Below, one piece after another: positions 1 through 64,000 of a stretch of 64,000 nt of DNA (position 1 is the stretch's first letter; the number at the start of each line of letters is the position of its first letter). The position numbers and the translations under genes are program-made. The notes beneath the pieces were generated by a model. That model was not told the DNA's origin and made no database searches. It saw only the letters and a list, made by a program, of their open reading frames with translations. This DNA is from an uncultured Desulfovibrionaceae bacterium (lineage in GTDB: Bacteria > Desulfobacterota > Desulfovibrionia > Desulfovibrionales > Desulfovibrionaceae): contig CALUZB010000015.1 in the NCBI GenBank assembly GCA_944325195.1, positions 1 through 64,000 of the forward strand, written 5' to 3'.

Positions 1-2
1 GA

Positions 3-371
3 ATGGCTAGAATTGCCGGTGTTGATTTGCCCAGAGGAAAGCGTGCTGATATCGCTCTTACCTATATTTATGGTATCGGGCCTGCCACTGCTCTTAAAAT
101 TTTGAATGCTGCCAATCTTGATTGGAACAGAAGCATTGATGATTTCTCTGCAGATGAGGTTAATGAACTTCGTAAGGAAATCGAACAGAATTATAAGGTG
201 GAAGGCGACCTCCGCCGCGACGTATCCATGTATATTAAGCGTCTGATGGATATCGGATGTTATCGTGGTTTGCGTCATCGTCGAGGACTGCCGGTGCGGG
301 GTCAGAGCACACATACCAATGCCCGCACTCGCAAGGGGCCTAAGCGCGGTGCAGTTGCTAAGAAGAAATAA
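3..371 (+). CDS. rpsM: 30S ribosomal protein S13
   Basis: S13 sits in the head of the 30S subunit and contacts the 50S subunit and P-site tRNA. The 122-residue product begins [10 protein letters not shown] and has the basic C-terminal signature [14 protein letters not shown] followed by a Lys/Arg-rich tail, matching the family's usual length of about 120. The ATG lies two bases from the window edge, so its ribosome binding site is not visible. It is followed 48 bases later by rpsK on the same strand, as in the usual alpha operon order. Confidence 0.98.
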
Positions 372-419
372 TTATAATCTCCACTAATCTTTAATACAGT
401 TAAATTGCGAGAGTAGAAA

Positions 420-815
420 ATGGCAGCAGCAAGACCAAAGCGTGTTACTAAAAAACGGGAAAAGAAAAATATCCCTGCCGGGCTTGTTTTTATTCAAGCT
501 ACTTTTAATAATACTATTATTACATTTACGGACCCCCGTGGTAATGCGGTGTCCTGGGGTAGTGCCGGGCAAAGCGGTTTTAAGGGGTCGCGTAAAAGCA
601 CTCCCTTTGCAGCACAGGTGGCTGCAGAAACTGCGGCTCGTAAAGCTATGGATAATGGAATGAGGACAGTCGGCATTTATGTGTCGGGCCCTGGTTCCGG
701 CCGTGAATCAGCTATGCGCGCAATTAATAGTGTGGGGATGAATGTTGCGTTTATTCGTGATATTACCCCTATCCCACACAATGGTTGCCGTCCTCCCAAG
801 CGTCGTCGAGTATAG
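420..815 (+). CDS. rpsK: 30S ribosomal protein S11
   Basis: S11 forms part of the 30S platform near the mRNA exit. The 131-residue product has the family core ([29 protein letters not shown]) and the diagnostic C-terminus [11 protein letters not shown] purine-rich stretch (GCGAGAG) precedes the ATG. It lies between rpsM and rpoA. In most bacteria rpsD (S4) follows rpsK, but here only a 189-base non-coding gap with a perfect hairpin separates rpsK from rpoA. Confidence 0.98.
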
Positions 816-833
816 CTGGAATTTGATTTTTGG

Positions 834-861
834 CATCTGCCGCTTGGTTAAGCGGCAGATG
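834..861 (+). promoter_or_regulatory. Perfect hairpin between rpsK and rpoA
   Basis: CATCTGCCGCTT (834-845) and AAGCGGCAGATG (850-861) form a 12-bp perfect stem with a GGTT tetraloop. No T tract follows, so it is not a typical terminator. It lies 19 bases after the rpsK stop, in the place where rpsD would normally be. It could be an attenuator, an mRNA-processing site or a protein-binding element that sets rpoA/rplQ expression relative to the ribosomal genes. The structure is seen; the role is inferred. Confidence 0.5.
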
Positions 862-1004
862 TATTTGAGTCAAAGCATTTTTACCGCTGCTACCTGGCGG
901 AGCAAGAAAGGGACTAAGTTAAGGCTATCCTCCGGTTGAGGACTTCACATCCCTGTCAATGCTGCTTTCAAGCATTGATTCCACTCCAAAGAATGGGGTT
1001 TAGC

Positions 1005-2045
1005 ATGCTAATTAAGCAGGGCGAACGATTAATTAATACAAGAAATTGGGCTGAGCTGGTGAAACCTGACCATGTGTTCAGGGATAGTGCTGAAAGCCAG
1101 ACCTATGGAAAGTTTGTTTGTGAGCCGCTCGAACGCGGTTACGGCAATACAATCGGCAATGCCTTGCGGCGGGTGTTGCTTGCCTCTTTACAAGGGGCAG
1201 CATTTGTTTCTGTGAAAATATCTGGTGTACAGCACGAATTCACTACAATTCCAGGTGTTCTTGAAGATGTTACTGATATTGTGCTTAACCTGAAGCAGGT
1301 GCGCATGGCCATGGATACTGAAGAGCCTCAGCGGTTGGAGCTGAAGGTGAACAGCCGCGGCCCGGTATCTGCTGCAGATATTATAACTAATCAACATATT
1401 ACAATATTAAACCCCGAACAACATATTGCTACCCTTACCGAAGATGTAGAACTCTCCATGGAGTTAGAGGTTCGCATGGGCAAGGGATATATGACTGCTG
1501 ACATGCATGAGGGCTTGTCTGACGAAATAGGTATGATCAGCTTGGATTCGAGTTTTTCTCCTGTTCGTCGGGTTTCTTATACTGTAGAGCAGGCTCGTGT
1601 TGGTCAGATGACCAATTATGATAAGTTGATTCTGGAGGTATGGACTGACGGCTCAATTACACCGGAAGATGCGATTGCTTATTCAGCCAAGATTCTCAAG
1701 GAGCAACTGGCTGTATTTATAAACTTTGATGAACGGATTTCTGCAAATGATGAAAGCGCTGCCAGTAATGTTAGCGACCTTAATGAGAACTTGTTCAAAA
1801 GCATTGAGGATTTGGAACTATCTGTACGCGCCACAAACTGTCTCAAAAGCGCAGATATTTCCGTAGTTGGCGAGTTGGTTCAGCGCACTGAAGCTGAAAT
1901 GCTTAAGACCAAAAACTTTGGCCGTAAATCTCTTGATGAAATCACAAGAGTGCTTGCTGAAATGGGCCTGGATTTTGGGATGAAGCTGGACGGTTTTGAC
2001 AAGAAATATCAGGAATGGAAGAGGTTACACCAAAATGAGGCATAA
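1005..2045 (+). CDS. rpoA: DNA-directed RNA polymerase subunit alpha
   Basis: This 346-residue alpha subunit nucleates RNA polymerase assembly through its N-terminal domain (about residues 1-230, with [20 protein letters not shown]) and contacts UP elements and activators through its C-terminal domain (about 260-325, with [14 protein letters not shown] and [11 protein letters not shown]). The frame is open further upstream to 936, but the ATG at 1005 gives the normal family length and follows a GGGGT stretch; an ATG at 993 is possible. Its last 11 bases overlap rplQ, which suggests translational coupling. Confidence 0.96.
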
Positions 2046-2448
2046 TAAGTCTGGCCGTAAATTAAACAGAAACCCTGCCCACCGTAAAGCTTTGTTCAGA
2101 AATATGAGCAGAGCGTTGCTGGAGTATGGCAGAATTCGTACCACCGAAGCCAAGGCTATGGAGCTTCGCGGTGTAGTTGAACCTTTAATTACCATGGCCA
2201 AAAAAAATGATCTGCATGCGCGCAGGGAAGTTTACAAGTTCCTGAATAACCATCAATTGGTCAAAAAGCTTTTTGATGTGATAGCGCCTGTATTTGCAGG
2301 TGTTCCGGGGGGGTATACCAGGGTAGTCAAGCTCGGAATGCCTCGTAAAGGAGATGCAGCGCCCATGGCAGTAATTGAATTTACAAAGGAAATCAACCCC
2401 AAAGAGGAAGCTTCCAAAGCTGCCCCTGAAGCGAAGGAAGCGGAATAA
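2035..2448 (+). CDS. rplQ: 50S ribosomal protein L17
   Basis: L17 lies near the polypeptide exit tunnel of the 50S subunit. The 137-residue product begins [20 protein letters not shown], the L17 N-terminal signature. The core matches the usual length of about 120, and an acidic Ala/Glu tail ([14 protein letters not shown]) is added at the C-terminus. The frame extends to 1996 inside rpoA, but the ATG at 2035 fits the family start. It is the last gene of the operon and is followed by a strong terminator. Confidence 0.97.
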
Positions 2449-2498
2449 GCTGAAACGGCAGTTGACTGTTGTTGCTGCTCCTATACCGGGAAATTAAT

Positions 2499-2527
2499 AA
2501 AAAGCGAGCCAAAAGGCTCGCTTTTTT
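2499..2527 (+). terminator. Rho-independent terminator after rplQ
   Basis: AAAAGCGAGCC, an AAAA loop, then GGCTCGCTTTTTT: a GC-rich stem flanked by A and T tracts, 50 bases after the rplQ stop. It ends the alpha operon. Confidence 0.92.
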
Positions 2528-3633
2528 ACATGGAATATACTCCTGTTCATCTGGCGAATCATAAATGCGCATAACCTATTCTTGTAGGACGTTCTTTTTT
2601 ATTTGTTAATATGGCTTGCGCCATTGCAGCTGCACCGAATAAATCAAATGGAAGTCACATTGGTAATACAATAAGTCAGCTCATGTCTGCCGGGCTGCAA
2701 ATATTACGTTCGGCTGCTGCATCCAGCGGCATCTGACTGGTTGAGGGTTGCTCTAAGCGCTCTTTGCTGTCTCTAGACATGTTTAAGTGCATTGACCTTG
2801 TGAGTATCGCTGACCGCTTCCCTTATGATGAGGAGAAATGGTTACGCCGCCACACAAAGATACTGTATAGATTGGCTGAATGGAAAGAGAACCAAGGATT
2901 CGGAAGCGGAATTCTGTCCTGACCATTATGTTGCCTGGAACCCAGCGAAGATAGTCCCCAGTTCTCTAATCTATCTGAACGCCTAAGCCATATCCAGGCA
3001 GAGCTGGCTTGTGCTTGGCGGGCTTGTCTCAATCGCCAAACTTTCACCCGGCTTGCTGCCGATTCAAAATGTGCGTTGGCGGCCTTTATCCGACAGCCTG
3101 TTACTATCTTACAAGTCGGAAAAGAAGTTTTAATGAATGGATGTGCTGAAGTGCAAAGATTGTAACAGAGTTTTCGCGTCATATGTATTACTCGGCTGAG
3201 GTAAAAATGAAACCGGAATCCATGAATGGAGCAAACTGCAATCGGCCCGGATAGCCCGGCAGAGCAGTTGTCGCTTCCACATAAACCACAGCTCGTTTAT
3301 AGCCGCAAATACACAATTACAGAAATGAAATGCAGATGCCCGGATGCCGGCTTAAATTGCATCTACCGGCACACTGCTGTTGGGAGAGTCTTGCAGACCT
3401 ACGGGAACTAGCCTTGGGTCGCGGAGGTTGACTGTATCAAGTTTTGTTTTCAGGCACTGACCTAATGGCCCTGTTTGGCCTCTCAGCACTATAAGCACTT
3501 CAATGATGCAGGGAAAATCCTGAGGGCTCAGGTTGGTTTATGCTGAGGCTGCTTGTCTGAACTTTCAAGTGTCTGCTTCATTGTCATCATGAGGCAGACC
3601 TATCGTATGGTCTGTGAGGACCGGTCCTGTGTT
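2528..3633. other. Gene-poor stretch of about 1.1 kb
   Basis: No reading frame here has a convincing ribosome binding site, length and family match. One forward frame, 2779-3165, reads as protein-like text broken by a single TGA at 2920-2922, without a ribosome binding site. In another frame near 3145-3185 a short zinc-knuckle-like text (LKCKDCNRVFA) is cut by stops. These may be remnants of a decayed gene or insertion element. They are too weak to name. Confidence 0.4.
2779..3165 (+). pseudogene. Possible decayed reading frame of unknown family
   Basis: The frame begins with ATG at 2779 (MFKCIDLVSIADRF), meets one in-frame TGA at codon 48, then stays open to a TAA ending at 3165. I see no Shine-Dalgarno sequence and recognise no family. 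An antisense frame is also open here, so chance openness is a real alternative. Selenocysteine recoding is unlikely, because no convincing SECIS-like hairpin stands out just after the TGA. Confidence 0.2.
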
Positions 3634-3670
3634 GAAAAAGCCCCCACCAATTGTCTGGGGAGGCTTTTTC
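3634..3670 (-). terminator. Terminator downstream of the ureohydrolase gene
   Basis: GAAAAAGCC (3634-3642) pairs with GGCTTTTTC (3662-3670), with further C/G pairing inside. The A/T ends give a T tract in both directions, so it can act on both strands. It lies 12 bases beyond the stop of the minus-strand ureohydrolase gene. Confidence 0.8.
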
Positions 3671-3681
3671 ACTTTTGTAGA

Positions 3682-4584
3682 TTATGGTCTGCGTCCAAGC
3701 CGGGAAATTATTCCCATAATGCTGTAAGTCAACTTGGCTGCAGCTAAGTCGGAAGAGTGAAAGCCTGGATAGGGCGCAAGTTCCACTACATCCATGCCAA
3801 TGACATTACGGCCCCGGATAGCGTGCTCCAACAGGAATATCGCTTCATACCACCCCAAACCGCCGGGATCTGGGGTGCCGGTGGCCGGCATGACGGCTGA
3901 GCTGAAAGCGTCAACATCAAATGAAATATAGATATCTTGCGGGAAATCGGGCGGAAGCAGCGTGAAGTTGTCGCTCAGAATGGCGTTTAAGCCGCCCATG
4001 CGGGCAAGCTCCAGCCCGTCCAGATGTTTCACCCCATACTCTTTACGGAAAGTTTCCTCCTCCTCACATAAAGAACGGACACCTATTTGAAAGAGTTTAA
4101 GGCCAAGCTCACAGGCTCGTCGCATTACACAACCGTGAGAATATAAGGTGTCGTCATAAATATAGCGAAGGTCTCCGTGTGCATCGAAATGGACAATTCC
4201 GAAAGTATAGCCGTAATGTTTCGCAAGAGCACGCAGCGGAGCAAGCGAAATGGTATGCTCCCCGCCCAGAGTCACGGGGATTGAGCCGTTCTCAATTGCT
4301 TCCCGCACGGCATTCTCTATTCTTCCCAGCACTTGTTCCGGCTCGCCCTCACAATCCACAACCGGGCCGGTATAAATACCGTCGTACCAGGGCGTGGACT
4401 CACCGTCCCAAAACTCCAGTTGATCCGATGCAGCAATAAGAGCGGCCGGGCCTTTGGCTGTACCACCCATATAAGATACCGTTGCCTCATAAGGGGCTGA
4501 AACTATATAAAATCGACAATCCTTCTTAGGTAAATACGGTTCTTCTTCGCCGAGAAATTTGTCATAACAATGAATTTCTTCCAT
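3682..4584 (-). CDS. Agmatinase/ureohydrolase family protein
   Basis: This belongs to the arginase/agmatinase superfamily: binuclear Mn enzymes that hydrolyse guanidino groups to release urea. The 300-residue product keeps the metal ligands: H110 in LGGEHTIS, D134/H136/D138 in FDAHGDLR, and D223/D225 in SFDVDAFSS. An early GGTAKGPAAL matches the family's substrate-loop region. Agmatine (giving putrescine and urea) is the most likely substrate, but formiminoglutamate or another guanidino acid cannot be excluded. The ATG at 4584 follows an excellent AAGGAAGGA; an upstream in-frame extension to 4623 is less likely. The gene stands alone. Confidence 0.85.
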   Translation of the reverse strand: MEEIHCYDKFLGEEEPYLPKKDCRFYIVSAPYEATVSYMGGTAKGPAALIAASDQLEFWDGESTPWYDGIYTGPVVDCEGEPEQVLGRIENAVREAIENGSIPVTLGGEHTISLAPLRALAKHYGYTFGIVHFDAHGDLRYIYDDTLYSHGCVMRRACELGLKLFQIGVRSLCEEEETFRKEYGVKHLDGLELARMGGLNAILSDNFTLLPPDFPQDIYISFDVDAFSSAVMPATGTPDPGGLGWYEAIFLLEHAIRGRNVIGMDVVELAPYPGFHSSDLAAAKLTYSIMGIISRLGRRP

Positions 4585-5068
4585 GAATCCTTCCTTTATC
4601 AGTAAGCTATAATGCTGCAACAAAGTGTACGGGGCGCAGCAAGGCCTTTAGACTCCTTGCAGAACAACCTGACGCGTTCCATTGTGTATTTTCGCGTTGA
4701 GTTAAATTTACCTGAAACTTAACAACAGCGCTACAGGTTTATTTACATTGGGACAACCGGCAAGCAGTAGCCGGGCTGTTTGATTGAATCAGGTTAATGC
4801 TTCCTCCGGCAGAGTTTGCCCTTTCCTCTTGGTGAATTCTAATGGATACTGATAAGTACCCGATAAGCGCCGGCTTTAAAAGCAACATCAATTAACTTGT
4901 GTACTATACTGCTTTTTACTGGTATTATTATAGCCTGTGATTATGGCTGAGATACCGGCAGCAAATGCTTTGACTTGCGGGAATTGATGCTTAATAATAC
5001 TGAAGAAAGTGCTCTGGTTCATTAATTGCATAATTCCCGGAAATACATATTCTTGACATGGAGAAAAT
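4585..5068. other. Intergenic, nothing identified
   Basis: A divergent spacer of 484 bases between the ureohydrolase gene and clpP. It is AT-rich and must carry both promoters, but I cannot fix either with confidence. No RNA gene or repeat was seen. Confidence 0.5.
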
Positions 5069-5686
5069 ATGAGCAGCTTAATACCCATGGTTGTTGAGAC
5101 AACCGGTCGCTCTGAACGGGCATATGATATTTTTTCCCGCTTGCTGAAAGACCGTATTATCGTTTTGGGAACTCCGGTTGACGACCATGTGGCGTCTTTA
5201 ATTTGCGCGCAACTGCTGTTTCTGGAAGCGGAAAACCCTGAAAAGGAAATTTACATGTATATCAATTCGCCGGGCGGCGTGGTTACAGCCGGTCTTGCCA
5301 TTTATGACACCATGCAATACATTTCGTCGCCTGTGGCTACCTTGTGTATGGGACAGGCGGCCAGCATGGGAGCGCTTCTGCTTGCCGCCGGTGAGCCCGG
5401 CAGGCGGTACTGTCTGCCAAACAGCAGGGTAATGATCCACCAACCCTCCGGCGGTTTCAGAGGTCAGGCGACGGACATTGAACTGCATGCCCGCGAGGTG
5501 CTCCGCCTGAAGCAACGGCTCAATGAAATTCTGGGTAAACACTGTGCTAAAACCGCCCAGGAAATGGAAGTCCTTACCGAGCGCGATAATTTTCTGAGCC
5601 CGGAAGAAGCCAGGGAGCTTGGTCTGATTGATAAAATTATGACATCCCGATTGGAAATGCGGGAATCTGCCGATGACAAACTTTAA
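5069..5686 (+). CDS. clpP: ATP-dependent Clp protease proteolytic subunit
   Basis: ClpP is the tetradecameric serine protease chamber that degrades proteins unfolded by ClpX or ClpA. The 205-residue protein has the complete catalytic triad: S99 (GQAASMGA), H124 (MIHQPSGG) and D173 ([11 protein letters not shown]). GGAG precedes the ATG. clpX starts 26 bases downstream on the same strand and lon follows. In other Desulfovibrio genomes I recall tig just upstream; here tig lies about 55 kb away in the same window. Confidence 0.97.
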
Positions 5687-5712
5687 GTACAAGTAAAGTG
5701 GGATTTTACTTT

Positions 5713-6963
5713 ATGGATATACAAGACTCCAAAGAAACTTTGTATTGCTCTTTCTGCCACAAAAGTGCCGATGCGGTATCGCATCTGGTTGCCGGTCCGG
5801 CGGGAGTGAATATCTGCAAAGACTGCGTCAGCATGTGCAATGAAATCATTGCCAATGAAAAAATCAAGGAAGTTATCGATAGTGGTGTGCTGCTTTCTCC
5901 CATGGAGATCAAGCAAAAACTCGATGAGTATGTCATCGGACAGGACGACGCCAAGAAGCTTCTTTCAGTATCTGTGCACAACCACTACAAACGCGTGTTT
6001 TTCAGTGAAGCTATCGGTAACGATATTGAACTGGAAAAAAGTAACGTGTTGCTGGTGGGGCCGTCGGGCAGCGGTAAAACCCTGCTGGCCAAAACCCTTG
6101 CCCGCATTCTGAGAGTTCCGTTTGCCATAGCTGATGCCACCACTCTGACCGAGGCGGGGTATGTGGGCGAAGATGTGGAAAATATTCTTGTCCAGTTGCT
6201 GCAAAATGCCGATTACGATATGGAAGCGGCTAAAAAAGGCATTATTTATATTGATGAGATTGATAAGATTTCGCGTAAAAGCGAGGGCCCTTCCATCACC
6301 CGCGATGTGTCCGGAGAGGGCGTGCAACAGGCATTGCTGAAAATCATTGAGGGCACAGAGGCGAATATCCCACCGAAAGGCGGGCGCAAGCACCCGCAGC
6401 AGGAGTTTATCCGAATGGACACAACCAATATCCTGTTCATTTTAGGTGGTGCATTTGTCGGGTTGGAAAAGATCATTGAAAAACGTGTATCCGGCGGCTC
6501 CATGGGCTTTGGAGCAAGTGTACGCAGTTCCGAAGGCCCGGACATGGGAGAGATGTTGAAACTGGTTCACCCCAACGACCTGGTGCAATTCGGGTTGATA
6601 CCGGAGTTTGTGGGGCGCATACCGGTAATCACTAATGTCAGCGATCTGGACGAGGCCGATTTGGTTCGGATTTTAACTGAGCCTAAGAACGCGCTGGTTA
6701 AGCAGTACCAAAAACTGTTTGAGCTTGACGGGGTTGCTTTGAGTTTTACTGATGACGCTTTGCGGGCGATTGCGGCTAAAGCAATTGAGCGTAAAACCGG
6801 GGCGCGCGGTTTGCGCAACGTAATGGAGGGCGCAATGCTTGATATTATGTATCGGCTTCCCAGTATTGCGGACCTTAAAGAATGTATAGTCAATGAAGCG
6901 GTTATCCGTTCCGGCGAGGAACCCATACTGATTTTTGATAACAAGGCGAAAGTGGCTAATTAA
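5713..6963 (+). CDS. clpX: ATP-dependent Clp protease ATP-binding subunit ClpX
   Basis: This hexameric AAA+ unfoldase feeds substrates to ClpP. The 416-residue protein has the N-terminal C4 zinc-binding domain (C12, C15, C35, C38), Walker A at 115-123 ([10 protein letters not shown]), the GYVG pore loop at 149-152, Walker B (IIYIDEID) near 177-184, the second pore loop (GGRKHPQQ) and sensor 2 (GARGLR). A GTG at 5698 is in frame, but the ATG at 5713 has a GTGGGA about 10 bases upstream and gives the normal start next to the zinc domain. It follows clpP in an apparent operon. Confidence 0.97.
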
Positions 6964-7461
6964 TTATGCCGCCTTTCCTGAAATGAGTTGAGCTTTGTTG
7001 CGGCGGGCTTTTTCCCGGCTTAACTTGAGATATCAACATGCAACGTATGGCGTGGAGCGGCAATCGGGTTGCTCCCGCATCTTGAACTTAACTTTTGAAA
7101 TGAAACTGTGCGGCTGAAAGCGGGCAGGAGAAACTTCACTTCGCGGTCCGGCGTTTGCCGGCGTGCTCCTGCGGCCTGTTGGGATTGTTTGTGCTGTGAA
7201 CGGCGGAGAGCTTATTAATATCTGTTTTGAAGCAGCAAAGTAATTTAAGCTTGGGAACGGTTGCTGTTGCCGATTGAAATCGGGTTGTTCACTGGAAATA
7301 CTGCCTGACAGAGCTGTGCACCTTGATAATTTTAATCCCGATATGGGGTTTTGAAACTATGCTGAGCTATTTAGTTGCGCTGCAGCAGCCCCGTGCTTAA
7401 GGCCTTCCGGGAATTTACAGAACCAGGATCTGTGAATTTTCAGAATGGTATGGGAGGATTT
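6964..7461. other. Intergenic between clpX and lon
   Basis: About 500 bases with no supported gene and no clear terminator or heat-shock promoter. Its length suggests lon is transcribed from its own promoter. Confidence 0.5.
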
Positions 7462-9936
7462 ATGTCTGATTTAGAAATTAACGGCGATTTGTCGAGGGCG
7501 GATGAGCCTATTGTTTTACCGCTTATGTCACTGCGCGAGGTAGTGATGTTTCCCCGTTCAGTGGCTCCGTTGTTTGTGGGCCGCGATGTCTCAATTCGGG
7601 CAATTGAAAGCGCGCTTTCCGATTATAACAAGTTGATTTTTCTGGTGGCGCAGCGTCAGCCTGATTTGGAGAAACCGGGTCTGGACGACCTTTTTGCAGT
7701 GGGCACAGTGAGCCGGGTGTTACAGTTGCTGAAGTTGCCGGACGGCACGATTAAGGTACTTTTTGAAGGCCTGTACCGTGCCGGCTGGGAGCCTGTGGAT
7801 GAATATCTGTTTAACAACAGCAACGAATTTCAAATGGTGCGGGTAAACCGCATTCAAGATATTGACAATGACTCGCCGGAGCGAACTGCCCTTGTTCGGG
7901 CCACCCAGGAAGCGTTTGACGAGTACGCTAAAATTAATCGACGGATATCATCAGAGCATCTGATCAGTATAACTTCACTGAATGAACCGGGGCGCCTGTC
8001 CGATGCGGCCATGCCCCACATCAAGGTGAATTATCTTAAGAAACAGGAAATATTGGAAGAAGCCGATTCCACCGCGCGCTTGGAGAAGGTTTATGAGCTT
8101 CTGCAAAGCGAGATTTCCATTTTTCATATGGAAAAGCGGATTAAAAACCGGATAAAAACCCAAATGGAGACCAACCAGCGGGAATATTACCTGAATGAGC
8201 AGATTAAAGCCATTCATAAGGAAATGGGCAGGGAAGATGATCCCGCTGCCGAGGCTCAGGAGTTGGAGCGTTTACTCAGTGAAAAAGAAATGTCTGATGA
8301 GAACCGGAATAAAGTGCTCAGGGAAATTAAAAAACTGCGCCAGATGCCGCCGTCCAGCGCTGAATATTCCGTTTTACGCAATTATGTGGATTGGGTGCTC
8401 GACTTGCCCTGGAATAAGCTGGCAGAAACTGCTATCGACATAGATAAGGCTCGGCAAATTCTGGATGCCGAGCACTACGGCCTGGAAAAGCCGAAAGAGC
8501 GCATTCTGGAATACCTGGCGGTGCAGAAACTTTCCAATAAGCTGAAAGGGCCGATCCTCTGCCTGGTAGGGCCGCCTGGTGTGGGTAAGACTTCTCTTGC
8601 CAAGTCTGTGGCGAAGGCAACCGGGCGTGAGTTTGTGCGGCTTTCACTGGGTGGGGTGCGCGATGAGGCGGAAATTCGCGGCCACCGCCGCACATATGTC
8701 GGCGCATTGCCGGGGAAAATCATTCAGTCATTGAAACGGGTGAAATTCAATAATCCTCTGTTCTGCCTTGATGAGATAGATAAAATGAGCATGGATTTCC
8801 GGGGTGATCCCTCTTCCGCGTTATTGGAAGTGCTTGACCCGGAGCAGAACAGCGCATTCAACGACCATTATATTGATATGGACTATGACCTTTCGCAGGT
8901 GTTTTTCATTACCACTGCCAACAGCCTGCATTCCATTCCCGAGCCGCTTAAAGACCGAATGGAAATCATTCAGTTGTCCAGCTATCTGGAAACAGAGAAA
9001 CGGCATATAGCGCATTCCTTCCTGCTTCCGAAACAAATTGAGGCGCATGGGCTTAAGCCGGAAAACCTGCATATTTCGGAGCCGGCAATGCTTGAGATTA
9101 TTCGCAGCTATACCCGCGAAGCCGGAGTGCGCAACCTTGAGCGCAAAATTGCAGCGGTGTGCCGCAAAACCGCCATGCGTATAGTGGAAGCGGATGATCT
9201 GGATATGAAAGTGCATGTAGGCCGGGGAGATTTGCAGACACTGCTTGGGGTTAAGATGTTCCGGCACAGCGAGAAAGAAACTCAGCCGCAAGTCGGGGTT
9301 TGCACCGGTCTGGCCTGGACTCAACTGGGCGGTGAAATTCTGATGGTGGAAACCGCGGTGATGCCTGGGGCGGGACGGGTATCCATTACCGGTAAATTAG
9401 GCGAGGTAATGACCGAATCCGCTAAAGCCGCGTTTTCGTATATCCGTTCGCGTTCTGATTTGTTCGGCCTGAAAGACAATTTTCACCGCCGCGTCGATAT
9501 CCATGTGCATGTGCCGGAGGGCGCTACGCCAAAGGATGGTCCATCTGCCGGCATTACCCTTGCTACGTCCATGGTGTCTGCCTTGCTGGGTGTGCCGGTG
9601 CGCAACGACGTGGCCATGACCGGGGAGATTACCTTGCGCGGCCGGGTATTGCCCATTGGCGGCTTGCGGGAAAAACTGCTGGCGGCAAGGCGAAGTGAGA
9701 TTAATACGGTAATTATCCCACGCGATAATGAGAAGGACCTCAGAGATGTACCTAAAGAAATTCTCCGCGGTCTGGAAATCGTGCTGGTGGAAAACGTGGA
9801 TGAAGTCTTGCCCTTAGCCCTGATGGCAAGCCGGGAGGATATATTCTGCAGTAATGAGGAAGATGTCGGGTTACACCATATTCTTTATTCCCTTGTTAAT
9901 GAAAGGCCGGTTGTTTACCCGTCGGCGGCCCATTAA
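7462..9936 (+). CDS. lon: ATP-dependent protease Lon (LonA type)
   Basis: Lon is a homo-oligomeric cytoplasmic protease that degrades misfolded and regulatory proteins. The 824-residue chain carries the N-terminal substrate-binding domain (about 20-215), a coiled-coil region, the AAA+ domain with Walker A at 370-377 (GPPGVGKT), and the C-terminal protease domain. The Ser-Lys dyad is S695 ([11 protein letters not shown]) and K738 (REKLLAARR), 43 residues apart as in E. coli Lon. The ATG at 7462 has a perfect GGGAGG four bases upstream; the frame is open to 7375 but lacks such a site there. A strong terminator follows. Confidence 0.97.
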
Positions 9937-9946
9937 GCAAACCGTG

Positions 9947-9977
9947 AGGGAGAGGATTTGTCCTCTCCCTTTTTTTG
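9947..9977 (+). terminator. Rho-independent terminator after lon
   Basis: AGGGAGAGGA (9947-9956), TTTG loop, TCCTCTCCCT (9961-9970), then seven T residues. The 10-bp perfect stem starts 10 bases after the lon stop. Confidence 0.95.
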
Positions 9978-10270
9978 CAGTTTTCACGGTAAAGACCGTC
10001 AGGGCCATAACACTGCAGTAGCTTTACAATAGTATTTGTCTGGGTTTGTGCTTGCTTCTAAACGGTGGGGAAAATCCCCTTTTACCTGTTTTGAGATGTT
10101 CAGCAACATAACTCCGACGAAACAGACCTTGTATTATCCACAATAATCTGTTTCCCGTGCATAGCGCGTCAACTTTATCCCCCGCATTCTGTTCCGGGAG
10201 ACAGGCGGGCGAACGACTGAAAATCCACACAATGAGCATCGGATCTTGAAACTGTAATTCAGGTTTTAAG

Positions 10271-11590
10271 TCAATTTGCTCCGGCTGGGCGCATAAGCAC
10301 CTGCTCCAGCAAAATGGAGCTGATAATCACAGTAATAATCGGGTTGCCCAGGATCATTGAGGCGAGGGTGGGGAGTGAGTTGAAAAAGCTTTCCGGGGCA
10401 TGAAAGACACCCAAGGCGAAGAACACAGAGAAGCCGGCAATAAAAATTTCGCGCTCGCCAAAACCATTATGGTTGGAATGCCAGATATTTGCGCCCAAAC
10501 CGATTAACGTTGAGGCTACACCCAGCAGCACAGCCCCGGCAACCGGTGGCGGCATGGCGGCCATCATACCGCCCATCTTACCGAAGAAGCTTAAAACAAT
10601 GAACCCGACTGCGGCAATGATGATGAAAACACGCGCCGCCACTCTGGTAAGCAGCAAGATGCCCATGTTTTCGCCGTAGGAAACAGTGCCGGGCGTGCCG
10701 AACAGGCCGGCAACCACGCCGTCAACCAGGCCGAACACGGTAAATGTACGGCGTTCATCTTTGGGAAGCAGTTTCTTGCCAAGCAGCCCGGCATAGCCTG
10801 AAACCATACCGTAATTCTTTACCGCCGCAAATATGTTTACCACGCACATGGCGGCAATCATTGAGAGCGACGGCATACTCCAGCCATATGGAAGAATTTC
10901 CGGCACGCTGAATGTGGGCATGGCGTTTACCAATGCCCAGTCAAAGTCACCGGCAATGATAAACGTCACATAACCGAACAATACTGATATGAGCACCGGA
11001 ATGGTGGCGAGAAGTCCCTTTCCTTTAATTGCCAGCCCACCGCAAAGCAGCGCCTGCAAAACACCGGCATACAGCCACCAGGAGTGTTTTTCGCCGAGAA
11101 TCATGCTCATGGCCAGTCCACTGGTGTAGAGCCCCACCATCATGGTCATGCAGCCTTGCACTATTGGCGTCCATACCCGCCCGATCAGACTGATTATCCC
11201 TGCGACTCCCAAACCGGCCACAAAGATGCCGGCAAAGATGTAGGCGTTCATGGCTTCATAGGCCAGTTCACGTCCACCCAGTCCGAATGCCACCATGATT
11301 GCAGTGGAGGGAATGATGTTGGGACCTGTAGCCATAGCAAACCGATGCCCGCAGGCCGCCTGCACCAAAGTGCTCACACCGATCATCAGCACTACTCTGC
11401 CCATATACCCGGAAAATTCCGTTCCGGTGAAGCCGAGCCCGACCCCAACAATTACATATCCCCATACTACCGGGTAGATCATGATCATCATCCATTGAAG
11501 GGAATAAATGAACACGTCACGGCGGGAACGCGGCTTTGCATTTAACCCATAGACAAGCATGAGGCTGGTTTCTTTCCGGTCGGGTTGCAT
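10271..11590 (-). CDS. Nucleobase:cation symporter-2 (uracil/xanthine permease) family protein
   Basis: A 439-residue polytopic inner-membrane protein with about 12-14 hydrophobic segments, of the NCS2/NAT family, which takes up uracil, xanthine or urate with protons. GPNIIPSTAIMVAFG near residue 85-105 and GTPGTVSYGENMGILLLTRVAAR in the second half correspond to the family's substrate-binding region around TM8-TM10. The start has AAGGAAG five bases upstream. The neighbours are not nucleotide genes, so the substrate cannot be read from context. Purine versus pyrimidine specificity is undetermined. Confidence 0.85.
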   Translation of the reverse strand: MQPDRKETSLMLVYGLNAKPRSRRDVFIYSLQWMMIMIYPVVWGYVIVGVGLGFTGTEFSGYMGRVVLMIGVSTLVQAACGHRFAMATGPNIIPSTAIMVAFGLGGRELAYEAMNAYIFAGIFVAGLGVAGIISLIGRVWTPIVQGCMTMMVGLYTSGLAMSMILGEKHSWWLYAGVLQALLCGGLAIKGKGLLATIPVLISVLFGYVTFIIAGDFDWALVNAMPTFSVPEILPYGWSMPSLSMIAAMCVVNIFAAVKNYGMVSGYAGLLGKKLLPKDERRTFTVFGLVDGVVAGLFGTPGTVSYGENMGILLLTRVAARVFIIIAAVGFIVLSFFGKMGGMMAAMPPPVAGAVLLGVASTLIGLGANIWHSNHNGFGEREIFIAGFSVFFALGVFHAPESFFNSLPTLASMILGNPIITVIISSILLEQVLMRPAGAN

Positions 11591-12189
11591 TCTGACTTCC
11601 TTTGTTAAATCCGTTTCCGATGAGCGGTGCGGGATTTGAACAGGGTTCGTAATGACTCGTCAAGAAGTTATAAAGACAGGAAAAGGCAGTTTGAAGCGAC
11701 CGCCACACTGAGACGGTATTTACCTCTTTAAAGTCATTTTTCGCTGTGCGTTGCCACCCTTTGGCGCGGACTGAGAGTGGACCGGGCAGTCAAAACCATG
11801 GGGGCACCGGTTCAGGCGCGGCGGTTTTAGTTCCGGCAGTTGCTCGCACGGCTACCCGAAGAGTATTCAGGTATTCCAACTTTGAAAATGTTTAAATACT
11901 CCGACAGAGTGATATGGTTCTGTTCGATGCTGATGTATGCTGTTTGAGGTTATACAACACTGATAACGACAGCGCAACCAAGCGGAGGTCGAATTCCTTT
12001 TTGCCGTCTATTCGGAGCAAGCGCTTCAAAATCAATCTGCTTTGAAGTTAAAATACTCTGTTCCAAGGCGAACCGGCGTGACCGAGCCGGTGCGGTATGG
12101 TGGTTTTGAGCAAGCCGTCTGCTTGGAGATGAGGTGGCGGCAACCCTTACAGCGTGCCGCAAGCCTCTTGAACCCCTGTAACAGGTATG
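11591..12189. other. Intergenic, no gene identified
   Basis: About 600 bases between the permease start and the amidase stop. On the minus strand, 11628-11648 resembles the 3' end of a tRNA (GTTCAAATCCCGC), but the T-stem does not pair and no cloverleaf can be built. Nothing else was recognised. Confidence 0.4.
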
Positions 12190-13965
12190 TTATTCCACTG
12201 AATTTTCGACACGCTTTTTGTAGGCGACTATCCCTTCCACAATACCGTCGGCAATTCGTTCCAGGTATTTGTCGTTTTTCAGATAATTGGCATCGTTTTT
12301 ATTTGTGCAGTAGCCCACTTCAATCAGAATGGCGGGCATTTTAGCCCCCATCAGCACATAAAAGGGTGCTGAGCGCGCGCCGTTGCTGCGCACTGTAAAT
12401 CCTCCGGATTTAACTTGTCGCTCAATGCTTTTAAGCGTGCTTTTGGCAAGCTCGTGTGATTCTTTCATTTTAGTGCCCAACCCCAGATCGGTAAGGATGA
12501 CCTGCAAATCGTCAATGCTGGCCACACTCACACCGTTTTCCCGGGCCGCAACCCGCTGAGCACTTTTGGTTCTGGCTTTATCCAGGTAATACGTTTCAAT
12601 GCCGGCCACTGATGTATCGGTATTGGCGTTTACGTGTATGGACACAAACAGGTCTGCTTTGCGTCGATTTGCTGTTTCCGTGCGTTTTTCCAAAGAGATG
12701 AATACATTCTTATCACGGGTATAACTTACCTGAAAGCCTCGTTTCTTTAATCTTGTTTCCACCAGTTTGGCGACTTTCAAAACCAGTCTTGATTCCTGTA
12801 TGCCGTTGGCCTGCGCTCCCGGGTCTTTTCCGCCATGCCCGGGGTCCAGCAAAATAGTATTGACTGTAAGCCCCAGCATTTCCGCCTTGCTGGCAGGTTG
12901 TGATGAGGCGGAAGTTGGCTTGACCCGATTGCGGGTTGGGGTTTCAATTCTGCCGGCTACACCCCGCCCACTGCTCGGACTTGTCTGTTTCTTTGCGCTG
13001 TCAACTTGCAGGTGCAGTTCCGGTTTGCCGCCGGGTGTTGTTACCGAACAGGCATAGTTATCTTTTAAGGTCAGTTCAACCCGGCAGGAGGAAACGGTTT
13101 TCCCGCCTTCCGCGTTGACTTTGGCCTTAATCACATTGACATGACGTACCGGGCCTTTGCTGATGGAGCGCAACCCGCTGATTCCTTTGTTCGGCACAAC
13201 CCCTTCAACTTCAATAAGCAGAACCGCCTGCCCGCTGGCGGTTTTGGATTTGGGCAGATAGCGCCAGGAGTAGCCTGCGCCCTCAGACAGTTCAATCAGT
13301 CCGTCCGCCGTTTTATCACTGGCATTGACAGTAATGCTGATTAGGGTAGGTTGGGAAAACACCTCGGCAGACTGGGGAGATGCACTGGAATGTACTGCTT
13401 TTTCTGCTTTTAGTTGCGGAGGAGATGAAGAGCCGGCCTGCTTTATTTTTGCTTCAAGCTTTTTTGCCTTTTGTTTCAGTTCTTCATTGCTGACTATTTT
13501 AAGTAATTGCTGAATTGTTTGTGAAGCAGAGTCGGAGTTTTTCAGTTTATTGAATTCTATGTCCGCTTTTTTGTACAAGGCTTCCTGGCCTTGGGTTGTT
13601 TTGGGGTAATCCTTTCCGACCTCTCCGTAACGCGTTGCGGTCAGCTTGAAATCGCTGGCCCGGTAAGTGCGTATTGCAATTTCTTCAATACAGCGCGCGG
13701 CAAGGTACGCAGCTTTGGGAGCATTACTGCCGGCCGGATTGGCTTTCACATATAAATCGAATTCAGCCTGGAGTTTTTCCCAAGGTTCTCGCAGAGAGGA
13801 CTTTTTAGGATCGGCCGCAAGAGTTTCAAATTTACGCTCAAGACTAGCATAAGATGTTGCAGCCTTGGCGTGCTCCGGCATTGAAAGAAGTGCGCACAAC
13901 AAGGAAACAGCGAGAATGGCTGTAAAGGTGCTGCTGTAAAAATGGTTGTGTTGTTTATATTTCAT
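12190..13965 (-). CDS. Periplasmic N-acetylmuramoyl-L-alanine amidase (AmiC-like, Amidase_3 with AMIN-like domain)
   Basis: It cleaves the amide bond between muramic acid and the stem peptide, usually for daughter-cell separation. The 591-residue protein has a signal peptide (hydrophobic core about 11-30, AKA/A cleavage), an N-terminal helical repeat region (about 35-190), a central AMIN-like beta domain (about 215-320), a Ser/Pro linker, and a C-terminal Amidase_3 domain. The zinc ligands H377 (DPGHGG), E391 and H444 (SIHVNA), and the catalytic E549 (LIEVGY), are all present. The ATG at 13965 follows GGGGAG and starts the signal peptide; the frame is open to 14124 upstream. EnvC/NlpD-type activation is expected from the family but no partner is nearby. 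Confidence 0.9.
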   Translation of the reverse strand: MKYKQHNHFYSSTFTAILAVSLLCALLSMPEHAKAATSYASLERKFETLAADPKKSSLREPWEKLQAEFDLYVKANPAGSNAPKAAYLAARCIEEIAIRTYRASDFKLTATRYGEVGKDYPKTTQGQEALYKKADIEFNKLKNSDSASQTIQQLLKIVSNEELKQKAKKLEAKIKQAGSSSPPQLKAEKAVHSSASPQSAEVFSQPTLISITVNASDKTADGLIELSEGAGYSWRYLPKSKTASGQAVLLIEVEGVVPNKGISGLRSISKGPVRHVNVIKAKVNAEGGKTVSSCRVELTLKDNYACSVTTPGGKPELHLQVDSAKKQTSPSSGRGVAGRIETPTRNRVKPTSASSQPASKAEMLGLTVNTILLDPGHGGKDPGAQANGIQESRLVLKVAKLVETRLKKRGFQVSYTRDKNVFISLEKRTETANRRKADLFVSIHVNANTDTSVAGIETYYLDKARTKSAQRVAARENGVSVASIDDLQVILTDLGLGTKMKESHELAKSTLKSIERQVKSGGFTVRSNGARSAPFYVLMGAKMPAILIEVGYCTNKNDANYLKNDKYLERIADGIVEGIVAYKKRVENSVE

Positions 13966-14372
13966 GACTCCCCTGTGGAGCCGGCGGGTTAAGTGGTTCA
14001 CCCGGCTTGCTTCCATTTTTCCCCTATACCAAAAAATGCGTTTCGGAACAACCTGCTTCAGCGGAGTTTCCGGAACGCATTTTAACAACAAGCGCCAGCA
14101 GAAGGGCACGGAGTTTCCCTTCAATGGTGAACAGTTGGTGAACAGCAGTTAACAGCGGGTGGGGCTGTTTTATCATGCCACGAATACAGAAATTGTTGTA
14201 TCCGGGGCATTCCGTCACTGAATTCAGTTATGACGGCAAATGCTCATATGTTTCAAACCGATGCCTAAACAACTCGCGGGATATCTCAAGAGCGCCTCGC
14301 TGTTTAGCGTCCAAAGTACAAAGTACTATAACGTCATCCACACACTGCCTTCGTGGGCAAAGCATGGTTTGC

Positions 14373-14417
14373 CTGACCTTCAGGTCCCGGAGCTGAGCGC
14401 CGGGACCTGAAGGTCAG
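14373..14417. repeat. 18-bp perfect inverted repeat with nested palindromes
   Basis: CTGACCTTCAGGTCCCGG (14373-14390) and its exact complement (14400-14417) are separated by AGCTGAGCG. Each arm contains its own palindrome (GACCT-TC-AGGTC). No T tract follows on either strand. It lies 81 bases beyond the bamA stop, between bamA and the upstream amidase gene. It may be a mRNA 3'-end stabiliser or REP-like element. Confidence 0.75.
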
Positions 14418-14497
14418 ATGCAGGCCGAACGCCGGTTGGGCAGTGCGGACGTCGGCTCCTGCCCCTGCAGAGCATGTTGACCTTAAGGGGCAATGCA

Positions 14498-17206
14498 CTA
14501 GAAGGTCTGCCCCATTGAGAAGTCAAAGCGTCCGCTTGATTTTTCATACACGTCTTCCAATGGGTAGCCATATGAGAAGCGCAAATCACCCATAGGTGAA
14601 TTCCAGCGCAATTCAAGGCCGACTGATTTGGCGATCAACTCATTTTTAAAGTAGTTATCGTGCTGTTCAGAGTCCACGTTAAAGCCTGCATCAAAGAACG
14701 GAACCAGCGCCAACCCCAGATCCGGATAGAAGGTCCAGATATACTCCAGATTGATAAAGGCCATACGGTCGCCGCCGATATGGTCGTCGTTCGGCGAGCT
14801 GGGGTCGCGCGGAGACAGTTCTTCATAGTCGTAACCGCGAATGGAGTTCATACCGCCTATCCAGAAGCGTTCAAATACGGGAACCGGATCGTCGGAGTTC
14901 TTGAAAGCCGCTCCGGCTTTAATCCGTCCATGCAGAACGTGGTTATTTGTAAGCTCGTGAAAAGCGTGCAGATCAATTACCGGTTTAACGAAGTTATCGC
15001 TGCCGCCAAGGAAAGTGCCGCCATATTCAGCGCTGATGTCGATTACCGTACCTTTGGTAGGTTTGCGCGGGTCGTCAACGGTATCGCGCCGCAGGCCGGC
15101 CCGTACTACGCTTGCCAGGTGATCGCCTTCACTGCGGCGAATCAGCCATGAGGCGTCCGGCTCAACATCATAGAGCGAGTATTCTTCCAGGCGGTAACCG
15201 CCGTAAATCCGCGTGTATTCTCCAATGGGGTAGGACAGGTTAATGGCTCCACCGGTGGTTTTCTTATCGAAATCATCATAGTAATCGCGGGTTATGTAGC
15301 CGTCCAGGCCCAAAGAAAGTTCCGTGTCATAAAGCCGCGGGTTCACAAAGGAAAGGTTGTAGCGGGTATAGCGGTCGGAGAAGTTGCCGGTAAAGCCAAG
15401 CGAATAGCCCTTACCGAACATGTTGCGCTCCATGATTGTACCGCCGAAGCCGATTTTCGAGTAAGTGGAATAGCCCACGCCCGCTGAAATAATCCCGGTA
15501 TTTTTTTCCTTTACCCGGACTTTCAGGTCAATTTCATCTTCCACGTTGGTTGGGATGATATCCACATCAGCCACTTCAAAGTAGTTCAGACGGCGCAGGC
15601 GTTCCACAGAGCGGCGGAGCTTTTTCGCTTCATACAAATCGCCGTCCACAAGGCGCATTTCGCGCAAAATCACGTTATCCCGGGTACGGGTATTGCCCTC
15701 AATATCGATTGTTCCAATGAACATGCGCTGCTTTTTGTCGATTTGGTACACCACATCTACGATTGCTTCTTCCTCGCCCGGGCGTTCGCGCGGTTGGCCG
15801 AAGGCTTCTGCGTAGGCGTAACCGTAATCACCGTAATAATCCATGAGTTTTTTGGCGTCATCCTGCATGACGGTCAGGTTGAAATAACCGCCGTCGCGGG
15901 CCAGATCGTCAAGCTGGGTTACTTGAGACAGGCTGTCTTGCGGCTCGATAAGGTCTCCTTCAAAAGTTACTTCACCCAGATGATAGCGCGGTCCTTCCCG
16001 AACAAAGAAGGTTATGATGATCCCGTCTTCTTCATACACTACTTCCGGCGCGCCTACTGCTGCCCGCAGAAAGCCGTTATCGAGATAGTATGCGGAAATG
16101 GCCGCTGTATCGCGGTCAAGATATTCTTCTCTCAACACGCCGGTACCGGTGAACCAGGACAGCAACCCACGTTCTTTCAATGCCAACTCATCTTTTATGG
16201 CAGATTCGGAAAGCTGTTCAACCCCTTCGATTTTTACTTCTTTAATATATAGCTGGTTCCCCTCATCAATGGAGATCACCAGGCTGGCGGAAGGGCCGTC
16301 GCCCTGAATGCGGTGTGAGATTTTAGCCAGATAAAACCCTTCTTCCCGGTATAGTTCAGTGATTTTCTGCAGATCCTGCACAAGCACTTTATCGTTAAGG
16401 ATTGAACCGGACCGGGTGCTCATGGCTGAAAGGATGTCGTCGCTTTCGACTTCGCTGTTGCCTTCAACAATTATATTGTCAATGCGGGGTTTCTCCTCAA
16501 TGTTGTAAACCAGGACCAGTCCTTCCGGACGTTGTTCCAGGTTGGCCTGCACGTCGCTGAAATAGCCCAGCTCCCAGATACGCCGCACTTCCTGGTCAAT
16601 GCCGGCTGGGTCAACCGGATCTCCTTTGCGCACAGTAAGTCGGGTGATGACAATGTCCGGATCCAGCACGTTCAGGCCGCGCACCTCAACGTCATGCAAG
16701 GGCTGGCGGTTGGAAACGCTGTTGTAAATTTTGCCCGCAAGCTCATCCACAGCCGAGGCTATGCCAGTGGAGCCTTGTTGGTCAATGTAAACGGGTTGAG
16801 GTTCGGCATTGCCGGAAACCCGCAGAAGGCGGGCGTCTATGGAAATATCGTTGCCGAGCTGATTCAGCGTGCCGTAAACGATGTGCGATGCGCCTACTGC
16901 TTGACCGAACCGGCGCATTGCCGCTATGTCACCGACATTGATGTTGTGCTGGGCAATGATGCTTCGGATCTGATCGGGGTTTGGCACGGGGATGCCCCTT
17001 GCCCCAAGGCGGGTTGACAACATACCGGGAAGTTGTTCGCCTGCGGTTTTTGCTTCTTCTCCGCCGTTAACCTGAAAAGGCAATACTATCAAGGCCACTC
17101 TGTTCCCGTTTCTTTGCTGTTGTTGAGCATTGGCAATAGATGAGAAAACCACAATACAAACAGCAATAATAGCCAGTAAGAAACTGAACCTAAACATTTT
17201 GCCCAT
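14498..17206 (-). CDS. bamA: Outer membrane protein assembly factor BamA with extra N-terminal domain
   Basis: BamA inserts beta-barrel proteins into the outer membrane. The 902-residue protein has a signal peptide (ending ANA about residue 27), an extra domain at about 35-165 that looks like the TolB/CsgG-type nucleation fold (LIVLPFQVNGG, ASHIVYGTLNQL), five POTRA repeats (about 170-520), and a C-terminal 16-stranded barrel. Family barrel motifs such as FWIGGMNSIRGYDYEEL are visible and the protein ends in Phe. Most BamA proteins are about 800 residues, so the first domain is additional. The start overlaps the lolD end by 17 bases; lolE, lolD and bamA probably form one operon after lysS. 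Confidence 0.93.
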   Translation of the reverse strand: MGKMFRFSFLLAIIAVCIVVFSSIANAQQQQRNGNRVALIVLPFQVNGGEEAKTAGEQLPGMLSTRLGARGIPVPNPDQIRSIIAQHNINVGDIAAMRRFGQAVGASHIVYGTLNQLGNDISIDARLLRVSGNAEPQPVYIDQQGSTGIASAVDELAGKIYNSVSNRQPLHDVEVRGLNVLDPDIVITRLTVRKGDPVDPAGIDQEVRRIWELGYFSDVQANLEQRPEGLVLVYNIEEKPRIDNIIVEGNSEVESDDILSAMSTRSGSILNDKVLVQDLQKITELYREEGFYLAKISHRIQGDGPSASLVISIDEGNQLYIKEVKIEGVEQLSESAIKDELALKERGLLSWFTGTGVLREEYLDRDTAAISAYYLDNGFLRAAVGAPEVVYEEDGIIITFFVREGPRYHLGEVTFEGDLIEPQDSLSQVTQLDDLARDGGYFNLTVMQDDAKKLMDYYGDYGYAYAEAFGQPRERPGEEEAIVDVVYQIDKKQRMFIGTIDIEGNTRTRDNVILREMRLVDGDLYEAKKLRRSVERLRRLNYFEVADVDIIPTNVEDEIDLKVRVKEKNTGIISAGVGYSTYSKIGFGGTIMERNMFGKGYSLGFTGNFSDRYTRYNLSFVNPRLYDTELSLGLDGYITRDYYDDFDKKTTGGAINLSYPIGEYTRIYGGYRLEEYSLYDVEPDASWLIRRSEGDHLASVVRAGLRRDTVDDPRKPTKGTVIDISAEYGGTFLGGSDNFVKPVIDLHAFHELTNNHVLHGRIKAGAAFKNSDDPVPVFERFWIGGMNSIRGYDYEELSPRDPSSPNDDHIGGDRMAFINLEYIWTFYPDLGLALVPFFDAGFNVDSEQHDNYFKNELIAKSVGLELRWNSPMGDLRFSYGYPLEDVYEKSSGRFDFSMGQTF

Positions 17207-17912
17207 ACAGAACTCCCGATCTCAATTCGCGGCTGGTTTGCATTAAAGCGGCAAGCTCAAGATTATGGGTTACCATAATTATAGTCATGCCGATATCCTG
17301 ATTAAGTTTAAGCAATGTTTCCGTTACGCTTGCCCCGGTTTTTTCATCAAGGTTGCCGGTAGGTTCATCAGCAAGCAATACGCTGGGGCCAAGCAAAATT
17401 GCCCTGGCAATGGCGGCGCGTTGTCTCTCTCCACCTGACAGAGTCGTAACCCGGTGTTTCAATCTGTGGGCAAGTCCGACTGTTTCAAGCGCATTTGTCG
17501 CCATTTCCCGGCATTCCCGGCGGGGTATGCCCGCAATAATCCCCGGCATCTCCACATTCTCCAAGGTGGAAAATTCCGGCAGCAGGTGGTGGAATTGAAA
17601 TACAAAACCAATGGTTCTGTTTCTGAGGGCAGCCTTCTCTGCCGCGGAAAGCAGGGCCAGGTTTTGCTCTTTTAAAAAAATTTCTCCCCGGCAGGGGCTG
17701 TCCAACATGCCCAGGAGGTGCAGCAGGGTGGTCTTGCCTGAACCGGATGAGCCCAAAATAGCCAGAGTCTCACCTGATTTCACCTTCATACTGATATCAG
17801 TCAGAACCTGCACCCGGCCTGCCGGCGCATCAAAATATTTTGATACAGCACATATCCGGTATACATAACTGCTTTGACCGGATACTGCAACAGAAGAATT
17901 ATTGTCTGTCAT
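17190..17912 (-). CDS. lolD: Lipoprotein-releasing ABC transporter ATP-binding protein LolD
   Basis: LolD is the ATPase that drives release of outer-membrane lipoproteins from the inner membrane together with LolC/E. The 240-residue protein has Walker A (GSSGSGKTTL), the Q-loop (FQFHHLLPEFS), the signature LSGGERQR, Walker B (VLLADEPTGNLD) and the H-loop (VTHNLEL). Its start overlaps lolE by 4 bases (ATGA) and its end overlaps bamA by 17, so translation is tightly coupled. Close relatives include MacB and FtsE, but pairing with LolE and BamA points to LolD. Confidence 0.93.
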   Translation of the reverse strand: MTDNNSSVAVSGQSSYVYRICAVSKYFDAPAGRVQVLTDISMKVKSGETLAILGSSGSGKTTLLHLLGMLDSPCRGEIFLKEQNLALLSAAEKAALRNRTIGFVFQFHHLLPEFSTLENVEMPGIIAGIPRRECREMATNALETVGLAHRLKHRVTTLSGGERQRAAIARAILLGPSVLLADEPTGNLDEKTGASVTETLLKLNQDIGMTIIMVTHNLELAALMQTSRELRSGVLYGQNV

Positions 17913-19159
17913 TCGTAGCGCAAAGCCTCGGCCAGTTCAAGCCCGGACGCTTTCCAGGCAGGATAAATGGTTGCCAGGAAACAAATCAGCATTGCCCCTG
18001 CTGCTATAATCACCAGATCGGGCACATACAGCAACATCGGTACTGTATCCATGGGATAAACCTGCTCAGGCAAGTCAATGAATTGATAGCGCTTCAGCAA
18101 GAAGCTGAGCGTAAGTCCGATTGCAAAGCCAAGCGTAGTGCCCACTGCGCCGATAATCATGCCTTGAGCCATGAATATCTGCCGGATATGACGACGGGTG
18201 GCGCCCATGGACATCAGAATGGCGATATCCCGGGTTTTTTCCATGACCAGCATGATCAGGGTGGTGACAATGGAGAATGAGGCAACCAACACAATCAGAG
18301 CCAGCACTACAAACATGGCGATTTTTTCAAGCTTGAGCGCGGCAAACAGGTTGACGTTCATTTCCATCCAGTTGCGCGCGTATAATGATTGAGTCGTCTG
18401 GGGGTCGAAGCGGTGCAGATGATCAATGACCGCTTCCATTGTTGTGTCTGCCGTGTAAACGTCGTCAACCATCAGCTCCAGGCCGCTGACCATATTATCC
18501 GGCAGGCCCAGCAAATCGCGGGCCGCATCCAGGCCGATAAACCCGAGTGAAGAATCGAATTCAAACATGCCCGTACGGAAGGTGCCGGTTACTTTAAACG
18601 GGCGGATTGCGGGTTGGAAGCCGGAGGCGGTTTTCTCGCCGGAAGAGGAAAGCATGTTGACCCGTGAACCCGGGCGCAGGCTGAACTTTTTGGCCAGTTC
18701 TTCTCCCACAATAATGCCGGGCACTGAACCGCTTTGAGTATTGAGCCCCTGAAACGCCTCATCGTCCACATCTGCCAGCACACCCAGCACGTTTTTGGCG
18801 CTGGCCGGGTCAATGCCGCGCAAAACAAGCCCTTTGGCCCCGGCCGGAGTGGAGATCATTACTTCAGAGTAAATGAAGGGGGTGGCTGCTGCCACCCCCG
18901 GCACAGATTCAGATTGCTTTACTAAAATTTCAGGATTGAACACCGCGCCGTGCAAAGAGGTAATGATGCCGTGAGCGTTCACCCCAAGAATTTTATCACG
19001 CAGTTCCTGGGTGAAACCGTTCATTATTCCAATAGCAACAATCAACGCCCCCACACCCAAGGCGACCCCCAGCATGGAGATGATTGAAATCAGCGAAATA
19101 AAGGTCTGTTTGCGCGCTGAAAGCAAGTAGCGCGCTGCAACAAATAGTACAAACCGCAT
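17909..19159 (-). CDS. lolE: Lipoprotein-releasing ABC transporter permease LolC/LolE
   Basis: This is the inner-membrane permease of the Lol exporter. The 416 residues show one N-terminal transmembrane helix (about 20-45), a large periplasmic domain (about 46-265) and three C-terminal helices of the FtsX fold (about 275-400), with the cytoplasmic loop [13 protein letters not shown]. Only one permease gene is present, so the transporter is probably a homodimer (LolF-like) rather than a LolC-LolE heterodimer. The ATG directly abuts the lysS stop codon. The symbol follows common usage; LolC would be equally valid. Confidence 0.9.
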
Positions 19160-20734
19160 TTATTGTTCTGCTTTCAGCAGTGGGAACATGATTACTTCTC
19201 TGATTGAGGCTGAATCAGTCATCAGCATCACCAGGCGGTCGATGCCTATTCCCTCGCCGGCGGCTGGGGGCATACCGTATTCCAGGGCTCTTAAGAAGTC
19301 TTCATCCATGTTATGTGTTTCTTCTTCACCCGCGGCCTTTTCTCTCATCTGGGCCTCCAGGCGGCCGCGCTGATCCATAGGGTCATTCAACTCTGAGAAA
19401 GCATTGGCAAGTTCACGTCCGGTGATAAACAGCTCAAACCGGTCGGTAATCTCCGGATTCTCGTCATTGCGCCTGGCCAGCGGCGAAATATCCGTGGGAT
19501 AATGATAAATGAAGTGAGGTTGAATCAGCTTGCTTTCCACATCAAGGTCGAACAGTTTTGCCTGCAACTTGCCCAGGGGGTCGCCCGGCAGGCTTTTTTC
19601 ACCGCGGGCCTCAAGATGGGCGTTCAGTTTGTCATAATCCATGAAAAAGGCCGGGGAGTGGCCACCGATTTTCTCAAGCGCTTCATGGAAGGAAAGCTTG
19701 TTCCAGGGTGGGGTCAGATCAATGCTTTCACCCTGATAGGTAACGACTGTATTGCCGCAGACTTTTTTGGCAATGCGGGCGAACAGGCGCTCGGTCAGGT
19801 CCATCAGATCCTTATAGGTGGCGTAGCACCAATAGAATTCGCACATGGTGAATTCCGGGTTGTGCTGGGTGCTTACTCCCTCGTTGCGGAAGTTGCGGTT
19901 CAGCTCGAAAACCTTGTCAAACCCGCCCACCAGAATGCGCTTCAGATAAAGCTCGGGGGCAATACGCATATACAGCTCCATATCCAGAGCCGCGTGATGA
20001 GTAATGAACGGCTTTGCTGCAGCACCGCCGGCAATGGGGTGAAGCATGGGCGTTTCCACCTCAAGGAACCCCTCTTCCTCCATGAAATGGCGGAATTCGC
20101 GCACAATCAGCGAGCGCTTACGGAAGATCTCACGGGTACGCTCAGAAACGATCATATCCACATAGCGTTGGCGATAGCGGATTTCCACGTCTTTAAGGCC
20201 ATGATATTTTTCCGGCAGAGGACGAATGGCCCGGGTGAGCAAGGTGATTTTCAGACAATTCAGGGTGAGTTCGCCGGTGTTGGTTTTAAACAATTTGCCG
20301 CTTACCCCGACAATATCCCCGATATTGAATTTTTTAAACAAGGTGTAGGCTTCTTCTCCCAAGTCATCCCGTGAAGCATAGCACTGTAGTTGGCCGGTCT
20401 GGTCCTGCAGGTGAAAGAAGGTCACTTTGCCGAATGAGCGCATGGACATAATCCGCCCGGCCGACGTCAGTATTTCCACGTTCTCCAACTCAGACGGTTC
20501 AAGGTTGTCGTTATCGGCGATTTGCGCGAGGCTTACCGGTTTTTCAAAACCGTTGGGGTAAAGCGGTACACCTGCGTCCAACAGTTCGCACGATTTGACC
20601 ACACGCGCTTTGATGACCTCGTTTAAGTCGTCTGATTGGGCCATCTGTTCAAGCATGGGCATGAAATATGGAGTATGTTCGGATTTGCCGGCCAGTTTGA
20701 CAATCGGCTTTTTATTCTTAGTTTCGTTGCTCAA
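19160..20734 (-). CDS. lysS: Lysine--tRNA ligase, class II
   Basis: It charges tRNA-Lys. The 524-residue enzyme has an N-terminal OB-fold anticodon-binding domain (about 85-180) and a class II catalytic core: motif 2 (FRNEGVSTQHNPEFT) and motif 3 (GEGIGIDRLVMLM near the C-terminus). The start is a TTG at 20734 (MSNETKNKKP), chosen because GGAG lies about seven bases upstream. It is the first gene of a lysS-lolE-lolD-bamA run with no gaps, so bamA output may be tied to lysS transcription. Confidence 0.95.
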   Translation of the reverse strand: MSNETKNKKPIVKLAGKSEHTPYFMPMLEQMAQSDDLNEVIKARVVKSCELLDAGVPLYPNGFEKPVSLAQIADNDNLEPSELENVEILTSAGRIMSMRSFGKVTFFHLQDQTGQLQCYASRDDLGEEAYTLFKKFNIGDIVGVSGKLFKTNTGELTLNCLKITLLTRAIRPLPEKYHGLKDVEIRYRQRYVDMIVSERTREIFRKRSLIVREFRHFMEEEGFLEVETPMLHPIAGGAAAKPFITHHAALDMELYMRIAPELYLKRILVGGFDKVFELNRNFRNEGVSTQHNPEFTMCEFYWCYATYKDLMDLTERLFARIAKKVCGNTVVTYQGESIDLTPPWNKLSFHEALEKIGGHSPAFFMDYDKLNAHLEARGEKSLPGDPLGKLQAKLFDLDVESKLIQPHFIYHYPTDISPLARRNDENPEITDRFELFITGRELANAFSELNDPMDQRGRLEAQMREKAAGEEETHNMDEDFLRALEYGMPPAAGEGIGIDRLVMLMTDSASIREVIMFPLLKAEQ

Positions 20735-21038
20735 GGTAGTCTCCGCATAGAATTGATACTTTTAAGCAGGATATAGGGATTAATCTGAGATACATGAAGC
20801 ATATCAACTGATTAGAATTAGTCCAATCTGTCTTTCGGGTCAAGCATTTTATCGGCGGCGTATGCTGGGGACTGTTGGTTTGGAGTAGCCGGACGCTTGT
20901 GCTGGGGCATATACCGTCCAACCTGGGGATAAGTATGTGAAAAGCGGGGCTGTCGGCTTCACAGGGCTGTTGTGTATCTCTGGCGCTTGTCTGCCGGTAT
21001 GCGCGGGGCATGAGGCGTACCGGTTTACTGAGTCCGGA
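20735..21038. other. Intergenic between lpxI and lysS
   Basis: About 300 bases on the minus-strand path from lpxI to lysS. No gene and no clear terminator; it probably carries the lysS promoter. Confidence 0.4.
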
Positions 21039-21992
21039 TTAGTCCGCCTGACGGGCCAGCGCCGCTGTTTGCAGCCTGGTGATGAACTCGGAAATTGAGT
21101 CGGGCTGCTCCTGTTCAAACCATAAGTAAAACGCCTGGTTCGGGTCAAGGCCGCCGGGCAGCCCGATAATTGCAATGCTATGCTGCTCCGCCAGCCTTAC
21201 ACTTGCTTCCCGGTCAAAGAACAAGGTCTTTTCCGCCTGGTAGGCCAGTCCGGCGTAGCCGCCCTCAACCAGAGTGCGAACGGTGTTCAGGCCGATGGCC
21301 GGCAGATCCACCCGTTCGTCCTGACCGGGTTTGACAATTTTCAGGGCCATAGCGCCTTTTCCCCCCAGCTCGGCCCCACGGCGCAAGGCCGCGTCAGTGC
21401 CCTCCAGGCATTCCACAGCCATAATCATTTTCCCGCGCACAGCAATACATTGCCCAATGTCGAGTCGCCCTATTTCCTGAGCTTTTGGCCAGCCGAACAG
21501 AATGTTTTCCCACTCTTCCCGGCTTGGCGTGCGCATTGTTTGAGGGCCCAGGGGGCCGGGCAGACCTGGAATCAGGCTTGCGGCCTGGATTACCTGCATT
21601 CCCTGTCGCTCGAATTCACTGGCCACGGCGCGCAAAAGGGCGTCATCACCAAGCCCGCGCAAAGAAAGCAGAAGCTTTACGGCCGTAAAGTCCGGTCTGA
21701 GGGACAGGGCCTTGGGTTTATTGATTGCGCCCGCGAAGCAGATGTGCGTGGCTTGTTTTTTGCGGAAGAATTTAATTACATGCCCGAACTGCCCGAGGTG
21801 AAACATGGCGAACACGTCGGCATGTTCAGCAAGCTCTGGTGAAGTGTGGCCATGAAAGCCGCAAATCACCACCCTCAGGCCCTGTTTACGGGCCGCCCGG
21901 GCGGTGAGTTCGGGAAACTGGCCGCTTCCCGCAATTATGCCGATAATGCTGTTCGGGGCAATTGCTTGTGGCGGAGGCAGACCGGCGGTCAT
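21039..21992 (-). CDS. lpxI: UDP-2,3-diacylglucosamine diphosphatase LpxI
   Basis: LpxI hydrolyses UDP-2,3-diacylglucosamine to lipid X and UMP in lipid A synthesis, replacing LpxH in many bacteria. The 317-residue protein has the N-terminal IIGIIAGSGQFPELTARAAR motif and the C-terminal domain with GKGAMALKIVKPGQDERVDLPAIG, typical of the family formerly called DUF1009. It starts 12 bases after lpxA, the enzyme two steps earlier, so the placement fits the chemistry. It is the last gene of the skp-lpxD-fabZ-lpxA-lpxI run. Confidence 0.93.
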   Translation of the reverse strand: MTAGLPPPQAIAPNSIIGIIAGSGQFPELTARAARKQGLRVVICGFHGHTSPELAEHADVFAMFHLGQFGHVIKFFRKKQATHICFAGAINKPKALSLRPDFTAVKLLLSLRGLGDDALLRAVASEFERQGMQVIQAASLIPGLPGPLGPQTMRTPSREEWENILFGWPKAQEIGRLDIGQCIAVRGKMIMAVECLEGTDAALRRGAELGGKGAMALKIVKPGQDERVDLPAIGLNTVRTLVEGGYAGLAYQAEKTLFFDREASVRLAEQHSIAIIGLPGGLDPNQAFYLWFEQEQPDSISEFITRLQTAALARQAD

Positions 21993-22004
21993 GGGCTGGG
22001 CGAC

Positions 22005-22805
22005 CTAGCCGTCGAGTTTGGCCGCGGGCATGATGCCGCGCTCAGAACTGCGAATGAAGTTCACAAGTTCAATTACTTCCGGGATGTTCGCAAAGGTATT
22101 TTCCAACTGATTTAAGGCTTCCTGGCGAGGTATGTCGCTGTGCCAGATTGTTCGGAAGGCCTGTTTCAGAGCGGCAATGGTTTCATTATCCGCTTTCATG
22201 CGTCTGAGCCCGACCAGATTGGGGCCGTGCACGCCGCCATCTCTATTTCCAACGCAAAGCATGTATGGCGGAAGATCCTGGGATATCCCGCTCATGGCCC
22301 CCAGAAAAGCCTTTTTCCCCACCCGGCAGAATTGGTGTACGGCCGAAAGGCCGCCCAGAATCACCCCGTCGGCCAGATGAACGTGCCCGGCCAGAGAGGC
22401 GCCGTTGGACATGATGATGAAATCGTCCAAGATGCAATCATGAGCGATATGGCAATAAGCCATCAACAGATTGTTGTTTCCCACCCTGGTAAGGCCGCCG
22501 CCGCCTTCCGTTCCGCGCGAGAGGGTAGCGAACTCACGGATAGTGTTGTTGTCGCCTATTTCCAGCCAGGATTCCTCGCCGTGAAATTTCAGATCTTGCG
22601 GTTCGCCGCCGACGCATGCGTAAGAATGGATGTGGTTATTTCTGCCTATTTTGGTATAGCGCTTAATTGAGGCAAAGGCCGCCACCACACTGCCTTCTCC
22701 AATGCTTACATTGTCTTCAATTACCGCACAAGGGCCGATTTTGACATTGTCCGCAATTTCTGCGCTGGAGGCGATGAACGCTGTCGGGTGGATTTCGGCA
22801 GGCAT
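22005..22805 (-). CDS. lpxA: Acyl-ACP--UDP-N-acetylglucosamine O-acyltransferase
   Basis: LpxA performs the first step of lipid A synthesis, adding a 3-hydroxyacyl chain to UDP-GlcNAc. The 266-residue protein is a left-handed beta-helix of hexapeptide repeats followed by a helical C-terminus. It has the catalytic histidine H122 in HIAHDC and the signature GGEPQDLK (66-73). The ATG shares one base with the fabZ stop (TGATG), so the two are translationally coupled. Confidence 0.96.
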   Translation of the reverse strand: MPAEIHPTAFIASSAEIADNVKIGPCAVIEDNVSIGEGSVVAAFASIKRYTKIGRNNHIHSYACVGGEPQDLKFHGEESWLEIGDNNTIREFATLSRGTEGGGGLTRVGNNNLLMAYCHIAHDCILDDFIIMSNGASLAGHVHLADGVILGGLSAVHQFCRVGKKAFLGAMSGISQDLPPYMLCVGNRDGGVHGPNLVGLRRMKADNETIAALKQAFRTIWHSDIPRQEALNQLENTFANIPEVIELVNFIRSSERGIMPAAKLDG

Positions 22806-23263
22806 CAGTTGCTCTCCTTATCAATTATCGCAGCACTCAGCTCTGCTTCAGCTACAAGTTTGCCGTCAACAAACGCTTTTGCTTCCATCTTATGTATGTT
22901 CATTCTGCTTCTGAGTACAGTGCATTCAATATCCAAACGGTCGCCCGGAATAACCTGGCTGCGGAATCGGGCTTTGTCCAGCCCGGTAAACAGCAGCAGA
23001 CGATCCGGCTTGGCTCCTAAAGCGGAAATCATCATTACCCCGCCGGCCTGGGCAATGGCCTCCATAATCAGAACTCCGGGCATTACCGGGTTCCCGGGGA
23101 AATGGCCGGGGAAGAAATTCTCATTCACTGTAACATTTTTATAGGCTTTGATTGTTTTTCCGGGAACACACTCCACAACGCGGTCAATCAGCAAAAAAGG
23201 GTAGCGGTGGGGCAGATAACTCAAGATGTCATTAATATTGAATGCGAGGGGAGCTACGCTCAT
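22805..23263 (-). CDS. fabZ: 3-hydroxyacyl-[acyl-carrier-protein] dehydratase FabZ
   Basis: FabZ dehydrates 3-hydroxyacyl-ACP in fatty acid elongation, and competes with LpxA and LpxD for the same substrate pool. The 152-residue hotdog-fold protein has the catalytic H54 (FFPGHFPGNPVMPGVL) and E68 (MEAIAQ). It sits between lpxD and lpxA, as in many Gram-negative bacteria, and overlaps the lpxA start by one base. Confidence 0.96.
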   Translation of the reverse strand: MSVAPLAFNINDILSYLPHRYPFLLIDRVVECVPGKTIKAYKNVTVNENFFPGHFPGNPVMPGVLIMEAIAQAGGVMMISALGAKPDRLLLFTGLDKARFRSQVIPGDRLDIECTVLRSRMNIHKMEAKAFVDGKLVAEAELSAAIIDKESN

Positions 23264-23306
23264 TGATACGTCCTTAAATCAGTTTGCGGTTGAACGAATT
23301 CAAGTG

Positions 23307-24362
23307 TCAGGAAAAGCTGTCGTTTCCTTTGCCCACGGTCAGGGCTTCCAGAGCTTTTTCCAGTTTTCTGATCCTGCTGTACAACTCCGGCAGCCTGGGG
23401 ATAAGCACGGAAGAGCGCAGGAATTCGTTTTTCGGCATGGAGGGTGAACCGCCCAGCACTTCACCGTCTTTCACGTTGCGGGTTAAACCGGATTGAGGCC
23501 CGATCACTGCTCTATTTCCCACTTTTAAGTGCCCGGAAAGCCCGGCCTGTCCGGCAAGAATAACTTTATCGCCCAGACGGGTACTGCCGGAAATACCTGA
23601 TTGTCCCGCCAGCAGGCAGAACCGACCGATGTGCACATTGTGCCCTATCTGAACCAGGTTATCCAGCTTGCTGCTGTGACCGATGATTGTTTCTCCCAAA
23701 GCGGCCCGGTCAATGGTTGTGTTCGAGCCGATTTCAACATTATCGCCAATGGTAACAGAGCCGATCTGGGGGATTTTTTCTATGCCCGCTTCCCCGGGAA
23801 CAAAGCCGAAACCATCGGAACCAAGCACCGCTCCGGGTTGGATTATTGTTCCTTTACCAAGTTTGGTGCCGGACATCAGCACCGCATTGGGATAGATCCG
23901 GCAGTTGCTTTCAATCCGGCAATCTTCACCGATATAGCAGCCGGGAAAGATGCAACTGCCGCTTTTAATAACCGTTCTCGGGCCGATAAAGACGAAGGGA
24001 TAAACCGTAACATCCGCTTCCAACTCCGCATCCGGGTGGATATATGCCAGAGGGCTCTGGCCGGAAAACTCCCCTTGCGGTTTTGAAAACAGCACCAAAA
24101 CCTTGGCAAAGGCCAAGTAAGGGTTCTCGGCGATTAGAGCATTTTTTACTCTGCCCGCCTGTTTCGCCTCAACAATTACCGCCCCGGCCTTGGTTGTATC
24201 CAGTTGCGGTGCGTATTTGGGGTTGGCCAGAAACGAAAGCTCATCCGGACCGGCGTCTTCCAGGGTATTCACCCCGTAAATCCGCTTGGAGCTGTCCGTT
24301 TCTTCCGCAAGCTCAAGACCAAGTTCAGCGGCCAGTTCCGCAAGAGTATAGCCCTGTTGCAC
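23307..24362 (-). CDS. lpxD: UDP-3-O-(3-hydroxyacyl)glucosamine N-acyltransferase
   Basis: LpxD adds the N-linked 3-hydroxyacyl chain in lipid A synthesis. The protein has an N-terminal uridine-binding domain (about 1-100), a long hexapeptide left-handed beta-helix (including [10 protein letters not shown] with the catalytic histidine) and a C-terminal helix. The start is uncertain. A frame-internal ATG at 24410 would overlap skp. A GTG at 24362 lies about nine bases after AAGG just past the skp stop and gives a normal 351-residue protein beginning (M)[14 protein letters not shown] at 24368 is also possible. Confidence 0.92.
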
Positions 24363-24373
24363 AGTCAAAAACC

Positions 24374-24928
24374 TTATTTGCTGTTGGCCCGGGCCGCGGC
24401 CGAATCCCAAACCTTATTCAGCTCGTCCAGCAGATCTTTGGTTACGTCCATGCTGTCGGAAGAGTAGAGCACCCCGGCCTGACCGCTGTCCATGATCAGA
24501 TCATAGCCGTTTTTCTCAGCATATTCCTTGGCGGCGATAACCACGGCGGCAAGAATTTCATTGCGAATGACCGTTTCTGCGTCGCGCACCTTGCTGTTGA
24601 AGGCGCGGGTGCGATCATTGTGATCGCGCATCATCTGTACCAGTTGGGCCCGTTTGGCCTGTTTTGCTTCTGCGGAAAGGGCGGACGCCTGATTTTTCAT
24701 TTCATCAGTAAGTTTTTCAATGTCCTTACCGAGCTTTTCAAGCTGATTGCGCTCTGCTGAAAAGGTTTCCGTAAGCTTTTTTTCAGCCTCTTTATTGGCC
24801 TTGCTTTCGGTTACAACTTTCTGCAGGTTGGCTATTCCTACCTTGATTTCGGCTGCCTGGGCCTGTGTTCCAAAACTGAAAAGAAGAAGTAGACAAAGAA
24901 CGAATGCGCTTGAAATGGCCTTGTACAT
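24374..24928 (-). CDS. skp: Periplasmic outer-membrane protein chaperone Skp/OmpH
   Basis: Skp carries unfolded outer-membrane proteins across the periplasm to BamA. The 184-residue protein has a signal peptide ([20 protein letters not shown], cleaved near AQA), a short beta segment ([12 protein letters not shown]) and a long charged coiled-coil hairpin (about 50-125), typical of Skp tentacles. The ATG at 24928 follows AAGGAG; an upstream in-frame ATG overlaps that site. It heads the lipid A run, as often seen in Gram-negatives. Confidence 0.93.
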
Positions 24929-25142
24929 ATATTGCTCCTTCAATAAGAAGTAAATTAAAAAATTAGGGTGTTACCCCGGATAGGTCACTGTTATTCCGGA
25001 AAACACATCGGGATTATAACATATGTGAAGTGCTTTCCAAATCTACTGCCCTGATATCACGATAAATATAAAGCTACAAGCAGAACTTGATAGTTCCGAC
25101 TTAATTCCCGCTGTCAGGATTGAACTAAAGCGGCATTCGGCT

Positions 25143-25676
25143 TCAGCTATTTTCCTGCCAGCCTTTGCAGACATCCAGCCATTCTTTGCTTCGGGAATAG
25201 AGAAAGAGTTCGGCGGGAGTAAGTTCTATCAGCGAATTAGGGCTGCCGCAGGCCGGGAAAACGGTGGCGAAGCGTTGCAGGGACACATCCAGGTAAACGT
25301 CCACCTGCTCCGGATTGACGGCAAACGGGCAAACTCCGCCTACGGCATGGCCAGTGATGGCCAGAGTTTCCGCCGGGGGAAGCATACGCGCCTTGAAGCC
25401 GAAATAGCTTTTGAATTTGGCATTGTCTATTTTGCTGTCGCCTGCGGCCACAATGAGCACACAGCCGAAGTTTTCAGCTGCTTGCTCGGAAGAAGCTGAG
25501 GCGGGGCCTTTTAAAGCAGGTGTTTTGGCGAAGGCAATGGTTTTGGCTATTCTGGCCGGGATTACTCCCAGTGTTTGGGCCGCCAATTCTACCGTGGCAC
25601 AGGAGTCGTCCGGTTCAAGTACATCTTTTCCCCGTCCCCATTGATCTAAATATCGCTTTACCTCTGAAACGCTCAT
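25143..25676 (-). CDS. YbaK/EbsC family aminoacyl-tRNA deacylase
   Basis: Members of this family hydrolyse mischarged aminoacyl-tRNAs, such as Cys-tRNA-Pro, in trans. The 177-residue protein has the fold's conserved pieces: AQTLGVIPARIAKTIAF, a beta strand CVLIVAAGDSKID, and the GGVCPFAVNPEQVDVYLDVSL loop. Compared with E. coli YbaK it is of similar length. AAGGAAC precedes the ATG. It stands alone, so the target tRNA is not indicated. Confidence 0.85.
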   Translation of the reverse strand: MSVSEVKRYLDQWGRGKDVLEPDDSCATVELAAQTLGVIPARIAKTIAFAKTPALKGPASASSEQAAENFGCVLIVAAGDSKIDNAKFKSYFGFKARMLPPAETLAITGHAVGGVCPFAVNPEQVDVYLDVSLQRFATVFPACGSPNSLIELTPAELFLYSRSKEWLDVCKGWQENS

Positions 25677-26017
25677 CCGAAGTTCCTTTATGGTTTAACC
25701 CCTTCCCCCTTAAGAGGAAAAGAAAGTTGACAAATCTGTAAAGCCGATGAAGCAGCTTTGTAACCCCGCCTGAAAGGCGGCGGCAGTCTGCACGGCCCCA
25801 CCGGCTGCGCCGGTCAGTCGGAGCGGGTTGACTGGAATTGAGCAGCCGGTTGCAGTTATGGTTGACAAATGTCGGGCCTTGGGCGAGTTTATTGCGCATG
25901 CCCGGTCCACTCAGTCTGAGCTTATAAGCATAACACCGCGTGCAGGTTGGGCAGATGCCGATTGCGGGCTCACCTGTCCGCCGGGTTGATAATGTATCAG
26001 ATGGGGAGTAATGATAT
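25677..26017. other. Divergent intergenic region upstream of crcB
   Basis: 341 bases between the divergently transcribed deacylase gene and crcB. I looked for a fluoride riboswitch (GGCGATGG core), which often precedes crcB, and did not find one. No gene or RNA identified. Confidence 0.4.
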
Positions 26018-26401
26018 ATGCTTAAATCTGTTTTGGCAATCAGCGCGGGCGCGTCGTTGGGAGCGCTGTTGCGCTGGGGGTTGGCGTGCCTGCTGAACGC
26101 TGCCTTGCCGCCGCTGTTTTTGGGCACTTTGCTGGCCAACCTGTTGGGCGGCTATTTGATGGGAGTTGCCCTTGCCGCGTTTGCGGCCGGTTCCGGCATT
26201 CCGGAGGAGTTGCGCCTGATGCTTGTCACCGGGTTTCTGGGGGCCCTGACTACTTTCTCCACATTTTCTGCGGAAGTGACCCTGCTTCTGCAACAAGGCC
26301 GCCCGGGCTGGGCTTGCGGCACTATCGGGCTTAATGTCATCGGTTCGCTGGCGATGACTTTTCTGGGCCTCGGCACCTTTAACCTGATCAGGCAATTTTG
26401 A
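26018..26401 (+). CDS. crcB: Fluoride exporter CrcB/Fluc
   Basis: Fluc channels export fluoride and protect against its toxicity. The 127-residue protein has four hydrophobic segments and the family signature [13 protein letters not shown] (about 75-87), with the TTFSTF phenylalanine box and an Asn in the first half ([10 protein letters not shown]). GGGGAG precedes the ATG. The gene is single-copy here, consistent with a dual-topology homodimer. Confidence 0.93.
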
Positions 26402-26470
26402 GATGTTGACCTTATCATCCGGGAAGAGCCCGCAGGCAACACCCCTGTCCGCAGACCGCGATGCCCGGGC

Positions 26471-26854
26471 TCAGGCGCTCGCGTTTAAAATGGAGCCGAG
26501 CATTTCATCAGCGGTGCGGATAGAGGCGATATTCGCCTGATACGCTCTTTCCGCTGAAATCATATCCACAAATTCGCGGGGAACGTCGGTATTGCTGGTT
26601 TCAACCCAGCCCATTCGTTGGTGGGCACGGCCGTCTATTTCCATATATACCGGGTGCTCAACAAATGCCCCCGGCCGGGCATCTTCGCTGATTTCAGAAA
26701 TGCGTACACCCTGATCGCGCGGCCCGGTTTCAAAACGGGTGACGCTTGCCTTGAATTCGTTGGTATTCACGTTGGCCAGATTGTTGGCAGTGACCTGTAA
26801 ACTGCTTGCCAGGGAATAAAGAGCGCTCATGCTGGGACTGGATTGAATGCGCAT
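26471..26854 (-). CDS. Orphan flagellar basal-body rod family protein (FlgB/C/F/G type)
   Basis: The 127-residue product carries the flagellar rod N-terminal signature (SLQVTANNLANVNTNEFKAS) and the C-terminal signature (EFVDMISAERAYQANIASIRTADEMLGSILN) with only a short middle. That resembles FlgC in size. No other flagellar structural gene is adjacent, so it may be a second copy or a specialised rod/hook protein. AGAGG six bases before the ATG at 26854 sets the start; the frame extends to 26875. Confidence 0.8.
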   Translation of the reverse strand: MRIQSSPSMSALYSLASSLQVTANNLANVNTNEFKASVTRFETGPRDQGVRISEISEDARPGAFVEHPVYMEIDGRAHQRMGWVETSNTDVPREFVDMISAERAYQANIASIRTADEMLGSILNASA

Positions 26855-27045
26855 AGTAAACCTCTCTGGTTGCACTATACAGTATGTCGGGCAATTTGTC
26901 GATAAGCGAATGCAGTTTTGAGCGATAAAGCGAACCTGATTATTTAGTTGATGATTTCCACTTCACACCTGTGGTTGTGAGTGTTATTATTTTTAAGCAG
27001 ATGAGGCCGTAAGCGCGGCTATAACCTGATTTGGAGATACAACAT

Positions 27046-27924
27046 ATGTGGCAATATACCGATACGGTCCATGACCATTTCCTGAACCCGCGGAATGTGG
27101 GGGTAATTGAAGATGCGGATGCTGTGGGCGAGGTGGGAAGCCTGGCCTGTGGAGATGCTCTGAAGCTATATCTTAAAATTGATAACGGCCGCATTGTGGA
27201 TGCCAGATTCCAGACCTTCGGCTGCGCCAGCGCCATTGCTTCAAGTTCGGCCCTTACGGAATTGATCAAAGGTAAAACAGTTGACGAGGCCTTGAAAGTC
27301 ACCAACAAAGAAATAGCCGACTATCTGGGGGGACTGCCCAAAGAGAAGATGCATTGTTCTGTAATGGGTCAGGAAGCCCTGGAGGCCGCCATTCGCAACT
27401 GGAAGGGCGAAGACGTGGTGGTGCAGGAAGCGGGTGAAATTATCTGCAAGTGTTTCGGCGTTACCGATAACACTGTGCGTCGGGCCATTTGGGAAAACGG
27501 GCTGAAGAGCCTGGAAGATATCATCGACTACACCAAGGCCGGCGGGGCTTGCGGCCAGTGCCACGACAAGCTGCAGGCGCTGCTTGCGGAAACTCTGGCC
27601 CGGATGCAGGTGAAAGAGGTTGACCCGGGCGGCAAGCCCACCGGAAAGGCCTTTGAGGAAATCCGGCCGGCCCGTCCCAAACTGACCAACCTGAAGCGGA
27701 TGCAGTTGATAATGCAGGTGCTGGAAAATGAGATCCGGCCGGAACTGCAACGCAGCGGCGGGGATGTGGATCTCGTGGATGTGGATGGGAACAAGGTTTA
27801 TGTGGAGTTGCACGGGCAGAACCAGGGGGACGCCGCCCGGCGGCAGACTCTGACAGGGGTTATTGAGCGCACCTTGCGGGAAAAGGTGGAAAACAACATT
27901 CATGTATTCGAGGTGTCTCAATGA
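27046..27924 (+). CDS. nifU: Modular Fe-S cluster scaffold protein NifU
   Basis: NifU assembles Fe-S clusters using sulfur from NifS. The 292-residue protein has three modules: an IscU-like domain with C35, D37, C60 and C104; a BFD-like [2Fe-2S] domain with C134, C136, C169 and C172; and a C-terminal Nfu-like domain (about 215-285). In the last domain the expected cluster-binding CxxC is replaced: the motif region reads GQNQGD (257-262), with Asn259 and Asp262 where the cysteines should be. The third module therefore probably cannot bind a cluster. The ATG at 27046 follows GGAG; a TTG at 27031 is in frame. nifS overlaps by 4 bases. Confidence 0.93.
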   Translation: MWQYTDTVHDHFLNPRNVGVIEDADAVGEVGSLACGDALKLYLKIDNGRIVDARFQTFGCASAIASSSALTELIKGKTVDEALKVTNKEIADYLGGLPKEKMHCSVMGQEALEAAIRNWKGEDVVVQEAGEIICKCFGVTDNTVRRAIWENGLKSLEDIIDYTKAGGACGQCHDKLQALLAETLARMQVKEVDPGGKPTGKAFEEIRPARPKLTNLKRMQLIMQVLENEIRPELQRSGGDVDLVDVDGNKVYVELHGQNQGDAARRQTLTGVIERTLREKVENNIHVFEVSQ

Positions 27925-29069
27925 AATATATATATCTAGACAATAACGCGACTACCCAAGTCGCGCCGGAAGTGCTTGAGGCCATGCTTCCTTATCTTAC
28001 GGAAGAATACGGTAACCCCTCAAGCATGTATGCGCTGGCCGGCAAATCAGAGCGGGCGGTTGCCCGCGCCCGGGAACAGGTAGCCGAATTGCTGGGAGCC
28101 GAACCTGATGAGATTATCTTCACTTCCTGCGGTACGGAAAGCGACAACACCGCGTTTTATTCCGCCCTGGAAACCCAGCCGGGCCGGGAACATCTGATTA
28201 CCACCCGGGTGGAACATGCGGCTGTACTGAACAGCGCCCGGAACTATGAGCAGAAAGGTTTGCCGGTAACCTGGTTAGGTGTGGACGAATTCGGGCGGCT
28301 GAACCTGGACGAAGTGGAACAGGCCCTGTCTGCCGACACTGCCTTATTGTCGGTTATGTATGCCAACAATGAAACCGGAACAATCTTCCCGGTTCCGCAA
28401 ATCGCGGCACTGGCGGCCGAACGCGGCGTGCAGATGCTTACCGACGCGGTTCAGGCGGTGGGGAAGGTTCCAATCAACCTGAAAGAGCTTCCGGTTACTT
28501 ATCTGGCCATGTCCGGGCATAAGCTGCATGCCCCTAAAGGAGTGGGGGTGTTGTACGTGCGCCGGGGAACCCGGTTCTGCCCTTTCGTTAAAGGCGGTCA
28601 CCAGGAGCGTGGGCGGCGGGCCGGCACGGAAAACGTGCCGTATATTGTGGGTTTAGGCAAAGCCTGTGAATTGGCCATGAACCGGTTTCACGAGGAAGAC
28701 CGGGTTGCCGGGTTGCGCGATCGCCTGGAAAAAGGCATTCTGGAGCTTGTGCCGGAGGCCGTGGTGAATGGAGATGTGGAAAACCGGCTTCCCGGCACCA
28801 CGAACATTTCCTTTAAACATATTGAGGGAGAAGCCATTCTGCTGCTGCTGGACAGGGTGGGCATCATGGCCAGTTCCGGCTCGGCCTGCACTTCCGGTTC
28901 CCTGGAACCCTCACATGTGTTGCGCGCCATGGGCGTGCCTTATACTTATGCGCACGGCTCAATCCGCTTATCACTTTCAAGGTATAATACTGAAGATGAT
29001 GTGGACTATGTGTTGCGGGAGTTGCCGCCGATTATCAAACGCCTGCGCGGGATTTCGCCGTTCAGTTAG
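27921..29069 (+). CDS. nifS: Cysteine desulfurase NifS/IscS family
   Basis: This pyridoxal-phosphate enzyme takes sulfur from cysteine for cluster assembly. The 382-residue protein has the PLP lysine K201 (SGHKLHAPKG), the PLP-contacting H99 (VEHAAVL) and the persulfide-forming C323 in the flexible loop SSGSACTSGSLEPSHVL. The ATG overlaps the nifU stop (ATGA), so the two are co-translated. Nitrogenase genes are absent, so it may well serve general Fe-S biogenesis. Confidence 0.95.
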   Translation: MKYIYLDNNATTQVAPEVLEAMLPYLTEEYGNPSSMYALAGKSERAVARAREQVAELLGAEPDEIIFTSCGTESDNTAFYSALETQPGREHLITTRVEHAAVLNSARNYEQKGLPVTWLGVDEFGRLNLDEVEQALSADTALLSVMYANNETGTIFPVPQIAALAAERGVQMLTDAVQAVGKVPINLKELPVTYLAMSGHKLHAPKGVGVLYVRRGTRFCPFVKGGHQERGRRAGTENVPYIVGLGKACELAMNRFHEEDRVAGLRDRLEKGILELVPEAVVNGDVENRLPGTTNISFKHIEGEAILLLLDRVGIMASSGSACTSGSLEPSHVLRAMGVPYTYAHGSIRLSLSRYNTEDDVDYVLRELPPIIKRLRGISPFS

Positions 29070-29223
29070 CCTGGCGGCGGGCAGGTTGCGCGTTGATGCC
29101 TGCATATTGAAACTGTATGTCTAATTATCAAGATACCGGGCGGTTTGGGTTTGAATAACTGCCCGGGCAATCCGGATACAAACCTAAAAGCGGACTCTGC
29201 TGAATAGATGCTTCGAGGTCAGT

Positions 29224-30153
29224 GTGGATAGCAAACCAAAATTCATTAAACTCAATATGCCTGTTCTGGAAGAAGTTGTGGACGAACTTTGCTCGCCGCG
29301 CTACCTGCAGCAATCGTCTTACCCGGTGTTGCACAGCACCCCCATGCCCTCGCTTTGTGAGCTGGAGGAGTTGGTCTTGCGTTTGCGTTCTCTGCTTTTT
29401 CCCGGGTTTTACGGTTCCGCCAGCTTACACGCTGAATCCATGCGCTATCATATGCAGGCCAACCTGGATTCAATCTTCCGCATTCTGGCCGAGCAGATCC
29501 GCAGAGGCACCTGTTTTTCCGGCTGTGATTGCCCGGATGAGGAAGAGGCAATGTGCAAAGCTATGCAGTTTATTCAGCGTATTCCGGCAATCAAAGATTT
29601 GCTTCACAACGATGTGCTGGCCGCCTATGAGGGGGATCCCGCCGCCAAAAGCCCCGGTGAGACGATTTTCTGCTATCCAAGCATTCTTACCATGTCGCAC
29701 CACCGGATTGCTCATGAGCTGTACCGGTTGAATGTGCCGCTTATTCCCCGCATTATCAGCGAAATGGCCCATTCCCGCACTGGTATAGACATTCACCCCG
29801 GCGCGCAAATCGGCGACTCTTTCTTTATTGACCACGGCACCGGCGTGGTCATCGGCGAAACCTGCATTATCGGCAAACACTGCCGGATTTACCAGGGCGT
29901 TACCCTGGGGGCGTTGTCTTTCCAGAAAGACGAGGACGGCAGCCTGGTTAAAGGCATTGCCCGTCACCCCATTCTGGAGGATGACGTGGTGGTTTATGCA
30001 AATGCCACTATTCTGGGGCGGGTGACTATCGGCAAGGGGTCAATTATCGGCGGTAACGTCTGGCTCACCGCCAGTGTTCCGCCCGGCTCAAAAATTGTGC
30101 AGCAGCATTCCACCGCGCCTGCGCCGGATGAAGAAATGCTGGGGCATGAGTAA
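29224..30153 (+). CDS. cysE: Serine O-acetyltransferase (CysE-like, EpsC type)
   Basis: It would form O-acetylserine from serine and acetyl-CoA, the precursor for cysteine. The 309-residue protein has an N-terminal helical domain (about 1-165) and a left-handed beta-helix with SRTGIDIHPGAQIG, FIDHGTGVVIGET (Asp-His catalytic pair) and IYQGVTLGA. The N-terminal part is longer than in E. coli CysE, as in EpsC-type enzymes. The GTG at 29224 follows GAGG. It lies 154 bases after nifS; cysteine supply next to a cysteine desulfurase makes metabolic sense. Confidence 0.88.
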   Translation: MDSKPKFIKLNMPVLEEVVDELCSPRYLQQSSYPVLHSTPMPSLCELEELVLRLRSLLFPGFYGSASLHAESMRYHMQANLDSIFRILAEQIRRGTCFSGCDCPDEEEAMCKAMQFIQRIPAIKDLLHNDVLAAYEGDPAAKSPGETIFCYPSILTMSHHRIAHELYRLNVPLIPRIISEMAHSRTGIDIHPGAQIGDSFFIDHGTGVVIGETCIIGKHCRIYQGVTLGALSFQKDEDGSLVKGIARHPILEDDVVVYANATILGRVTIGKGSIIGGNVWLTASVPPGSKIVQQHSTAPAPDEEMLGHE

Positions 30154-30257
30154 TTTTGATGCGGCTATTTCAACTTGTCCGTTTTAGCCGCATATGTACC
30201 GGCCTTTATTATGTATAAGGTCTGAGCCGCAGCGATAACCCTTGCCTGGCGCAATTA

Positions 30258-30280
30258 CCGCCAAAGGCGGCTTGGTTTTC
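30258..30280 (+). terminator. Possible weak terminator after cysE
   Basis: CCGCC-AAA-GGCGG (30258-30270) followed by CTTGGTTTTC. The stem is short and the T tract imperfect. Confidence 0.35.
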
Positions 30281-30420
30281 TGTATGGTAGGGATCTGCTG
30301 TGTGGGGGGTAAGAACAACATTTTCAATTATCGATGTCTTATTGAACGCTTGTGCCGATGAGCCGCTTTGGCTGAGCTGGTTACGGTAAATCCGGTTTCA
30401 TTCGTTAAAATTTGCAGAAA

Positions 30421-30468
30421 CGTCAGAAGCCGTAAATGCTGCTTGCAAAGGCGGCTTCTGACGTTTAT
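30421..30468. terminator. Bidirectional terminator-like hairpin between cysE and porin 1
   Basis: CGTCAGAAGCCG (30421-30432) pairs perfectly with CGGCTTCTGACG (30452-30463) around a 19-base loop, with short T runs on both sides. It lies between two convergent genes, 102 bases past the porin stop, and can serve both. Confidence 0.55.
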
Positions 30469-30564
30469 GTTGATTGAGAGTGTTGCCCCAGAATAACTTT
30501 ATGCGCCGGGTCACTGGTCAGGCGATCTACGCTTGAGTTGCATTCTTCGGCAACACTCGCAATT

Positions 30565-32013
30565 CTAGAAGGTGTAGATGAACTCGACAAAGCCTTTGTA
30601 GGCGTTGGAGTCAAAGCTGTCCGGCTTGTTGTCCAGGTTGAGGTGGATATAACCAAGCTCCACTTTTACATCCAGATTGTCGTAGATGTTGATGACGTTG
30701 TCGAAGTTCACTTCCAGGCCTCTGTCCTGCCAACCGAACAATCCGTAAGTAGTGAAAGCTTCTTCCAGATCGTTGGTGTTGTTGGTTCCGCCAAAGTACA
30801 GAACGCGGATATGGGAAGTCAGGTTGTCGAAGTATTTGATGTTGTCAAGCGACGCGCCGATGCCCCATTTCCCATACGGATCACTGCCCACGGTGAATTC
30901 GCGTCCCACATCGTTGTTGCGCGCGAAACCGAAGCTGGTCAGACCGAAGTAGGGAGTATAGGAGGGCATCATTCCGTCCATGCCGTGATCGGTGAGGCCG
31001 TCGGAGCCTGAAGCATACCAGCCCCATATAGAGGGCGTAAAGTACTCCATTTTATAATCGAATTTCGCCATTACCGCCCAACCGTCCCGGTCCGGGTCCA
31101 TTGTATTGGTCAGGTATGGATCGCCCTCAAGCACGGTGTCGGCGGTATAACTGCCGTACATCAAATCCAGGTAAGCATAAAACGGGTCAAGATATGAAAA
31201 GGTGAGCGCTGTGCCGACCCACCAGGCTCTGCCGTTGTCGCCGAGAGTACCGGTGGCGGAGAGCCAGGGAGCGATGGCCCCGGTGTTGCCGCGTTCGCCC
31301 GTAGCCCGATCGATAAACCGGGTATCCACGTCGCCGATCATCGCAAACATGGTGTAGGGGTTGATGCTCAGCACATCGGGCACATCAATCGGGACGGACA
31401 GGATGAGCGAATCGATTTCGTCGCTGTTATACTTGTAATCGTGGGTTCCAAGGTAGGCGTCCCAGGGACGGAACCAGGCCACGGACACGCCCACTTCCTC
31501 GGTAATGTCTTTGGAAAGCACCATGCCGAAAGCGTTGTCGTCGAAGATTGATCCCCCGCCGCCGTAATCGCCCCGCCATACCGCCTGGGGCAGGCCGAAC
31601 CATTGCAGGCCCATTCTGGTATTGACGTCTATGCCCGGGATGAGCCAGTCCAGATACCAGAATTTGGTTCCCACGCTGACCCCGTCGGCGCCCATTGCGC
31701 CGCCGGCTCCGGGCCCGGCATAGCCGCCGCCCCAAGTGGCGCCGCCGCCATGCCCCCAGTCCGTGGTGGTTACGTTCAACTGGAGAACGCCCTTCAGGTT
31801 TTCATTGACTATGAACTGAAATCGGTTACTCATTTTTTGACGGGCATCGAACTTCTCGTCTGTTGTAAACTTATTCCAGTCGGTATTGTCGTATAGCCCG
31901 AACCCAAAGACCATTTTGCCGGAGTATTTGATCTCCACATCGTCCGCCAATGCACTTCCCGCTCCCGCGAAAGCCATGCAAGCCCCTGCAATTAATGCAA
32001 ACATCTTTTTCAT
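30565..32013 (-). CDS. Outer-membrane porin, Desulfovibrio homotrimeric type (porin 1)
   Basis: The 482-residue precursor has a signal peptide (MKKMFALIAGACMAFAGAG, ALA/D cleavage), many short amphipathic strands rich in aromatic residues, and a C-terminal strand ending in Phe (FVEFIYTF), the BamA recognition signature. The mature start DVEIKYSGKMVFGFGLYDN resembles the abundant trimeric porins of Desulfovibrio. It would allow passive entry of small hydrophilic solutes. GGAGGAG precedes the ATG. It is paralogous to porin 2 at 43329: FGFGLYD, GGATWGG and NVINIYENLD-type segments are shared. It lies next to hydrolase and MFS genes, suggesting substrate-linked expression. Confidence 0.88.
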   Translation of the reverse strand: MKKMFALIAGACMAFAGAGSALADDVEIKYSGKMVFGFGLYDNTDWNKFTTDEKFDARQKMSNRFQFIVNENLKGVLQLNVTTTDWGHGGGATWGGGYAGPGAGGAMGADGVSVGTKFWYLDWLIPGIDVNTRMGLQWFGLPQAVWRGDYGGGGSIFDDNAFGMVLSKDITEEVGVSVAWFRPWDAYLGTHDYKYNSDEIDSLILSVPIDVPDVLSINPYTMFAMIGDVDTRFIDRATGERGNTGAIAPWLSATGTLGDNGRAWWVGTALTFSYLDPFYAYLDLMYGSYTADTVLEGDPYLTNTMDPDRDGWAVMAKFDYKMEYFTPSIWGWYASGSDGLTDHGMDGMMPSYTPYFGLTSFGFARNNDVGREFTVGSDPYGKWGIGASLDNIKYFDNLTSHIRVLYFGGTNNTNDLEEAFTTYGLFGWQDRGLEVNFDNVINIYDNLDVKVELGYIHLNLDNKPDSFDSNAYKGFVEFIYTF

Positions 32014-32682
32014 CTACACTCCTCCAAGCCGGTATAGTGAAACCATTCAACCGAATCCGGCCATTCCGGATCCGTGTCGCCGTGCGAAAACCAAGTTTGA
32101 CCTTGGTGAAGCGCTTCACCGCGTTCAAACCAGACATCGCCCGACGATAAACCCTCCCGTTAAGCGTTCCGACGGCGGCGCGCACCGGTAACTTGCCGGA
32201 CGCCGGTGGACTTGCCGGGATTGTTTGTTCAAGCTGGAGCGGATTGACTTTGAGTCAATTCCACAGTGGATACTACCGGCAACCGGTAAGTGTTTTGCCG
32301 GTTCCGGGGACAGGTACGGCAGTGGCCGCACCTGTGATCCGAAGAGCACGATATTCAAATCTGCTCTTAAAGGCTCCATGCCGATTAACGTTTCAATAGT
32401 TCGCTTAGCCGTTTAACGGCGAGAATGTTCTAATGTTGCGTAAACAGCAAAATTACGTCCCATCACAGGCGGCGGGACCGCCGCCTGTTCCCGTTTGCCG
32501 GCAGAGAATTCCTGACCTCTGCCGGGTTTTCCAGGAGTGCCTGCCCTGGAAGCAGAGCCACTTTGGGAAGCATCTTCAGTGGAAGCTTCCGGTTATGGCG
32601 CATATCTTAATTTAACAGCGTTTTATGCCGTCGCAGCCGGAAACCGTCTTTACCGGCCAATTTAAAATCACAACCGGCCGGT
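32014..32682. other. Intergenic region upstream of porin 1
   Basis: 670 bases without a gene. It contains a perfect palindrome at 32105-32120, a dyad ATTGACT-TTG-AGTCAAT at 32243-32259, and a 9-bp GC hairpin (CAGGCGGCG-GGAC-CGCCGCCTG, 32466-32487) without a T tract, which may mark the end of the metallohydrolase transcript. Confidence 0.5.
32105..32120. promoter_or_regulatory. Perfect 16-bp palindrome upstream of porin 1
   Basis: GGTGAAGCGCTTCACC has two-fold symmetry with no spacer and lies about 92-107 bases upstream of the porin 1 start codon. It has the form of an operator for a dimeric regulator. It does not match the two dyad families found upstream of the MFS and hydrolase genes. Confidence 0.5.
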
Positions 32683-33729
32683 TCAGAGCTTTTCCCGGTT
32701 ATACTGCCTGTACATCGTCTTGGTGTTTCCCCGGTGCACCGCGGCATAAGGTTCAAGATATTCCAGCGTACCATCCGCAAAATAGTCGGCCATGAAGTCT
32801 TTAAGATGACTGTCCAGATAATCCGGCTCATGCACTCTCTGCACCAGCCTTTCCTGGTAGGTGATAGCGGCTTCAAGCAGGCGTTTACGGTATTCGCCGC
32901 GCGCAATCCGGTCAGGTGAACCGTGTCCGGGAAAGACATATTCAAAGTCATAGCTGGTTAAAAGACGCCTGGACTCTGCAATATGGGTTTCAATATCCTG
33001 GGGTTGGATCACATATACAAGGTTGTCTTCCGCCAGATCACCGAGAATCATGGCCTGATAGGCGGGCACAAGTGTGCAGAGCACGCCGCCTTCCTGGTGG
33101 CCTTCCACCGGGATCAGCTTCAGGTCAAAACCGGCCAGATTAATCTCGGTATCTTTCTCAATCAGCTTGTTGGGAAACACCAGCGGGTTGGTTGCGGGCA
33201 GCCCGAACATTGTCCCGGATTCAATCCGGTCTTTATATTTCACCAGGGCAGCATAAGTGCCTTTGGAGGCAATGATCGTTGAGTCGGCAAAGACGGCATT
33301 GCCGCCGGTATGATCCATATCCATGTGGGTGTTGATCACGGTGAACTGTTCAACCCCCAAACTTTCCAGGCGCCAGCGCACAAACCGGGCCTGTTCAGGG
33401 AGCAGCAGAGTGTCAATCACTACTGCCTCCTTACCCTTGAACAGCACATAGCAGGCGGTTCCAATGGTTAAATCAAACTGTCCCCAATTGTTGTCGTCTG
33501 CTCCCAGAATAGGGGAACCCGCTTTACCGTCGCGTCCGATGTAAAAGCACAGGAAATTGTCCGATAATTGAATGGTGCGTACAGCCGGGACCCAATTTTC
33601 ACGCTTGGGCCGGAATCCTTCTTTCCCGAAATCCAGTGGTGGAATTTCCGAGCGGGAAGCGGGAGATGCGCCCGCAGCTTTGCTGTCAGCCACAGCAGGG
33701 CAGGGAGTTTGGTTAAGTGATGTTTTCAT
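32683..33729 (-). CDS. Metallo-beta-lactamase-fold hydrolase
   Basis: The 348-residue protein has no signal peptide, an N-terminal extension of about 70 residues, then an MBL domain. The metal motifs are THMDMDHTGG (HxDxDH in place of HxHxDH), a later PVEGHQEGG histidine, LGDLAEDN for the bridging Asp, and FPGHGSPD for the last His. HxDxDH variants are common in glyoxalase-II-like and quorum-quenching hydrolases, so activity is likely but the substrate is unknown. It lies between MFS-1 and porin 1 on the same strand, and its promoter carries the same dyads as the MFS-1 promoter, so it probably acts on the imported compound. Confidence 0.85.
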   Translation of the reverse strand: MKTSLNQTPCPAVADSKAAGASPASRSEIPPLDFGKEGFRPKRENWVPAVRTIQLSDNFLCFYIGRDGKAGSPILGADDNNWGQFDLTIGTACYVLFKGKEAVVIDTLLLPEQARFVRWRLESLGVEQFTVINTHMDMDHTGGNAVFADSTIIASKGTYAALVKYKDRIESGTMFGLPATNPLVFPNKLIEKDTEINLAGFDLKLIPVEGHQEGGVLCTLVPAYQAMILGDLAEDNLVYVIQPQDIETHIAESRRLLTSYDFEYVFPGHGSPDRIARGEYRKRLLEAAITYQERLVQRVHEPDYLDSHLKDFMADYFADGTLEYLEPYAAVHRGNTKTMYRQYNREKL

Positions 33730-33765
33730 TATTGGTCCCCATTGAAGGTGTTATTGTTCAAAAAC

Positions 33766-33785
33766 CGGAGAGAGCATTCGCTCTG
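33766..33785 (-). promoter_or_regulatory. Second GGAGAGAGC-type operator upstream of the metallohydrolase
   Basis: CGGAGAGAGCATTCGCTCTG lies 37-56 bases upstream of the metallohydrolase start, inside its 5' leader. It matches 18 of 20 bases of the site at 35688-35707 upstream of MFS-1. The core is AGAGC-ATTC-GCTCT. Confidence 0.55.
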
Positions 33786-33860
33786 AAGCACAGATTTAGT
33801 TTCTCCTCTGCTCAGCCGCTCAGGGGTATGGATACCTTTTATCAGCATCAACCGCGGCTA

Positions 33861-33910
33861 TTGGAGAGAGGGCTCTCTCCAAAGTTATTGAAAAATAAAT
33901 TGCTTGTCAA
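33861..33910 (-). promoter_or_regulatory. Promoter and operator of the metallohydrolase gene
   Basis: On the minus strand TTGACA (33910-33905) is followed by a 17-base spacer and TAACTT (33887-33882), then directly by the perfect dyad TTGGAGAGAG-CC-CTCTCTCCAA (33882-33861). A repressor bound here would block transcription initiation. The adjacent tetR product is the natural candidate regulator, but this is inference. Confidence 0.6.
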
Positions 33911-33983
33911 TATAAACTGTCTTATTGAAATTGCTTTGAAACACGTCAGTTGCTCCCATATCTTGCCTGCATACCCGCAGGTT

Positions 33984-35243
33984 TTATTTCAAAGTGCCCT
34001 CAAGTCGCTTCCTTCTGCTCACCATTAAGGAGAGTATGGTAATGGACAGACCGATGACGCACAGAGTGTAAATCCAGATATAGGTATAGCCGTCGTTGCC
34101 GTAATTATCGAGCCAGGTGCCGAATAAAGCGGGCTGGAACAGGTCGGCGGAGAACAGAGCGGTTACCCCGATCACCATGCCGTGATTTTTGGCCGGCACC
34201 ATGGCGTCTTTGGCAATGCTGGCCTGGAGAGCGATATTCATAGTTCCCAACAGGCCCAGGATGAACACGATCACTACCAGCGCGGGCAGGGGAGTGTCGG
34301 CCGGCAGAATCATCACCACAATAACCAACAGGGCCAGGATGCACATGGAGCCGCGGATGACCTTGGCGGTGGAACCGAGCTTGTCGCCCAGCAGTCCGCC
34401 CAGGGGAGCGGAGATAATGCGCAAACCATACTGTCTGAACACGGCCACCACCCCGGAGAAGGCCACGGTGGTTCCCAACACAGCCGTGAAGTAGGGGGTG
34501 AAGTAGGAAATGGATACCTGGAAGGAGTAAATAGTAAAGCAGCCGAAAACGTAAAACCAGGTACCCGGGTCTTTAATTACCCGGCCGAGATCGCGAAGTG
34601 TGCTTTTGGCGCCGCCTGTGGCGGTGATTTCACCGTAAACTTCCATTTTTCTGGCCAGGAGATAACCACCGATGCAGGCAACGGTTCCGGCTGTGAAGAA
34701 GGCCCAGAGAATGGAGCTCAAGCCCGTGGACAGACTGATTTGGGCAAAATGTTCATACAAAGACAGACCGGCAACATTCACGATGATGCTTCCTACTGCC
34801 GTACCGATACCGAAGATCCCGAATGAGCGACCGATGGCTTCCGGCGGGGCCACTACCCGGATTGTCTTGTAAACCGCGGAATACCAGGCGCTCATGAAAA
34901 AACCGGCGCAGGCCCAGGTGGCAATGGCCACATAGTAAGTGGGGAAAGTGGCAAACAGGGCGCAGAATGTCATCATTCCGGCCAGACCGAAGCAGACGAC
35001 TTTGCGGCAGTCGAACTTATCGGCAATAATCCCGCCGGGTATGGCGGTAAACAGACCGGTAACCCCAATCAGGGTGATCAGTAAGCCGAGTTGCTGGTTG
35101 GTGATCTGCAGCGTTTCAATCATGGCGTCATAATAGACATACTGCATGTACATGAACCCCATTACTGTGGCGAATCCCAGGCCGGTCAGCAAGTACATTG
35201 CAATGTGTTTGGGCCCTATTCTGAATACTGTCCTGTCCTCCAT
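33984..35243 (-). CDS. MFS transporter (MFS-1)
   Basis: A 419-residue inner-membrane permease with 12 predicted helices. Motif A is GGIIADKFDCRK between helices 2 and 3, and the second half has SISYFTPYFTAVLG and GDKLGSTAKVIRGSM. Long stretches are nearly identical to MFS-2 at 38273 (for example AMYLLTGLGFATVMGFMYMQ and FSADLFQ-LFGTWLDN), so one is a recent duplicate. The family resembles organic-anion/sugar-phosphate-type permeases, but the substrate is unknown. GAGGAGG before the ATG at 35243 sets the start. Its promoter carries a dyad shared with the metallohydrolase gene. Confidence 0.9.
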   Translation of the reverse strand: MEDRTVFRIGPKHIAMYLLTGLGFATVMGFMYMQYVYYDAMIETLQITNQQLGLLITLIGVTGLFTAIPGGIIADKFDCRKVVCFGLAGMMTFCALFATFPTYYVAIATWACAGFFMSAWYSAVYKTIRVVAPPEAIGRSFGIFGIGTAVGSIIVNVAGLSLYEHFAQISLSTGLSSILWAFFTAGTVACIGGYLLARKMEVYGEITATGGAKSTLRDLGRVIKDPGTWFYVFGCFTIYSFQVSISYFTPYFTAVLGTTVAFSGVVAVFRQYGLRIISAPLGGLLGDKLGSTAKVIRGSMCILALLVIVVMILPADTPLPALVVIVFILGLLGTMNIALQASIAKDAMVPAKNHGMVIGVTALFSADLFQPALFGTWLDNYGNDGYTYIWIYTLCVIGLSITILSLMVSRRKRLEGTLK

Positions 35244-35687
35244 GTCATACCTCCTCAATTTATGGATCTGATTATGAAAACCGTCGCTGTTTCCCTGAAC
35301 AGCAGAATCAGCCGGACTGCTTTTGAAGGAATCAGAGTAAACTAACTTTACAAAGCTAATTTGTCCCGACGGTTGTGCAGGCAGACTCCCGCGTCGTAAT
35401 TATGCGGAAAAACAGTGGTTTTCCGCGAATAACAGGGCGCAATGATTGAAATGTATAATTCCAATCTGAAAATGCTCTGAGTATGCAAACCCATTGCACG
35501 CGCCATTCTGAAAGGAACACCGGTCGCGTTGCATTCCGACAGGAAAAGCCTTTCAAAGTCGGCTGTGAGTCTCTCCAGGATACGCACTGCCGGATTGCCC
35601 GAAAGACAAGGCATTGAGAACAACCTGTTCAGCTCACAACGTCAAGCAGGGGCGTTCCGGAATAAGTCCCTCTCAGTTTCGGTGTGT

Positions 35688-35736
35688 CGGAGAGAGCGCT
35701 CGCTCTCTAACTAGATAAAAACGAACTTTTTGTCAA
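35688..35736 (-). promoter_or_regulatory. Promoter and GGAGAGAGC-type operator upstream of MFS-1
   Basis: On the minus strand TTGACA (35736-35731) begins the element, and the dyad AGAGAGCG-AG-CGCTCTCT (35708-35691, extended by CCG to 35688) lies where the start site should be. The -10 is weak (TAGTTA at 17-base spacing). The dyad repeats the one upstream of the metallohydrolase. It implies a leader of about 450 bases before the MFS-1 ATG. Confidence 0.5.
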
Positions 35737-35857
35737 GACCAGGTGCGATTTGAGGGGCGATGGCCGGACAGCTTTACGCGCCCAAGCCATGCATCTATCC
35801 AGGGGCAACAGTTTTGGCGGTTCAGCACCTTGCTTGTCTTTTGCACCGGATTACGAA

Positions 35858-36511
35858 TTATTCCGGATCGGCTTTGGGCGACAGGCAGGTTCTCAGGTTA
35901 TCCACGATTCTGTTGATCAGCGTATCCACAGACAAATTGCCGTCGGCATCGCACAGGAATACCTCAAACCTTTTTCTGTGGTAGGTGGAAGCTAGGCTGA
36001 AGAAGAAGAGCAGAGTTTCACTGTCTATCAGGTAAGCCGCCTGTTTCGGCGGAATGGATCGGGCGATTTCTCCCCGGGCGATTGCCTTTTCCGCCAGATT
36101 GATCCAGGCGTTTTCAATAACCGTTTCTCCCTCTATGGTAATTTTGTCGGCCAGATCATTCATGGAAGTTGACCAGATGTCGGCATAAAGCAAAAAGTAG
36201 GCGGGGTGGCGCTGGAACGAAGCGGCCACACTGTTCAGCATCTGCCGGATCAGTTCATAGATGGAGCAGTCGGATTTTTCATGCAGGGCGTAAGCTGCCT
36301 GCATGGTTTTTACCACATGCTGGAACACATAGGTATAAAGTTTCTCTTTGCTTTTGAAATAGCGGTAAAGTGCCCCGTTCGACATGTTGGCCCGTTCGCA
36401 GATGGAATTGATATTGGCCCGCCAATATCCGTATTCCGCAAACACTTCGGCGGCGGCGTATAAAATTTCGTCCTGACGTTTTGTCGGCAACTTATTGAAT
36501 GTTTCGTACAT
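35858..36511 (-). CDS. TetR family transcriptional regulator
   Basis: The 217-residue protein has an N-terminal TetR helix-turn-helix (about 10-57; ILYAAAEVFAEYGYWRANIN and SNGALYRYFKSKEKLYTYV) and a helical ligand-binding C-terminal domain with a central aromatic/hydrophobic segment (HPAYFLLYADIW). AAGG lies about ten bases before the ATG. It is transcribed in the same direction as MFS-1, 615 bases upstream of it. It is the closest candidate to read the GGAGAGAGC dyads at the MFS-1 and metallohydrolase promoters. The ligand is presumably the transported compound or a product. Confidence 0.9.
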   Translation of the reverse strand: MYETFNKLPTKRQDEILYAAAEVFAEYGYWRANINSICERANMSNGALYRYFKSKEKLYTYVFQHVVKTMQAAYALHEKSDCSIYELIRQMLNSVAASFQRHPAYFLLYADIWSTSMNDLADKITIEGETVIENAWINLAEKAIARGEIARSIPPKQAAYLIDSETLLFFFSLASTYHRKRFEVFLCDADGNLSVDTLINRIVDNLRTCLSPKADPE

Positions 36512-37066
36512 GTATTTCTGCCTTATCTGCGGTTATTAATCCTGAATATAGGCCCGGCAGGCCGGCCGGGTGAACTGCATCGGTTGAGTCGGATTAGAAC
36601 ATTTAACTTTGAAATTGTCCACGCCTGTTGCAAGGGGGCGCCGGTCTTGAAACGGACCGGGCATATGTTCCGGAAGCTGCAGGGGTAGGGCGGTTCGCGC
36701 CGTTGCTGGTTCAGTCTGTACCGGGTTATGTTTAAATTATCGGGTATGAGAAGGAGGCGGTATGTGGCCGGGCTGCATCACCGACCACATACCTGTTGCC
36801 TTACGGCGTTTGCTCTGATTCTGCCGCTCGGGAGGGCTGACTTGAGGGGACAGTTTTTCCACCTGCTTAAAGCGCAGGCCGCGCAACTGAATGGTTGGTT
36901 TGCGGCGGACGTTGCTCGTCCAGTCAAAAGGCGCTGAACAGCTACCGCCTCAACCAGCTGCTTGAGCGCTGAGCCCGTCCCGGTCATTGGCGTGGGGAGT
37001 CGCCTTGAGGGAGACTTGGCAGACAGAGCAATGCTGCGGCTTGGGAATGCCCATGAACATCAAGGC
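36512..37066. other. Intergenic region between hydrolase 1 and tetR
   Basis: 555 bases without a supported gene. At 36751-36818 a strong AAGGAGG precedes an ATG (36762) and an 18-codon frame (MWPGCITDHIPVALRRLL). The site and start codon lie in or beside a perfect 9-bp stem (GGTATGTGG 36759-36767 with CCACATACC 36785-36793). It may be a leader-like micro-ORF or a remnant. Confidence 0.35.
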
Positions 37067-37648
37067 CTACAGAGCGGACTCCACGTCTGCTACCGTGATC
37101 AGGGCGTCTCTTTGCAAATACTGCATGGCTTTCAAGGCGTAATCGTGAGCTTCCTTACTGGAACCGGCGCAGGCGTCTGTAACCACTTTAAAATGATAGT
37201 CGTGCTGGTGGGCGTCAACAGCGGTATAATGCACACATACGTCTGTGAAGCCGCCGATCAGATACAGGGTTTTCGCCCCCAGCCCTTTAAGCAGAATTTC
37301 CAGGTCAGTTCCGAAAAAACCGCTGTAGCGCCGTTTGGTAATCTGATATTCGCCCTCAATGGGGTAAGTCAGATGCGCATAATCGGTGTGCGGGGAATCT
37401 TCCAGCAGATGTACTCCTTCCGTGCCGTCCAACTCGCGCCCGAAATCCACCATATCCTTTCTGTGCACTTCCTTAAGTTGGATAACCGGGATTTTCTTGG
37501 CCCGGAAAACGTCCAGAACCCGCTTGGCATTCTGAACCATTATCCGATCCGCTTCCATGGCCGCCTGTAAATTTTCGCTCCAGGTGCCGGTCATGTCGCC
37601 GCCTTGCACATCCACTACTACCAGAACGCTGTTTTCTTCAATTTTCAT
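37067..37648 (-). CDS. Isochorismatase-family cysteine hydrolase 1
   Basis: The 193-residue cytoplasmic protein has the family's Asp-Lys-Cys triad: Asp in VLVVVDVQGG, Lys in TKRRYSGF, and the nucleophile Cys in FTDVCVHYT. The block EVHRKDMVDFGRELDGTE is shared with the two paralogs at 39545 and 40229. Known relatives cleave amides, carbamoyl compounds or enol ethers (nicotinamidase, ureidoacrylate and biuret hydrolases), so the substrate class is only suggested. The ATG at 37648 follows GGAGAGGG; a TTG just upstream is less likely. It is transcribed divergently from MFS-2 and shares its operator half-site. Confidence 0.9.
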   Translation of the reverse strand: MKIEENSVLVVVDVQGGDMTGTWSENLQAAMEADRIMVQNAKRVLDVFRAKKIPVIQLKEVHRKDMVDFGRELDGTEGVHLLEDSPHTDYAHLTYPIEGEYQITKRRYSGFFGTDLEILLKGLGAKTLYLIGGFTDVCVHYTAVDAHQHDYHFKVVTDACAGSSKEAHDYALKAMQYLQRDALITVADVESAL

Positions 37649-37709
37649 CAATCCCTCTCCTTATGTTGTTGGTTGCAGTTGTAATGGGCAGATGTTGTTA
37701 TGGCAATTT

Positions 37710-37750
37710 GTATGATGACTTGATATACAAGTTTGCTGAAAAGGCGTCAA
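37710..37750 (-). promoter_or_regulatory. Promoter and AAGTCRTCAT-type operator of hydrolase 1
   Basis: On the minus strand TTGACG (37750-37745), a 17-base spacer and TATATC (37727-37722) form a promoter. ACTTG-TATAT-CAAGT (37732-37718) overlaps the -10, and the half-site CAAGTCATCATAC (37722-37710) runs over the start site. The half-site matches those upstream of MFS-2 and porin 2. Confidence 0.55.
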
Positions 37751-37907
37751 GCGAAATTTTCGGCTCAACTTGACGGGCAATGTTGCAGGCGGTGCGTATC
37801 GAGTTTGCCGGTTACACCACGACGTGCCAGGCGCCCGCCCTTCAGCCCTGTCCAGTTTAATTTACCCTAGGCCTTTTGCGGATTTGCCGGCTTTTTCCAA
37901 ATAAGGA

Positions 37908-37975
37908 TTGACAAGGTTGTTTTAAGTGAGTTATGACAACTTATATGACGACTTAAGTAATGTAAGTCGTCATAT
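37908..37975 (+). promoter_or_regulatory. Promoter and 13-bp dyad operator of the MFS-2 operon
   Basis: TTGACA (37908-37913), 17 bases, TTATGA (37931-37936), then a perfect inverted repeat: arms 37943-37955 and 37963-37975 (right arm TAAGTCGTCATAT) with a 7-base spacer. The dyad covers the expected start site, a repression geometry. Spacing from TTGACA to the dyad is 35 bases, identical to porin 2. The transcript would have a leader of about 330 bases before the MFS-2 ATG. Confidence 0.7.
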
Positions 37976-38272
37976 GCAGCAGCAGGTAACAAAAAGGGAC
38001 GTTCAGACGTACTGCTACTCTGAATATATCGCGGTTCAAGAAACAGAAGCTCAGATTGGTTTGCGATAGTTGGGACGTTTTTCGTAAGCCGAGGAAGGCC
38101 GGGAGGCTGCAGGCGCAGCCGGGAGTTCTCACCGGTTTGCGTCGCAAGCTGAGCGATTTCCGAAAGCTTCAAGGTTTGGCCGGGCTGTGTCCGCATTCAT
38201 TGCCATACCGCTTCATGCCGGTTTGGAAAGGTTTGAGCAGGTAGGGCATATTAACAATAGGAGGTAAAGTGT

Positions 38273-39517
38273 ATGTTTAAAATAGGGGTGAAGCATTACG
38301 CGATGTATCTGCTCACCGGCCTGGGGTTTGCCACGGTAATGGGCTTCATGTACATGCAGTATGTCTATTATGACGCCATGCTTGAAACCATGCAGATCAG
38401 CAATCAGCAGATGGGGCTTTTGATTACCACGCTGGGCATTTCAGCGCTGGTTACAGCCATTCCCGGCGGGATCATCGCCGACAAATACGATTGCCGTAAG
38501 GTACTGGCCTGGAGTCTGCTCGGGATCATGGCCTTTTGTGCCCTGTTCGCGGTTTTCCCCAACTATTATGTGGCGGTTGTCACCTGGGCGATTGCGGGCT
38601 GCATTATGAGCGCCTGGTATTCAGCGGTATATAAGGTAATCCGGGTTGTGGCTCCGCCGGAAGCCATCGGCCGCTCGTTCGGGATTTTCGGGATCGGCAC
38701 GGCTATCGGCAGTATTCTGGTTAACGTGGCCGGGCTTGCCCTGTATGAACATTTCGCCGCCCAGAGCCTTTCAACCGGCTTAAGCTCCATTCTCTGGGCT
38801 TTCTTCACTGCCGGCACCATTTCAGCCATCGGCGGTTATTTCCTTTCCATGAGTCTGCCGGTTTATGGCGAAATTACCGTTGAGGGCGGGGCTAAAACCA
38901 CCCTCAGCGACCTTGTGGCGGTATTCAAGGATGCAGGCACCTGGCTTTATGTAGTCGGCTGCTTCTGCATTTACTCCTTCCAGGTATCCATTTCCTACTT
39001 CACCCCTTACTTTACGGCTGTGTTGGGTACCACCGTGGCCTTCTCCGGCATCGTGGCCGTGTTCAGACAGTATGGTTTGCGCATTATCTCCGCGCCTATC
39101 GGCGGGGCATTGGGTGATAAACTCGGCTCCACCGCCAAGGTCATTCGCGGCTCCATGTGCATTTTGGGCCTGCTGGTATTGGTGGTGATGTTCCTGCCCG
39201 CCAGCACCCCGCTGGCCGTCCTGGTAGTGATTGTATTCATTCTGGGCCTTTTGGGCACCATGAACATTGCCTTGCAGTCAAGCATTGCCAAGGACGCAGT
39301 GGTCCCACCGAAAAATCATGGTCTGGTGGTGGGCCTTACCGCTCTGTTCTCCGCCGACCTGTTCCAACACACGCTGTTCGGCACTTGGCTCGATAACCAC
39401 GGCAACGACGGCTACACCTATATCTGGATTTACACCCTTTGCGTCATTGTGCTGGCGATTATCACCCTGAGCATAATGGTGAACCGCAGAAAGCGGATTG
39501 AGGGTGAATTAAAATAA
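38273..39517 (+). CDS. MFS transporter (MFS-2)
   Basis: A 414-residue, 12-helix inner-membrane permease, very close to MFS-1. Motif A is GGIIADKYDCRK. SISYFTPYFTAVLGTTVAFSG and the C-terminal IWIYTLCVI segment are shared almost word for word. AGGAGG precedes the ATG. Hydrolase 2 starts 27 bases after its stop on the same strand, so import and hydrolysis are probably co-transcribed. The near identity to MFS-1 under a different operator suggests duplication followed by regulatory divergence. The substrate is unknown. Confidence 0.9.
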   Translation: MFKIGVKHYAMYLLTGLGFATVMGFMYMQYVYYDAMLETMQISNQQMGLLITTLGISALVTAIPGGIIADKYDCRKVLAWSLLGIMAFCALFAVFPNYYVAVVTWAIAGCIMSAWYSAVYKVIRVVAPPEAIGRSFGIFGIGTAIGSILVNVAGLALYEHFAAQSLSTGLSSILWAFFTAGTISAIGGYFLSMSLPVYGEITVEGGAKTTLSDLVAVFKDAGTWLYVVGCFCIYSFQVSISYFTPYFTAVLGTTVAFSGIVAVFRQYGLRIISAPIGGALGDKLGSTAKVIRGSMCILGLLVLVVMFLPASTPLAVLVVIVFILGLLGTMNIALQSSIAKDAVVPPKNHGLVVGLTALFSADLFQHTLFGTWLDNHGNDGYTYIWIYTLCVIVLAIITLSIMVNRRKRIEGELK

Positions 39518-39544
39518 CCATAAGTGATTATTGGAGATACTATT

Positions 39545-40144
39545 ATGATTAAAGGTAAAGCGGCATTAGTGGTGGTGGATGTACAGCAGGGGATTATGGA
39601 TACTTCCCTGCATTGGTTCAAGCAGGAAAATGCGGACACGGTAATGCGGGTGAAGACGCTGGTGGATGCCTGTCGTGAGGCCGGAATTCCGGCGGCGTTT
39701 CTCTATGAAGTGCACCGCAAGTCGATGATTGACTTCGGCCGCGAGCTGGACGGCACGGAAAAGGTGCATTGCCTTGAGGATAACCCGAACACTCCCATTG
39801 CGTCCGCCCTGGAATTGCGGCCCGAGGACGCCATCATTCCCAAGCGTCGTTACAGCGGCTTTCTCTACACCGATCTGGAAGTGGTGCTGAACGGCTTTGG
39901 AGTGCATGCCGGCGATACCCTGATCATGTGCGGTTATTTAACCGACGTTTGCGTACACTACACCTTTGTGGACGCGCACCAGCGCGATTTCCGGATTAAG
40001 GTGGTGAAGGACTGTTGCGGCGGTTCCACCCAAAAGGCGCACGATTACGCATTTGACGCCATGTACTATCTGCAGCATGACGCCCCGTGCAATCTGGCTG
40101 AGATTCTTGAAGATATTAAGGAATACGGCTCCAGGCAGAAATAG
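39545..40144 (+). CDS. Isochorismatase-family cysteine hydrolase 2
   Basis: The 199-residue cytoplasmic enzyme has the triad Asp (ALVVVDVQQG), Lys (IPKRRYSGF) and Cys (LTDVCVHYTFVDAH). It is much closer to hydrolase 3 than to hydrolase 1; CGYLTDVCVHYTFVDAHQ and KDCCGGST-type segments are shared. The ATG at 39545 follows GGAG; the frame is open to 39524. It follows MFS-2 by 27 bases and precedes hydrolase 3, separated by an 84-base gap holding a GC-rich hairpin. Confidence 0.9.
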   Translation: MIKGKAALVVVDVQQGIMDTSLHWFKQENADTVMRVKTLVDACREAGIPAAFLYEVHRKSMIDFGRELDGTEKVHCLEDNPNTPIASALELRPEDAIIPKRRYSGFLYTDLEVVLNGFGVHAGDTLIMCGYLTDVCVHYTFVDAHQRDFRIKVVKDCCGGSTQKAHDYAFDAMYYLQHDAPCNLAEILEDIKEYGSRQK

Positions 40145-40159
40145 CGGCACAGATAAGAT

Positions 40160-40186
40160 TGCCGCCCGTCGGCGGGGCGGGCGGCA
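40160..40186 (+). promoter_or_regulatory. GC-rich intercistronic hairpin between hydrolases 2 and 3
   Basis: TGCCGCCCG (40160-40168) pairs perfectly with CGGGCGGCA (40178-40186) around a 9-base loop. No T tract follows. It may attenuate or stabilise the upstream mRNA, giving unequal expression of the two paralogs. Confidence 0.5.
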
Positions 40187-40228
40187 TTCCGGGCATAACA
40201 TTCAGGGAATGTATAGGAGGGACAGGTA

Positions 40229-40828
40229 ATGATTACAGGGAAAGCAGCGCTATTGGTGATAGACGTACAGGAAGGGATCATGGACCAGTCGTCCAAGTTC
40301 TATGATCCGGAAAATGCAGCAGGGGTGATGCGGATCAAGACCCTGCTTGACGCTTGCCGGGCAGCGGGCATTCCCCCGGTGTTTTTCAAGGAAGTGCATC
40401 GCCCATCGATGATCGACTTCGGACGGGAATTGGACGGTTCTGAAGGAGTGCATGCTCTTGAGAGCAGCCCGCGCACGGAAATAGCTGAAGTGCTGGCAGT
40501 GCGCCCGGAGGAGGCGGTAATACCCAAACGCCGCTACAGCAGTTTCCTGTACACGGATTTGAAAATAGTGCTCAACGGTCTGGGGGTGAACCCCGGCGAC
40601 ACTCTGATTCTTTGCGGCTACTTAACCGACGTGTGCGTGCATTACACCTTTGTGGATGCCCATCAACTGGATTTCCGACTCAAAGTGGTCAGGGACTGCT
40701 GCGGCGGCTCAACTGATGCGGCCCATGCGGGCGCCCTGAACGCCATGTACTATCTCCAGCATGAAGCCCCATGCAGTCTGGAGGAAATTCTCCGGGATAT
40801 AAAGGAATACGCTTCCAGAGCGGGTTGA
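40229..40828 (+). CDS. Isochorismatase-family cysteine hydrolase 3
   Basis: The 199-residue paralog of hydrolase 2 has the triad Asp (LLVIDVQEG), Lys (IPKRRYSSF) and Cys (LTDVCVHYTFVDAH), plus the shared block EVHRPSMIDFGRELDGSE. The ATG follows GGAGGGACAGG. Tandem duplication of hydrolases 2 and 3 could provide two substrate specificities or a heteromer. It lies at the end of the MFS-2 operon, with MFS-3 beginning 417 bases later. Confidence 0.9.
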   Translation: MITGKAALLVIDVQEGIMDQSSKFYDPENAAGVMRIKTLLDACRAAGIPPVFFKEVHRPSMIDFGRELDGSEGVHALESSPRTEIAEVLAVRPEEAVIPKRRYSSFLYTDLKIVLNGLGVNPGDTLILCGYLTDVCVHYTFVDAHQLDFRLKVVRDCCGGSTDAAHAGALNAMYYLQHEAPCSLEEILRDIKEYASRAG

Positions 40829-41245
40829 TTTGCAGCCCTTGTGGACGCGCTTGCGGGCAACGGCAAGATAAACAGCTTTTGTTTTGTCTGCAGGTGAGCG
40901 GCTTGCGGCCGGGAGCAGCGGCTTCAAAAGCTGTTTGTTCTTGAACGAAAATAAGAAAAGCCACTATTTGATAATCTATAACAAGTGCTTCAAGCAGGTG
41001 TGTTGCGGCATTTTGGCTGTTTGCCGGGCAACCCTGCCGGCACTGCGAGTGTGAAGGCTTTATCGTTTTCCAGAGCAGCCGGTCTGAATCTGTCCGGCTG
41101 GGCAAATCTATTCTGACCACCCCGCGGCTTTTCCGCCGGCGGCGCGGTCACGCTCGTTGCAGCGTCCGGTGTCGTGGAAGCACTTCCAAGGCCGGTCTGC
41201 TCTAGACGGTATTATTCTCAAAACCCGTAAATCTGGAGGTAGATG
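40829..41245. other. Intergenic upstream of MFS-3
   Basis: About 415 bases without a gene. A small dyad TGGAAG-CA-CTTCCA lies near 41175-41190. Neither of the two operator families was recognised here, so MFS-3 may be regulated separately or by read-through. Confidence 0.4.
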
Positions 41246-42508
41246 ATGAGCTTCCTGCGGAAAAACGGAATGTCTCCCAGATTGCTGCTTACCTATGTGG
41301 TGCTGGGGTTTGGATATCCGGGAATGATCGGCTTTGTGTTCATGCAGTATGTCTATTATGACGCGATGATGATGGCGATGCAGATTACCAACACGCAATT
41401 GGGGCTGCTGTTGACCATTGATGCGCTTGGGGCAATGCTCCTGGCCCTGCCCGGCGGGATATTGGCAGACCGGTTTGATTGCAAGAAAGTACTGGCCCTG
41501 TCTTTGGGCATAGCAACGCTTGCCTGTGTATGGTTCGCTCTTTACCCCACCTACCGCTCTGCTCTGGTGGTATGGAGTGTTTTGGCAGTGGTGATGTGCG
41601 GGTTTTATCCGGCTGTGTTCAAGGTGGTGCGGATTATAGCGCCGGAAAACGGTCAGGGCAAATCCTTCGGGATTTTCGGCGCCTGCAATGCCATTGGCTT
41701 CATGGCGGTTAATTTCACGGCCCTGAGCGTTTATCACGCCGTGCATGAAGGCGGCGGCCCCGTGGAAGCGCTTAGTGCAGTCCTGTGGGTTTTTGCGGCG
41801 GCGCTGGGCATCGGCACGATAGTGGGATATCTGCTTTTGCGGGGCGTAAGCAATCCGGAAGCGGAAGCCACGGAAGTAGATCGCTTTTCTTTTGCCAATT
41901 TGAAACAGGTGTTGAAAATGCCGGGTACCTGGCTGGTTTTCATTGTCGGGTTCTGTATCAATGGTCTGCATCTCAGCATATCGTATTTTACCCCCTATTT
42001 CACCAATGTGCTGGGTACTGCTCTGGTGGTCTCCGGGTCCTTGGCCGTTATCCGCCAATACGGCGTGCGCTTGGCGGCGAGCCCGTTGGGTGGCTGGTAT
42101 GGCGACAGGATCGGCTCCACAACCAAAGTGATCCGGCTTGTCGTATCCATCGCGGCGCTGCTGATTGCCGCAATCATGTTGTTACCGGCGGGCACAGCCT
42201 TACCGGTCATTATAATCCTGGTACTGCTGCTGGCGTTCATGAACAGCATTTCGCTCAGCCTCTGTTACAGTACCTTTGCTGAAGCTCTGATCCCCCGTCG
42301 CTACATGGGAACAGTAATCGGGGTGATTACCATACTGCTCCCCGACCTGTTCATCCCGCCATTATACGGCTATTGGCTGGATACTTATGGAAACTATGCT
42401 TATCGATACATATTCAGCTTTACCATTTTGATCTGCCTGATTTGTGTGGTTGGGGCCGGTCTGATCATTCGGCGCGCCGAAAAGTACCGTCGCAGGATAG
42501 TGTCATAA
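41246..42508 (+). CDS. MFS transporter (MFS-3)
   Basis: The 420-residue, 12-helix permease is a more divergent member of the same family as MFS-1 and MFS-2. GFVFMQYVYYDAM, motif A GGILADRFDCKK, SISYFTPYFTNVLG and GDRIGSTTKVIR align directly. Two ATGs lie in tandem (41243 and 41246); GGAGGT ends five bases before the second. It may handle a related substrate or export a hydrolysis product. It ends 298 bases before the porin 2 promoter. Confidence 0.9.
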   Translation: MSFLRKNGMSPRLLLTYVVLGFGYPGMIGFVFMQYVYYDAMMMAMQITNTQLGLLLTIDALGAMLLALPGGILADRFDCKKVLALSLGIATLACVWFALYPTYRSALVVWSVLAVVMCGFYPAVFKVVRIIAPENGQGKSFGIFGACNAIGFMAVNFTALSVYHAVHEGGGPVEALSAVLWVFAAALGIGTIVGYLLLRGVSNPEAEATEVDRFSFANLKQVLKMPGTWLVFIVGFCINGLHLSISYFTPYFTNVLGTALVVSGSLAVIRQYGVRLAASPLGGWYGDRIGSTTKVIRLVVSIAALLIAAIMLLPAGTALPVIIILVLLLAFMNSISLSLCYSTFAEALIPRRYMGTVIGVITILLPDLFIPPLYGYWLDTYGNYAYRYIFSFTILICLICVVGAGLIIRRAEKYRRRIVS

Positions 42509-42530
42509 TTTCTGTCCGTTAAAGCAGAAC

Positions 42531-42572
42531 ACCGCCCGGACCATCGGAAGCCGGTCTGATTGGCCGGGCGGT
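42531..42572 (+). terminator. Terminator-like hairpin after MFS-3
   Basis: ACCGCCCGG (42531-42539) pairs perfectly with CCGGGCGGT (42564-42572). There is no T tract, so termination would be inefficient or Rho-assisted. It lies 22 bases after the MFS-3 stop. Confidence 0.4.
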
Positions 42573-42806
42573 AGCCGGGATTTCAGCTTTGCCCAAGTTA
42601 TGACAGGGGGTTGTCGCCGGAGTGGCGAACTTCTCCGGGCGGCAGGCACCCCGGCAGTGGGGGCGTTAGTCTGTTCCGCCCGGCCCGGATGATTGATTTG
42701 GCTGGTGCATAAGCTTCCCCCATTCCTGCAGCCGCATTCTTCTATAATTTAGCCGGTGTTGAGCCGGTTGAATAATCCTGAAATGATTTAAATCAAAATA
42801 AATTGG

Positions 42807-42874
42807 TTGACAGACTTGTAATATTAAAGTTATTACAAGTCATATGATGACTTAATAAAGTTAAGTTGTCATCG
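42807..42874 (+). promoter_or_regulatory. Porin 2 promoter with two tandem dyads
   Basis: TTGACA (42807-42812), 17 bases, TTATTA (42830-42835). A perfect 11-bp dyad (GACTTGTAATA 42813-42823 with TATTACAAGTC 42831-42841) overlaps the spacer and -10. A second dyad (42842-42874) covers the start site and matches the MFS-2 operator at 25 of 33 positions, at the identical distance from TTGACA. Together they suggest tight repression by the regulator that controls MFS-2. Confidence 0.7.
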
Positions 42875-43141
42875 CCTAGGGACGGTTCTCACCATAAATG
42901 AGTTTGCATATGCCGGGCTACAGGCTCCGCCGGGAGCCGGGCGACCGGCTGAAATGAATGGATAAGCAGGGACGCTGGGGAGCAGGGACATTTGAGCGGC
43001 TGGGTAAGTAGCCCCGGCCCGGAAAAGCATTGGCGAACTCAACGTGCTCCTCACCGGGGAGAAATCCGGATTGTCATTGAATGAAACTCTGGCCCTGAAC
43101 GGACGTATTTTTCAGGTTCAGAAATGAAAGCTCAGAGCGTT

Positions 43142-43274
43142 TTCATTTTAAATGAAGTGCTTTGGCGTGCGAGGGCTTGCTCGCAGGGGATGTTCCCATT
43201 GCGCCTGGAGTGCAAACGGCGGTTTTGCCGCCGATTGAGGGACGCGCCGACTTTGAAATTACACAATTTCAAAG
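43142..43274 (+). promoter_or_regulatory. Structured 5' leader of porin 2
   Basis: The leader from the mapped promoter to the ATG is about 485 bases. It contains TTCATTT-T-AAATGAA (43142-43156), a TGCGAG/CTCGCA hairpin, CGGCGG-TTTTG-CCGCCG (43217-43233) and a 10-bp perfect hairpin CTTTGAAATT-ACAC-AATTTCAAAG (43251-43274) that ends 54 bases before the ATG. This could stabilise the mRNA or control translation. Confidence 0.45.
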
Positions 43275-43328
43275 CTGAGTCGGTTTGAAGAGAGGACGGC
43301 AGTGCATGCTGATAACCAAGGAGGGATT

Positions 43329-44792
43329 ATGAGAAAACTGTTCAATTGTTTTATGGCCGGCGCCATTTTATTCGGTACGGCGGCCGCGGCGTCTGCCACT
43401 GAAATTAAAATTAAAGGGCAATTTAATTTTGGTTTCGGTTTGTATGACGGCACTACTTTCACTAAACATGCTGGTGAAGAAAATTTTGATGTGGTCCAGC
43501 GCTTCAAAACCCAAATTGACTTTATTGCATCGGAGTCTTTGAAAGGCGTGCTCCAGTTGGAAATCGGCGATACCCGTTGGGGTAACGGCGGCGGCGCCAC
43601 TTGGGGCGGCTCTTCAGCCGGTTCAGGCACCGGCGGCGCAATGGGCGCTGACGGGGTCAGTGTCGAAGTACAACATGCCTATCTGGATTGGCTTGTGCCG
43701 AACACCGATTTGCAGGTGCGCATGGGCTTGCAGCCCTGGTGGTTGCCGGCCGCTGTAGTCAGAGCCGATTACAATACCGGGAATTTCATTCTTGACGAAG
43801 ACCTGGCGGGCGTATTGCTTTCCTACGGCTTCAACGACAATATCGGCGTGAATCTGGGCTGGTTCCGTCCCTGGAATCCTTATCTCGGCAATGAAGACCG
43901 CGACCTTTACCCATGGATGGATCACGACGAAATCGACCTGTTTGCCCTGACTGTTCCCATTGAAGTGTCCAAGAGCTTCCTGTTGCATCCTTACTTCATG
44001 TTTGCCAATGTAGGCGAGGTGGACGTTATGAGGGAAGATCCTGACGGAGGCTATTACAGTACTGGCCGCATAGCCAGCAGTCTGTCCGGCAACGACGCGC
44101 TCGGCGGCGACGGCAAGGCCTGGTGGGCTGGGGTGGCGTTTAATCTGGATCATTTTGACCCGTTCTTTGCCGCCTTTGACTTTGCTTACGGCAGCTATAC
44201 TGCCGACGATGTGGCCGCCCAGACTCCGATCAGCCCTGACCGGGCCGGTTGGGTGTTCGATTTAAAGTTCGGTTACAAGCTTGACTACTTCACTCCGGTT
44301 GTGTTCGGCTGGTACGGCTCCGGCGCGGACTATGACGGCGGCGACGGCAAGGACGGCATGATGCCCTATTTGTCTACTTTTTGGGGGATGACCAACTTCG
44401 GCGGCCCTGAAGCTCACTTTGCCGAAAAAGAATACCTGCTTATGGACAGCCCGGCCGGCAGCTGGGGGATTGGCGCGGGTCTTGAGGACATTCGCTTCCT
44501 TGAGGACCTCACTTCCCATTTGCGTTTCATGTACTTCCAAGGCACCAACGATCTTGAAAATTACAACAAGGCAGCCAAAGCTGCCGGTCGTGATGATGCC
44601 TTCCGCGCTATGTATATGTTCGACAAGTCCGACTGGGGCTTTGAAGTTAACCTGGATAATGTGATCAATATCTATGAAAACCTGGATATGTATGTGGATC
44701 TTGCCTATATTCATCTGGATGTGGAGCACCATGCAGACGATTTTGAAAGCAATGCCTGGAAGGGATATATCGGATTCACTTATAACTTCTAG
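43329..44792 (+). CDS. Outer-membrane porin, Desulfovibrio homotrimeric type (porin 2)
   Basis: The 487-residue precursor has a signal peptide (MRKLFNCFMAGAILFGTAAA, ASA/T cleavage) and repeated amphipathic strands, and ends in YIGFTYNF with C-terminal Phe. It is clearly paralogous to porin 1: both begin with a FGFGLYD strand, share the GGATWGG and GTGGAMGADGVSV-like loop, and end with NLDNVINIYENLD and HLDVE-type strands. AAGGAGGG precedes the ATG at 43329; a GTG-led extension to 43302 would bury that site. Its promoter shares operators with the MFS-2 operon, so porin and permease are probably induced together. Confidence 0.88.
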   Translation: MRKLFNCFMAGAILFGTAAAASATEIKIKGQFNFGFGLYDGTTFTKHAGEENFDVVQRFKTQIDFIASESLKGVLQLEIGDTRWGNGGGATWGGSSAGSGTGGAMGADGVSVEVQHAYLDWLVPNTDLQVRMGLQPWWLPAAVVRADYNTGNFILDEDLAGVLLSYGFNDNIGVNLGWFRPWNPYLGNEDRDLYPWMDHDEIDLFALTVPIEVSKSFLLHPYFMFANVGEVDVMREDPDGGYYSTGRIASSLSGNDALGGDGKAWWAGVAFNLDHFDPFFAAFDFAYGSYTADDVAAQTPISPDRAGWVFDLKFGYKLDYFTPVVFGWYGSGADYDGGDGKDGMMPYLSTFWGMTNFGGPEAHFAEKEYLLMDSPAGSWGIGAGLEDIRFLEDLTSHLRFMYFQGTNDLENYNKAAKAAGRDDAFRAMYMFDKSDWGFEVNLDNVINIYENLDMYVDLAYIHLDVEHHADDFESNAWKGYIGFTYNF

Positions 44793-44921
44793 GCAGAGTT
44801 ACTGCTAGGAGCAACCTGGAAAGTCATGCACTTGTCGCTTTGAAAAACTGATTGTGGAGGGTGACGGCTGGCTGTCAATCCAGATTCAGTACTATATAAG
44901 AGACTGCAAGCCGTTAAAGCA

Positions 44922-44958
44922 GGGGGAACTGATTTCTGTCGGTTCCCCTTGTTGTTTT
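44922..44958 (+). terminator. Terminator after porin 2
   Basis: GGGGAAC (44923-44929) pairs with GTTCCCC (44942-44948), followed by TTGTTGTTTTC. It lies about 130 bases after the porin stop. Confidence 0.6.
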
Positions 44959-45138
44959 CAGGCTGTTCAGGCGAGCTGAGCGGTGAGGCGGCGGGCTGAG
45001 CGGTCTTGTTTGAAATGTCGGCCTAACACCGGGCAAAGCCGGCCCGCGGGCATTTCGCGCCGAAGATTTCTTCAGTCAAAACGGGAATGGAAGCCGGGGG
45101 GATTCTGGGACTCCAGGCTTTAATTCAAGGCCTTTTCT

Positions 45139-45573
45139 CTATGTGCGCTCTGAGTAAGCTTGCTCAGCAGGGACATGCACTGCGCTTTGGGCTTCCGGTT
45201 TCTGGATATTGTCAGATTCCGGCTGCATGTGGGCTGTGGCCAGTCTGTAAGCCTTGATCGTTTCCTTTTGGGACTCAAATAATTCCCTTTCCAGTTGTTC
45301 TATCCTGGCCTTAAGACTGTGAAGATTTTCTGTTTCAGAACTGTTTACAGAGGGCGAACCAATATCGTTTGCGCCGTTGTCTCCTCTTCCAAAAATAAGC
45401 CATTCGGCTGAAATATCGTAATGATTACAGAAGGCGATAATAACCTCCAGCGGCATATCCCGTTCACCGCTTTCATAACGGTATAAGGTTTGCGGGTGTA
45501 TATTTAATTTTCTCGCTAAGCTCTCCCTGGTTTCCTTCCCCCTAAGAAGTCTGAGTCGTTCAGCAATTCCCAT
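45139..45573 (-). CDS. XRE-family helix-turn-helix regulator with C-terminal coiled coil
   Basis: The 144-residue protein has an N-terminal Cro/C1-type HTH (about 3-62; LARKLNIHPQTLYRYESGERDM) and a short coiled coil (about 84-110; LKARIEQLERELFESQKE) likely used for oligomerisation. The C-terminal tail is disordered-looking. AAGGAAG precedes the ATG. A tandem repeat just upstream of the start is a candidate autoregulatory operator. It stands alone between porin 2 and gntR, so its targets are not evident. Confidence 0.85.
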   Translation of the reverse strand: MGIAERLRLLRGKETRESLARKLNIHPQTLYRYESGERDMPLEVIIAFCNHYDISAEWLIFGRGDNGANDIGSPSVNSSETENLHSLKARIEQLERELFESQKETIKAYRLATAHMQPESDNIQKPEAQSAVHVPAEQAYSERT

Positions 45574-45590
45574 TAAACGCTTCCTTCATA

Positions 45591-45614
45591 GAAACTGTTT
45601 AAGAAACTGTTTAA
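45591..45614 (-). promoter_or_regulatory. Tandem 12-bp repeat upstream of the XRE gene
   Basis: GAAACTGTTTAA occurs twice in direct succession (45591-45602 and 45603-45614), 18-41 bases upstream of the XRE start codon. The second copy continues as CTGTT-T-AACAG, a small dyad. This is a plausible autoregulatory site. Confidence 0.45.
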
Positions 45615-46125
45615 CAGGAACTTTCATAACTTATTGAAATTACTACTATCTTATCCGTATGGATAGAAAGTGAAATTGTCTGAATAAAAATGTTTGATTT
45701 TTTATGCCAAATGGTTTAAAAAGAACCTGTAAGCAGTTGTCATATCTATTTCCAGGTCAACTTTATGCAACTGCTTACCGTTAGTCAATGTTTGACAAGG
45801 TTCAGGGTTTGGCCAGATAAGCAATGTTCTTTTTTGATAGCGCCAAATGCTTATACAGAGCGCATATCGCAGGCGCATAGTCTTGAGCCTGGGGAATCAG
45901 GTTTTGATAAAGCAGCTTCGGGTGTCGACAATGAGCCTGTGTATATTGGGCTTATTCAGGAAAAGAAACGATAAGGTAGATATTAAAGCAACGGGCCGGG
46001 CCGTCCTGGCTTGGAGCAAATGAACAGACCAGACAACTGCAACGGGAAGGGGGTGGTGCGGGCTTTAGCCGTGACACTGCATTCTGAATCAGGTGTTGCG
46101 GGTTTTTACAGGCGGCGTCTGGTGT
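45615..46125. other. Intergenic with an 11-bp inverted repeat
   Basis: No supported gene. GTAAGCAGTTG (45729-45739) and CAACTGCTTAC (45768-45778) form a perfect inverted repeat with a 28-base spacer. A 69-codon frame begins at 45765 inside the right arm, but it has no ribosome binding site and no recognisable family. Confidence 0.4.
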
Positions 46126-46851
46126 CTATTCCGTGCGCATCAGGCCAATCTGCATGTTCATATCGCTGCTGAGGTAAACCATAGAGTGGGCGATATATTG
46201 ATTGTGCATATTGTAATGTTCCTCTGCAACTGCAAAGATTGGGGTCAGCGGCTCTTTCAGCTCTAAAACTGCCGACACATGCTCAGGCGGCAGTATCGGT
46301 GAAAAGCGTGAAAGGGTATATTGAACCCGTTGCCCGGTAATTCTGGAAATCAATTCATAAAGCGAGGTCGGCAACTGCTCAAGTTTTTCGTCCTTTACCA
46401 GCTTGTATGATACGTACTCTTCCGTATATATTTTGGGTTGCCCCTCAAGCAGTGAAAGCCTTTTGACGACCAGAACGGGAGAAGTTGCGAATTCCAGAGG
46501 CAGAGGATATTGACTGGTGTAGTTTTCCAGTTTTTCAAAGCCCAGTTCCTTTAACTCCACATCATCAGACGACTCATAAAGCCACTCATGGAAGCCTCTG
46601 TTGGCGTTATTCAATTGAAACGGGATCAAACTGTCCGGCTGGTGGTTGATGTAAGAGCCTTTGCCGTGCATGGTGGTGATAATGCTTTCAACATTCAGTT
46701 TTTGCAGCGCGCTTCTGATAGTGATCCTGCTTACTGAATAAATTTCCATTAATTCGGCTTCTGTGGGGAGAATCACATTGTAAACGCCCTTTTTGATATC
46801 CTTTTTGATTTTGTCACTGACTTCAATAAATAACGGTTTTTTATCTTTCAT
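46126..46851 (-). CDS. GntR family regulator, HutC/UTRA subfamily
   Basis: The 241-residue protein has an N-terminal winged helix (about 8-70; LPTEAELMEIYSVSRITIRSALQKL and HGKGSYI) and a C-terminal UTRA ligand-binding domain (about 90-235). Such regulators usually repress transport and catabolic genes until they bind a small-molecule effector. GAGG lies upstream of the ATG. An AAGTCATCAT half-site lies 131-141 bases upstream of its start, matching the operators of hydrolase 1, MFS-2 and porin 2. That makes it the best candidate for their regulator, although the gene is about 3 kb away from the nearest of them. Confidence 0.9.
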   Translation of the reverse strand: MKDKKPLFIEVSDKIKKDIKKGVYNVILPTEAELMEIYSVSRITIRSALQKLNVESIITTMHGKGSYINHQPDSLIPFQLNNANRGFHEWLYESSDDVELKELGFEKLENYTSQYPLPLEFATSPVLVVKRLSLLEGQPKIYTEEYVSYKLVKDEKLEQLPTSLYELISRITGQRVQYTLSRFSPILPPEHVSAVLELKEPLTPIFAVAEEHYNMHNQYIAHSMVYLSSDMNMQIGLMRTE

Positions 46852-46981
46852 GCGGACCTCGCCACTTGGATTATCGTTATATTGTATAAGCGAATATCAG
46901 CAGTAATGCAACATAGTTATAGTAATTATATAACATATATCATGTGATATGATTAGTCATTTTTATAGATAGTTCAGTCAG

Positions 46982-46992
46982 ATGATGACTTG
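46982..46992 (-). promoter_or_regulatory. AAGTCRTCAT half-site upstream of gntR
   Basis: ATGATGACTTG (read on the minus strand as CAAGTCATCAT) matches the operator half-site of the hydrolase/MFS-2/porin 2 promoters. It occurs alone here, without a clear second arm. Confidence 0.4.
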
Positions 46993-47022
46993 GCGGCTGT
47001 ACGGAGCAAGGTGATGAGGGTA

Positions 47023-47097
47023 ACTGGTTGCCAGTTGCAGAGGGGCGAAGGTGCTGCCCCGGCCATTTTACCGAAGCGGCGGATACTGGCAACCAGT
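47023..47097. repeat. Inverted pair of self-palindromic 13-mers
   Basis: ACTGG-TTG-CCAGT (47023-47035) and ACTGG-CAA-CCAGT (47085-47097) are exact reverse complements 49 bases apart, and each is itself a 5-3-5 palindrome. They can form two small hairpins or one large one. They lie about 170-250 bases upstream of gntR. Confidence 0.7.
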
Positions 47098-47225
47098 GCT
47101 ACGCCGGAACAGAGGCGTATAAGGCTTCAAATGAGCGGCAAGTAAAGAGAAAGTCTTAATTCAGCTCCATTGGGAAATGATTGGCAGCGTTGGGCTCATG
47201 TAATAATATTTCGACTGTCACCTTT

Positions 47226-47259
47226 GATGGTGTGGATTGAAACGATGGTGTGGATTGAA
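47226..47259 (+). repeat. Direct repeat of 16 bases
   Basis: GATGGTGTGGATTGAA occurs at 47226-47241 and 47244-47259, separated by AC. It is probably slippage or local duplication in non-coding DNA. Confidence 0.7.
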
Positions 47260-47424
47260 TATCCTTAAAGCGGGCTGTACCCCGGATAAGTTGCCGACTG
47301 GTACGGGGTACAAACCACGCTGTACCAGTAGCGTGTATGTTTACAGCGGCGGTGGAATTAAACCTGTCCGGAACAGGTTGAATGGTTTCGGCAATCATCT
47401 GGTCAGTATAGGGGAGTACAGTTT

Positions 47425-47508
47425 ATGGTAGAATTTTTGCTCAACGTATTGGCTACTGTTGTGGCTGGTGTCATTGTGGCGCTGATTGTCAACCGGCTTG
47501 AGTTTTGA
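47425..47508 (+). CDS. Small single-pass membrane peptide (possible type I toxin-like)
   Basis: A 27-codon frame encodes MVEFLLNVLATVVAGVIVAL plus IVNRLEF: a single hydrophobic helix (about residues 4-22) with a charged C-terminal end. GGGGAG lies nine bases before the ATG. The stop codon overlaps a perfect 9-bp stem (AAGTTTCAG 47508-47516 with CTGAAACTT 47543-47551). Short, very hydrophobic, translated peptides next to stable RNA structure are typical of type I toxins and of regulatory membrane peptides. No antisense RNA promoter has been identified, so the role is open. Confidence 0.5.
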   Translation: MVEFLLNVLATVVAGVIVALIVNRLEF

Positions 47509-48170
47509 AGTTTCAGTTCCCGGCAAGTGGGCAGTCCGAAGCCTGAAACTTGTATCGTTCGGGTGGGCTTGCCCTGAGGTGGGGTATAGACACACTCTCG
47601 ACCCACTTAATTGATAATATCCGGATAGTTCATTTGTCAATCTGTATGTATCCCCCGGGCGTAGGCTGAAAATCGGGCAGTTTGGTGAACAAGGTGACGA
47701 TCTGTTAACCGGATGTGTCTGAGCATATATTAGTTTCCGGGAACCAGATAAAATATTGGTGAAGAAAGGTACTACCCTATATTAAAAGGAGAAGGCGAAA
47801 TCATTTACTTGGTATATATCTCTCAACCCCTTTATGACTTGAGCATTATGCCTACTCATCTGTTATCCAATCCTATCGGTATATTCAACATTTGGGGGAT
47901 AGTGCCGCGACTTTCCTTACTGCAGATCATGAACTTGACCGGCATGTTTTTGATTTTAGGGGGCTTGGCATGAAAGCGATAAAGGAAGGGGATCGGCCTT
48001 TTGATAATCTGTAGGGTATAACGGATTTCACTTGGTTTGACCAGCCATAGCTCCAGCAACCTGCAAAAATGGGGCGTTGCGCAGCTTATCTTTGTCCGGT
48101 CTGAAACAGCCTTGAAACTACTGCTTCCGTGCATTGGGGCTGTTCTGTTGAGGAAATTTGGTTTGGCAGG
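47509..48170. other. Intergenic, little identified
   Basis: Apart from the hairpin after the small peptide (47508-47551) nothing is supported. A strong AAGGAG at about 47789 is not followed by a well-placed start codon. The 41-codon frame from 47848 is hydrophobic but lacks a ribosome binding site. Confidence 0.4.
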
Positions 48171-48211
48171 AATAAAAAAATGAGCTTACATCGTTTTACC
48201 ATGTAAGCTCA
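48171..48211 (-). terminator. Rho-independent terminator of the chemotaxis operon
   Basis: On the minus strand TGAGCTTACAT-GGTAAAACG-ATGTAAGCTCA (48211-48181) is an 11-bp perfect stem followed by seven T residues. It lies about 255 bases past the cheA stop and is the first strong terminator for that operon. Confidence 0.88.
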
Positions 48212-48465
48212 TTCCACTTCTAAGTTCATGTCAGTGTCGGGCAATGGAGATGTTTAAAGACCGCAACACTGTATATATCTGCCTGCACACTGAAACCCGC
48301 AGTCTTAGACAAAGCATGGAGCAACTCCGGGCGCTCTCCCAAACCAGACTCTTTATGAGATTGTCCGGACTTTGGAGGCAGGCTTAAATCTTACGAGATG
48401 ACTTGCTGCTTCCAGCGGTTCCTTGAAGCAGGGGAACCGTCTTGCAGTTTATCCGGCCCAGCGGG

Positions 48466-51399
48466 TTAAGCGGCAGCTCCACTTTTGGACGTGGCCATTA
48501 AATAGACTTCATGTGGATCGAGAATCAGAATTACCCGTCCATCACCCAGAATTGTGGCGCCTGAAATGCCGTCGATATTGCCCAGATATTCTCCCAGGGG
48601 TTTGATTACAATTTCCTGGCGCTCAAGCAGACGGTCCACCACCAGACCAAGGCGCCGGTTGTTATCGTTAATTACCACCACCGACAGAACTTCGCGTTCT
48701 TCCGGGCACGGCTCTGTTCCGAGAATACCGCGCAAGTCGGTTATACCCAGAACTTCACCACGCAAAGTAACGGCCTTACGTCCCTTTACATCTGTAAGAC
48801 GGGCCGACTCAATCTTTGTAGTTTCAGAAACAGAGTCGAGGGGAATGGCATAGAGTTCATCGGCCACTTCAACCATCAGGGCATCAATTATCGCCAGAGT
48901 CAGGGGGAGAGAAAGGGTGGTGCGTGTCCCTTTTCCCACTTCCGAAGTGATGCTTACACTGCCTTTAAGGTTCTTGATGTTGGTACGCACAACATCCATG
49001 CCCACCCCTCTGCCTGAAATATCGGTGATCTTTTCAGCGGAGGAAAAACCGGGCGCAAAAATAAGTTCAATGGCTTCATGATCGTCAAGCTGCTTGGCCT
49101 CTTCCATGCTCATAATGCCTTTTTTCACAGCAACCTGGCGCATCTTTTCCGGGTCAATGCCTTTTCCGTCGTCCTCAATTTCAATCGCCACGGAATTGCC
49201 TCTATGGAAAGCGCGCAGCCAGACTTTACCTTGGGCCGGTTTTCCGGCTGCAATACGCTCTTCCGCATGCTCCACGCCGTGGTCCATAGAGTTTCTTATT
49301 AAGTGGACTAACGGATCACCGATTACCTCAACAACGCTTTTGTCGAGTTCTGTTTCTTCCCCTTCCATAATCAATTCCACATCCTTGCCGCTTTTGCGGG
49401 AAAGATCGCGGACAAGACGGGGGAAGCGGGAAAATACGGTTGAAACCGGAACCATGCGCACCTTCATGATAGTGTCTTGCAAATCGTCAGAGATGCGCGC
49501 CATTGAGTAGGTGGTTTCGGAAAGATTTTGAGCTACTTCCCCGATGTCCACGTTGTTGTTTTCCTCAAGTTGGCGAGCCAGCATGGCGTAGCGGTTGCGG
49601 TTGATGATCAGCTCTCCGATCAGGTTCATTAAATGGTCGAGCTTTTCATGATCCACACGAATAGTGGACGACGCTTTATGCCCGCTATCCTCTTTTTTAC
49701 TCTCGGCCGGTCTGGCCGGAGTTGCCGCCGGTTTTGACACCGGGGAAGCCGGGGGCACGGGCGCTTTGGGAGCGGCAGCCGGGGCGGAAGCCGCCGGCTT
49801 AGGTGCTGCTTCGGGGCTTTTTTCCGCAGACGGAGTCTGTTCTGAAGGTGCCGGCGCCTTTACCGGTTTTTCTTCAGTCTGCGGGGCCGGCACAGCCTGG
49901 GTTGCCACCGGTTTAGTTTCAGCGGCTGTGGGGGCGTTTCCTTCCGGTTTTGATGCCGATGCTGCAGGAGCCGCCGTGTTTAACGCTTTTTCAATCAGCT
50001 CATAAATAATGGCGCATTCCTGGCCCATCATATCAACCATCAATGCAAAATCGAGCCCGGCTTTCCGGCCTTGGTCCACAATTCCGGCAGTAATGGCTGC
50101 GTAGTTCTTGGCTTTCTCAAAGCCCATGTAACTGCATGAATTTTGAATGGAAATAATGCTGCGGTAAAGCGCGTCGATATACTCTTTTTGAGTGCCGTCC
50201 TGCGACAGAACGTTTAATGCTTCCTTAATGGCGCTGCGTTGCTGTTCAATTGTATTTTTAAATATCTTGACGTCTTCATCGTCCTGAATTGCAGGCGCCA
50301 CTTCAGGAGCTGCTCCGGCTGTTTCTTGCGGTACGGCTGACGCAGCTTCCACAGTCGGGCCTTTTGCAAAGGGTAACGATACTCCTTGTCCGGAAGAAGC
50401 CTGCTCCAGTATTTTTGCGAGACTTTGAGCCTCCACAGGTGTAGCTGTGCCGTCTGACGGATCGATATTATGAATCAACAGGTCAAGCACATCCACGCTG
50501 ATCAACAACAAATCAACCACTTCCGGGGTGATTTGCATTTCTCCTTTTCGGATGGTGTTTAAAAGCGTTTCCGCTTCGTGCGTTAAAACATTCAGCTCAT
50601 TATAGCCGATAATACCGCTGTTGCCTTTGAGGTTATGAAAACAGCGGAACATGTCGTTAACCAAATCGCTGTGAGCTTCCCCATCGTCCAGCTTGACCAG
50701 ACCGTTGTTCAGCTCTTCAATTATTTCATTTGACTCATCAATAAAGTCCTTAAGATGCGCTTCACCAAAAGCTGTAAGTGAATATTTGGGTAAGCGCTTC
50801 AGAGAATCCAGCCAAGCTTGTTTATCAGGCGGCAGATTGGAGTTTTCTGCAGGCGCTGCTGAACCGTCAGCCGTTTCCGCTTGAGGGGCATGGGGTTGTT
50901 CCTGAGGAGCCGCCGCTGCTTCTTCCTCCGGTGCAGGCTGGGGCTCTGAAGCAGGCTGTTCTGCGGGAGCCTGCTCGGGCGCCGGAGCGTTTGCTGCGGG
51001 CGTTTCGCCGGCCATAAGCGCGTCCAGAGTAGCGATTATGGATTGAGTGTCTACATCGCCTTCAGAGTTGGTTTCCTCAAGATTATCAATCATTTGGCGC
51101 AAGGCATCGGTTGCTGTGAGGATAACGTCCATTATTTCGGAGCTGACGCTCATTGTGCCTTTGCGCAATTCATCCAGGATATTTTCCGAACGGTGAGCCA
51201 GGGCGTTGATTTTGTTTAACCCCATGAATCCTGATGCCCCTTTTAAAGAGTGCATCGGTCTGAAAATCTGGTTAAGCAGTTCAAGATTTGTTGGGTCTTT
51301 TTCCAGCTCAAGCAAGTTTGGCTCAATCGATTCGAGATGTTCCCGCGACTCGATAATAAAATCGGTAAAGATCTCGGAATCCATGAAATCCTGATTCAT
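48466..51399 (-). CDS. cheA: Chemotaxis histidine kinase CheA with three HPt-like domains
   Basis: This is the central kinase of a chemosensory pathway. The 977-residue protein has two intact HPt domains with phospho-accepting H50 (HSLKGASGFMG) and H255 (FHNLKGNSGIIG), and a third HPt-like segment (about 375-475) in which the motif reads SIQNSCSYMGFEKA without the histidine. An Ala/Pro-rich linker follows, then the dimerisation, ATPase (HLIRNSMDHGVE, DDGKGID, GRGVGMDVVRTN) and CheW-like domains. Two Ala/Pro linkers separate the HPt units. The ATG at 51399 follows GAGG; the frame is open to 51537. Multiple HPt domains are typical of FrzE/Tfp-type or alternative Che systems. Confidence 0.94.
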   Translation of the reverse strand: MNQDFMDSEIFTDFIIESREHLESIEPNLLELEKDPTNLELLNQIFRPMHSLKGASGFMGLNKINALAHRSENILDELRKGTMSVSSEIMDVILTATDALRQMIDNLEETNSEGDVDTQSIIATLDALMAGETPAANAPAPEQAPAEQPASEPQPAPEEEAAAAPQEQPHAPQAETADGSAAPAENSNLPPDKQAWLDSLKRLPKYSLTAFGEAHLKDFIDESNEIIEELNNGLVKLDDGEAHSDLVNDMFRCFHNLKGNSGIIGYNELNVLTHEAETLLNTIRKGEMQITPEVVDLLLISVDVLDLLIHNIDPSDGTATPVEAQSLAKILEQASSGQGVSLPFAKGPTVEAASAVPQETAGAAPEVAPAIQDDEDVKIFKNTIEQQRSAIKEALNVLSQDGTQKEYIDALYRSIISIQNSCSYMGFEKAKNYAAITAGIVDQGRKAGLDFALMVDMMGQECAIIYELIEKALNTAAPAASASKPEGNAPTAAETKPVATQAVPAPQTEEKPVKAPAPSEQTPSAEKSPEAAPKPAASAPAAAPKAPVPPASPVSKPAATPARPAESKKEDSGHKASSTIRVDHEKLDHLMNLIGELIINRNRYAMLARQLEENNNVDIGEVAQNLSETTYSMARISDDLQDTIMKVRMVPVSTVFSRFPRLVRDLSRKSGKDVELIMEGEETELDKSVVEVIGDPLVHLIRNSMDHGVEHAEERIAAGKPAQGKVWLRAFHRGNSVAIEIEDDGKGIDPEKMRQVAVKKGIMSMEEAKQLDDHEAIELIFAPGFSSAEKITDISGRGVGMDVVRTNIKNLKGSVSITSEVGKGTRTTLSLPLTLAIIDALMVEVADELYAIPLDSVSETTKIESARLTDVKGRKAVTLRGEVLGITDLRGILGTEPCPEEREVLSVVVINDNNRRLGLVVDRLLERQEIVIKPLGEYLGNIDGISGATILGDGRVILILDPHEVYLMATSKSGAAA

Positions 51400-51589
51400 A
51401 TGTACCTCTTGGGTAGGGGGCATACCCTGAACTATGCCCCTTGATAACTCAATTAAGCAGATATTGCGGAAATCATCTGTGTGCCTGCAAAGCGGCAACA
51501 GAGTATTTCCCTTTTCATATTTCGGCAGAACGAGCAATAAACTTTATATGGCTTACCGATAACCATGCAAAGCAAAGAGGAAACGTGCA

Positions 51590-51958
51590 TCAACCCAGCA
51601 GCATTTTGATGTTCCGAACCATTTGTTGAGGTTGCGCCGGTTTTACCATATAGAGGTTGGCCCCTAAGCTGATTCCTTTTTGGATATCTTTCTCCTGTCC
51701 TTCTGTGGAAAGCACCACGATCGGCAAGTCGCTGTAGGCGTCCTGCTCACGTACAGTTCTGATAAACGTAAAACCGTCCATCCTGGGCATGTTGACATCG
51801 GATATAATCATGTCAATATCCGGATTGGCATAAAGTTTTTCCAGGCCGTCCAGACCGTCTTCGGCGGCGGTAATTTTGTAGCCTTCGTTTTTTAAAATAA
51901 ACGCCACAAGATTTCTGATTGTTTTGGAGTCATCTACGATTAAAATGTGTTTGCCCAT
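51590..51958 (-). CDS. cheY: CheY-like response regulator
   Basis: A single receiver domain of 122 residues with the acidic pocket (VDDSK), phospho-acceptor D54 (ISDVNMPRMDG), S84 (LSTEG) and K106 (MVKPAQP). It would be phosphorylated by the CheA encoded 190 bases downstream and then act on the flagellar motor or another output. GGAG precedes the ATG. It follows cheW by 18 bases in the operon. Confidence 0.94.
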   Translation of the reverse strand: MGKHILIVDDSKTIRNLVAFILKNEGYKITAAEDGLDGLEKLYANPDIDMIISDVNMPRMDGFTFIRTVREQDAYSDLPIVVLSTEGQEKDIQKGISLGANLYMVKPAQPQQMVRNIKMLLG

Positions 51959-51976
51959 GTCTGCTCCTTAAATAAA

Positions 51977-53182
51977 TTAGCGCAATATGGAATCAATGAT
52001 TTTGTCTACAGAAATCATTCCAAGCAGCCTCATGCCGTCTTCCGATTTCATAACTGCGGAAATAAAGTCTACATCTGAATTAATGCCAAGTTGGGCTTCA
52101 ACCCCCCATTCCAAATTGGATTGAGCAACCCAATACATGGTATGAATTTTTTCCACCACAAACCCAAGCTGAATGCCGCGGCGCAAGCAGATGATGATAC
52201 ATTTTTTGCTTGTTTCCAGGGGCTTGTTTACCACATCAAGCATATTTCTTAAGTTCACAACCGGGGTTACACGTCCGCGCAAGCTGATAACTCCCTCCAC
52301 AAACGGCGGAGCCATGGGTATTCTGATTGGCGTTTCAAAACGAATAACCTCTTGCATTGCCATGGTTGGAATGACAAATTCCTGATCTCCAATAAAGAAA
52401 GCCACCATTTGACAATGCTCTTCCTGCTTAAGCACACTTTCCAAGGCCGGCTCAGCGGCTTTCACCGCTTCAAATTCTTCCCTGGTGATATCCAGCGGGC
52501 TGCGGATCTGTTCGGCAGATGCAACTTGAGCGGCAAGAGGCGGTGATGACACAACCCCGGAAGCAGCGTCAGGCTCTGCATCTGTTAAAAGCGTTTCACC
52601 GGAAGTTCCAACCTGCGGCTTTACAACTTCATCAGTTTGAGTCTGTGTTTCAGCTTTTACTTCAACGGCGGCAGCGGTTGGAGCTGTCACCATTGAATCT
52701 GCCTGTGGTTGAACGGAAGCTGTCCCGGTGGAACTTGCCTCTGCAATTGAGGCGTTGGAAATTCTGTCTGCTTCCGGTGCAATGGCAGTTGGCGGCGTTT
52801 GAGCGTCGTTTATATCGGCGGGCTTTTCATCTTCATCTGCTTCCGCTGATGCAACTGGGAGCTGAGCCTGTTCCAACTTTGCTTCCGGTTCGACTGCCTT
52901 TTGAATGAATGCCGCGCCGGTTGGGGGTTCCTGCTCTGCAGACTCCTTTGTATCAAAAGCGATGTCATTAATATATTCACTGTCGGCAAGAGTCGCCTGA
53001 GCTGCGGGCGGGGCATCCGGCTTCGGCAGTTCTGCGCTTTTGAGCTTTTTGTTTAAAAGATCCTCGTCGTTAAGGCCAAGGTATTTCATCATGAACAAGC
53101 GTTCAGCAGGAGTATATTCCGTGTGGCTTGAAGTCGGCGAGAAATCTTGCGTGTTGAAATATTCTTCAGGTGAACTTACCAT
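51977..53182 (-). CDS. cheW: CheW-domain protein with long disordered N-terminal extension
   Basis: CheW couples receptors to CheA. The CheW domain occupies only the last 145 or so residues (VAFFIGDQEFVIPTMAMQEV, ISLRGRVTPVVNLR, DFISAVMKSEDGMRLLGMI). The first 255 residues are acidic, Ala/Pro/Glu-rich and low-complexity, apart from a short conserved-looking helix near the start (AERLFMMKYLGLNDEDLLNKKLK). Ordinary CheW is about 160 residues. The ATG at 53182 is chosen; a TTG at 53191 has GGAG closer to it and is possible. The start overlaps the parA end by 7 bases, suggesting ParA may position this protein. Confidence 0.88.
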   Translation of the reverse strand: MVSSPEEYFNTQDFSPTSSHTEYTPAERLFMMKYLGLNDEDLLNKKLKSAELPKPDAPPAAQATLADSEYINDIAFDTKESAEQEPPTGAAFIQKAVEPEAKLEQAQLPVASAEADEDEKPADINDAQTPPTAIAPEADRISNASIAEASSTGTASVQPQADSMVTAPTAAAVEVKAETQTQTDEVVKPQVGTSGETLLTDAEPDAASGVVSSPPLAAQVASAEQIRSPLDITREEFEAVKAAEPALESVLKQEEHCQMVAFFIGDQEFVIPTMAMQEVIRFETPIRIPMAPPFVEGVISLRGRVTPVVNLRNMLDVVNKPLETSKKCIIICLRRGIQLGFVVEKIHTMYWVAQSNLEWGVEAQLGINSDVDFISAVMKSEDGMRLLGMISVDKIIDSILR

Positions 53183-53973
53183 AGTGTGCAAATCTCCTCT
53201 GCCAGAGCTTTATAGGCCTGGGCGCCCCTGCTGCCGGGGGCTGCTTTGGATATTACTGTTCCCATAGCGCTTGCTTCCCTGAATTTAGTATCCATGCCGA
53301 TAATAGTTTTAAAGAGACGATCACTCATTTTGGTATTGAGCAAGTCCAGCACCTTAGTACACGCTTTTGCCCTTTTGTCGTACATTGTGGGTAGAGCTCG
53401 GAAATCAAGCGGCTCCGGCAGTGCTTTATTCAATATTTTCACGGTGTCTATCAACAGTTTCAATCCATGCACCGCAAGGAAGTCTGTCTGGATTGGGACT
53501 ATCAGCATATCGGAGGCGACCAAGGCGTTGACCAGCAGAATCCCCAGATGTGGGGGGCAGTCGAGAAGAATGAAGTCGTATCTGTCACGCAGAATTTCCA
53601 GGGACTGGTTCAGGATATTCCCTTTGCCGGGGCGATTTTTCAAATCGCCGTCCAGATCGGCCAACTGTACTGCCGCCGGTGCGAAATCAAACCCCAGGTC
53701 TTCAGGAGTGTTGATTATTCGACTCCACAGCCACCCATAATCCGGCAGTGATGAGTCGGTCGCCGCCTGTTCGTTCATAAAGATATCATAAACGGTGTTG
53801 CTCACGGTTCCCGGGTAATAACGCAGATGAACTGAGGCGCAACAATGCGGGTCAAGATCCATTACCAGGACTTTACGTTGTTTCTCGCCTAAAGCCGCAG
53901 CCAGACTTAAGGCTGTGGTTGTTTTCCCCACGCCCCCTTTTTGATTTGCTATGCCGAATACCTTAGCAGTCAT
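53176..53973 (-). CDS. ParA/MinD-family ATPase in chemotaxis operon
   Basis: The 265-residue protein has the deviant Walker A KGGVGKTTTALS, Walker A' (VLVMDLDPH) and Walker B-like ILLDCPPHLG motifs of ParA ATPases. Within chemotaxis operons such proteins (ParC-like) distribute or polar-localise cytoplasmic or membrane arrays. The ATG at 53973 is chosen; a TTG two codons upstream is also possible. It lies 27 bases after cheR and overlaps cheW by 7, so it belongs to the operon rather than to chromosome partition, and no parB is present. Confidence 0.9.
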   Translation of the reverse strand: MTAKVFGIANQKGGVGKTTTALSLAAALGEKQRKVLVMDLDPHCCASVHLRYYPGTVSNTVYDIFMNEQAATDSSLPDYGWLWSRIINTPEDLGFDFAPAAVQLADLDGDLKNRPGKGNILNQSLEILRDRYDFILLDCPPHLGILLVNALVASDMLIVPIQTDFLAVHGLKLLIDTVKILNKALPEPLDFRALPTMYDKRAKACTKVLDLLNTKMSDRLFKTIIGMDTKFREASAMGTVISKAAPGSRGAQAYKALAEEICTLW

Positions 53974-54000
53974 CAGCAAGTATCCCCTTTAAGTCTGAGA

Positions 54001-54888
54001 CTATTGCTTTCTGTAAATAATTGCACCGGTGTGGTGCTCAGGAATAAAAGCCCTGGATATGTTGTGCAATGATTCCGAATGCCCGATGATCAAATAGCCC
54101 CCCGGTAAGAGATTATCGTAAAAAGCGTTGATGACCCGTTTCTTCATATCATCGTCAAAGTAGATGATTACGTTGCGGCAGAAGACGATATGCGAGCGTT
54201 CCACCCGACGTAACTGCATTTGCTCGTTCAAGTTGATCTGCCCGAAACTGATCAGACGTTTTACGTTATTGTTTACCCTGTACTGGTTACCTTCCTTGGT
54301 GAAGTATTTTGCAATTAAAGGAAGGGGAGTGGTGCGCAAAGAGTATTCGGAATAAATGCCCTGACGAGCAGTGGCAAGCACTGCCTCGGACAAGTCGTTA
54401 GCAGTTATCTTGATATCCCATTGCGAAATTTCCATACCCAGCACTTCATGAATGATTATGGACAGCGTATAAGGTTCATCTCCGGTGGAACACCCGGCAG
54501 ACCAGATACGCAGTTTTTTCTGGCCGGCTTTACGCTGTGCATCCAGGAGTTTTTTCAAGACCTTTTCTTTAAACACCTCAAGCTGGGGGTTATTTCTGAA
54601 GAAACTGGTTTCGTTTGTGGTTACAACCTCAAACAGTCTGTTCAACTCAGCTCTTCTGTTACTGTCGTAGCGCAGAAAGTAATAGTATTCGCCATAAGTT
54701 TTGAGGTTCAAATCTTTAAGGCGGTTGGCCAAACGGTTTTCAACCAGATATTTGCGGGTTTCAGCTATGTAGATACCGCTTTGTTCATAGATGAAATCAC
54801 GCAATTGAATAAACTCTTCATTCGTGATTTTCAATCTGTTGCTGGAAAATCCGGTAGTTGTGCTTTTAGGCAGAAGAGTCTCTTTCAT
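54001..54888 (-). CDS. cheR: Chemotaxis protein methyltransferase CheR
   Basis: CheR methylates receptor glutamates using S-adenosylmethionine. The 295-residue protein has the N-terminal all-alpha domain (about 18-95) and the C-terminal SAM-binding domain with WSAGCSTGDEPYTLSI, followed by IVFCRNVIIYFD. No tetratricopeptide extension is present. Its ATG shares one base with the stop of the HEAT-repeat gene (TAATG), so the two are translationally coupled. Confidence 0.94.
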   Translation of the reverse strand: MKETLLPKSTTTGFSSNRLKITNEEFIQLRDFIYEQSGIYIAETRKYLVENRLANRLKDLNLKTYGEYYYFLRYDSNRRAELNRLFEVVTTNETSFFRNNPQLEVFKEKVLKKLLDAQRKAGQKKLRIWSAGCSTGDEPYTLSIIIHEVLGMEISQWDIKITANDLSEAVLATARQGIYSEYSLRTTPLPLIAKYFTKEGNQYRVNNNVKRLISFGQINLNEQMQLRRVERSHIVFCRNVIIYFDDDMKKRVINAFYDNLLPGGYLIIGHSESLHNISRAFIPEHHTGAIIYRKQ

Positions 54889-56810
54889 TACATCCCTCCG
54901 GGTCCTTCGCTTATAGTCGCAAGTGCCTCCTCTGCCGGACCTTGCAGGTCTGGATCGCCGGCTTCCAATACTCCCAGAATTGCGGAGAATGCTTCTTCAC
55001 CGCCTATTTGGGCGAGCGCCTCAATGGTTTTTATCGACACCAGAGGATTTTCCTTCGACAAAAACGGCACGAGCAAGGGCACTGTGTCATATCCACCGAT
55101 TTTACCAAGAGCCTCAACTGCTCTGGCCACAACCCAATCGTCTTCGTCGTCCAGGGCTTTTACCAGCAGGGATGCGAATTTTGGTTCGTGAGCATCCCCC
55201 AGCACTTCCACCAGGGTGAGGCGCACTTCCCGATCCGGGTCGCTTGCGCGGGTCATGATTTTCTCAAGCAGATCGGGCGGAATGGGCGACATTGCTTTCA
55301 GCGCCTTCAGAGCTTCCATTCTCACCAGGGGGCTGTCATCGAACAAGCTCTCAGAAATGCTTTGCCAGTTGTTCTTCAGGTCTATATTGCCGAGGGCATT
55401 TACCGCCATGGCCCGATTATCTTCATCGTGAGCGTTCAGCAGGCTCTTAAAGTAAGCGATAATTTCATCCCCGCCCATAGCGATGCACGCTTCCAGAGCA
55501 GCAAGCCGTACATCTTCATACTTATGCTGTAAGTACTCTTTAATTTTACTTTCAGCTGTCGGAGTGGGACGATTGCGCACGAAATAGTAAAGCGCGCTTT
55601 TGATGATATCGCCGTCAGTGCCTTCGATGAGTATTTTTTCAAAGAACGGAATATCGTCCGGATCGGAGATATCTATGAGATGTGCGATGATGTTCCGCTG
55701 GGTATTTCTGTCTTTATTCCAGAACTGCTGGGTCAGAAGTGCAACGGACTCTTTGCTGTTGATTCTGGCCAGCACTTCAACCGCCAGCTTGGCGGCGTGT
55801 TCGTCATTGCTTTTCAGGGCGTTTTCCAGTGTGGCTGTATTGCCGATACCCACCAAGGAATTGACCATCAACATTAAGCGCTCCGGCTCGAGGTCCGGGT
55901 CTATGGACTGGGCCAGTTGAAAGACGGCGCGACTTGCGTCTTCTCCGCCTACATATTTAAGCCCCAGAACCGCCGCATCCTGCACGGAGGGGTCTTCATC
56001 CTGAAGGGCATCCAGCAGATAACCGCGGTAAACGTCTTTGTCTTTTTCAAAAAACAAAGCCAAAGACTTTTCATTGAGGATTTTAATTATTGAACTGATA
56101 ATTTTGTTCCGGAGAGGGCCTGATGCGGTTTCCAGCTTTTTACTGAGCATGGGCACGGCTTTGACGTTGGCGAACTCTCCCAGGGCTTCAATGATCATTG
56201 ATGCGACTAAATCGCTTGCCCTGTCCAACGCCTTGACCAAGGCCATGATTGATGATTCGCTTTTAATCTTTGTCAGAGATTCTATAACCGCGAACTGAAC
56301 CCATTCCTCATCTGACAGGGCCTGATTAAGCACGCTTGCAGCTTCAGGAAACCCCAGATTTCCCAGACTCATGGCCGCCTGGTAGCGCACGTTCACTTCA
56401 GGGTCGCGCAACAGGGCTTCGCTTAACGGCTGCATGGCTTCAAATTTTTCACTTGAGCCGAGAATATCCGCCATAAATATCCTGATATCGGGGTCATCGC
56501 CGATTAACAGGACTTTAAGCGGTTCAATGGAGTCTTTGCCAACTTCCCGCAGTATGTCCATAGACATATTTCTGATTGGGGTTTCATCGGAACTCAGCAA
56601 AGGAATAAGCGCGTTCACCACCTCCGGGCCACGAATCTGGCGCAGCGCATATTCAGCGGCTTCCTGCACACCTAAATTGTTCGAGCCCAGAAGCTTAACC
56701 AAATTGGGCACAGCTTCTTTCATGCGTTTTTCACCGGCCAGAAAGGCGGCTTCACGCAATTGATCGGATTCGCTGCTGTCAAAACTTTTCAGTATTTCGC
56801 AGTCGGTCAT
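54888..56810 (-). CDS. HEAT-repeat protein in chemotaxis operon
   Basis: The 640-residue protein consists almost entirely of about 15-18 HEAT/PBS-lyase-type helical repeats, with recurring LG-N-LGxxEAAxxALxxI patterns (for example DPEVNVRYQAAMSLGNLGFP and DDWVVARAVEALGKIG). It has no signal peptide or enzymatic motif. Such proteins act as scaffolds; its place between cheB and cheR suggests it binds one of the Che proteins or receptors. The ATG at 56810 has only a weak upstream site. The frame is open to 56843 with a TTG. Confidence 0.88.
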   Translation of the reverse strand: MTDCEILKSFDSSESDQLREAAFLAGEKRMKEAVPNLVKLLGSNNLGVQEAAEYALRQIRGPEVVNALIPLLSSDETPIRNMSMDILREVGKDSIEPLKVLLIGDDPDIRIFMADILGSSEKFEAMQPLSEALLRDPEVNVRYQAAMSLGNLGFPEAASVLNQALSDEEWVQFAVIESLTKIKSESSIMALVKALDRASDLVASMIIEALGEFANVKAVPMLSKKLETASGPLRNKIISSIIKILNEKSLALFFEKDKDVYRGYLLDALQDEDPSVQDAAVLGLKYVGGEDASRAVFQLAQSIDPDLEPERLMLMVNSLVGIGNTATLENALKSNDEHAAKLAVEVLARINSKESVALLTQQFWNKDRNTQRNIIAHLIDISDPDDIPFFEKILIEGTDGDIIKSALYYFVRNRPTPTAESKIKEYLQHKYEDVRLAALEACIAMGGDEIIAYFKSLLNAHDEDNRAMAVNALGNIDLKNNWQSISESLFDDSPLVRMEALKALKAMSPIPPDLLEKIMTRASDPDREVRLTLVEVLGDAHEPKFASLLVKALDDEDDWVVARAVEALGKIGGYDTVPLLVPFLSKENPLVSIKTIEALAQIGGEEAFSAILGVLEAGDPDLQGPAEEALATISEGPGGM

Positions 56811-56863
56811 AATTATTAAACCCCCGGTGAAGGTAATTGGCAAAAACCAGAGCGGTTGTTATG

Positions 56864-57925
56864 CTAACGGATATATAAGTTGTTGATTATTGATTTGGCC
56901 ATATCGTCAATATCAACTATTTCATCTGCCAGCCCCGCGTCCACAACGGCCTTGGGCATTCCATAAACAACGCAGGATTGTTCACTTTGGGCCAACATGC
57001 GGCCTCCTTGCTCTTTAAGAACCCGGGCTCCATTGACTCCATCGTTGCCCATGCCTGTGAGCATAACGCCAAGGGCTTTCCGTCCGAACACCTTACCCAC
57101 CGAGTCCATCAACTCATTGGCGGAGGGTTTGTATAAAGCGGAAACAGGCTCTTCTGATACAACTATCTCGAGGTTCGGCTTTACCCTGATGTGCTTGCCG
57201 CCCGGAGCGACAAAAGCCCAACCGTTTTTCAGCTTGTCTCCGGGCTCGGCTTCTTTAACGGAAATCTGGCTCACGGCATCAAGACGTTTTGCAAAAGTCT
57301 TGGTGAAGGCCGCGGGCATGTGCTGCGCTATAAGAATGCTTGCGGGAAAGTCTCCCGGCAATGCTGAAAGAATTTTCTGCACTGCCGGCGGCCCGCCGGT
57401 GGAAACACCGATGGCCACTACATCCCTTACCGGATATGTCGACCGGGCTATTGGGCGTTCCGGTGCGTTTGCGCCGGGCATCGGCGGTGTCGGTTTTAAT
57501 AGGGGGGTGTGCCTTGGACGTCTGAGCTTTTTCAATATGGGGGTACGGCGCGCCACACTAAGGATAGTTTCATGGATTGTTTTTTCGTATCCTTCGGTGG
57601 GCAGAGTCTGTTTGGTAATGAAATCAACCGCGCCAAGCTCCATGGCTTTCAGGGTGTCTTCCGCGCCTTCTGTGGTCATTGAACTGATCATTAATACAGC
57701 GCGGGGCATTTCCTCCATAATCCGTTTTAAAGCAGTGAGACCATCCATACGGGGCATTTCAATATCAAGCGTAACTACGTCCGGGTCATGAATCGATATA
57801 AGCTTCAGAGCTTCCTCTCCATCGCGCCCGGTAGCCACGACTTGAATCTGCGGAGATTTTTGGAGGATTTTCACCAAAGTATTCCGCATGAAGATGGAAT
57901 CATCTACAACTAGAACCTTTATCAT
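56864..57925 (-). CDS. cheB: Chemotaxis response regulator protein-glutamate methylesterase CheB
   Basis: CheB removes methyl groups from receptors when phosphorylated, giving adaptation. The 353-residue protein has a receiver domain with D54 (VTLDIEMPRMDG), a linker (about 125-165), and the methylesterase domain with the S175 (GVSTGGP), H202 (AQHMP), D295 (GMGNDG) triad. It is the first gene of the seven-gene operon and lies behind a FliA-like promoter sequence, which would tie it to flagellar expression. Confidence 0.95.
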   Translation of the reverse strand: MIKVLVVDDSIFMRNTLVKILQKSPQIQVVATGRDGEEALKLISIHDPDVVTLDIEMPRMDGLTALKRIMEEMPRAVLMISSMTTEGAEDTLKAMELGAVDFITKQTLPTEGYEKTIHETILSVARRTPILKKLRRPRHTPLLKPTPPMPGANAPERPIARSTYPVRDVVAIGVSTGGPPAVQKILSALPGDFPASILIAQHMPAAFTKTFAKRLDAVSQISVKEAEPGDKLKNGWAFVAPGGKHIRVKPNLEIVVSEEPVSALYKPSANELMDSVGKVFGRKALGVMLTGMGNDGVNGARVLKEQGGRMLAQSEQSCVVYGMPKAVVDAGLADEIVDIDDMAKSIINNLYIR

Positions 57926-58310
57926 AAATTTCCTGCAGATTAAGAGTTATCTGGAAACAGCGTGATTGTTCTGCAAAGATGCCGGTGTGTTCGGCAATTA
58001 TGTTCTACGTTTATCCCAATTCTTCTATTTTTACAAGGTTAATAGGAAGTATTTATAGTCAGACGCCTGTAAAGATGTTTGAGCATGGGGTCTGTTGACC
58101 GTAAATATAATATTCAGCCTGGAGCAACCTTGAAAGCCGACCTGGCAACGGTATGGCATAACCGCCGGAAAGCGGATAGCGGAGTCCGCTTGGGCTTGTT
58201 GAAAACGGTTTGATAAATCAGTCGTCAAGCCTTGACATTAACGGGAGTTGCAATAGATTCCAGTTAATCGGTGTATCCGTTCGGTTAATGTATTTTATTG
58301 GGAGTAAAAT
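57926..58310. promoter_or_regulatory. Divergent control region of the che operon and cstA
   Basis: 385 bases between divergent genes. On the minus strand TAAA (58013-58010), 14 bases and GCCGAACA (57995-57988) resemble a FliA (sigma-28) promoter, consensus TAAA-N15-GCCGATAA, 63 bases upstream of cheB. On the plus strand TTGACA (58232-58237), 16 bases and TAGATT (58254-58259) suit a housekeeping promoter for cstA. Confidence 0.45.
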
Positions 58311-59762
58311 ATGCCAAGAGTCATGTGGTTTGTGATTGCTGCCGCGGGTCTCGTACTGGGGTACCTTATTTACAGCGTATTTGTAGAGCGGGTGTTCGGC
58401 CTGCAGCCTCAGCGCACCACTCCCGCGCACATTCATGCTGACGGTGTTGATTTTATCAAAATGCCGAAATGGAAATTATGGCTTATTCAATTGCTCAACA
58501 TTGCCGGGGTAGGCCCGGTGTTCGGGCCGATCATGGGCGCGCTTTACGGCCCGGCCGCTTTGTTGTGGATTGTGCTGGGCTCTGTTTTTGCGGGTGCTGT
58601 GCACGATTATTTTTCCGGTATGTTGTCTGTGCGTTACAGCGGCGCTAACGTGCCTGATATTGTAGGGTACAATCTAGGTAAAATCGCCAAATGGGTGATG
58701 CGCGGTTTTGCTGTGCTGCTTCTGCTGCTTGTAGGGGTGGTGTTCGCCACTGCGCCTGCCGGGTTGCTGGCAGAGCTTTCTGTAGATTGGGTGGACTGGT
58801 TGGATTTCAAGGTCTGGCTGGGCATAATCTTTTTATACTACTTCCTGGCAACTATTGTGCCCATAGACAAGATAATCGGACGAATTTATCCTTTCTTCGG
58901 GGCGTTGCTGCTGATTATGGCAGTGGGCATCACGGTGATGCTGTTTGTAGATGATGCCGGCAGATTTTACCATTGGGCCGAGTGGGGAGTAAACCCGCAT
59001 CCGGAGCAGCTGCCGCTCTGGCCGGTGATGTTCATTACAATCGCCTGCGGGGCGCTTTCCGGCTTTCACGCCACGCAGTCTCCGCTGATAGCGCGTTGTA
59101 TGGATAATGAGCGAGAGGGGCGTTTAGTGTTCTACGGCGCAATGATTGCAGAAGGGTTTATCGCTTTGGTGTGGGCTACGGTAGGCATGACTTTTTATGA
59201 GGATCCGGCTGCCCTGAACGCTTCTATTAAAGCCGGTACGGCCAGCAGCGTGGTGTATGAAGCCTCTCATGCCCTTATGGGCTCTTTCGGCGGTTTGTTG
59301 GCTGTGCTGGGAGTTGTCGTGCTGCCCATTACTTCTGGTGATACCGCCTTTCGGGCCGCACGTTTGACCATTGCAGAAATGATTCGTCTGCCTCAGCTCT
59401 CCCTGTTTAAGCGGCTGAGTATTGCTGTTCCTTTGTTTATTATCGGTATTGCTCTGTCGCAAATCGACTTCGGCGTTATCTGGCGCTATTTCGGCTGGTC
59501 AAACCAGACTCTGGCCGCGATAATGCTGTGGGCCTCCGCTGCCTATTTGTTGCGCCACGGCAAGCTGCACTGGATTTGCACGTTGCCGGCCGTGTTCATC
59601 ACTGCGGCTTCTGTTTCCTATATTTGCTATCAGCCCAGTATGGGGCTCGGTCTGTCAATAGTGACCTCTGATATTGTGGGGGCGATTTTTGCTGCGGTCT
59701 GCCTGGGCGCGTTTTTGATTTTCGGGCGCAGGCCGATTGCAGGGGCTCCCACCAACGTATAG
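58311..59762 (+). CDS. cstA: Carbon starvation protein CstA family transporter
   Basis: CstA proteins are polytopic inner-membrane transporters for pyruvate or peptides, raised during carbon limitation. The 483-residue protein has about 13 hydrophobic segments and the family motifs GPVFGPIMGALYGP, GAVHDYFSGMLSVRYSG and GALSGFHATQSPLIARCMDNE. It is of the short class; E. coli CstA is about 700 residues. GGGAG precedes the ATG. A perfect hairpin follows its stop. Which substrate it carries here is unknown. Confidence 0.9.
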   Translation: MPRVMWFVIAAAGLVLGYLIYSVFVERVFGLQPQRTTPAHIHADGVDFIKMPKWKLWLIQLLNIAGVGPVFGPIMGALYGPAALLWIVLGSVFAGAVHDYFSGMLSVRYSGANVPDIVGYNLGKIAKWVMRGFAVLLLLLVGVVFATAPAGLLAELSVDWVDWLDFKVWLGIIFLYYFLATIVPIDKIIGRIYPFFGALLLIMAVGITVMLFVDDAGRFYHWAEWGVNPHPEQLPLWPVMFITIACGALSGFHATQSPLIARCMDNEREGRLVFYGAMIAEGFIALVWATVGMTFYEDPAALNASIKAGTASSVVYEASHALMGSFGGLLAVLGVVVLPITSGDTAFRAARLTIAEMIRLPQLSLFKRLSIAVPLFIIGIALSQIDFGVIWRYFGWSNQTLAAIMLWASAAYLLRHGKLHWICTLPAVFITAASVSYICYQPSMGLGLSIVTSDIVGAIFAAVCLGAFLIFGRRPIAGAPTNV

Positions 59763-59774
59763 ATGTCTTAAACA

Positions 59775-59806
59775 GGTATGCCCGGTTCTTTCCAACCGGG
59801 CATACC
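59775..59806 (+). terminator. Perfect hairpin after cstA
   Basis: GGTATGCCCGGTT (59775-59787), CTTTCC loop, AACCGGGCATACC (59794-59806). The 13-bp stem starts 13 bases after the cstA stop but has no T tract. It may stabilise the mRNA 3' end or assist termination. Confidence 0.5.
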
Positions 59807-60035
59807 CTTGGACAGCAGAAAGTCTGTTTGTCCGGCCGCTGCTTCTGAAATTCAGACTACCTTGCCTTACCGCGTAAAAGAGAATTACGTTTCCGGCCGC
59901 AATGCAATTAAGCTGTATTTGTTCTGAAGCGAAAAATGAAAACAGTGATGAGTTCAAGGGCGACCTGAACGCTGAGCCGCCAGCCGCTGCAATTAAACAG
60001 AGCTGAAAGGCCCGATCCATTCTGCAAACCACAAA

Positions 60036-60074
60036 AAAACAGAGAAGGAAGCAAGGGCTTTCCTTCTCTGTTTT
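60036..60074. terminator. Bidirectional Rho-independent terminator between cstA and tig
   Basis: AAAACAGAGAAGGAA (60036-60050) pairs perfectly with TTCCTTCTCTGTTTT (60060-60074) around a 9-base loop. T tracts are present on both strands (seven on the minus strand). It ends the minus-strand tig transcript and can stop cstA read-through. The rest of 59763-60246 contains no supported gene. Confidence 0.9.
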
Positions 60075-60246
60075 AAACTGGATAAGAAGCATTGTTTCGT
60101 GAGTGCCTCTATTGAATGGCGGGGCGGCTTCAGCTTTTCGGCATTTTTGCCGCAATGGTTGCCTTTACAGGTAGAAAACCGTCCTCCAATCCATTTGCGC
60201 TAAGGATTCACTCATGCTGGCAGTCCATGTGTGACTGCCTGATTCG

Positions 60247-61554
60247 CTATTCCGCTTTCGGCTTGGCCTCAATTTCCTTGACCTTAGCCCGGTCGTAAAT
60301 CATGTCGAGGGCCTTTTCTGTTCTGATCCGATCAACCAGGGTATGCATCAGGTGATTCTGGTGGTAGTATTCCTGCAACTGTTGCGGGTTCAGGCCGCTG
60401 CGTTGGGCGATATCCACAAGATACGCCTCCATTTCCTGAGGGGTAACGCTTATTTTTTCCTTTTCAGCCAGCTTCAGCAGGAACATTTCGCCTTTAACAA
60501 ACTTTTCTGCCTGTTTATGCAGGTCTGCTTCCACTTCAGCCTCGCTCATATCCCAATCCTTGGGTTCCGGCTTGCCCAAGCGGCGCATTTCTGCCCGGAA
60601 TTCCGCCATTAAGGCGTTCTGGCGGCTGGCTACCATTGATTGAGGCAATTCGTATTCAACCTGCTCCAACAGACCATCCAGGAGTTTGCCCTGGGTATTT
60701 TCCTTGGCGAAGCGCTTCAGATTTTCCTTATGGGCCTTTTCAATGCTGCTGCGCATGTTTTCCACGCTGCCGGCCCCGATTTTTTCCGCGAACTCTTCAG
60801 TCACTTCCGGAAGCACACGTTCCGCCAAGCTTACCACGGTTGCTTTTACATTGATAGTTTTGCCTGCGAACTCGTTGTTGATGCCCTCGGCCAGCTTTAC
60901 CTGACCTTCACCGCTTTCGCCCGGAGAGAGCCTTTTGATTATTGCTTCAAAGTCTTCCTGCAATTGTCCCTCGCCCACAGTCAACTGATAACCGGTTCCC
61001 CGGAAGCCTTTAACCGGATTGCCCTCTTCATCGGTTGCCGAGAAGTCCACAAACGCCACTTCTCCGTCCAAAGGCGGGCGGCTGACTTCCAGGGGCTTAA
61101 GTTCGCTCATCTGCAGGCGGATGCGCTCAATGGTCTCGTCGGTGCGCGCTTCATTGTACGGTTCGATTTCTTCTTCAATTTCAATGCCTTCCCAGGCCGG
61201 GAGCTCAAAATCGGGCAGAATTTCAAAACTGAAGGTGAACTCAAATTCTTTGCCCCGTTCAACGGTTTCCGGGCCATCGTAATCGATGTCGGTTATCGGG
61301 GTCACGTTCATTTCCTTTACAGCTTCAGCCGCGCATTCATTCACCAGAGCGGAAGTGGATTCTTTATAAATTTGGGCCTTGAAGCGTTTCTCGGCTACAC
61401 TGTGCGGAACCTTGCCCGGCCGGAAACCCGGCAGCTTAAGATCGCGGACCAGGTCCTTAACCATAAAATTAATTTTAGCGTCCACATCATTTGCCGGCAC
61501 GTTAACATGGACACTTTTCTTAACTTTCGAAAGGTCAGTAACAGTGTATTTCAT
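60247..61554 (-). CDS. tig: Trigger factor
   Basis: Trigger factor is the ribosome-bound chaperone with peptidyl-prolyl isomerase activity. The 435-residue protein has the N-terminal ribosome-binding domain with the signature GFRPGKVP (about 43-50), a central FKBP-like domain (about 155-235; VAFVDFSATDEEGN, FRGTGYQLTVGEGQ) and a long helical C-terminal domain. The ATG at 61554 follows AAGGAG at a slightly long distance. It is separated from clpP/clpX, with which it is often linked. Confidence 0.95.
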   Translation of the reverse strand: MKYTVTDLSKVKKSVHVNVPANDVDAKINFMVKDLVRDLKLPGFRPGKVPHSVAEKRFKAQIYKESTSALVNECAAEAVKEMNVTPITDIDYDGPETVERGKEFEFTFSFEILPDFELPAWEGIEIEEEIEPYNEARTDETIERIRLQMSELKPLEVSRPPLDGEVAFVDFSATDEEGNPVKGFRGTGYQLTVGEGQLQEDFEAIIKRLSPGESGEGQVKLAEGINNEFAGKTINVKATVVSLAERVLPEVTEEFAEKIGAGSVENMRSSIEKAHKENLKRFAKENTQGKLLDGLLEQVEYELPQSMVASRQNALMAEFRAEMRRLGKPEPKDWDMSEAEVEADLHKQAEKFVKGEMFLLKLAEKEKISVTPQEMEAYLVDIAQRSGLNPQQLQEYYHQNHLMHTLVDRIRTEKALDMIYDRAKVKEIEAKPKAE

Positions 61555-61623
61555 CCCAAAAAGCTCCTTGGGTTCGCGTTGCGCCTTGGGGCGCCTGAAT
61601 TGCAAACGAAAAAAGTTAAATTA

Positions 61624-61710
61624 TGGTAGCTGGGGCGGGACTCGAACCCGCAAACCCTTTCGGATACTGGCTCCTAAGGCCAGCGCGTCTACCAATTTCA
61701 CCACCCAGCC
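61624..61710 (-). tRNA. tRNA-Leu (anticodon UAG)
   Basis: The minus strand reads as an 87-base class II tRNA with CCA encoded. The anticodon arm is CTGGC-CTTAGGA-GCCAG with anticodon TAG, there is a variable arm (TATCCGAAAGGGTT), the T arm is GCGGG-TTCGAGT-CCCGC, and the acceptor pairs GGCTGGG with CCCAGCT. It lies 70 bases upstream of tig. Confidence 0.96.
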
Positions 61711-61926
61711 GTAAATACTGGCAATGCAACTTTAAAATTGTCTGTGTCGTTTTGCCATATCTGCTCCCAGCTTTCAAGAGTTATTTTGCATATAATGGGC
61801 AGATTGTACACAAGTGGGCGACTTGAGTTTGTATTTGCTTGAGCGCACAGTTGAATTGCAGACCAATAACGCTGCTGCCGGGCCTGTCCTCAAGAGGGGC
61901 TTGGGTTGTTCTGGTTTATGAAACCC

Positions 61927-61953
61927 TAAAGATTATATCCGGCAATCCGATAT
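61927..61953 (+). promoter_or_regulatory. FliA-like (sigma-28) promoter
   Basis: TAAA (61927-61930), exactly 15 bases, then TCCGATAT (61946-61953), which matches 6 of 8 of the GCCGATAA -10 consensus. It ends 29 bases before the ATG of the coiled-coil protein at 61983. Confidence 0.5.
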
Positions 61954-61982
61954 CATTGATATAAATTTGTTTCGGTAAATAT

Positions 61983-62645
61983 ATGCTCAACAGTATTTCT
62001 CCGTATAATCCGGATCGCCTTTTGGAGCATCCTGATTCTTTTCAGTTAAAGCAAAACCAGTTGTTCAGCAATACAGCGTCTGAAGGTATATCTGCTGCGG
62101 CGCCGGTTAATCGCTTTGCCTCTTCAGCCTCTTCAAGAAATTTGATGGCCGGCAATTTTGTTTCTGCTGAGCGCGAGCAGTCACGGTATATGTTGGCGCG
62201 CGAAAAAGGGCAGCAGGCTGTAAGTCAGCAGGCCAGTCGTCAAACAGCTATCCTTAATGCGGCTCTCTCTGCACTTGCTACGCTTGATGGGTCTGATTAC
62301 GCATTACGCACGCTTAACGGGAAAAAAGCCGCCCGCAGGATAATGGAAGAAGGGCAACAAAGTGTTCAAGAGGCTTCTGAAAGGAACCTGAAGGAAATCA
62401 AGGAAGAGATCGCCCGGCGGGCGGAAGAAGCCTTGAAAGCGGAAACAGCAAACGGATCTGTTGTTGGCGAAAATACCCCTTCAACTGATGTGGCAACAGC
62501 TCTGTCGAACAGTGCAGGCACTAATGTGGGCCTTGGACAGGCGACGGCAACCGCCGCTGTTTCAATTCCTGATACTGCTCAAAGTTTCGGCTTGGAGACA
62601 GGTGATGCAGTTCCGCCTGCTCCTTCCATTGACATCATGGTGTAA
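61983..62645 (+). CDS. Unknown coiled-coil protein, possible flagellar regulon member
   Basis: I do not recognise this family. The 220-residue protein has no signal peptide or membrane segment. It has Ala/Ser-rich, probably disordered ends, a QSRYMLAREKGQQAVSQQAS helix, and a charged coiled coil (about 118-155; EASERNLKEIKEEIARRAEE). It ends in APSIDIMV. No strong ribosome binding site is visible. A FliA-like promoter lies just upstream, suggesting expression with late flagellar or chemotaxis genes. It is flanked by two tRNA genes and otherwise isolated. Confidence 0.7.
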   Translation: MLNSISPYNPDRLLEHPDSFQLKQNQLFSNTASEGISAAAPVNRFASSASSRNLMAGNFVSAEREQSRYMLAREKGQQAVSQQASRQTAILNAALSALATLDGSDYALRTLNGKKAARRIMEEGQQSVQEASERNLKEIKEEIARRAEEALKAETANGSVVGENTPSTDVATALSNSAGTNVGLGQATATAAVSIPDTAQSFGLETGDAVPPAPSIDIMV

Positions 62646-62928
62646 CAACCGGATGTGCGGTATGGCAGTCCGGTATGGGGTTCCCGGTTGTCCCGGTTGC
62701 CTATAACGGCCGGTTGACTGAGTGGACATTAATTAATGGGATGTTGTTTTTGAAGCCGCTATTGGGAAAGCGGTACCGTGCTTGCGGAGCAGACGGGAAT
62801 TATTGAGCTGAGGATTTTCTGATTGCTTTCGGTGGGCATCAGGAACATAGCCGGACACATTTACCGGCTGAGCATAATGCGCATAAATATACTGACCTGA
62901 AAAACCGGCACTCGCTTACATTTGGAGT

Positions 62929-63005
62929 TGGCGACCCCAAGGGGATTTGAACCCCTGTTACCAATGTGAAAGACTGGTGTCCTGGGCCGACTAGACGATG
63001 GGGTC
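62929..63005 (-). tRNA. tRNA-Glu (anticodon UUC)
   Basis: The minus strand gives a 77-base tRNA with CCA encoded: acceptor GACCCCA with TGGGGTC, D arm TCGTCTAGTCGGCCCAGGAC, anticodon arm CCAGT-CTTTCAC-ATTGG (anticodon TTC, one G-U pair), and T arm AGGGG-TTCAAAT-CCCCT. It resembles standard bacterial tRNA-Glu throughout. Confidence 0.96.
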
Positions 63006-63119
63006 GCTCTAACCGATCACGTTGTTGACGTGAAATAGCCATATAAAAGTTGTTTGCAAATTGGTCAAGTAAAAAATGAAAAAAAGCCGCTTTAGCTGAG
63101 AAAAATATTGTGCATACGT

Positions 63120-63716
63120 TTATTGTCTGTCCGGGACGGTGACAGTTTCCAGCAATCGCTGTAAATTATCCGTGGTTTTGTCCACAAAGGCGGGATACTG
63201 AATTGCTCCGGACTGCAACTGTTGCACCAGCAGGGCGTTTTGGGCCTCCAGCTCAGCGCCTTGGGCGTGGCAGTTCTCAAAATTCTGACCGCAGATTTTG
63301 TTCAGCTCCACACGAAGGGCAACCATTTCTTCCGGGGTGTGTTTTTTCCAGGGGGTGAGCAGGGGTTTGCCGCGGCCGTCGCCGCCGCTGAGAATATCAT
63401 CTGCTGTAGCATTGAGCCGGTCTAATTCAGAGCAGATAAGCTCCCGGTGCATCGGGTCTTCCCGGCTTAAGCCGGTTGCAAGCCGGTTGAGGCGGTCATA
63501 ATGTGGCCGGGCGGCCTCATTGAATATAGCCTGTCTGAGGGAATTGCCTGCAAGCAGTTCTCCACGAAATTCCAGGCTGTAGTATTTGCGGGAAAGTTCG
63601 TCGTTGCTGCACTCAGAAGCTTCCCGGGCGGGAATCGGAGTTGTGACCGGTATTTGTGCCGCCAGACATATGAAAAGCGCCAACGCTGCTTTGATTTTGA
63701 ATTTGACAACTGACAT
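63120..63716 (-). CDS. Secreted or periplasmic protein of unknown function
   Basis: The 198-residue precursor has a clear signal peptide (MSVVKFKIKAALALFICLAA, cleaved near PIPA/R). The mature part is mostly helical and has four cysteines (SECSNDELSRKYY, LICSELDRL, NKICGQNFENCHA) that could form two disulfides in the periplasm. I do not recognise the family. The ATG at 63716 is chosen because it begins the signal peptide; the frame continues upstream to a GTG at 63764. No operon partner lies within the window. Confidence 0.65.
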   Translation of the reverse strand: MSVVKFKIKAALALFICLAAQIPVTTPIPAREASECSNDELSRKYYSLEFRGELLAGNSLRQAIFNEAARPHYDRLNRLATGLSREDPMHRELICSELDRLNATADDILSGGDGRGKPLLTPWKKHTPEEMVALRVELNKICGQNFENCHAQGAELEAQNALLVQQLQSGAIQYPAFVDKTTDNLQRLLETVTVPDRQ

Positions 63717-63868
63717 TTGCCGATCCGAAAAGCGTTGTCTGCGCCGGTAGTTCAGCGCTTGCACGGATTTTAAACCCGGCGGGCCGCCCTGAAGACACCG
63801 GAGACGAAGTGAATATTAATCCTGCCGCCGGGCTGCTCCCAATACCTCCGCCGCATCGGCTTGTTAGT

Positions 63869-63901
63869 GGCGTACCCCCGTTAAGAATACGGGGGTACGC
63901 C
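63869..63901. repeat. Perfect 13-bp hairpin near the window end
   Basis: GGCGTACCCCCGT (63869-63881), TAAGAAT loop, ACGGGGGTACGCC (63889-63901). No T tract follows on either side. It lies upstream of the secreted-protein gene, and its partner gene may be beyond the window. Confidence 0.7.
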
Positions 63902-64000
63902 TGAAACCGCCACATGTTCAGAGGAAGCCTGGGACTGCAATTTAGGGGGGCGTGGCCTGCCGGTCAACTTTGTTTTTCCGTCTGGGAAGCTGTTGAATTT

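Follow-up and report, generated by a model that had tools for sequence, protein, structure and literature searches.

Do the porins, permeases and hydrolases clustered in this DNA from an uncultured Desulfovibrionaceae bacterium form one unit, and what would such a unit do? According to our in silico analysis of the window (the whole 64,000-nucleotide stretch), the block holds up as a genuine unit: its genes are co-regulated and were in part acquired horizontally. Its genes belong to known protein families and the combination itself is undescribed; as the first-pass annotation had supposed, a text search of the open-access literature found no paper with this composition. All ten genes of the earlier inventory are open frames where it had placed them and belong to the families it had named, with porin1, MBL, MFS1, TetR and Iso1 on the minus strand and MFS2-Iso2-Iso3, MFS3 and porin2 on the plus strand. 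The extent first given to the locus (30565–44792) did not hold: the true unit is larger, approximately 30154–48466, and includes XRE and GntR regulators. Several listed ORF starts (MFS1, porin2, Iso1 and Iso2) sit upstream of the likely real ones. C4 and C19 below denote related modules in the same genome.

30154–48465, unstranded: accessory island of about 18.3 kb, between cysE (29224–30153) and cheA (48466–51537)
30565–32013, minus strand: porin1, DESULF_POR1 homotrimeric outer-membrane porin (NF033939, 344 bits, cut-off 250)
32683–33729, minus strand: MBL-fold hydrolase with an HMDMDH motif (PF00753, 49.4 bits, cut-off 22.7; alignment A3)
33984–35243, minus strand: MFS1 permease (PF07690; likely start ATG near 35243)
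35858–36511, minus strand: TetR-family regulator (PF00440; 39% to the TetR of the paralogous C4 locus)
37067–37651, minus strand: Iso1, isochorismatase-like cysteine hydrolase (PF00857; ATG start 37648)
38273–39517, plus strand: MFS2 permease (PF07690; ends 27 bp before Iso2)
39545–40144, plus strand: Iso2, isochorismatase-like cysteine hydrolase (PF00857; ATG 39545)
40229–40828, plus strand: Iso3, tandem duplicate of Iso2, about 72% identical (PF00857; alignment and tree)
41243–42508, plus strand: MFS3 permease (PF07690)
43329–44792, plus strand: porin2, DESULF_POR1 (NF033939, 409 bits, cut-off 250; likely ATG 43329)
45139–45573, minus strand: XRE-type helix-turn-helix protein (PF01381)
46126–46851, minus strand: GntR/UTRA regulator (PF00392 and PF07702; 43% to the GntR of the C19 Iso/MBL locus)

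In the one other genome of the genus used for comparison (G035), cysE and cheA are separated by 483 bp on one contig, versus about 18.3 kb here, and this empty site in a relative identifies the block as an accessory genomic island. We found no integrase among the ORFs of the block and no tRNA near it; as to end repeats, the intergenic DNA flanking the block is not alignable. Intergenic gaps of 400–800 bp run across the locus outside MFS2-Iso2-Iso3, which indicates that the genes are not one operon, with the exception of these three.

Our results showed that neighbouring promoters do share operators, as had been claimed, and that they fall into two groups (operator A and motif B). Together with the island boundaries, this bears out the earlier view of a coherent locus. 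Operator A, a palindrome of the form TGAYGACTT-N9-AAGTYRTCA, occurs at 0–1 mismatch at just two sites in the 2.48 Mb genome, upstream of MFS2 and of porin2, and none of 100 shuffled versions of the window reached the observed count. The half-site ATGAYGACTT was detected 5 times in the window (0.2 expected), each time in the promoter region of Iso1, MFS2, porin2 or GntR. Motif B, or operator B (GAGAGAGCNNTCGCTCT), precedes MFS1 and MBL.

33768–33784, unstranded: operator B copy upstream of MBL, GAGAGAGCATTCGCTCT
35690–35706, unstranded: operator B copy upstream of MFS1, GAGAGAGCGCTCGCTCT
37711–37723, unstranded: operator A half-site upstream of Iso1, TATGATGACTTGA
37946–37972, unstranded: full palindromic operator A upstream of MFS2, TGACGACTTAAGTAATGTAAGTCGTCA, 0 mismatches
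42845–42871, unstranded: full operator A upstream of porin2, TGATGACTTAATAAAGTTAAGTTGTCA
46982–46991, unstranded: operator A half-site upstream of GntR, ATGATGACTT

We propose that the island is controlled by two switches. Operator A would govern MFS2-Iso2-Iso3 and porin2, and probably Iso1 and GntR, with GntR as the candidate regulator, and motif B would govern MFS1 and MBL, with TetR as the candidate.

Both porins pass the threshold of the DESULF_POR1 model (NF033939), and 4 of the 7 porins of this family in the genome lie by the modules considered here. MFS1 and MFS2, initially described as nearly identical, share only 81% protein identity, and MFS3 stands at 42%. Their duplication under different operators is real, MFS2 being associated with operator A and MFS1 with motif B. 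The nearest MFS relatives found (30–38%) are encoded beside 2-oxoacid:ferredoxin oxidoreductase or butyrate kinase genes in Desulfovibrionaceae and Peptoclostridium; MFS3 is 35–38% identical to MFS genes adjoining 2-oxoacid:ferredoxin-oxidoreductase-like genes in other Desulfovibrionaceae. Unlike the island, these operons contain no hydrolase or porin and resemble carboxylic-acid metabolism. At E<=1e-55, MFS2 matched none of the 246 genomes from the order to which the Lachnospiraceae genome G304 belongs, and a search of viral contigs with the MFS alignment gave no related loci.

The Asp-Lys-Cys triad is intact in all three Iso proteins, as already noted in the first pass (D12, K100 and C136 in Iso2 numbering), and these residues are invariant across the 18 aligned sequences. 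All three score 120–132 bits against PF00857 (cut-off 27). The AlphaFold model of Iso2 (pLDDT 84) gave Z 21.6 to both 3irv and 4l07; the leading matches of this comparison were tied and singled out no substrate. Known PF00857 members (for example maleamate amidase Ami/NicF, RutB, BiuH and N-carbamoylsarcosine amidohydrolase) share the fold (Z ~20–22) and the triad, but the Iso proteins are only ~18–25% identical to the solved members and carry a conserved signature of their own, ExHR....D.GRE.DG.E..H and KxRY (also written D.GRE.DG and KRRYS). Iso1 is 83% identical to a Lachnospiraceae protein and nests inside gut Lachnospiraceae and Clostridia in the tree, a placement which indicates transfer between phyla.

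The Iso proteins fall far below the curated cut-offs of the BiuH, RutB, nicotinamidase and YcaC models. Biuret hydrolase BiuH and triuret hydrolase TrtA are disfavoured (NF050097, 47–67 bits, cut-off 370), and the second essential lysine of BiuH, K145 (PMC7948467), is absent, with a Tyr at that column of the HMMER alignment to 6azo. RutB ureidoacrylate hydrolase (TIGR03614, 42–53 bits, cut-off 378) and nicotinamidase/pyrazinamidase (NF008623, 29–45 bits, cut-off 174) are disfavoured as well. A search of the genome contigs with Iso2 alone gave no related loci.

The island MBL carries HMDMDH in place of the metal motif HxHxDH; in alignment A3, the C4 protein has HMDLDH, the C19 protein HWHLHH and all others HxHxDH. 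As an AiiA-type AHL lactonase it was rejected (NF045699, 25.7 bits, cut-off 375). The 18 genomes carrying Iso1 relatives, the clostridial ones among them, contain no MBL relative.

The predicted co-occurrence of Iso, this MFS family and porins in other Desulfovibrionales was not borne out. An Iso relative at E<=1e-25 was found in no other genome among 199 Desulfovibrionaceae, the MBL family is confined to this genus among 288 genomes, and the best MFS elsewhere was 33% identical. The present genome is the only one in which we saw the full gene set, which did not recur in other Desulfovibrionaceae. The proposed layout of outer membrane, inner membrane and hydrolysis does recur with other parts, at C4 and C19 and in Alphaproteobacteria. 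C4 reads TetR-SSS symporter-MBL(54%)-porin-EamA and C19 reads porin-Iso(45%)-GntR(43%)-MBL(31%). Operator A and B motifs were absent when searched for at the C4, C19 and C6 loci, which means that other sites serve these paralogous modules; near the C4 symporter there are palindromes of the GAATGAATATTCATTC type.

In Rhizobium sp. WYJ-E13, a cluster contains an MBL, two Iso, a MATE and a PotD-like ABC system, and two further alphaproteobacterial loci (L080 and L081) contain a polyamine-type, PotABD-like ABC system, a LysR, an Iso, two MBL-fold proteins and a TonB receptor. Like the island, these clusters join Iso and MBL with inner-membrane transport and, in L080/L081, outer-membrane transport. 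They differ in that a TonB receptor and ABC transporter replace porin and MFS in L080/L081, while Rhizobium has an ABC system and MATE replaces MFS; their MBLs are related just distantly to the island enzyme (32% in Rhizobium, weaker in L080/L081). Given how common MBL-fold genes are, chance could account for some of the Iso-MBL neighbourhoods. A Rhodobacterales cluster (polar amino-acid ABC-Iso-DMT-ornithine cyclodeaminase-RidA) resembles the island in its hydrolase, ~50% identical, and in the directly coupled transporter gene, but has an ABC importer and DMT for MFS and porin, and no MBL. In Clostridia the Iso gene overlaps a MATE gene in 6 of 20 loci, and in Gloeocapsopsis it adjoins nitrile hydratase, an amide-forming enzyme. 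Iso-type genes repeatedly adjoin or overlap a transporter gene (MATE, DMT, Gate or MFS). Their other neighbours vary by lineage (ornithine cyclodeaminase, gamma-glutamyltransferase, nitrile hydratase, phosphotriesterase-like), so that different hydrolases may act on different substrates. The MATE and EamA partners are compatible with detoxification or export as well as with uptake.

Our preferred, though tentative, reading is that the island may encode a regulated system for uptake, hydrolysis and probable hand-on of a small, polar compound of the amide or ureido type. The compound would diffuse through the two trimeric porins and cross the inner membrane via the MFS permeases, and the cysteine hydrolases would cleave it in the cytoplasm, with ammonia and either a carboxylate or an amine as products. 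A related molecule in the form of an ester, lactone or amide may be opened by the MBL enzyme, and one MFS could export the product. Since the MATE and DMT/EamA families, the usual Iso partners, consist largely of exporters, uptake alone is too simple an account. The reading draws on the empty cysE–cheA site, operators A and B, the C4 and C19 modules, the neighbourhoods in Alphaproteobacteria, Clostridia and Gloeocapsopsis, and the triad and fold; the occurrence of the full set in a single genome, the varying partners, the clostridial genomes lacking an MBL relative, the exporter-type partners, the possible role of chance in Iso-MBL neighbourhoods and the wide gaps speak against it.

These exporting partners, and the overlapping MATE/Iso genes of Clostridia, would also suit detoxification, which we consider somewhat unlikely: the hydrolases would inactivate a toxic compound (an amide, lactam or lactone from a plant or host, or an antibiotic), the MFS would expel the compound or its fragments, and TetR and GntR would sense it. 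Efflux is often under TetR control. HqiA, an isochorismatase-like AHL lactonase, provides a precedent within the family (PMC5430456), but the porins and sodium symporter in the paralogous modules and the ABC importers in Alphaproteobacteria point inward. A passive collection at this site of mutually unrelated transporters and enzymes with separate roles is improbable. The wide gaps, the mixed origins (Iso1 from Clostridia, porins native to the family) and the lack of the whole set elsewhere would agree with such a collection, whereas operator A is common to genes 5 kb apart, with full copies nowhere else in the genome, and the same gene kinds come together again at C4 and C19. Very doubtful is a ureido-type catabolic route in which Iso would strip the carbamoyl group from citrulline or a related derivative of ornithine, yielding ornithine, CO2 and ammonia: the 50%-identical Rhodobacterales hydrolase is flanked by genes for a basic/polar amino-acid ABC transporter and for ornithine cyclodeaminase (581 bits, cut-off 350) and N-carbamoylsarcosine amidohydrolase shares the fold, but 50% identity does not fix specificity, the island has no ornithine-using gene, and a citrulline hydrolase is just a rival because in Yoonia the known putative citrullinase CtlX, generally adjacent to ocd (PMC9007349), already occupies the same cluster.

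Uptake and hydrolysis of an amide-like compound could also be put more boldly, in a form that we regard as unlikely. The distinct Iso subfamily (D.GRE.DG, KRRYS), an MBL hydrolase and a dedicated importer/exporter pair would form an undescribed catabolic system taking nitrogen from one amide-like class, assembled independently as porin and MFS in this Desulfovibrionaceae lineage, TonB receptor and ABC in Alphaproteobacteria, and MATE in Lachnospiraceae.

The hydrolase subfamily described here has no assigned substrate and is associated with transporters in Desulfovibrionaceae, Lachnospiraceae, Alphaproteobacteria and single actinobacterial and cyanobacterial plasmids. The locus is compact, probably inducible and testable. 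Should it encode a pathway that scavenges nitrogen or carbon, a bacterial family otherwise missing such genes would gain a nutrient route, in part taken from gut Clostridia.

All ten genes claimed by the first-pass annotation are present in the window, which belongs to contig C15 of a 2.48 Mb genome in 27 contigs, and their families match. The DESULF_POR1 porins, along with the wording of the first-pass annotation, place this genome in Desulfovibrionaceae. The Asp-Lys-Cys triad is intact, as claimed, in the three isochorismatase-like cysteine hydrolases (Iso1, Iso2 and Iso3). Iso2 and Iso3 are tandem duplicates, ~72% identical to each other, and Iso1 shares about 50% identity with each. The AlphaFold model of Iso2 (mean pLDDT 84) matches isochorismatase-like hydrolases over its full length (Z 20-22, rmsd 2.5-3.3, 177-190 residues), with a near-tie at the top among maleamate amidase, RutB, N-carbamoylsarcosine amidohydrolase and others. 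The permeases MFS1 and MFS2, previously called nearly identical, are 81% identical; MFS3 stands at 42%. The metal motif of the MBL-fold hydrolase (MBL) reads HMDMDH, against HxHxDH in most other MBL proteins compared. An agmatinase/arginase-like gene, judged by eye, lies at 3682-4623, distant from the island.

Comparison with G035, the sole other genome of the genus compared, defines the extent of the island. There, cysE (91% identical to window cysE) and the downstream cheA are separated by 483 bp on one contig, but they lie about 18.3 kb apart in the window. The ten genes are thus part of one accessory block, about 30154-48466, with two further members beyond the previously annotated locus:

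45139-45573, XRE protein
46126-46851, GntR/UTRA regulator

No integrase was seen among the island ORFs, and no tRNA near the island. This empty site in one genome fits gain or loss alike.

Promoters in the island share operators, as had been proposed: one motif is common to MFS2 and porin2, another to MBL and MFS1. The palindrome TGAYGACTT-N9-AAGTYRTCA, at 0-1 mismatch, occurs at two sites only in the whole genome, 37946 (before MFS2) and 42845 (before porin2). None of 100 window shuffles reached this count, and the half-site ATGAYGACTT occurs 5 times in the window against 0.2 expected from mononucleotide shuffles, figures that measure rarity and are not an independent test, since the pattern was derived from the same sites. 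All five half-sites are upstream of genes (Iso1, MFS2 twice, porin2 and GntR). Its position, together with the half-site upstream of its own gene, makes GntR a candidate reader of the palindrome. The second motif, GAGAGAGCNNTCGCTCT, is found upstream of both MBL and MFS1, and the position of TetR makes it the candidate reader.

The same kinds of part are assembled three times in this genome, which has three paralogues of the window MBL and one of the Iso proteins. Contig C4 carries, in order, TetR (39% identical to its window counterpart), a sodium:solute symporter, MBL (54%), a porin and an EamA transporter; GAATGAATATTCATTC-type palindromes lie upstream of the symporter in this module (C4:237000-256500). 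Contig C19 carries a porin, Iso (45%), GntR (43%) and MBL (31%) within ~11 kb. Of the seven DESULF_POR1 porins in the genome, four are at the island and these two modules. This threefold assembly is our strongest argument that the island parts function jointly. In the C19 module (9581-14500 of the extracted locus), the fourth Iso gene adjoins a putative 360-aa membrane protein without a match in Pfam or NCBIfam, followed by GntR and an MBL whose motif is HWHLHH, with the usual Asp substituted. Genes in GC-rich loci were called mechanically, with start codons placed only approximately.

The predicted co-occurrence in other Desulfovibrionales was not supported: at the thresholds used, the Iso subfamily is in no other genome among 199 Desulfovibrionaceae, and the MBL family is confined to the genus among 288 genomes. 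G035 has a single MBL relative (L036, 8408-9304), with two TAA stops within the match. The nearest MFS in other Desulfovibrionaceae is 33% identical. These genes resemble MFS3 most among the three permeases, and their neighbours, read by eye, are 2-oxoacid:ferredoxin oxidoreductase subunit-like, acyl-CoA synthetase-like or butyrate kinase-like; a Peptoclostridium relative has similar neighbours by annotation. Such neighbours suggest that this MFS branch may carry carboxylates.

Iso1 is about 60-83% identical to gut Lachnospiraceae proteins and is nested among them in the tree (98/94 support), so the gene has been transferred between phyla. Given this origin and the scattered distribution, gain of the island in the window's lineage is favoured over loss in G035. 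In 6 of 20 clostridial loci (L005, L010, L011, L013, L017, L021), the Iso gene and the 3' end of a MATE efflux gene share about 20-40 bp; L005 has a disrupted MATE reading frame. One further locus has a different MATE upstream, and two have a Gate-domain transporter downstream. A Blautia cluster (L008, 2077-12643) combines Iso, a Gate-domain transporter, a PucR-type regulator, two gamma-glutamyltransferases, an amidohydrolase and an iron alcohol dehydrogenase, and is possibly a clue to the substrate.

In Rhodobacterales, an Iso relative (50%) has a polar amino-acid ABC transporter on one side and a DMT transporter on the other, with ornithine cyclodeaminase or RidA next in most of these loci. 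Rhizobium WYJ-E13 has two Iso genes, MBL (32%), MATE and a PotD-like ABC system within about 10 kb. Two more alphaproteobacterial genomes, which may be a single lineage and are counted once, combine a PotABD-like ABC system, LysR, Iso, two MBL-fold proteins and a TonB receptor. Nitrile hydratase adjoins Iso in Gloeocapsopsis. These neighbours vary among lineages and none pins down the substrate; together with the enzyme family, nitrile hydratase and amino-acid transport point to a probable amide or ureide. Lactones are kept as candidates because HqiA, of the isochorismatase-like superfamily, is an AHL lactonase (PMC5430456). Curated cut-offs disfavour nicotinamidase, RutB and BiuH/TrtA, the last also for loss of an essential lysine.

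Across lineages, the rule is a hydrolase paired with a transporter, to which this genome and some Alphaproteobacteria add an MBL enzyme and an outer-membrane channel. Both importers (ABC, SSS, porin, TonB receptor) and exporter-type families (MATE, DMT, EamA) recur. Detoxification combined with export is the main rival reading of such loci. As both transporter types are recurrent, the simplest mechanism is uptake, cleavage and export: a compound would be imported, its C-N (or ester/lactone) bond cleaved, one product retained by the cell and the other exported.
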